Virus record (IMG/VR): IMGVR_UViG_3300044611_000796
Coordinates: 1 to 26,598 of that record
Length of the DNA: 26,598 nucleotides
DNA from: a virus
Reading direction: 5' to 3' (one strand)
Numbering within the stretch: the stretch's first letter is position 1; each line of letters opens with the position of its first letter. Of this stretch, positions 1 to 26,598 are shown in pieces. The notes under the pieces were generated by a model that was given only the letters and a program-made list of their open reading frames with translations, had not been told where the DNA came from and did no database searches. The position numbers and the translations under genes were made by a program.

Positions 1-113
1 TCTGATATTTTTAAAAATTGATCATATTCATTTTTGTTTTTATTTACAATTGCATTAGAATCTAAATCTCTAATTAAATTTCTATCAGTTTCTACTATTA
101 AATAATTATTCAT
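1..113 (-). CDS. Small conserved-type phage protein, 3' end outside the window
   Basis: An open frame starts at the ATG at 113-111 and runs off the left edge, giving at least 37 residues beginning MNNYLIVETDRNLIRDLDSN. Its start codon overlaps the stop of the 2429-aa gene in an ATGA arrangement (110-113), which is typical of translational coupling in phage operons, so it is probably a real late gene. The visible part is hydrophilic, with no signal peptide or membrane segment. I do not recognise a domain. Small proteins of this look follow the large baseplate genes in T4-like cyanophages, but that is a memory-based impression, and the function is unknown. Confidence 0.6.
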   Translation of the reverse strand, partial: MNNYLIVETDRNLIRDLDSNAIVNKNKNEYDQFLKIS

Positions 114-3100
114 TCTGCTGCATATGAACGAAGAGCAATTGACCTAAAGTTTTTAATTCTAGGTGGTTTTGATTGATCATTAGAGGTCATAATAACCTTA
201 ATCATAAATCCATTAAATTGTGGTAGATTTTCTGCAGTAAATTTATATTCACTAAATTGATTTAAATTGTTATTTGAATTTACTGTTTTGTCTGGTGATC
301 CATCAGTATTAAATGGAGTATAAATTTGTTGAAAATCTGAATTATCATTTCTATAAAGTTTATACATAACTCGAATATCTGCTCCAGCAAATTTATGTCC
401 ATCAAATTGAACATAAAGTGAGTTTGCTGGGAACTCCAAAGATATTTTTTTAGTTTCATATATTCCAGAATTTGGATCACTTCCTGGAATTTTACATCTA
501 TTATCAGTCTCAAAGTTTTCAACTTTATCATCAACCAAGTTGCTAATTGCGATAATATTTGCAGTATTCAAATCAATAAATGGCGATACATCTTCTTTAG
601 TTGTAGATAAAGTCATTTCAAGTGCAAATGACTTTTCATTTGAAAGTAAATTATACTCATTTACTTTCGATGCCACAATTCTTGGACTATTAAGATAATT
701 CAATTTATTTAAAGAAACATTCTCATATCCTTGATCTGCAAATGATGATTCATTTCCACTAATACTTGTTCCTGAAATTGTTTTAATTCTTGCTGTAATA
801 TTTGTTCCTGAAGGTGTTATTGAATTAATTCTTGGAGAAATAACTTCAAATGGAACATTTTGAGAAACTTCAAGATTTTTTCCACCGCCAGATTTGGTTG
901 TTTTAAATGATTTTGATGTATCTGATAATTTTAAATAGTAACTATCAAATGTTTTTTCTCTTGAATCAATATTGTGTGTTTTATTGATTTTTCTTAATGA
1001 AATAGAGTTAAATTGATAAGTATATACCAATGAATTTATAGCATGAGTTGTTTTTAAACTATTATCAATTCCCCTTTCAGTAATTGTAATATTATTTCCA
1101 GAAATAGAATTATAAGAAATTATTTCATTATCAATTAGCAAATATCCAGTATTAGCAACACCTATGGCAGATCCTTCAAATGAAGTTAATATTCCAGGAT
1201 TGCTTACAGTTATTGTTGTTGATGTATCCAAAATAGATGAAGAAAGAATTGTTGGTGACAAATCACTATTGAAATTAATTACTTCTAATTTATTTGAACT
1301 TGAATGCATTCCGTGATTTTTGTGATCAAACAATAATGTATATCCATCTCTGATTGGATCATCATTGATAGAAGTTGGAGCAGCAAGTCCAAATGATGAA
1401 CCAGTTGAATTGTAATATGTCAAAGAATCTAATGTATTGAATGATCCATTTACATCATCAATAACCAACAAGTTTGTAGTAGAAACAATTCCAACTGTTG
1501 CTCTTACGCCAGTTCCAGTGTTTCCTAATTGATTTACCAAAATCAAATCACCAGATCTATATCCATTTCCACCACTTGTTACATTTAAATTACTTATAGC
1601 ACCATTAGATACAGTGACTGTTGCAACACAAGAACTTCCATACCCAGTCAATGCACTAAATCCAATTCCAGTAAAAGTTCCATTAGTTAATCCAATTCCA
1701 GAAGAAGATACAACTAAAGAACTTGTTCCTAATCCGACTGGACCACCATAATCAAAAATATTACCATAAGATGAAGTTTGTGTTAAACTATTTCCTTGAG
1801 CAAATGAAATAGTTGTATTTGCAATTGAAACATATTGTCTCTTAGAATATGAAGTTGCTGGATTTTCTTTTAAAATCTTACCTTTTGGAAGATCAGAATT
1901 GTAAAATATGAAACTAGATGGAGTGTTTGTTACAAACTTTGCCTTAAAGAGCTTGAATTTCAAATCTTCAAATTGACTTGGATCCCAAGTTGATCCGTTT
2001 TGTGATTTAAACAATGAACCCATATATGGTTGCTTATTGCTTATTGACCCAAGAATTAAATCTTCCTCACCAACTCTAGATGTAAACGTTAAGTATTTGC
2101 TAGTAGATGATACTAAAACAAGTGCATATTCATATCCAGATTGCAAATATACCGGAGTTGAAAATTTAAATATAGTTGGAGCACTTCCATCTGTGGAAAG
2201 TGGAATATCTTTTGGATCTACTTGAGTTTCTCCAAATGGAACGATTACTCCAGTTGGAGAACCATCTCTCATAGTTCTAATTTGGATTGTAACTGGAGAA
2301 ACTTCATCTTTTGTTTTAAAGTAAACTTCTCCACCAGTAACAAATACTCCATCTTGATACTTGTCTCTTTCAATTAAGAAAGATTGAGCAAGAGGGTCAT
2401 ACCAACCAGTATCAGAAACATTTGTTCTAGTTTCAATTCTGTTTTCATCAAGACTTTGTGTTATTTGTGTAATTGGTTGATCGGAACCAATTTGTTTTCT
2501 TTCAATTTCTGGAGTTTTGATTGAAAGTGTTTGTTCTTGAGTATTTTGTGCATAACCAGTAGCAAAGTAAGTAGTTTGTGCAGAACTTTCACCTGGGTCT
2601 AAATTGTTTGCATTTGTTGGACTTGTAGTAATTCTAATTGTATTCTGTCCAGTGGTAAATTTGGGATTGCTTGGAATTTTTGGATCTGGAATAAACAACG
2701 AGAAAATAAGAGTTCCTTTTTCATCGCTCCTTAAACTCAATTCATTAACAACTGCTTCAGCAGTTCCAGATTCATTTGCTATCACAGAACCTTTTCTAAC
2801 CCATCCAGAACGTGATGGATCCACAAGAAGTGCCAAATCTCCAGTATCAAGATTTACAATCGTGCTAGTGCTGGAATATGATGATCCCAAAGGAGATGAT
2901 GTATATGGATCCGTACTGTAAGTTACAGTTGGTGATTTAAAATCACCAAATTTGTGATTTAGTTGTGCAACTCTAAATTTGATTTGAGGATTTCCAACTG
3001 ATTGTGATGATATTGAAGTTCTTACAATATCAGAAGTTGCAAATGTCCCTCTTCTCATCGTAATTGGTAAAAGTTTTGGAGTGCAATATTCTGTTACATC

Positions 3101-6100
3101 TGTATTCTCAAAAAAGACATAATATCTTGTATTTGGTTTTAATTTATTTCCAACTACTTCAATGTTTCTAGAACGACAATTATATAAAACATCAACTCCA
3201 ATAACTCTATTTCCAAGACTTATTTTTTCTTCACCTGCAGTTAGTTGCAAACCAAAAGTTTTGTTTATTCCTGTTTGCTGTATTGTTTGTAAATAATCAT
3301 TAGAAAGTACATTAGTAGTAGTAGTTACGTCTCTTCTAAGTGGAACTTGATTTCTACGTTGTGCATCAACAACACTAGAAGAACTAATCACATCACTACT
3401 AACTAATTCTTCTTTAATTAATTCTTTTCCAGTCCAAGTTGTTTCGTGAGAATTCCAATAACTTGCAGACATTCCACCGTTTTCTCTATCCTCTACTCCG
3501 AGCAATTCTGCAACAGCACCAAAAGCGGAATCAATTTTTATTACATCTGGAGTTTCCAGCATAACTTCTTCAATCCAGAAATCAGATATTGGAGTAAGTT
3601 CAATTGCTCCAGCATATAATGCTATATGGAAAGGATTTATATTTTCTGTTCTACTTGCAAGATCTTGTACAATAAATGGAACTTCAGTATATTTTAAAGT
3701 TAAACCTACACCATTTCTTGTAATATTGTTAGATTCGAAATCTTCAATCCAACGATAGTCAGAATTTGTTGGATTTGCTAAAGACGATTTTGTTTCAAAA
3801 ATTAAAGAGACATTTCTTTCTGTTGATCTTGGTCTGCATTCTCCATTTTCTATATCAATATCAAATTTAGAATCACCAGTCAAATTATGAGATTCGTGAT
3901 TTCTAAAAGTATCTACAAAAAATCCTGATTTAAATTTATCAAGTCCAGTGTTTGGATCTTTTATTGATAGATTTTTTGTATCAGTTTCAAGTAAAGAAAG
4001 AGTTGTATAATCTTCTAATGTTTTGATTCTTGTCTCAAGATTCCCAATATCATTCATCGTATACCTCTTATGAGGTATAGTTTTTATTGAACAATCATTA
4101 GTAGCATTAATCATATAAGGATTCATTGAAATTGTTGCAACTTCAAATCCTTCATTATTTGGAATAGGAAGTTTTGGATTTTCTGATGGTTCTCCTTTTT
4201 TTATTTCAAATAATCCATCTTTAGTTAGATATAATCTATCCAGTCTTCCAAGATAATACGAATAATCTACAACAATTGTTTCATTAGAAACAATTGTTTC
4301 AGAAGAAGATCCTGAAAAATTTCTACTTGAGAATGAAAATGGCGATAGTGTACTAGTTGTAGAATATGGTAAAACTTTTGGTCTAAAATCAATATAGTCG
4401 GATGCTCGTACACCCAATACTGATGGTATTTCTTTAGAATAATTTAATGAATTATAACTATTTACAGATTCAACTGTTCCAGATGATTCATTATTTTGAT
4501 AATAATCAAAAATAATACTTAATTTTTTAGTTGGTTCTGCAATTCCAGAGTTTCTTATAATTCTTCCATAATCTGCATATTCTAATCTATACCCATCATC
4601 AAATTGATAATTTCTAATAATATTTCTATCACCAACTATTAAAATACTAATAGTTGCAACAATAGAAGAAGTTTTAAATGTTATTATTTCTTCAATTTCA
4701 AAAGTTTTTTCATTTTCATATACAAACCTTATTTGATTTGATCCATCAACATACACGACACGAGCAAGTGCCCCAGAAGAATTTCCAATAAGTTGTTCTC
4801 CTATCTTTACATTATTTACAAAACTGTCAGATTGAGATGAGACTGTCAATGCTGGTAAAGTTGGATTATTACTATCATTTGATTCAAAAACACCTAAAAT
4901 TCTATAAATGTCTGGATAATTTAATGAAATTTCATCATCCTGTACTCTAGTTCCATATACTGAATTATAAGTAAGGCCATCATTAAAAGTAGTTGATCCA
5001 ATTCCAGATCCACTATATTTTGATCTATTAATTATTAATTCATTGCATCTAACTAATGTTTTTTCTTTAGATGAAAGTGTTGTTCTCTTTACTGTGCAAG
5101 ATAAAGTTGCGTTTCCAGTTCTAGAAAGACCAGAAATAGTCAATTCTCTTAAATTTGAACTAAACGATACTTGTGCGCTAGTTAAAACTTCCTTTTGTCC
5201 TGTTTCCCAAGTTAAAATATAATTATCTTCTTTGAATGGTTCAAAATAAATATTATTATCTCCAAGATCACTCAAATAAAAAGTATATGTAGATGCTGTA
5301 ATATTTTTTAAAATTTGTTTTCTTGCAATATACGTAGAATCTAATAAATTAATTGAAGAAACATATCTATTTTGTATATCAATTGTATATCCAGGATTGG
5401 ATGCATCCTCTAATGATGGAATTACAACATCAAAATCAGTAACAGTCAAATCCGACCCAGAAGAAGGAAGATTACCTTCACACACTCCAATGACTGTAGA
5501 TACACCAACAACTGTTAACTTAGTTGCAGAAACATTTGATACTCTATTGTATGTAATTGTACTAAATCCTGGTCTAGAATATTGTACAATATCTCCAATT
5601 TTTACTAATGACCTAAAATCCGAAACACTTGGGCTTGTTACTGTACTAATCCCTGTCGTTCCCGGAGTAATTGTAAATTGACTTGTTTCTGTAAAAACTT
5701 TTGCTTTTTGTCCCAAAACCAAATCAGAAGCAAAAGTCGATACTCCAACTGCTCCATATACTGATTTAACATCAGTAAAGTTATAATCTACTATTGATGT
5801 TAAATTTCTACCTACATTAATTCCATTAACTATAATTGGTTCATTAATTGAAAAATTTCCTTTAGTATCATATATGGTTAAAGATGTTTCATTTGCAATT
5901 GAATTTTTCAAAAATCCAGTTGCACCACTATATTGACCTTTAATGTGCGAATCTGCTGATGCAGTGATACCAAGTCCAATTGTAACTGAAGTATATGTTT
6001 GAATATCAAAAAGTCTTAAATCGTATTCAGTGGTCGAAATACCAGAAACAAATCTTTGATTGAAATCATAAACTCTAGCGATGCCAATAGTTGTCGCTGA

Positions 6101-7399
6101 TCCAATTGTGCGATTGCTATCCAATCTTTGATTTAACAAATTTATTGTATATGTTGTTGAAAATCCAATTTTTGGAGAACCATACACGTTATTTGTTCTG
6201 ACTAAATTTCCAATTTTTATTGGTAAACTTACATTCTGTTTTGATTTCGTGGTTCTTGGTTTTACTAAATCTATGGATGATGTAGATAATTTATCAATAT
6301 CATATCCTCTAACATATGCTTTTCCTGGAGAAACTTGCAAAACAAAAATATCATCAGATGGAGTATTTCCGTTTTGCGTTAATTGATTTTCATAATATAC
6401 ACCTCTATTGGAGATTCTGTCATTTAAAGATTCTCTAACGTCAATAGCAAATGGGGAAACGTAATAATCTCCAGACTCTTCAAATGTTCTTCTTGCTAAT
6501 TCTTCTTTGAAAATATTTAATTCTGTTTTATTGACAAATTTTTGCAATATTCCTTGATTTACACGAATTAATTCTACAAAATTTTGATCATTTAAATCAG
6601 TTAATTCTTTTTTGTGTAAACTTGCACTGATTTTAAATCTATCAGCTCCAGGTGCTGATTCATTTGGAAATCCTTGAGCATTGTCAAAAAGATCTTGATT
6701 TTCACTTGATGCTGAGATAATTTGTTCATTAATTAATAAACCAATCCTATAACTAGGAGCATTGCTATATTGATCTAAAATTATTGTTTCTTTTTGAACT
6801 TTTACAAAATATCCTCTTATAAAATAAACTCCATCATTAATTGAAGCGGAAGATCCAATTTTAGTTGCATTTGAATTTATACACTTTGCAAATGAACTAT
6901 TTGTTGAAATTTTAGTTAAAGAATAATTAATATCCGAAAGCGTAATTAAATTCTCACCATCAATAAAAGTTTTTACATTTGGATCTGTTCCCGAGGATTT
7001 ATATTTTACATAAAGAGTATCAAATCCATCTATGGATTCTGTATCTGTAATTCTATTAACAACAGTTGCGGTTACACCAGAAGTTTCTCCTTTTATTTCA
7101 ATTTCTTCGGACGATAATATACTTGTATATTCTTTTACTGGTATATTTAAAAAATATGGATCTATTCTGACGGCAAAATATCTATCATCATAAAAAGTTG
7201 CCCCTGGAATAACAACTGATCCCTCTTTAAAAAAATATTGACCAAATTTTTCAGTTTGATTTTGAAGAATTGATTGTAGAGTGTTTAATTCTCTGGATTG
7301 AATTGGAAATCCAGGTTTGAATAAAACTTTCTTGTAGTTTTTATTCTCATCAAAATCATCAAAATATGGAGAGATATTTAAATTAGTGTTTTGTGCCAT
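110..7399 (-). CDS. Giant virion structural protein with DUF4815-type N-terminus (baseplate wedge or fibre-associated)
   Basis: This 2429-residue protein begins MAQNTNLNISPYFDDF and continues with residues like FKPGFPIQSRELNTLQSIL. That is the signature start of the DUF4815 family found in large virion proteins of T4-like marine phages. By position after gp8 it takes the place of T4 gp9/gp10, so a role in the outer baseplate wedge or in anchoring fibres is likely but inferred. Around residues 2086-2123 there is a module with IDNEII followed by RGIDNS and a His, also seen in the 3413-aa protein. A glycine-rich GGNGYRSGD motif lies nearer the middle of the C-terminal half. No signal peptide or membrane segments are visible. 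The start at 7399 lies 4 nt after the gp8-type gene stop, and AAAGAA just before the ATG may serve as a weak ribosome site. The product is very large for a wedge protein of T4 itself. Confidence 0.85.
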   Translation of the reverse strand: MAQNTNLNISPYFDDFDENKNYKKVLFKPGFPIQSRELNTLQSILQNQTEKFGQYFFKEGSVVIPGATFYDDRYFAVRIDPYFLNIPVKEYTSILSSEEIEIKGETSGVTATVVNRITDTESIDGFDTLYVKYKSSGTDPNVKTFIDGENLITLSDINYSLTKISTNSSFAKCINSNATKIGSSASINDGVYFIRGYFVKVQKETIILDQYSNAPSYRIGLLINEQIISASSENQDLFDNAQGFPNESAPGADRFKISASLHKKELTDLNDQNFVELIRVNQGILQKFVNKTELNIFKEELARRTFEESGDYYVSPFAIDVRESLNDRISNRGVYYENQLTQNGNTPSDDIFVLQVSPGKAYVRGYDIDKLSTSSIDLVKPRTTKSKQNVSLPIKIGNLVRTNNVYGSPKIGFSTTYTINLLNQRLDSNRTIGSATTIGIARVYDFNQRFVSGISTTEYDLRLFDIQTYTSVTIGLGITASADSHIKGQYSGATGFLKNSIANETSLTIYDTKGNFSINEPIIVNGINVGRNLTSIVDYNFTDVKSVYGAVGVSTFASDLVLGQKAKVFTETSQFTITPGTTGISTVTSPSVSDFRSLVKIGDIVQYSRPGFSTITYNRVSNVSATKLTVVGVSTVIGVCEGNLPSSGSDLTVTDFDVVIPSLEDASNPGYTIDIQNRYVSSINLLDSTYIARKQILKNITASTYTFYLSDLGDNNIYFEPFKEDNYILTWETGQKEVLTSAQVSFSSNLRELTISGLSRTGNATLSCTVKRTTLSSKEKTLVRCNELIINRSKYSGSGIGSTTFNDGLTYNSVYGTRVQDDEISLNYPDIYRILGVFESNDSNNPTLPALTVSSQSDSFVNNVKIGEQLIGNSSGALARVVYVDGSNQIRFVYENEKTFEIEEIITFKTSSIVATISILIVGDRNIIRNYQFDDGYRLEYADYGRIIRNSGIAEPTKKLSIIFDYYQNNESSGTVESVNSYNSLNYSKEIPSVLGVRASDYIDFRPKVLPYSTTSTLSPFSFSSRNFSGSSSETIVSNETIVVDYSYYLGRLDRLYLTKDGLFEIKKGEPSENPKLPIPNNEGFEVATISMNPYMINATNDCSIKTIPHKRYTMNDIGNLETRIKTLEDYTTLSLLETDTKNLSIKDPNTGLDKFKSGFFVDTFRNHESHNLTGDSKFDIDIENGECRPRSTERNVSLIFETKSSLANPTNSDYRWIEDFESNNITRNGVGLTLKYTEVPFIVQDLASRTENINPFHIALYAGAIELTPISDFWIEEVMLETPDVIKIDSAFGAVAELLGVEDRENGGMSASYWNSHETTWTGKELIKEELVSSDVISSSSVVDAQRRNQVPLRRDVTTTTNVLSNDYLQTIQQTGINKTFGLQLTAGEEKISLGNRVIGVDVLYNCRSRNIEVVGNKLKPNTRYYVFFENTDVTEYCTPKLLPITMRRGTFATSDIVRTSISSQSVGNPQIKFRVAQLNHKFGDFKSPTVTYSTDPYTSSPLGSSYSSTSTIVNLDTGDLALLVDPSRSGWVRKGSVIANESGTAEAVVNELSLRSDEKGTLIFSLFIPDPKIPSNPKFTTGQNTIRITTSPTNANNLDPGESSAQTTYFATGYAQNTQEQTLSIKTPEIERKQIGSDQPITQITQSLDENRIETRTNVSDTGWYDPLAQSFLIERDKYQDGVFVTGGEVYFKTKDEVSPVTIQIRTMRDGSPTGVIVPFGETQVDPKDIPLSTDGSAPTIFKFSTPVYLQSGYEYALVLVSSTSKYLTFTSRVGEEDLILGSISNKQPYMGSLFKSQNGSTWDPSQFEDLKFKLFKAKFVTNTPSSFIFYNSDLPKGKILKENPATSYSKRQYVSIANTTISFAQGNSLTQTSSYGNIFDYGGPVGLGTSSLVVSSSGIGLTNGTFTGIGFSALTGYGSSCVATVTVSNGAISNLNVTSGGNGYRSGDLILVNQLGNTGTGVRATVGIVSTTNLLVIDDVNGSFNTLDSLTYYNSTGSSFGLAAPTSINDDPIRDGYTLLFDHKNHGMHSSSNKLEVINFNSDLSPTILSSSILDTSTTITVSNPGILTSFEGSAIGVANTGYLLIDNEIISYNSISGNNITITERGIDNSLKTTHAINSLVYTYQFNSISLRKINKTHNIDSREKTFDSYYLKLSDTSKSFKTTKSGGGKNLEVSQNVPFEVISPRINSITPSGTNITARIKTISGTSISGNESSFADQGYENVSLNKLNYLNSPRIVASKVNEYNLLSNEKSFALEMTLSTTKEDVSPFIDLNTANIIAISNLVDDKVENFETDNRCKIPGSDPNSGIYETKKISLEFPANSLYVQFDGHKFAGADIRVMYKLYRNDNSDFQQIYTPFNTDGSPDKTVNSNNNLNQFSEYKFTAENLPQFNGFMIKVIMTSNDQSKPPRIKNFRSIALRSYAAE

Positions 7400-7403
7400 T
7401 TCT

Positions 7404-8966
7404 TTAGAATTCTACTACAATTTTTAATTCTTCTTTTTGTGAAGCAGATCTCGTGATTGGAGCTCTGTTATCAATATAAATTATTTCACCATAATATTTT
7501 TTTATATCTGGATTTGAAATTCCAGATGAAAAAGTTTGTCCGAGTTGAATCACTTTTCCGCCAACTTGAATATTATCACCTCCAAATGATGTATCTACAA
7601 TTAATGGAGATCCACTGACGGTGGAACAATTTATTGTTGTTCCAGAACCAACAAATGAATTCAACTTATATCCATATGTAGACAATGTTGAGAGACCAAC
7701 TGGTTGATAGTATTTTAAAATACCAGTATTTCCATTCCAAGAAGCAACATATCCAACTGCAGTGGACCCAACTCCAACAGATTGTGTTATTAATGCATTT
7801 ATTGGATATGATGTATCCGATGTATTACCAGCTCCCACTGGTTTTAATTTTAATGCACCAAGATTTGTTGCTGTGGAAGTATTTATTGGTTCTATTTGAC
7901 TACCATAAACAACTGGATTTTTAATTATTCCAATTCTTGAAAAATTGTTTCCAATTACATAATCTGGGTCAGAGTCATATTTTGAATAGACCATAGCCCT
8001 GTATGCTCCAAGTTCTTTATAAATATTAAATCCATGACCACCAACTGGAGGAATAATTACTTCAAAAGAACCTCCAGAACCTCCTGTAATCTCTGGATTT
8101 CCTCCTAACCCAACACCAAAGTTTATAAATGCTTTGGTATAATTTGAACCACCATTTGTAACTTGTATTGTATCAATTTCTCCACTATTAATTGTTATTG
8201 TTACTGTTCCTCCAGTGCCATCTCCTAGTATTGGAATATCCGTAATAGTTCCAGTTGAACCTCCACCACCAGAAAGGGTATATCCAGATCCTCTATTTTT
8301 TATAATTGCCGTTTGTATTTTTCCATTCACTGCAGAATTTTTAATAGATTCTGTTGTTTGATCTCCCCAAAATTTTGGAACAGGAATATAATTTTCAGTT
8401 GTAAATTTTAAAATATCTGATGGTGAAATTGTATAAAGATACTTCCACAAATATCCATCATCTCCTGCTTGTTGTGGATTTGTGTCTACAAAATTTGGTT
8501 CATATAAAGATTTTTGTCCATTTAAATATTCTGGATTTGATCCATTATTTAAACAAATGTATACTTTATATTCGGAATTTAAGACATAAAAACTAGATTC
8601 ATATAAAGTTTTTGCATTAGTTTGCGATGAAGGGTTGTCGATACTATAATTATTTTTATACATATCATATCTTACGCCAGATTCCCAATTAATTCTAGGA
8701 ATAATTCTAGCAACATCATTGGATGTTATTCTTTTTAAAAATAACATACTATCAAAGTATAAATTTTCTTCTCTCAATGAATCTTTTGGTTCTGGTGGAT
8801 CTGTTTGCCAATCAGAAGTACCATAATTTTCAATATTTGTATTTGTGGGATTTGGATGAGCCAAAAAACTATAATAATAATTTGTTGTAGTGCCAATTCC
8901 AGTAAAACTTTGAACAAAAGTTTCAGTGTTTAATATTCTAAACTGATCAGTAATTATGGCGGGCAT
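7404..8966 (-). CDS. 8: Baseplate wedge subunit, gp8-type
   Basis: This 520-residue protein starts MPAIITDQFRILNTETFVQ, which matches the characteristic N-terminus of the gp8-type baseplate wedge subunit of T4-like cyanophages. T4 gp8 itself is 334 residues, so this is a longer marine version. Gene order supports the call: gp25, gp6, a giant protein in the gp7 position, then this. Around residues 220-300 it is rich in glycine, with motifs such as NRGSGYTLSGGG and NGGSNYTKAF. These resemble repeats in both neighbouring giant proteins and may be an insertion relative to T4 gp8. It is preceded by an exact TATAAATA late promoter only 17 nt upstream, so it can be transcribed separately from the giant gene. 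The next gene follows after 4 nt. Confidence 0.8.
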   Translation of the reverse strand: MPAIITDQFRILNTETFVQSFTGIGTTTNYYYSFLAHPNPTNTNIENYGTSDWQTDPPEPKDSLREENLYFDSMLFLKRITSNDVARIIPRINWESGVRYDMYKNNYSIDNPSSQTNAKTLYESSFYVLNSEYKVYICLNNGSNPEYLNGQKSLYEPNFVDTNPQQAGDDGYLWKYLYTISPSDILKFTTENYIPVPKFWGDQTTESIKNSAVNGKIQTAIIKNRGSGYTLSGGGGSTGTITDIPILGDGTGGTVTITINSGEIDTIQVTNGGSNYTKAFINFGVGLGGNPEITGGSGGSFEVIIPPVGGHGFNIYKELGAYRAMVYSKYDSDPDYVIGNNFSRIGIIKNPVVYGSQIEPINTSTATNLGALKLKPVGAGNTSDTSYPINALITQSVGVGSTAVGYVASWNGNTGILKYYQPVGLSTLSTYGYKLNSFVGSGTTINCSTVSGSPLIVDTSFGGDNIQVGGKVIQLGQTFSSGISNPDIKKYYGEIIYIDNRAPITRSASQKEELKIVVEF

Positions 8967-8982
8967 TTTGTGTCTTTTTGAC

Positions 8983-8990
8983 TATTTATA
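8983..8990 (-). promoter_or_regulatory. T4-type late promoter (TATAAATA) before gp8-type gene
   Basis: The minus strand reads TATAAATA exactly, the consensus -10 element of T4 late promoters, which need gp55/gp33 sigma functions and the sliding clamp. It sits in the only sizeable gap of the structural operon, directly after the stop of the 3413-aa gene. The distance to the ATG at 8966 is 16 nt, so the expected leader is only about 10 nt and no clear Shine-Dalgarno is visible. Confidence 0.7.
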
Positions 8991-8996
8991 CTTTAA

Positions 8997-11900
8997 TTAA
9001 TAAGTTAATCTTAATTGCAATAATCTAGAAACATGTGCTGATGTTTCAATTCCAGCAATTCCATTTTGATTGTAAAATTCAAATGATTTAGAATTTGAAT
9101 TTCTAGATATATTGATTGTTCCCCAAGTATAGGTTCCGTAAGAATTAAGTTTGGGTAATAATGATGTGTTTATTCCAGAAATAGATTTTACGTTTGAATA
9201 TACACGAAGGGAACTTGATCCAATTGAAGTAATATTACTTGCATAATAAACATTATCAATAAAGCTATTTCCAACAGAAACAATCGAAGATGAATTATCC
9301 TTTATTGAAGTGACTCCAGATCCAATTATTGTATTTTCAATAACAAAATAATCACCTGTTGAAATTCCTGGTTTAACTACATTTCCAGGAATATTTGGAT
9401 CTGGAATTATATCAAAAATAATCATAGGAGATGATGTGCTTATTCCAGTAGCACTTGTGGCAATTCCAACAATAATTCCACAATCTCCGGAATATGTGAC
9501 TTTTTTTATTTTTTCTGTCACTGCAGTAGTTCCCAAACCAACTATTTTAATATCATTTAAAGTTTGTGACAAATCATCTAAATTATTAAACAATGGATAC
9601 GTATTTTTGACATAAATTTTAGAATCAGTCGATGCAACTGATGCAATAATATTTGTGCTTGGATATATTTGTGGTTCTAAATAATCTCTCTGTTTTGATA
9701 TTTTAATTCCATCAATAATAATATCGGAAGACTGTTTTGACCAAACTACTGGTCTCAAGAATGTGGAAGATGTGACTATTCCTATGCCACCATAAGTTTG
9801 TGTTTCTACGCTATCTGATGCAATTAATTCATAAATGATTCTTTCGTCTTGAGATGGAACGTTATTTTGTTTTTGTAATCTCAATCTATCTCCTGGTTTT
9901 ATTGACTGATTTACATTAATAATTAAATAATCTTCAGTTGACCCAACATAAAAATAAATTTTTAATTTACTTCCAGATTTTGGTGCTTCTTGGAATGTAA
10001 GTCTAGTTCCACCGTTAAAAATGTAATCTATTTCTGGTTTTTGTAATACATCATTTAAGAAAATAAGTAAATTATTTTTCAAAATAATTCCAGAATCTTT
10101 TTGTGCATTTATACTATAATATTCTTTAGTGACTATAGTTCTTGTTAATAAAAATGACTTTCTAAATCCATTGAATAAATTGCTAAAATCATCAAGTTCT
10201 AATAATTGACCAAAAGTCCAACCAGAGAATTTACTTTGATATCTATTCTTTACTGTAACTTTAAATGCAGAAGTTCCAATTCCAGTTCTAAATGGTATTC
10301 CAGAAAGAGTTAACACATCACCTACATTGTATCTATAACCACGATTCTGTAGATCAAATGAAATTATACTTCCTCCCGTACCAACTACTACATTCATTTT
10401 TGCTCCATTGCCATTACCACCAATTAATGATAGATTTTTGTATGGATATGGTTCATCTATAGTAACTGTAGGTGGGCTGGAAGATGTATATCCACTTCCT
10501 GGATTTATTATTGTAAATGAAGTCACAATTCCATTTGTTATTGATGAAATAATTGATGCCCCAATTCCAACTCCAAGTGTATCTGCAATAGAAACTCTAG
10601 GTGTGGCAGTATAACCAGATCCTCCAGTTGATAATCCAATTGATTGAATTGTTCCGCCAGCAGAAACAGTTACATACGCAGATGCCCTATATGGTGATTG
10701 ATATCCACTCCCGTTTGTTATATCAAATTCATTAATTACTCCACCTCTTGGTAAATCTCTATAATCAGATCCAGTAAAATTAATTGTTTGTCCAGTACCA
10801 ACAATTTGGTAATCTGACTCCAAAATAGATCCAACATCCCCGTAAAATGGTCTTTGGAAAATATTATTGACCAAAACAATTCCAAAACTGGTTTGTATTC
10901 CAGATAAAGTTGTTCCGTTTGTTGTTAAATTAAATTTGTTTTGAATACTATCAAAGGATTCTGAAATATCATCAATTATGTAATTTGTACCATAATTTAA
11001 ACGATAAAATACTCTTCCAGAAAAAGATGATTTTGACGTTAATGATCCAATTCCTGTTGGACCATAAGGAGCATCAGAAAAATAAATTTTACCGTCATTT
11101 ATAGTATAATCACCAGACAGTACAGTAACTGCTGCACCAACAGTATGTGCGGATGCAACAGATCCCATATAACTTCTAATAACATTGAGAGAATTGGTTG
11201 ATCCGACACCAACTAAATTGACTTTAATAATTTCATTTTCTATTTTTAATAATGATTTTCCTTGAATCTTTGAAATATCATTCAAATAAATTGTTGTTGT
11301 GGTCAATCCAACTTGAGTAGACAATCCTACTGATATATTTTTTTTAGATAATGGACTTTGAATTATATTATCAATAGTAATTAAACATCTACTTGAGGCC
11401 AAATTTGATTCAACTGAAAGACTGTGTTGTGTTCCAATGCCGGAAGAAGTAAATGTTATTGCTATTCCAGAAGATGCTTGAGTTGATCCTACTGCCAGTT
11501 TAATCGTATCTTTGGATATTTTGATAGCATATACATTAGATGGCAATATAGTTGTTGTCCCAACACCAACTATTGTTGTCGTTACAATTCCAATTGGTGT
11601 TCCTCCATTTGAAGAATACTTCAATATTTCGCCAGTATTAAATTCATGATCAGGAATTGTTATCAATGACGAAGATGTTATTATTCCAGAAGAATTGAAT
11701 TGTTTGTATAATAGTGTATTTCCATTATTATACAAAGTAAATGAAGTCAGACCAACAATTTGACCACCAATAGTAGTTGTTATTCCCGTAAATTGTGAAC
11801 TAATATCATCAATTTCTAAAACTTTATTTGTTCTTGATTCATTGTAGTCTGTAATAATTTTGGAATCAAATTTAATTATATTTGACAAAGATTGATTGCT

Positions 11901-14900
11901 GGTATCTTCAGAAGCAAGATCATAGTACAATCTATCATTTACTGAAGATGAACTTGATATTTCAACATTTAAATCAATTTGCGAATCAGTTGATTTCACA
12001 GAAGATGTTTTTCCAATTCCATTTAGTATTTCTAAATTAGAAAAGTTTTTAAATCCAGAGGTATGAGTTAAACTGTTAACTGGTTCTTTCCACACATCAT
12101 ATTCAACTTCTCCTTTTATAGAATATGAAAATCTTTGATAATAATCACTATCTTGAATTCTTTGATTGTCAAAATTTAATTTTCCTTTATCTGTATTCCA
12201 ATCTTTATCTTTTTTGACAGTTGAATTGACATTTAAATCAAAATCAAATGAATATGTAGAGTCAATACTTGATTTATAATTTCCTATAGACCCTTTTATT
12301 TGATTGTTTTCCTCAAATTTTCCATCGATATTAATAACTTTTAAAGTTTGTGCTTCTGAATCCCAACCATTTTTGGAAACATATGCGGTTGTATTATTAT
12401 TAATTTGAGTTATCTTTTCGCCTTCTAGAAAATTAATTTTTTCAAATTCTACATTAAATGAACATAAATCATCTACTTTTATGACCCTACCAAAAGTTTT
12501 TGTTGAATCGAATAATCCACCAGTATTACCAAGACCAGAAATTGAATATCTAACATATTCCGAACCAGAAATTGTATTGATTTCAGTAACTGTAAAATAC
12601 TTATAATCATAATCACTCGAATTATAACCATCCGATGAATCAGTTATTAAAACGTTTTCAACAAAAATTTTATCTCCTATATCAAATGGAAATTCGACAA
12701 ATCCTAAAAGTGGTGCTTTTAGATATAAAGTATTAATTTTAAAATTTGATGTCGCATTAATAATACCAACTCCATTTGAATTATTGATTGGTAAAATTCT
12801 AATGTCATTCGATAATCCACTGTCATTTGAAATAATTTCTATTTTTGATACAGAACTTCCTTGTATAGAAGTTCTAGTTAAAATTGATGAGTTTCCAATA
12901 GCAATTACATTTGGTGGAGAAGTATAATTTTTACCACCAGTAGAAATTCCAATTGTTTTTAATTTATATACATCTTTTAATTTTAAAATAGTATATACAT
13001 CTGCTTTTGGTGTTAATGTTTTATTATTTGAAAATTCAAGACCTTGATTTATAACTTTAATATCTTTTATATTTCCAATATCATTTGATTCAACTGAAAG
13101 AATACCATCAGATCCTTCAATTGATCTTATAGAGGAAATTTGAGGTATTCTTTCTAAATTTAATTTAGAGTCAATTTTTTTTATTGAAAATATTTTTCCT
13201 TTTGCATTTTGAGAATTTGTAAAATAATAAGCAGTTGAAATCCCAGTTTGATTGTATAATGTTGTTTCTGCTGTTCCAACTAAAGTAAAATTAAATGAAG
13301 TTGTACCAACTCCAGAAACAACATGAGATCCATTGTATATGGATTGTTTTACTTCTATTAATGAATAATTTTGAACATCGGTATTTGCTGATGAAGGATA
13401 AGTATCAGTAAACTTTATATCTTTTCCTTCAATTCTATAAAAGAATTGTTTTTCAATAGAATCATCAATAAAAAAGTTTATTATTGATGAAGGATTTGAA
13501 TTTCCAATTACTCCATATTTTCTTATTAAAGTTGAATTATATTCTGATTTAAATTCATTATCATAATAAAATTTAATATCATATCCAGACAAGCTAGTAT
13601 CTGATACTGCTATAGAAACATTGTTCCCTTTGTAAAAAGTTAACTTTGGATTAATTAATGATAAATTGTGAGTTCCTGAACCATATGAAGAAATCCCAAT
13701 ATATTCATAATCTAGTTTTGTGGCATTATAAGAATTTGATGCCAATTTAAAAGATGAATTTGATATTTTTATTACGTAGTAAATCCCATTATTCACAAAT
13801 GGTGTGATTGGATTTTCTGCAGTGTATACTACTACATCTCCAGTTTTATAGTTATGGTTATTGATTGTTATTGTAGAATCTGCAGTTCCAACACCAACTG
13901 CTGTCGATGCAAATGAAACAGGATTGACGACTAATTTTTTTATAGCATCATTAAATTTAAAATTAAAATATTGATTTGATTTTGGTAATATATTTAAATT
14001 TATATTATCACCTTTCATCAAATCAATTGAATCCTCAACAGTTACTGTGACATTTACTTTTTTACAATTTCCTGTTACTTGATTTTTGATAGATTCAAAT
14101 TTATGATTTGAACCCGTATATGAAACAAAATAAACATAAGAAGTAGTAAATCCAACTTTTTCTGTGGAAATTCCAATATATTCATCACTGATTTTAACAC
14201 AATATAAATTTTGAAAATCATTCAATGTAAATGTTGGAGTAAGAGAACTATTTTTTGATGCAATTATTGTTGAACCTATAGAAGTGTAAGAAATTAAATC
14301 TCCAGTATTAAATTTGTGATCTGGTAAATATATTGATTTTGGTGGAATAGATTTTACAATATTATTACTTCCAGATGTTGCTACGATAACATTAGTATAA
14401 CTGTTGCCAATTCCAATAGAAGTATTTGGATTAAAATAATACGAATAATTAGTTTGAATATTTGATTGTATTTGTGAATTATTATTAAATGTAAATGATT
14501 TTGGTAATAAACGAACTATGCTTGTTGCTGTGTGTGCTGATCCTACGGTATTATTATATGCCCTTTGAACTCTATATCTGTTATTATAATTGTCAAGATT
14601 TAAAATTAATAATTGCTCAGAATCAATTTGTATGATACTATTAGGGATAAAATTGCCATTTGAAGTTGGATCTGAAATTGAGATAAATGTAGTAATTCCC
14701 GTAGTGCTTGTGTCTCCAATGGAAACAGACAATGATGAAACTACTGCTGAAACTTCAATTGTTTTTAATCCTTCTATGTTTTTGTATAGTGCTGATGAAA
14801 TTCCAGAAATTTCAACAATGTCTCCATTTACAAAATTGTGAGGAACTGTGCTGAATGCAGTAACTTTTTTATCTAAAAATGAAAAAACAAGATTTTCATT

Positions 14901-17900
14901 TATAATTTCTGAAGATGCAATTGATATAATATTTTTTCCTAAAACTTCTTTTACATTGTAATTAATATTTGAATCATTTGAAAATATTACTTTGTCTCCA
15001 ACTTTGTAATTAGTGCCACCATCTTTAACACTAATTGTTGAAATTCCAGATTTTTTTGTAAGAATTACTTGTAAATCAACATTGGAATTAAAATTATCAT
15101 CAAAGAAAGGATATTTTTTATATTTCTCTGATATTCCTTGTGGCGTAATATTCCTCTTATACTCTCCTGTATTTAAATATGAATCTGATTGAGTTTTCAA
15201 TACATCATAATTGAATAAGTCAGTTGCATTATGATGTTTAAACGTTATATATGGGAATTCTGGATTTTTATCTACATCTAAAGTTGAAAAATAAGCATAT
15301 GATCCATTTGGAAAATCAGAATTAACAATAAATCTTCCGTTATATTCATCAAGATCCCCACTATCATCAAAATTGTAATCTTCAATAAAATATCCAGATG
15401 GATATGATGGTCTCAATGAATTATCATTAATTGGATCCAATGTGTATCCAGAAACAATCCTCTTTAATCCACCAGTTCCAGAAGAATCTGCAATACTCTT
15501 TGAATTTCCATACGGTCCATAAATTGGATTGCCATCATATGCCCAACCAATAATTGGAGAATGAGAATTAAGTTCATCCAACTCCTCAAAGGTATTTTGA
15601 TCTAAATTGTCATTTAAAATTTTACGAATTTCTTTTGTTGCATAATATGAACCTATTTTTTTTTGTTTAAATCTTGCTTCGGATGGAATTTGTAAAGTTC
15701 CTTTAAATTGTTCTGTTTCTAAAACATTTTTATGTCTTTCTACTGCATTTATTGACCATTTTTGAATTTCGGCATTCAAAAATGCACCAGATCCACAAGG
15801 AGTTACTTTTATTGTGGTATTATTTTTATCGTATCCTTTTCCACCATTTATAATATCAACTGATGTCAGTTCACCATTAGAAATGTTTGCTTTTAATTTT
15901 GCATATTTTCCAGAACCAATTATTTCTAAAATTGGTGGAGTTGTATATTCGGATCCTCTGTTTATGATATAAACGTTTGAAATTTCTCCACTATCATTTA
16001 CAATTGCTTGAATTGAAGCATTTTTTCCAGTCTGAAGATTTATTTCTGGTCTTCTTATTAAGTTTATGATATTTGTAACACCATAACCAACACCACCTTT
16101 TCTTAAAAATACATTTTCAACTTTACCTCGTACAATAGCATATGCAGTTGCAGTATAATATGATGGAACTGTTGTTGATGAAATTCCAGTATTTCCAAAA
16201 ATAGATACAGTTATTGGTGGATAATTAAATGTATGTGTACCTACTCCAATATTAGTTAAATTTGTATAAATTTTGTTATCGTAATCTGTAGTGCTTATGC
16301 TTGAAGCAGTTCCAGCATAACTCAGTTTAAATTTATTTTCATCTATTATTGTGACTTTATAATAATTTGAAGTTGATAATCCAGATATTGCAGTACCATC
16401 AACAGAATATGTTAATAAGTCACCATTTTTATAATTATGGTTTACTGCAAAAATGTAATCATCATATGTGTTTATGCCAACAAAAATTTTAAATATATCT
16501 TTTTTCTCTAACGGTGGATATGCAACAGAATCAACTATTACTTTTTTATTTGAGTATGAACTTCCTGGATTTTGAATTGAAATCCTATCAATAATATTTT
16601 TAAATTTAGAAGACTTAAAGGTGTGTGTTTGATTTCCAAAAGATAAAAAATCTATAAGATTTGTTTTTGTTAGAGCATTTTCTTTTGATGCAGCAATAGA
16701 AAATGAAGTTTCATTAATTTTTGAAATATAATAAAATGTATTATTTGTTAAACGAGATGTTGCAAATCCAACATTTGTACTTCCAATTCCAATTGGAAGA
16801 CCAGAAGAAATATAAATTACTTCTTCGCCATCAGCAAATTTGTGATCATCATCTAAATTAATTGAATTTGAAATTAAATTAACTTTTAGATCAGAGAAAG
16901 ACACATAATGTTGATATGAAGTCATTTTTGCTTCAGCAACACAACCAGACCCATTGCCACCTGAAATTTTTACTATCGGTAAATCAATATAATCAAATCC
17001 AGGATTTTCTAAAATTATTTCTTCAATACTTCCAGATAACTGTGAATATGCTTCTGCTCCAGAACCTAATGAATCTAAAATTGAAATAGTTGCAGGATTT
17101 ATCACATCATAATTTGATCCACTTTCCAAAACATTGATTTTTTGCAATTGTCCATAAAATACAGAATCATTTGAAATCGGAGAATATAATTCTACACCAT
17201 TCAAAGAAATTCCAATTGGACCATTCAATGGTAAATTTTTTGTATTTTTTTCTGGATTCTTTAAAATTCTTTTAAAGTTATCTTGGTTTTTTAAATTATT
17301 GCCATAAAGATCTGCTGGTGTGATTGTATTTGTATTATTTCCAGTTCCATTAAAATTTAAAAAATTATTTGAATGAATGTTTAATCTACTTAAAGATAAT
17401 TGAATTGAATTCTCATTCAATCTATTTACATAATAATAACCAGATGATATTCCAGATATGTCCGAAGATGCCTCTAGATAAATTTTATCACCAGTAATAA
17501 ATCCATGAGAATTAATATTAATTATACCTGAAGATGCAGAGATTGAATTAAATATTTTAGATCTATCGGTTGTTTCTAATGATCTGTATGATGGATAACC
17601 AGAAAATGCAATATAAGTATTTTTATCTTTGTCGATAAATGAATTTTGAATATCTGCAAGAAGATTATTTAAATTTAAATTACTTGAAACGAATTTTAAA
17701 TTTTTCTTAACATAATATTCGGTATTATCATTTAAAGATCCTGTTGCAATTTGAAATTCAGTAGAACTCAATACAAGAGAAACTTCAGAAGAATTTACTG
17801 TTATTGAATTTGTTAATTTGTTTATAATATCTACATTATCTCCTTTGTGTAGAAAATGTGGAGATTTTGTTATTATTGTATTTGTTGCTGCATTTACAGA

Positions 17901-19238
17901 TTGGGTTTCTATATATGAAATATTATTATGAAACCAAGTAGAAAACTTCATATCATCTAATGATGTTTTCTCGCCAATATATTTTAATTTAATTTGATCT
18001 CCAGGAAGAAAATATTTTGTATTTTCTACTCCTGTAGAAAGATTTGAAATCGCACCAACAACCCTCATTTTGCATATTGAGTTTATATCGTTATTTTCAT
18101 ATCCATAAACAAAATTATCATCTATAATAGGTGTATTTTCATTTAATGAGGTTGTAAGCCCAATACAACCAAAAAATTGATTATGAGATTTTGATGTATA
18201 TTCAGTTTGAATATACACATTACTTGCCTCATCCAAATAATAAAAATTCCCAACATCTTTGAATCCAATAGTAGAATCTACAGTAACAACATCAGAAGAT
18301 GGTGTATTTCCAATTACTTTGGTCTTAGTGCTAATTAAAAAATTTCCATTAATGGTAGATTTTGGAAAACTAATTTTATAATATTTTCTATTTCCCAAAT
18401 AAACATCTTCCACATTTGATATTGTTCCATTTGCGGCAGGAGAATCAAAAGAATTTTGATATAAGGTAGTTTCTTTAAGATTGGATGGATTTCCATTTAA
18501 AGATTCTACTATAATTTCATCAACACTTACCCATTCTGCTTCTGATGGAGATATTGTATTGTCAAATGGTTTTATAATTTGAACATTTTTTCCAAATAAA
18601 ATTTTAAATAAGATTTTAATAGCACTATCAGTTCCTTTTGAACTATAAAAATCTTTTGCTCTGGTTAAAATATTTTCAACGGATATACCAGGAGTAAAAG
18701 TTCTATTTTCAAATCCAGGCAAAAATTGATATTTGTATTTTTTAAAAAATTCTTGTAAAAATATAGAACTTAAATTACTAACTAATGATCCAGATGAATG
18801 CTCTTCTGCATCAGTTGAACTGAAGGTTAAAAATTGTGGATTACCTTCAGTTTCAATTTGAGAAATACCACTAAAACCACGAATACAACCAATAAAAGAA
18901 TTTGTTGTAATTCCAGTATAAGTTATAATTTCATTATCAATCTGTAATAATCCATATTTTGAAGGAAATCCAATAGTTGTATTTACATTAATCGTATCAT
19001 CGAATGCTAATATGTCAGAAGTTAAATTTATAGAAATTGTAGACAATCCAACATTTCTGTAAGTATCAATTTGTTTATATGAAGGAATATTTTCTGCTAG
19101 ATCTACAATAGAATATTCAAATTCTTGAGAAATATAATATTGATTTAAAAATTCTCTAAATAAAGGATTTTCTTCATTTAGAAATTCTGGAATTTGATTT
19201 TCAACAATATTTGAAATTTTAACTTTTTTTTCTAACAT
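8997..19238 (-). CDS. Giant 3413-aa baseplate/virion protein with YHYH-type motif (gp7 position)
   Basis: This one gene takes 10.2 kb, 38% of the window. It starts 2 nt after the gp6 stop, in the place of T4 gene 7 (1032 aa), so it is probably the wedge backbone protein or a fusion of it with fibre-like modules; that is inference from position. The N-terminus has EFLNEENPLFREFLNQYY. Residues 1231-1244 read GWAYDGNPIYGPYG, followed by LDEYNGRF and PNGSYAYF, the hallmark of the YHYH domain. Repeated short modules fill the rest. About eight copies of H-(aromatic)-x2-G-(D/E)-x2-x-Y occur near residues 460, 578, 798, 933, 1466, 1640, 1794 and 2530. About a dozen GG-x-GY type repeats occur, and three copies of an IDxE...RG/RA...H module lie near 97-124, 1533-1576 and 2659-2703. 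No membrane or signal segments are seen. The ATG choice at 19238 is supported by tight coupling to gp6 and an AAGAT stretch. Confidence 0.85.
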   Translation of the reverse strand: MLEKKVKISNIVENQIPEFLNEENPLFREFLNQYYISQEFEYSIVDLAENIPSYKQIDTYRNVGLSTISINLTSDILAFDDTINVNTTIGFPSKYGLLQIDNEIITYTGITTNSFIGCIRGFSGISQIETEGNPQFLTFSSTDAEEHSSGSLVSNLSSIFLQEFFKKYKYQFLPGFENRTFTPGISVENILTRAKDFYSSKGTDSAIKILFKILFGKNVQIIKPFDNTISPSEAEWVSVDEIIVESLNGNPSNLKETTLYQNSFDSPAANGTISNVEDVYLGNRKYYKISFPKSTINGNFLISTKTKVIGNTPSSDVVTVDSTIGFKDVGNFYYLDEASNVYIQTEYTSKSHNQFFGCIGLTTSLNENTPIIDDNFVYGYENNDINSICKMRVVGAISNLSTGVENTKYFLPGDQIKLKYIGEKTSLDDMKFSTWFHNNISYIETQSVNAATNTIITKSPHFLHKGDNVDIINKLTNSITVNSSEVSLVLSSTEFQIATGSLNDNTEYYVKKNLKFVSSNLNLNNLLADIQNSFIDKDKNTYIAFSGYPSYRSLETTDRSKIFNSISASSGIININSHGFITGDKIYLEASSDISGISSGYYYVNRLNENSIQLSLSRLNIHSNNFLNFNGTGNNTNTITPADLYGNNLKNQDNFKRILKNPEKNTKNLPLNGPIGISLNGVELYSPISNDSVFYGQLQKINVLESGSNYDVINPATISILDSLGSGAEAYSQLSGSIEEIILENPGFDYIDLPIVKISGGNGSGCVAEAKMTSYQHYVSFSDLKVNLISNSINLDDDHKFADGEEVIYISSGLPIGIGSTNVGFATSRLTNNTFYYISKINETSFSIAASKENALTKTNLIDFLSFGNQTHTFKSSKFKNIIDRISIQNPGSSYSNKKVIVDSVAYPPLEKKDIFKIFVGINTYDDYIFAVNHNYKNGDLLTYSVDGTAISGLSTSNYYKVTIIDENKFKLSYAGTASSISTTDYDNKIYTNLTNIGVGTHTFNYPPITVSIFGNTGISSTTVPSYYTATAYAIVRGKVENVFLRKGGVGYGVTNIINLIRRPEINLQTGKNASIQAIVNDSGEISNVYIINRGSEYTTPPILEIIGSGKYAKLKANISNGELTSVDIINGGKGYDKNNTTIKVTPCGSGAFLNAEIQKWSINAVERHKNVLETEQFKGTLQIPSEARFKQKKIGSYYATKEIRKILNDNLDQNTFEELDELNSHSPIIGWAYDGNPIYGPYGNSKSIADSSGTGGLKRIVSGYTLDPINDNSLRPSYPSGYFIEDYNFDDSGDLDEYNGRFIVNSDFPNGSYAYFSTLDVDKNPEFPYITFKHHNATDLFNYDVLKTQSDSYLNTGEYKRNITPQGISEKYKKYPFFDDNFNSNVDLQVILTKKSGISTISVKDGGTNYKVGDKVIFSNDSNINYNVKEVLGKNIISIASSEIINENLVFSFLDKKVTAFSTVPHNFVNGDIVEISGISSALYKNIEGLKTIEVSAVVSSLSVSIGDTSTTGITTFISISDPTSNGNFIPNSIIQIDSEQLLILNLDNYNNRYRVQRAYNNTVGSAHTATSIVRLLPKSFTFNNNSQIQSNIQTNYSYYFNPNTSIGIGNSYTNVIVATSGSNNIVKSIPPKSIYLPDHKFNTGDLISYTSIGSTIIASKNSSLTPTFTLNDFQNLYCVKISDEYIGISTEKVGFTTSYVYFVSYTGSNHKFESIKNQVTGNCKKVNVTVTVEDSIDLMKGDNINLNILPKSNQYFNFKFNDAIKKLVVNPVSFASTAVGVGTADSTITINNHNYKTGDVVVYTAENPITPFVNNGIYYVIKISNSSFKLASNSYNATKLDYEYIGISSYGSGTHNLSLINPKLTFYKGNNVSIAVSDTSLSGYDIKFYYDNEFKSEYNSTLIRKYGVIGNSNPSSIINFFIDDSIEKQFFYRIEGKDIKFTDTYPSSANTDVQNYSLIEVKQSIYNGSHVVSGVGTTSFNFTLVGTAETTLYNQTGISTAYYFTNSQNAKGKIFSIKKIDSKLNLERIPQISSIRSIEGSDGILSVESNDIGNIKDIKVINQGLEFSNNKTLTPKADVYTILKLKDVYKLKTIGISTGGKNYTSPPNVIAIGNSSILTRTSIQGSSVSKIEIISNDSGLSNDIRILPINNSNGVGIINATSNFKINTLYLKAPLLGFVEFPFDIGDKIFVENVLITDSSDGYNSSDYDYKYFTVTEINTISGSEYVRYSISGLGNTGGLFDSTKTFGRVIKVDDLCSFNVEFEKINFLEGEKITQINNNTTAYVSKNGWDSEAQTLKVINIDGKFEENNQIKGSIGNYKSSIDSTYSFDFDLNVNSTVKKDKDWNTDKGKLNFDNQRIQDSDYYQRFSYSIKGEVEYDVWKEPVNSLTHTSGFKNFSNLEILNGIGKTSSVKSTDSQIDLNVEISSSSSVNDRLYYDLASEDTSNQSLSNIIKFDSKIITDYNESRTNKVLEIDDISSQFTGITTTIGGQIVGLTSFTLYNNGNTLLYKQFNSSGIITSSSLITIPDHEFNTGEILKYSSNGGTPIGIVTTTIVGVGTTTILPSNVYAIKISKDTIKLAVGSTQASSGIAITFTSSGIGTQHSLSVESNLASSRCLITIDNIIQSPLSKKNISVGLSTQVGLTTTTIYLNDISKIQGKSLLKIENEIIKVNLVGVGSTNSLNVIRSYMGSVASAHTVGAAVTVLSGDYTINDGKIYFSDAPYGPTGIGSLTSKSSFSGRVFYRLNYGTNYIIDDISESFDSIQNKFNLTTNGTTLSGIQTSFGIVLVNNIFQRPFYGDVGSILESDYQIVGTGQTINFTGSDYRDLPRGGVINEFDITNGSGYQSPYRASAYVTVSAGGTIQSIGLSTGGSGYTATPRVSIADTLGVGIGASIISSITNGIVTSFTIINPGSGYTSSSPPTVTIDEPYPYKNLSLIGGNGNGAKMNVVVGTGGSIISFDLQNRGYRYNVGDVLTLSGIPFRTGIGTSAFKVTVKNRYQSKFSGWTFGQLLELDDFSNLFNGFRKSFLLTRTIVTKEYYSINAQKDSGIILKNNLLIFLNDVLQKPEIDYIFNGGTRLTFQEAPKSGSKLKIYFYVGSTEDYLIINVNQSIKPGDRLRLQKQNNVPSQDERIIYELIASDSVETQTYGGIGIVTSSTFLRPVVWSKQSSDIIIDGIKISKQRDYLEPQIYPSTNIIASVASTDSKIYVKNTYPLFNNLDDLSQTLNDIKIVGLGTTAVTEKIKKVTYSGDCGIIVGIATSATGISTSSPMIIFDIIPDPNIPGNVVKPGISTGDYFVIENTIIGSGVTSIKDNSSSIVSVGNSFIDNVYYASNITSIGSSSLRVYSNVKSISGINTSLLPKLNSYGTYTWGTINISRNSNSKSFEFYNQNGIAGIETSAHVSRLLQLRLTY

Positions 19239-19240
19239 CT

Positions 19241-21127
19241 TTATCTTGTATACTTTTTATTACTTGTGAAACTAGAAGGTGGAACGTAAGAGTTTCCAGA
19301 TTTATTAGATCCAGAAGATATTGGATCTTCTATAAGATTTAGTGAACTATTGCTTGTAGTATCTAGGACAATATAAAGATTCTCTTTTGCAATAATATCA
19401 TTAGAATCTGGAACAACTTCGATTTCAATTCCAACAGAAGATTTTGTAGATGTAATAGTTACTGGATATAATATAATTTCTCCTTTTTCATAATTTACTA
19501 CTCCTGCATTATTATTGATAAAATTTGGAGATCCATCAATCAAGGTAAAAAATCTAATTTTTCCTTTTTTTCCTGTAGAATCATCTGGAAGATCAGTTAA
19601 ATATATATCGCCATCCACTCCACTTATTTTAAACGATGTTGAACGAATATTAAATCCATAAACATCTGCATGAAATTTGTTCACAAAACATAATTCGTAG
19701 TTAGCAAGTATATTATATGCAGGAGAAAGATTCCTTCTCATTTTTAAAAGAGTAATATTTGACGTTATGCCCTTATCTACATTATCAATTAATGAAATCA
19801 ACTTACTATATTTAATTCTTCCACCAAAAGAATTGATATCGGAAGATTTTGAATACGAATTTATTGTCGATTGAATTTTTGTATAAAGATTTTCTTTATT
19901 TGGTACAAAACTTGGGTCATATGATACTGTCGAATCATATTCTATATACAAATATTTCAAATCAATAAATTCTTGCTTAATTCCTGCTACTGTATATTTC
20001 TTTAAATCATTTTTAATTGAATTTTTTGTAACATCAGAAAGAGTCTCACCATTTTTTGGTTTAATTGTAATATAAACTTTGCCATATTGTGGAGGATCAA
20101 GTTCTTCCCCACCATAGGCGCTTGCCGAATCTACATTTGAATATAAAAATGGAATTAAACTTGTATAATCATTGGACGTAACTGCCCTGTATTGCGATGC
20201 ATAGACCCTTGGAGCAAGATATTTGATCGTATCTATAGATTCAATGCCATCTCCGTTTTCAGACGGTTGTAGAGTGGTAAGAAGAGATATTCCAGAGGTG
20301 ACTGGTTTATCAATTCCGTTCTCCACATAAGATAAATTGCCAGAAAATGTGAAATTTGCACCACCATTGCCATCAATTCCGTTCGTTACAATGTATGATA
20401 CACTAATTGTACTACCATTTTCTGGATTTTTGCCAAAAATGTTGTCCCCAAACAAAATTTGATACTTTTCGTCATCAATTTCTTGAATTAAAAAGATTTT
20501 TGAGGTTGATTCTACTGTAAAAATATTTTTATAGAGTTCATATTTTTCTGTTGTGGTGCCAGTAACAGAAACTCTAACTGTTGAGGTGTCAATATTTGCA
20601 TTTGGTAAGATATATTTTGTATTTGCTTGCGAATTGTCTACATTAAACGTCTTTTTTAAAAATGTTCCTTCATAAATCTCAATATTATCAAATGATGCAA
20701 CTCCACTACTATCTGGAGTAACAGAAATATCTTCTGGAATTGAAAAAATATAATTTCCTCCCTGAACTGACCCCAAAGCAACTACACCAGCATTCAATTT
20801 TACTAATCTTGTATTAATGTTACTGACATCTACGCTAAAACTAATCTTTGCTTTTGAAGATTTAACAGATCTTGGAACATAACCAATATTTCTTGCTAAA
20901 GAAACTACATTTTCTCTTAATGTAGAGCTATCAATGAATGACTCATTGATAGCCATATTAGTATTATATGATGTAATGTAACTATTATACGCAAGAAGAT
21001 CAATTAAAACTGAAAAATTGGATCCCTCAAAGTCAAAATCAGTAAAATTAGGATTTGCTCTCAGATAATCTTTAATCTGAGTTCGCAAATCGTTGAAATC
21101 TAAATTTGTAAACTGATTGAATGACAT
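19241..21127 (-). CDS. 6: Baseplate wedge subunit gp6
   Basis: This 628-residue protein is close in length to T4 gp6 (660 aa). The N-terminus reads MSFNQFTNLDFNDLRTQIKD, then GSNFSVLIDLLAYNSYITSY and FIDSSTLRENVVSLARNIGY, all strongly conserved in gp6 of T4-like cyanophages. The family contains a baseplate J-like core. In T4, gp6 forms the inner ring of the baseplate and joins gp7 and gp53 in the wedge, binding near gp25. The start codon overlaps the gp25 stop by one base (TAATG), so the two are very likely translationally coupled. The C-terminal tail (SSGSNKSGNSYVPPSSF) is Ser/Gly/Pro-rich and probably flexible. Confidence 0.93.
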   Translation of the reverse strand: MSFNQFTNLDFNDLRTQIKDYLRANPNFTDFDFEGSNFSVLIDLLAYNSYITSYNTNMAINESFIDSSTLRENVVSLARNIGYVPRSVKSSKAKISFSVDVSNINTRLVKLNAGVVALGSVQGGNYIFSIPEDISVTPDSSGVASFDNIEIYEGTFLKKTFNVDNSQANTKYILPNANIDTSTVRVSVTGTTTEKYELYKNIFTVESTSKIFLIQEIDDEKYQILFGDNIFGKNPENGSTISVSYIVTNGIDGNGGANFTFSGNLSYVENGIDKPVTSGISLLTTLQPSENGDGIESIDTIKYLAPRVYASQYRAVTSNDYTSLIPFLYSNVDSASAYGGEELDPPQYGKVYITIKPKNGETLSDVTKNSIKNDLKKYTVAGIKQEFIDLKYLYIEYDSTVSYDPSFVPNKENLYTKIQSTINSYSKSSDINSFGGRIKYSKLISLIDNVDKGITSNITLLKMRRNLSPAYNILANYELCFVNKFHADVYGFNIRSTSFKISGVDGDIYLTDLPDDSTGKKGKIRFFTLIDGSPNFINNNAGVVNYEKGEIILYPVTITSTKSSVGIEIEVVPDSNDIIAKENLYIVLDTTSNSSLNLIEDPISSGSNKSGNSYVPPSSFTSNKKYTR

Positions 21128-21528
21128 TATACTCTTGTTGGTTGTAAGATGAATTCTATATTTTGTGTCGGAAATGGTAATCCAACAATATCATAAGAAA
21201 CATTAATGTTTAAATCATTTGTGTCTGCTGGTTCATCAACAAAAACAGTTCTTAATTTGATTCTAGGTTCGAAATTATTCAATAATGATGTAATTTCTTC
21301 TTGTAAAAATGAACCTATGCCTGAATTTTGCAATTCAAACATTGAATTTTCTACAGATGTACCCAACAAATCATTAAAAAATCTCTCACCGAGACGAGTT
21401 CTGACCAAATTTATAACAGATTTTTTAATTGCATCCTCATTTTTAAGTGCAATCACATCATTCGTAACTGGATGCCTCGCAAAAGACAAACTAATGTCCT
21501 TAAAACTACGAGAAATTGTTACTGCCAT
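21127..21528 (-). CDS. 25: Baseplate wedge subunit gp25
   Basis: This 133-residue protein matches the T4 gp25 size (132 aa) and the GPW/gp25 family. Visible family motifs are RTRLGERFF at residues 43-51 and FEPRI at 86-90, which in this family help contact the sheath-initiating and gp6 inner-ring interface. It contains no signal or membrane segment. The chosen ATG at 21528 gives MAVTISRSFKDISLSF, the usual N-terminus. Another ATG four bases upstream is in a different frame. It is the first gene of the tight gp25-gp6-giant-gp8 cluster and ends overlapping gp6. A near-consensus late promoter lies about 21 nt upstream. Confidence 0.93.
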   Translation of the reverse strand: MAVTISRSFKDISLSFARHPVTNDVIALKNEDAIKKSVINLVRTRLGERFFNDLLGTSVENSMFELQNSGIGSFLQEEITSLLNNFEPRIKLRTVFVDEPADTNDLNINVSYDIVGLPFPTQNIEFILQPTRV

Positions 21529-21549
21529 TCATCTTTTTATGCTTTAATA

Positions 21550-21557
21550 TATCTATA
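21550..21557 (-). promoter_or_regulatory. Possible T4-type late promoter before gp25
   Basis: The minus strand reads TATAGATA, one mismatch from the T4 late consensus TATAAATA, in the short AT-rich gap between the 78-aa gene and gp25. Its distance to the gp25 ATG (about 21 nt) is similar to that of the exact TATAAATA before the gp8-type gene. AT-richness makes chance matches likely, so this is tentative. Confidence 0.35.
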
Positions 21558-21565
21558 ATACTTTT

Positions 21566-21802
21566 TTACCAATTTTTTCCGTAGTTTGGTTCAGTTCCAT
21601 ATTCCCAATCATCATAATCTTCATCATTTCTTATTTTTTCATGAAGATCAGTTTGTTTCTTAAGGTCATGATGTGGTGCCAAGTCGTGCATAATCTCTTG
21701 GAGAACCTTTTTTTTCGGTTCGGGAGTGTAATCAGTCACTAAATGTGTTGTTCCCCACATTTTATACATGTAATTTTGATCTCTATCTGTGTTTTTGTAC
21801 AT
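21566..21802 (-). CDS. Small hypothetical phage protein (78 aa)
   Basis: I do not recognise a family. The protein starts MYKNTDRDQNYMYKMWGTTH and is very hydrophilic, with a His/Lys/Asp-rich middle (MHDLAPHHDLKKQTDLHEK) and an acidic, aromatic end (NDEDYDDWEYG). No membrane segment or signal peptide is seen. The ATG at 21802 is supported by an AGGA sequence about 7 nt upstream. It lies 33 nt after the 210-aa gene and 37 nt before gp25. The MYK(I/M) motif near its start also appears near the end of the 210-aa protein (DDYMYKIG), which may be coincidence. It could be an accessory virion or assembly protein by context only. Confidence 0.7.
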   Translation of the reverse strand: MYKNTDRDQNYMYKMWGTTHLVTDYTPEPKKKVLQEIMHDLAPHHDLKKQTDLHEKIRNDEDYDDWEYGTEPNYGKNW

Positions 21803-21813
21803 ACATTTCCTAA

Positions 21814-21831
21814 TTCTAAGGTGAATTAGAA
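21814..21831. other. Small hairpin between the 210-aa and 78-aa genes
   Basis: TTCTAA and TTAGAA form a 6-bp inverted repeat around a 6-nt loop. It sits just before the ribosome site of the 78-aa gene on the minus strand and has no U-run in that direction. On the plus strand it is followed by CTTTTT, but no plus-strand gene precedes it. It may affect translation of the 78-aa gene or stabilise RNA ends, or it may be chance. Confidence 0.3.
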
Positions 21832-21835
21832 CTTT

Positions 21836-22468
21836 TTACGGGGTTTCTATCCCGATTTTGTACATATAATCGTCGGAGGTTTCGATTTTTCTCTTATTTT
21901 CCACTGAGTATTCATTCATATCTATAAGATATCCAGGATTTTGTGTAATCCTATTATGAATCCAGGCATCGTCGTACCATAAGATCTTATTATTTGGATA
22001 TGCATAGAAATTTCCATCATCCATTTTAAAGAAATGAGCGCATTTGTGCTCCGGGGTTTCACTAAAATTGGTATTCAAAGTCGATTTTGATTCCCAAGAC
22101 CAATCCATAGTGAACATGTAGGTGCCTTCTTTCTTTTCACCCTTATAATTGATTAGTTCTGCTCTTAGTCCAGCAAGTCTTGAGCGAATTTGAACATCAA
22201 TATAAGGTGAGAAGCAATCCCACCACATGCATTCTTCTAATTTTGGTACAGGTGCATCTGGTTTCCAGCAAAATGCATGAATAGGTCTTCTTGTCCAGTT
22301 CACACCATTCTCCAGAAATGCCTCAAATAAAGGAACTCTTTTCTCAAGGGATGCTACGGAGTGAACATCACATAAAGTGACCTCACCGTGACCGCTTTGG
22401 TGATTGTGTAAGAACTCATTACGAATGTAACAAGTAAAAGTTGGAAGATTGTGATTTAAGTATGCCAT
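21836..22468 (-). CDS. Hypothetical protein, Trp/Cys-rich (210 aa)
   Basis: I cannot assign a family. The 210-residue protein is soluble-looking, with many aromatics. A patch around residues 62-90 (CWKPDAPVPK, CMWWDCFSPY) holds three Cys and three Trp. A central MDWSWESKS segment and a C-terminal NKILWYDDAWIHN segment resemble beta-strand edges of a globular fold. An early His-rich stretch (NEFLHNHQSGHGEVT) could bind metal, but there is no known motif. The start at 22468 gives MAYLNHNLPTFTCYIRNEF; no strong Shine-Dalgarno is visible, since the preceding bases are mostly the U-tract of the upstream terminator. Its position next to gp25 suggests late expression, but its job is unknown. Confidence 0.75.
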   Translation of the reverse strand: MAYLNHNLPTFTCYIRNEFLHNHQSGHGEVTLCDVHSVASLEKRVPLFEAFLENGVNWTRRPIHAFCWKPDAPVPKLEECMWWDCFSPYIDVQIRSRLAGLRAELINYKGEKKEGTYMFTMDWSWESKSTLNTNFSETPEHKCAHFFKMDDGNFYAYPNNKILWYDDAWIHNRITQNPGYLIDMNEYSVENKRKIETSDDYMYKIGIETP

Positions 22469-22480
22469 AGTATTTGTATT

Positions 22481-22507
22481 AAAAAAGCATGTAAATTAAT
22501 ACATGCT
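22481..22507 (-). terminator. Intrinsic terminator after the 44-aa gene
   Basis: On the minus strand AGCATGTA and TACATGCT form a perfect 8-bp stem with a 6-nt loop, followed at once by a run of six T (one in the stem). It lies 10 nt past the stop of the 44-aa gene, which is exactly where a rho-independent terminator should be. The 210-aa gene starts only 13 nt beyond the T run, so that gene needs read-through or its own promoter. Confidence 0.8.
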
Positions 22508-22517
22508 CACTTGAATA

Positions 22518-22652
22518 TTATTTACCTTGACCCCTATAACGCTTACGGGCAACATTACGACTTGTTGCACTATATTTAGTATTTTTTCCATCACCTTGTC
22601 GAGTATTTTTTGGAGTACTCTCAATCTTCATTTCTTTCTTTGATACTGCCAT
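22518..22652 (-). CDS. Very basic 44-aa phage peptide
   Basis: The frame encodes MAVSKKEMKIESTPKNTRQG and ends with an Arg-rich tail (SRNVARKRYRGQGK). Thirteen of 44 residues are Lys or Arg against three acidic ones, with many Gly/Ser/Thr, so it is probably a disordered nucleic-acid- or ribosome-binding peptide; that is inference. GGAG lies 12 nt before the ATG as a ribosome site. It is a self-contained unit: a sigma-70-like promoter at 22758-22787 upstream and an intrinsic terminator at 22481-22507 right after its stop, which argues strongly that it is a real gene despite its size. Similar short basic proteins occur in T4-like cyanophages as far as I recall, without known function. Confidence 0.8.
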   Translation of the reverse strand: MAVSKKEMKIESTPKNTRQGDGKNTKYSATSRNVARKRYRGQGK

Positions 22653-22720
22653 TTTAAATTTTCTCCAATTTGGTTTAAAAGACGGATTTTTACACGGATT
22701 TTGTAGTTTATATAAATCAC

Positions 22721-22757
22721 AAAAAACCCTATAAGACTGTTAAAATCTTATAGGGTT
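22721..22757 (-). terminator. Intrinsic terminator after the glycosyltransferase gene
   Basis: AACCCTATAAGA (22746-22757 on the minus strand) pairs perfectly over 12 bp with TCTTATAGGGTT around a 9-nt loop, followed on the minus strand by TTTTGTGATT. It lies about 50 nt past the stop of the glycosyltransferase gene. The first base of the 5' arm is directly adjacent to the TATAAT box of the next promoter. Confidence 0.85.
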
Positions 22758-22787
22758 ATTATATCATATAATGACTGAAAACGTCAA
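22758..22787 (-). promoter_or_regulatory. Sigma-70-like promoter for the 44-aa gene
   Basis: The minus strand reads TTGACG, an 18-nt spacer and TATAAT, with a TGA just before the -10 box (extended -10 type). Expected start of transcription is near 22751, inside the 5' arm of the adjacent terminator hairpin. The only gene before the next terminator is the 44-aa one. Confidence 0.65.
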
Positions 22788-22808
22788 GAAGGAACTTAGA
22801 GTCCAGAC

Positions 22809-23558
22809 TCAGATAATTCTAGTCTTTTCATGACCAACTCGAATTCTTGGATCACACCAAATCTCATAACCTGCTTCTTTTGCATCTAAACAGAATGAGA
22901 CATCCTCGCCACACATGTCCTGCACTTCACCACTCTCAAATTGTTGCATCTTCGGAGCAAACCAAGGATATTCTAGATTTTCAAATACACCCTTCTTGAT
23001 TAGAACCCAACCAAATCCTGTGTAATCTACTGTAAACGGTTTGCGACGTTTGCTCATGGTTTCAATTGTTTCATGATTCATAACACCACCATTGCTTCTA
23101 AAATCTTCTTCTTCCAACCAATGAGCAACTGAGGTGGTCATACCATCTTCGGTACAATACCAACCTGCTGCAATGTCTTTATCCATTGCAACAAGACGAT
23201 AGAATTTTTCAGTGTCAAATACAATATCACTATCAATCCATAGTTGATAATCATAATTCAGTTTCCCATCCCAAGGAACTTGCTTTGGTCCTCTGAGAAC
23301 ATTTGCTCCTAAACACTTACATCTCGCAAAATTAACCATACTTGAATAATCTTGTGAAATCTGAATACTTGCTCCGCTCTGTACTAAATCAAAACATAGC
23401 TGAACAAAGTTCTTCAAATACGTATAAGATACTCCTCGTCCTGGCAAACAAAATACCACAGACTTTCCACGAATCATTTCTTTTGCTGCATCTAAATTAA
23501 ATTCATCAGAAGATGATACTTTAGGTGCTACTGTTTTAACTGTAAATCCTTTAGCCAT
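22809..23558 (-). CDS. Glycosyltransferase, GT-A type
   Basis: This 249-residue soluble protein has the hallmarks of a GT-A nucleotide-sugar transferase. These are a DxD motif in LWIDSDIVF (DSD at residues 109-111) for metal and donor binding, a later GEDVSFC motif at 217-223 typical of the acceptor and catalytic region, and VGHEKT with His243 as a likely third metal ligand. An early SVVFCLPGRGVSYTYLKNF segment (33-51) fits the first Rossmann-like strand and loop. Proteins of this kind are common in T4-like cyanophages, where the sugar acceptor (virion protein, DNA or host glycan) is usually unknown. The frame starts at ATG 23558 with a weak purine-rich leader (GTGAAAAAAA). It has its own promoter at 23584-23612 and a terminator after it, so it may be transcribed alone. 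Confidence 0.8.
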   Translation of the reverse strand: MAKGFTVKTVAPKVSSSDEFNLDAAKEMIRGKSVVFCLPGRGVSYTYLKNFVQLCFDLVQSGASIQISQDYSSMVNFARCKCLGANVLRGPKQVPWDGKLNYDYQLWIDSDIVFDTEKFYRLVAMDKDIAAGWYCTEDGMTTSVAHWLEEEDFRSNGGVMNHETIETMSKRRKPFTVDYTGFGWVLIKKGVFENLEYPWFAPKMQQFESGEVQDMCGEDVSFCLDAKEAGYEIWCDPRIRVGHEKTRII

Positions 23559-23583
23559 AAATTTTTTTCACTATACATTTGAT

Positions 23584-23612
23584 ATTATACCATTACAATT
23601 TACTCATTGCAA
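23584..23612 (-). promoter_or_regulatory. Sigma-70-like promoter for the glycosyltransferase
   Basis: The minus strand reads TTGCAA, a 17-nt spacer and TATAAT, with TGG before the -10 box as in extended -10 promoters. It lies just downstream of the 56-aa gene, whose last codons overlap only the gap before the -35 box, and 25 nt before the glycosyltransferase ATG. Confidence 0.65.
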
Positions 23613-23770
23613 GGTACTTCGTTATTATTTAGAGATACTGTGATATCTTCGTTTCCTCCCCCACTCGTCCATACAAGTCCTCTGACCAATTTCAGTTTTT
23701 CCTGTAAGTCTTTCTGGGGAATTTCCTCGATTATATTCACACCCCGAACTGAAATATTATAAGTATTCAT
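23600..23770 (-). CDS. Small hypothetical phage protein (56 aa)
   Basis: The frame encodes MNTYNISVRGVNIIEEIPQK, then an amphipathic helix-like DLQEKLKLVRGLVW and a TSGGGNEDITVSLNN strand-like end. The pattern suggests a small beta-alpha-beta fold, but I do not recognise a family. GAAGAAG immediately before the ATG is a good ribosome site. It overlaps the end of the 50-aa gene by 14 bases in another frame, a sign of coupled expression. No membrane or signal segment is seen. Codon use looks like the neighbouring genes. Confidence 0.72.
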   Translation of the reverse strand: MNTYNISVRGVNIIEEIPQKDLQEKLKLVRGLVWTSGGGNEDITVSLNNNEVPCNE

Positions 23771-23909
23771 CTTCTTCTATCTTTCGAAATAAATCTTCAA
23801 CATCTTTTCTTAAACTATCATTGATTACTAACATCTTATCAACATCTAAACGATATTGAATCGTCTCCAATAATACATCTTTCTCATAATCGTCAAATTC
23901 AAATTTCAT
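23757..23909 (-). CDS. Small acidic hypothetical phage protein (50 aa)
   Basis: The frame encodes MKFEFDDYEKDVLLETIQYR and ends DLFRKIEEDEYL. It is acidic and predicted to be mostly helical, with repeated Leu/Ile spacing (LLETIQYRLDVDKMLVINDSL) that could form a helical hairpin. AAGGG four bases before the ATG is a clear Shine-Dalgarno and decides the start. It is the first gene downstream of the large non-coding region at 23910-25080 and overlaps the next gene by 14 nt. I do not recognise a family; proteins like this are common in cyanophage small-gene modules. Confidence 0.72.
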   Translation of the reverse strand: MKFEFDDYEKDVLLETIQYRLDVDKMLVINDSLRKDVEDLFRKIEEDEYL

Positions 23910-23973
23910 AACCCTTACGCATTTTTACTCTTTTGTTTTTATATAGCATTTTAACCTTTTTGAATAAAAATTT

Positions 23974-23981
23974 TTCCGGAA
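23974..23981. other. AT-flanked TTCCGGAA palindrome
   Basis: A perfect 8-bp palindrome is flanked by imperfectly complementary A/T runs (AAAAATTT on one side, ATTTTTTT on the other). It lies in the leader of the 50-aa gene. It could be a weak bidirectional terminator, a leader hairpin or a protein site; the evidence is thin. Confidence 0.3.
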
Positions 23982-24058
23982 ATTTTTTTATTTTATTCTC
24001 AATCTCTCGAACGTTTTCAAAGGTTTGTAGGTTAGGGTAGTTTGCTTTTTTAGCTTTA

Positions 24059-24067
24059 GGGGGGGGG
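24059..24067. repeat. G9 homopolymer tract
   Basis: Nine consecutive G on the plus strand in a very AT-rich neighbourhood. It lies in the leader between a possible minus-strand promoter (24085-24113) and the 50-aa gene. Long G tracts are prone to slippage and to sequencing error. Confidence 0.85.
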
Positions 24068-24084
24068 CATCGGTTAGGTATAAG

Positions 24085-24113
24085 AATACAACAACACAAA
24101 ATATAACTGTCAA
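24085..24113 (-). promoter_or_regulatory. Possible promoter driving the 50/56-aa genes
   Basis: The minus strand reads TTGACA (perfect -35), a 17-nt spacer and TGTATT (four of six matches to the -10 consensus). Transcription would start near 24078 and give a leader of about 170 nt before the 50-aa gene. The -35 box overlaps a palindrome at 24112-24127. Confidence 0.4.
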
Positions 24114-24127
24114 AACAGTGCTGTTTT
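24112..24127. promoter_or_regulatory. Palindrome over a -35 box, possible operator
   Basis: AAAACAG and CTGTTTT form 7-bp inverted arms around TG. The element overlaps the TTGACA box of the promoter at 24085-24113, the position expected of a repressor site. No repressor gene is recognised in the window. Confidence 0.4.
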
Positions 24128-24180
24128 ATTATAATAAACGAACAATGACGAATACTTTATATTCATTACTGTGTTATAAA

Positions 24181-24399
24181 AATAATAAACTATATGGGGG
24201 GTGTCCTTATAACGAAGAGCACGATATAAGTGCTTATACAACACTGTCAGATTCAAATAATAAACTGTATGGGGGGTGTGGATAAAGACGAAGTGCTTCT
24301 AAAGTATAAGACAGTGAGACTACAAGTGAGTACACAGAACTATATACAACGAATAGTATAGCACAGGACGAACCGAATAGCAAACTGTATGGGAGGTGT
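24181..24399 (+). repeat. Three dispersed 24-bp repeats with a G-rich core
   Basis: Copies start at 24181, 24256 and 24376 and end at 24204, 24279 and 24399. The shared sequence is AATAATAAACTGTAT followed by a G6 run (GGGAGG in copy 3) and TGT. Copies 1 and 2 differ at one position; copy 3 differs at two to three. Spacings are 75 and 120 bp. Copy 2 continues into TGTGGATAA (24277-24285), the exact reverse complement of the E. coli DnaA box TTATCCACA. No coding frame follows these repeats. Confidence 0.85.
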
Positions 24400-24460
24400 C
24401 TAATAACGATACTGTTATATTATTATACTATAAGACAATTATATGTTTATACTATGAGTA

Positions 24461-24570
24461 CAACGAAGTGTTATGACGAACTGTTATGTATAACGAAGTC
24501 TTATGACGAAGTTCTATGAATAACGAACTGTTTTCCACAGGATATAACGAACTCTGTGGAATATAACGAA
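24461..24570 (+). repeat. ACGAA iteron-like array with 30-bp tandem units
   Basis: ACGAA occurs 13 times on the plus strand between 24138 and 24570. In the dense part the positions are 24463, 24476, 24493, 24506, 24523, 24547 and 24566. The 13/17 alternation defines a 30-bp unit repeated at 24461-24490 and 24491-24520, with a third unit whose second half becomes a TTTTCCACA box. The repeats are degenerate (AACGAAGTGTTATGACGAA and similar). The array adjoins the DnaA-box cluster, the arrangement seen in iteron-type origins. Confidence 0.8.
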
Positions 24571-24740
24571 TAGTTTTCCACAAGTTTTCCACAGGTTTTG
24601 AATAGTTTTCCACAGGGCAATTCTTATAAACCCTTGCAAACACTACAAATTATTATAAACCTGTGGAAAACTATTCTGTGAAAATCATTACTTTCCCCTA
24701 TAGGAAATGAATGAAACCTGTGGAAAACTATTTTTCCACA
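24531..24740. other. Cluster of seven DnaA-type boxes, candidate replication origin
   Basis: Exact TTTTCCACA occurs at 24531-24539, 24574-24582, 24585-24593, 24606-24614 and 24732-24740 on the plus strand, and at 24662-24670 and 24719-24727 on the minus strand. Near matches lie at 24555-24563 and 24677-24685. TTTTCCACA is the DnaA-box form of cyanobacterial origins. Boxes are arranged with dyad symmetry: a 17-bp inverted repeat (GAATAGTTTTCCACAGG, 24600-24616, against 24660-24676) and a 19-bp direct repeat AAACCTGTGGAAAACTATT at the 24662 and 24719 boxes. AT-rich stretches at about 24401-24450 and 24940-25050 could unwind. The box cluster is seen directly; origin function is inference. Confidence 0.6.
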
Positions 24741-24742
24741 GG
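24717..24742. repeat. Perfect 11-bp inverted repeat formed by two DnaA-type boxes
   Basis: CCTGTGGAAAA and TTTTCCACAGG face each other around CTAT. The arms are the extended box sequence in opposite orientations. As RNA it would form a stable hairpin, but there is no T run after it on the plus strand (GCACGAG follows), so a terminator role is unlikely. Confidence 0.8.
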
Positions 24743-24814
24743 CACGAGACTTATAAGAATTGTCGAGATTCTGTCAATATGTGTTGTGCCAGTCCTAGGA
24801 GTGTCTGTGTGCCC

Positions 24815-24843
24815 TTGACTTTTTATGGGGTTTATGGTATAAT
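24815..24843 (+). promoter_or_regulatory. Strong plus-strand sigma-70 promoter with no gene downstream
   Basis: The plus strand reads TTGACT, a 17-nt spacer and TATAAT with TGG before the -10 box, close to the ideal sigma-70 promoter. It points opposite to every gene in the window. Transcription would start near 24850 and run through repeats and an AT-rich tract into the antisense strand of the small genes from 25081. The longest plus-strand frames just downstream are only a few codons. Confidence 0.75.
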
Positions 24844-24849
24844 GCGGGC

Positions 24850-24945
24850 TTAGACAACAAGAACTAGAGGGGTTTAGAGAAGCATAAGAACAAGAACTAG
24901 AGGCATTTATAAGTGTCTAGACAGGTTATAAGAACCTTTATATAA
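24850..24945 (+). ncRNA. Possible non-coding transcript from the orphan promoter
   Basis: Predicted from the promoter at 24815-24843; the 3' end is a guess. The segment holds two copies of a 15-mer repeat, a TAGACA...TGTCTA pairing (24851-24856 with 24914-24919) that could close the intervening RNA, a TGTCTAGACA palindrome (24914-24923), and a small AGGTT/AACCT hairpin (24923-24937) followed by TTTATAT that could be a weak terminator. There is no resemblance to tRNA or a known RNA family that I can see. It could be a replication primer, an antisense RNA or a regulator. Confidence 0.3.
24856..24903 (+). repeat. 15-bp direct repeat downstream of the orphan promoter
   Basis: AACAAGAACTAGAGG is present exactly at 24856-24870 and at 24889-24903, 33 bp apart. 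Both copies lie within the first 60 bases of the predicted plus-strand transcript. Confidence 0.85.
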
Positions 24946-25062
24946 CACTATCATTATAACACAACAAAACACTCAACTATGTTTTTTAATACATTTAATT
25001 TAATTATCAATTAAAACATTCTTACATATCAAATGATAATTATCTCTTATGCTTGAGTGTTA
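24938..25062. other. AT-rich gap flanked by a 9-bp inverted repeat
   Basis: This stretch is almost all A and T and has no coding frame beyond a few codons. AACACTCAA (24968-24976) and TTGAGTGTT (25053-25061) are perfect inverted arms enclosing 76 nt that includes the palindromic GATAATTATC. On the minus strand the second arm is followed by TTGTTGTG, so it could act as a loose terminator for the genes ending at 25081. Alternatively it is an unwinding element of the adjacent candidate origin. Confidence 0.4.
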
Positions 25063-25080
25063 ATCTCTTCCATCTGATCT

Positions 25081-25272
25081 TCATTGATTCAATGTAATCA
25101 GTTGTGATTGAATATCTTCAATCTCATTCACATCATCATACTCTGCTAAATCTACTGGATGAAACTCATTCAAATTGATTGTATTATCAGTATAGATCGG
25201 AGCATAGAATAGTTCATACTCTTCACCTAACTTATAAACACAACCGTGATCTTCTTTGTGTAGGATAATCAT
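25081..25272 (-). CDS. Small acidic hypothetical phage protein (63 aa)
   Basis: I chose the ATG at 25272 (MIILHKEDHGCVYKLGEEYE) because it follows the stop of the 42-aa gene by one base. A longer form starting ten codons earlier would overlap that gene by 29 bases. The protein is acidic, with a beta-like first half (CVYKLGEEYELFYAPIY) and an acidic helix-like end (AEYDDVNEIEDIQSQLI). No membrane or signal segment and no recognised family. There is no clear Shine-Dalgarno, so translation is probably coupled to the gene before it. Confidence 0.65.
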   Translation of the reverse strand: MIILHKEDHGCVYKLGEEYELFYAPIYTDNTINLNEFHPVDLAEYDDVNEIEDIQSQLITLNQ

Positions 25273-25273
25273 T

Positions 25274-25402
25274 TCAGTTTTGTTGGCAGAGTTTAATAGC
25301 ATCAGTAATCGAAGTAGTCAAATACTTACAATCACCATTGGTGTTACATACGGCATAAACTTTTTGTTGAGTGTTAATGTCGTAAGTGAAACGGATAGTC
25401 AT
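25274..25402 (-). CDS. Tiny hypothetical phage protein (42 aa)
   Basis: The frame encodes MTIRFTYDINTQQKVYAVCN and ends TDAIKLCQQN. It looks like a beta-hairpin followed by a strand and a short helix (RFTYDI, KVYAV, KYLTTS, ITDAIKLC), and holds three Cys. It lies one base before the 63-aa gene, which supports its reality. No strong ribosome site is visible upstream. I do not recognise a family. Confidence 0.6.
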   Translation of the reverse strand: MTIRFTYDINTQQKVYAVCNTNGDCKYLTTSITDAIKLCQQN

Positions 25403-25444
25403 TAGATCAGTTAATGAATTGATAAAAATCAGGCACCGAGAGAA

Positions 25445-25699
25445 TTAAACTCGTGACAGTGCGTCAGTTTTTTGCTTCGGATTCTGTGTTTGTTTAATCC
25501 AGGTGGAAGTTCTGCGAGAATAAACTTGTGAAGGAAGTTTAGATTTGCCCTGAACTTCATTGATGAGTTCAATGAAGTGAATAAAGAATTGCCTCTCCAT
25601 TCGTTGCTCGGTGGTCATTGCTTGACTCTGAACTTCGTTCATCATAGCACGGATCTGGGGGTTTGTCAAGGGGTCTACGGTTCTTCTACCTATCAGCAT
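25445..25699 (-). CDS. Small hypothetical phage protein (84 aa, start uncertain)
   Basis: The full frame starts MLIGRRTVDPLTNPQIRAMM and ends in a basic tail (RRTSTWIKQTQNPKQKTDAL). The middle (MERQFFIHFIELINEVQ) is a likely amphipathic helix. The ATG at 25699 has AGGG directly against it, which is too close for normal initiation. A strong sigma-70-like promoter at 25641-25669 lies inside this frame, so transcripts from it would use Met28 (25618) or Met34 (25600), giving 57 or 51 residues. The early part still reads like protein, so both forms may be made. No known family. Confidence 0.6.
   Translation of the reverse strand: MLIGRRTVDPLTNPQIRAMMNEVQSQAMTTEQRMERQFFIHFIELINEVQGKSKLPSQVYSRRTSTWIKQTQNPKQKTDALSRV
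25641..25669 (-). promoter_or_regulatory. Sigma-70-like promoter inside the 5' part of the 84-aa frame
   Basis: The minus strand reads TTGACA (perfect), a 17-nt spacer and TATGAT (five of six). Expected start near 25634, which would feed the end of this frame and the 42- and 63-aa genes. Because it overlaps a coding frame it may be chance, but both boxes and the spacing are very good. Confidence 0.5.
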
Positions 25700-25718
25700 C
25701 CCTGATGGGTATAGAAAC

Positions 25719-25889
25719 TCAGAATGATATAACTTTTACCTTGGAACTAGGAAAGAGTTCTTTATGACGTTTGAGTGCAGTTCCAGGTGAAGTGTTCCGA
25801 TACGATTCTAAACTATTCCATTCAATCACATTTGCATTCTCACCATTTTCAACAGAAACAGTAAGAAATTGATTCCAGGTTTGAGTCAT
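25719..25889 (-). CDS. Small hypothetical phage protein (56 aa)
   Basis: I chose the ATG at 25889 (MTQTWNQFLTVSVENGENAN), which lies after the stop of the 84-aa gene at 25904 with a GAGAAA purine stretch before it. A longer 68-residue form starting at 25925 would overlap that gene by 22 bases. The body has NVIEWNSLESYRNTSPGTALKR, and the end is basic (KRHKELFPSSKVKVISF). The pattern of aromatic and polar residues around GTALKRHKE suggests a small helix-turn element, but I cannot claim a DNA-binding fold. Function unknown. Confidence 0.6.
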   Translation of the reverse strand: MTQTWNQFLTVSVENGENANVIEWNSLESYRNTSPGTALKRHKELFPSSKVKVISF

Positions 25890-25903
25890 TTGTTTCTCGT
25901 GAT

Positions 25904-26158
25904 TTAGAGTTGAGATAGTACCCACATCATCGCAGATACTTCTTCTTTAGTATTCCATCCAGAAACGTCCTCAGTAAGATTACCATTGGGACGGAAGATG
26001 CCAACCTCATAGGTATTCTCATTGATGTTACCATACAATCCACAATTCGGTGGACCAGCAACTACGGAAATCTCCCAACCATTCTCAAACTTATACCTTG
26101 CACCAATCGCACCAGGAATACCATTCAGATGCGGTTGAAATTGAAGAAGATCAAACAT
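25904..26158 (-). CDS. Small conserved-type phage protein (84 aa)
   Basis: The protein starts MFDLLQFQPHLNGIPGAIGA and continues with YKFENGWEISVVAGPPN, a tyrosine/glycine-rich middle (NCGLYGNINENTYEVGIF) and an acidic end. The pattern F-x-P-H...A-x-(Y/H)-x-F-x-N-G-(W/Y)-x-x-S-V-V recalls small proteins of about 80-90 residues found widely in tailed phages, with no known role; this is from memory and not confirmed. AAGGA seven bases before the ATG is a good ribosome site and fixes the start. A TATAAT-like -10 lies a little upstream. Confidence 0.75.
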   Translation of the reverse strand: MFDLLQFQPHLNGIPGAIGARYKFENGWEISVVAGPPNCGLYGNINENTYEVGIFRPNGNLTEDVSGWNTKEEVSAMMWVLSQL

Positions 26159-26181
26159 TTGGAGTTCCTTTGTGTCTCTGT

Positions 26182-26187
26182 ATTATA
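26182..26187 (-). promoter_or_regulatory. TATAAT-like -10 box before the 84-aa gene
   Basis: The minus strand reads TATAAT here, about 23 nt before the ATG at 26158. The hexamer 17 nt upstream (CCCCAA) is a poor -35 and lies in GC-rich small hairpins, so this needs an activator or phage factor, or it is chance. Confidence 0.3.
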
Positions 26188-26216
26188 GGGCATCCAGTGC
26201 CCCGTTGGGGAGTGTA

Positions 26217-26242
26217 GTGTGCCACCACTACAAGTGGCACAC
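26217..26242. other. Strong 9-bp hairpin between small genes
   Basis: GTGTGCCAC and GTGGCACAC are perfect arms around an 8-nt loop. It lies 13 nt beyond the stop of the 109-aa gene. Neither strand has a T run after it, so it is not a canonical intrinsic terminator. Two shorter GC-rich hairpins (GGGCA/TGCCC and CCCC/GGGG) follow on the minus strand. Possible roles are RNA stabilisation, a processing site or a U-independent terminator. Confidence 0.6.
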
Positions 26243-26255
26243 CGTATCATTGGAC

Positions 26256-26585
26256 TTAGATAGTCTGATGCGACAGTGCATACTTCACAATCTCAGTGCG
26301 ATTGTTCTTATACTCAAGAATCAATTTGATGATTTGATTCATGTCATCATCAGATACTTCACATTCATTCTCTGTTTTTGCAATGATTCTGAAGATTTGT
26401 TCAATCTCAAAATCATCTGGAAACAGAATATTGCGGTGATTATCAATCTCAATAAAATAATCGACTGCATAAGCAGAAAGTTTCATTGGAATGTCGGAAG
26501 AAAGCATACCCAATGTCGCAAGACGTTCGGCAGCACCAACAATCCACATCACTTTCATTTCAGGAACAGTCAGGTACATTTTCAT
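26256..26585 (-). CDS. Hypothetical phage protein (109 aa)
   Basis: The frame starts MKMYLTVPEMKVMWIVGAAE near the right edge. Two ATGs are two codons apart, and there is no stop in the last bases of the window, so a longer N-terminus outside cannot be excluded. The protein looks mostly helical and acidic, with an N-terminal helix (MKVMWIVGAAERLATLGML), a central DYFIEIDNHRNILFPDDFEIEQIF and a final DDDMNQIIKLILEYKNN helix. No membrane anchor is clear, since the first helix carries charges. I do not recognise a family. It heads the string of small genes in this part of the window. Confidence 0.68.
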   Translation of the reverse strand: MKMYLTVPEMKVMWIVGAAERLATLGMLSSDIPMKLSAYAVDYFIEIDNHRNILFPDDFEIEQIFRIIAKTENECEVSDDDMNQIIKLILEYKNNRTEIVKYALSHQTI

Positions 26586-26598
26586 TGTGTTGGAGAAA

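Follow-up and report, generated by a model that had tools for sequence, protein, structure and literature searches.

The window analysed here, an entire IMG/VR record of 26,598 bases that is itself a fragment of a phage genome, carries seven exact copies of the 9-mer TTTTCCACA, and this array is not peculiar to the one contig: the module recurs widely and keeps its position upstream of gene 25. The best single reading, which we rate as an even call, is that the array forms the core of a replication origin using the DnaA protein of the host. A box cluster at a fixed place suggests, from sequence comparison, that many T4-like cyanophages borrow the host initiator to copy their DNA. The observations behind this reading are boxes that cluster upstream of gene 25 in many of these phages, an unstable flank and a promoter in most of the isolates tested, and the absence of a phage DnaA from the searched records. 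Judged by its gene 6- and gene 25-like baseplate proteins and by its best gp6 matches, which are Synechococcus phages with an identity of up to 58%, the window phage belongs with T4-like cyanophages, as the original prediction had it.

The array and its neighbours in the window

All seven exact copies fall within 24531-24740, that is in 210 bp and in both orientations as had been claimed, and the recount found none elsewhere in the 26.6 kb. Among 100 dinucleotide shuffles of the window, the mean was 0.85 copies and the largest number five, none of the 100 reaching seven, in agreement with the earlier statement that the clustering is far above chance. A genome-wide count of TTTTCCACA is possible in relatives only, because the window record is a fragment. 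The dyad symmetry that had been noticed was located as two perfect arm pairs, one of 17 nt (24600-24616 / 24660-24676) and one of 11 nt with a 4-nt gap (24717-24727 / 24732-24742). One-mismatch sites are present in or near the cluster, on the minus strand, at 24555 (TATTCCACA) and 24277 (TTATCCACA). The 1.2-kb region described as gene-free is indeed devoid of a convincing gene, ~23,910-25,080 holding short frames only (at most 66 aa), which we took as spurious. The features are as follows.

19241..21127, minus: gene 6-like baseplate wedge subunit
21127..21528, minus: gene 25-like baseplate wedge subunit, the landmark downstream of the array
22809..23558, minus: gene matching phrog_1574, weakly a glycosyltransferase family; anchor for relatives
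24162-24204, 24237-24279 and 24357-24399, plus: repeats of 43 nt, three copies, each closing with AAACTGTATGGGGGGTGT or a near variant of it
24400..24459, no strand: candidate unwinding segment, the least stable 40-mers near the array (98-99th window percentile)
24422..24449, minus: weaker promoter-like site, TAAACA-16-TATAAT, directed toward gene 25
24460..24518, plus: direct repeats of 16 nt, four copies, ACGAAGTGTTATG-like, spaced by 13, 17 and 13, adjoining box 1 on the gene-25 side
24531..24539, plus: putative DnaA box 1, exact match (GTTTTCCACAGG)
24574..24593, plus: putative DnaA boxes 2 and 3, exact matches starting at 24574 and 24585, tandem, 2 nt apart (TTTTCCACAAGTTTTCCACA)
24606..24614, plus: putative DnaA box 4, exact match, inside the left of the two perfect 17-nt arms
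24616..24661, no strand: inter-arm stretch with two TTATAAACC copies, 70% AT (the window average), mostly kept in the closest relatives
24662..24670, minus: putative DnaA box 5, exact match
24717..24742, no strand: putative DnaA boxes 6 (24719-24727, minus) and 7 (24732-24740, plus), an inverted pair, 13 bp start to start
24815..24843, plus: predicted strong promoter of sigma-70 type, TTGACT-17-TATAAT, TG preceding the second hexamer, 11/12
25081..25302, minus: 73-aa gene, phrog_4138, function not assigned

Pfam matches of the small proteins neighbouring the array were weak, all below cut-off. The protein encoded at 21836-22468 matches phrog_3704, labelled ferredoxin, and gave no Pfam match at E 0.1, so that this label is doubtful.

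Box clusters upstream of gene 25 in other phages

Eighty IMG/VR loci were found through the neighbour gene at 22809-23558. Clustered boxes lie at most ~4 kb upstream of this anchor gene in nine of them (L018, L105, L127, L129, L134, L136, L139, L140 and L145) and are lacking in the other 71, of which 22 have less than 1 kb of sequence on the relevant side; the parent records of L166 and L202 hold clusters past the fetched flank. In an alignment of the window with L127, L129, L105, L136 and L139, the boxes, the inter-arm stretch and the first promoter hexamer, TTGAC(A/T) in 5/5 relatives, were recognisably kept, L127 retaining part of the boxes only and the second hexamer drifting. The 16-nt repeats are partly kept in L129, L127 and L136, and sequence similar to the 43-nt repeats occurs in close relatives.

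TTTTCCACA was also counted in the records of 24 T4-like cyanophage isolates and of T4. Eleven of the 24 isolates have a close pair of boxes upstream of gene 25, 1.6-7.6 kb from it: the distance is ~4.6-7.6 kb in S-PM2, S-CREM1, Syn9, S-ShM2, Syn33, S-H35, ACG-2014a and DSL-LC02, 4.6 kb in S-SM1, 3 kb in S-SM2 and 1.6 kb in Syn19. Eleven others have no cluster (S-SSM7, P-SSM2, Sf-FS3, S-SCSM2R, Bellamy, S-CAM7, S-B05, S-SRM01, S-8S55, P-SSM4 and S-RSM4), including the phages closest to the window by gp6 (S-SSM7, Sf-FS3 and S-SCSM2R), which counts against the origin reading. Two isolates stand in neither group: S-CAM1, where a close pair is present and gene 25 was not located, and S-SKS1, with a weaker version made of one exact box and two TTATCCACA at 21-bp spacing, 8.8 kb upstream of gene 25. 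These 21-bp-spaced boxes of S-SKS1 (151414-151464) adjoin TTATAAACC repeats, an element also seen in the inter-arm stretch of the window. S-8S55 was counted as negative, as its pair (88301/88590) is not at the gene-25 locus. The proportion of positives depended on how isolates entered the set: it was 4/6 in a biased group recruited through weak blastn matches to the window's intergenic region (S-CAM1, S-CREM1, S-SKS1, S-H35, Syn33 and ACG-2014a), 6/8 in isolates chosen by name, and 1/10 (DSL-LC02) in gp6 relatives among the matches listed. As for a substitute repeat in the 11 cluster-less phages, no 9-mer pairs in more than three of the 11 fetched regions (one of two fetched stretches for S-RSM4); S-SRM01 alone has a five-copy repeat there, and S-8S55 a four-copy repeat.

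The arrangement of the boxes varies. The pair is inverted in nine of the 11 positive isolates, tandem in S-SM2, and replaced by three boxes in one direction in S-H35; tandem boxes 2-3 nt apart are shared by the window, S-PM2 and S-CREM1, and the 13-bp inverted spacing of boxes 6 and 7 recurs in L129, L105, L136, L018 and S-PM2. Two box sub-clusters 0.6-1 kb apart were observed in the parent records of L026 and L050 and in S-CREM1, where a small gene separates the two. Another reading is that the sites are bound by a phage-encoded protein whose operator happens to coincide with TTTTCCACA, which we consider decidedly unlikely. The preferred box flanks (AGTTTTCCACAGG) and the 13-bp inverted pairs speak for it, as do the adjoining 16-nt repeats and the co-localisation of the 73-aa gene in some phages: a relative of this gene is found next to the boxes in Syn33 and ACG-2014a, and at a greater distance past them in S-SKS1, and the same search found none in the remaining whole genomes. 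Against it, the core matches the cyanobacterial DnaA box in all 9 bp (the 80 boxes tallied for flanks were chosen as exact matches, so that the core is invariant by construction), and flanks, spacing and orientation otherwise vary.

The specificity of the 9-mer was evaluated in two ways. In eight whole genomes, picked for having clusters and used for the 9-mer, stability and skew comparisons, TTTTCCACA is the one 9-mer that forms pairs no more than 50 bp apart over the 10 kb preceding gene 25 in 8/8, the next-best 9-mers reaching 3/8 genomes and overlapping TTTTCCACA. Stronger evidence came from IMG/VR scans for paired TTTTCCACA, tandem and inverted, that were blind to phage identity. Among the matches listed, cyanophage gene 6 or gene 25 accompanied the paired boxes at 34/120 tandem and 52/120 inverted loci, compared with 0/120 and 0/119 for a reversed 9-mer matched for composition rather than for phage group; with a wider query set the numbers were 39/120 and 60/120 versus 2/120 and 0/119. 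The inverted control comprised 119 of 120 loci, one locus common to another list having been dropped. In 83 of these 119 loci (L641-L759), ACACCTTTT...AAAAGGTGT has one spacing, 28 nt end to end, and appears to be an inverted repeat conserved in another group of phages. The tandem control is therefore the fairer one, because the inverted control is dominated by this one element of other phages.

Among the matches listed, the cluster is upstream of gene 25, at 2.2-10 kb, in 73/73 loci where gene 25 and clustered boxes occur together; these were fetched as stretches of at most 15 kb, which limits the distance and not the side, and form 72 groups if loci sharing a 200-mer without mismatch are counted as one. 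The original prediction had proposed to look in related phages for this cluster at this locus, and it was found both in these loci and in the 11 isolates.

Unstable DNA and promoters beside the boxes

The DNA beside the main pair was most unstable on one constant side. The least stable 40-mer was on the gene-25 side in 8/8 genomes, at the 96-100th percentile, and this side was less stable than the far side in each of the eight, chance values for single genomes being 0.006-0.20. In the window, the unstable segment is 70-130 bp from box 1, a point against the origin reading, and the DNA directly flanking the outer boxes is unexceptional (79th percentile of instability beside box 1, 45th at the other end).

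Promoters were also frequent near the boxes. A sigma-70 promoter scoring at least 10/12 with a 17-bp spacer is found within 300 bp of the main pair and directed toward gene 25 in 9/12 isolates, starting 118-243 bp past the pair; 35 of 400 random 300-bp stretches of Syn9 scored at least 10/12. Of the 12 isolates scored, S-PM2, S-CREM1 and DSL-LC02 have no strong promoter in this direction, and S-SM2, S-SKS1 and DSL-LC02 have one of at least 10/12 in the opposite direction. In the window, the strong promoter is 75 bp past box 7 and is directed away from both the boxes and gene 25, and it lies on the other side of the boxes compared with most isolates, which also counts against the origin reading.

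Such promoters raise another explanation, in which host DnaA bound to the boxes would activate or repress a nearby strong promoter and tune early transcription to the state of the host, with no origin involved. The promoters of the nine isolates and the 11/12 promoter of the window are what it would predict. However, the side and direction of the promoter differ between the window and most isolates, three isolates have no strong one toward gene 25 and three a reverse-reading one, the boxes are more than 100 bp from the promoter in isolates, and a regulator has no need of unstable DNA beside its boxes. We consider promoter control unlikely.

GC skew, tried as evidence for an origin, was uninformative and was set aside: it is nearly one-signed along each of the eight genomes, the cluster is at no extreme, and its position in the detrended curve ranges from the 44th to the 87th percentile.

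Host DnaA, known origins and the proposed initiation

The claim that the 9-mer is the cyanobacterial form of the DnaA box agrees with passages of PMC4674748, which report TTTTCCACA in 7/11 repeats of Synechococcus PCC 7942 and gel-shift complexes formed in vitro by domain IV of Cyanothece DnaA with TTTTCCACA. Like the array, the cyanobacterial oriC of S. elongatus, Anabaena and Cyanothece contains clustered exact TTTTCCACA, with two perfect boxes 2 nt apart in Cyanothece (PMC4674748, in the passages cited). According to part of PMC8287927, the DnaA of S. elongatus unwinds the origin of that species in vitro, both boxes and trios being required. The window 20-mer TTTTCCACAAGTTTTCCACA is also present in three other cyanobacterial genomes (Nostoc, Fischerella and Oscillatoria), inside box clusters of putative oriC status. 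Of the oriC-like features, the phages thus have a cluster of host-type boxes and an adjacent unstable segment (in 8/8 isolates, and 70-130 bp off in the window). Unlike these origins, the array sits in a lytic T4-like phage, with no dnaA or dnaN adjoining and with phage replisome genes, and its origin role is putative.

The likely hosts carry few such boxes. A tandem box pair was found in one of eight picocyanobacterial chromosomes (RCC307), versus 5/5 other, larger cyanobacterial genomes, and the 2.37 Mb of WH7803 contain 14 exact boxes. The use of TTTTCCACA by picocyanobacterial hosts is inferred from other cyanobacteria, because picocyanobacterial chromosomes show few boxes, and this weighs against the origin reading. 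No box cluster was seen near position 1 or around dnaA in WH7803 and RCC307, or in the initial 12 kb of SynAce01. Exact pairs spaced by 50 bp or less are limited to one at 1819368/1819412 in WH7803 (inverted; 1819368-1819420) and one at 474410/474443 in RCC307 (tandem; 474410-474451), both candidate chromosomal origin sites, as judged from the boxes. A DnaA gene is present in 4/4 picocyanobacterial genomes, and no protein exceeded the DnaA family cut-off in 30 phage records, a set that excludes the window's fragment record. A phage-encoded DnaA was also considered in these 30 records and rejected, the only matches, two of 38 positions, being far below the cut-off (E ~9e-4).

The scarcity of boxes in the picocyanobacterial chromosomes examined would equally suit a sink, in which the array titrates host DnaA and thereby halts replication of the host chromosome. 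The model is datA of E. coli, a locus with a DnaA-box cluster and an IHF site that titrates DnaA and that, like the array, lies away from oriC. Clustered exact boxes are what a sink requires, and the phage copy number would multiply it. By contrast with datA, the phage cluster is flanked by unstable DNA, always on one side; neither this nor a fixed gene position is needed for titration, and many isolates have two or three exact boxes only. Altogether, a sink appears quite unlikely.

T4 replication is not known to use DnaA and is the textbook case of independence from the host initiator, its origins being of the R-loop type, with a promoter and an unwinding element and no DnaA boxes. The array resembles them in its host-type promoter and easily opened DNA, and differs from them in that T4 has no TTTTCCACA cluster, its two copies being ~10 kb apart (the count concerns TTTTCCACA and not the E. 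coli form TTATCCACA). Among the cyanophage isolates scored, a promoter is present in most, but DnaA boxes are there too. P1 oriR and lambda ori/pR are further cases of phages whose replication recruits host DnaA or responds to it; unlike the array phage, P1 and lambda are temperate, and their origins require the phage RepA or O protein.

For an origin that uses host DnaA, the following sequence of events may be proposed. Host DnaA would bind the clustered, partly inverted TTTTCCACA boxes and would melt the unstable stretch that adjoins them toward gene 25, and transcripts started at the neighbouring early promoter of host type may aid opening or give a primer. The phage gp59/gp41 helicase system would then enter, the gp59 helicase loader being annotated in six cyanophage records, and the first rounds of replication would begin; recombination-dependent replication can take over later. 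A difficulty for this origin reading is that chromosomal DnaA loads a DnaB-type helicase and these phages have gp41. In its most extended form, the proposal is that a large share of T4-like cyanophages begin to replicate from a single fixed origin, located upstream of gene 25 and opened by host DnaA, with the host initiator coupled to a T4-type replisome and the array outcompeting the host origin for DnaA, because the picocyanobacterial chromosomes examined carry few boxes. We hold this extended form tentatively, at somewhat below even confidence. If true, the first replication step of T4-like cyanophages has been rewired to the host, and phage DNA replication could be linked to the cell-cycle and nutrient state of the host. 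T4-like cyanophages are abundant in the ocean, and cultured isolates and hosts make direct testing possible.

Existing reports offer some points of contact. A part of the review PMC2984593 reports T4-type replication genes in cyanomyoviruses and quotes the prediction of a single theta origin in Syn9; a single site is what the cluster would provide, and the Syn9 close pair (52565-52597) would, if the origin reading is true, give this predicted origin a concrete address. Titles and abstract openings listed, a scope outside which most subscription journals fall, contained no description of DnaA boxes in T4-like cyanophages. Word searches of two cyanophage genome papers found no such origin, with words other than DnaA in PMC3037559 and with 'DnaA' occurring 0 times in PMC10665884.

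For S-PM2, part of PMC4503421 reports a 2-3-fold rise in read density just downstream of the deleted ORFanage at 5,799-15,339, which its authors read as terminal redundancy. The S-PM2 boxes are at 19,231-19,264, and the rise could fit either an origin or a packaging site near them. Headful packaging or recombination might indeed start in this region, the boxes marking the locus for another reason, and the read density is in favour of such a pac site; a pac site predicts neither a DnaA 9-mer nor an unstable flank, and we find this reading very improbable. The tRNA-Asn and tRNA-Leu annotated over the S-PM2 boxes (19177-19333) were not confirmed, ARAGORN having found no tRNA in that 16-kb stretch, and this annotation looks shifted.

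A non-coding block with GGTTAGGGTAGT at 24001-24066 of the window weakly matches unannotated DNA of many cyanophages (blastn, E 0.03-0.3), among them Syn33 (47260-47323), S-RIM12 and S-MbCM6. In the window and in Syn33 alike, some 0.5 kb separates this block from the boxes, in the direction of gene 25.
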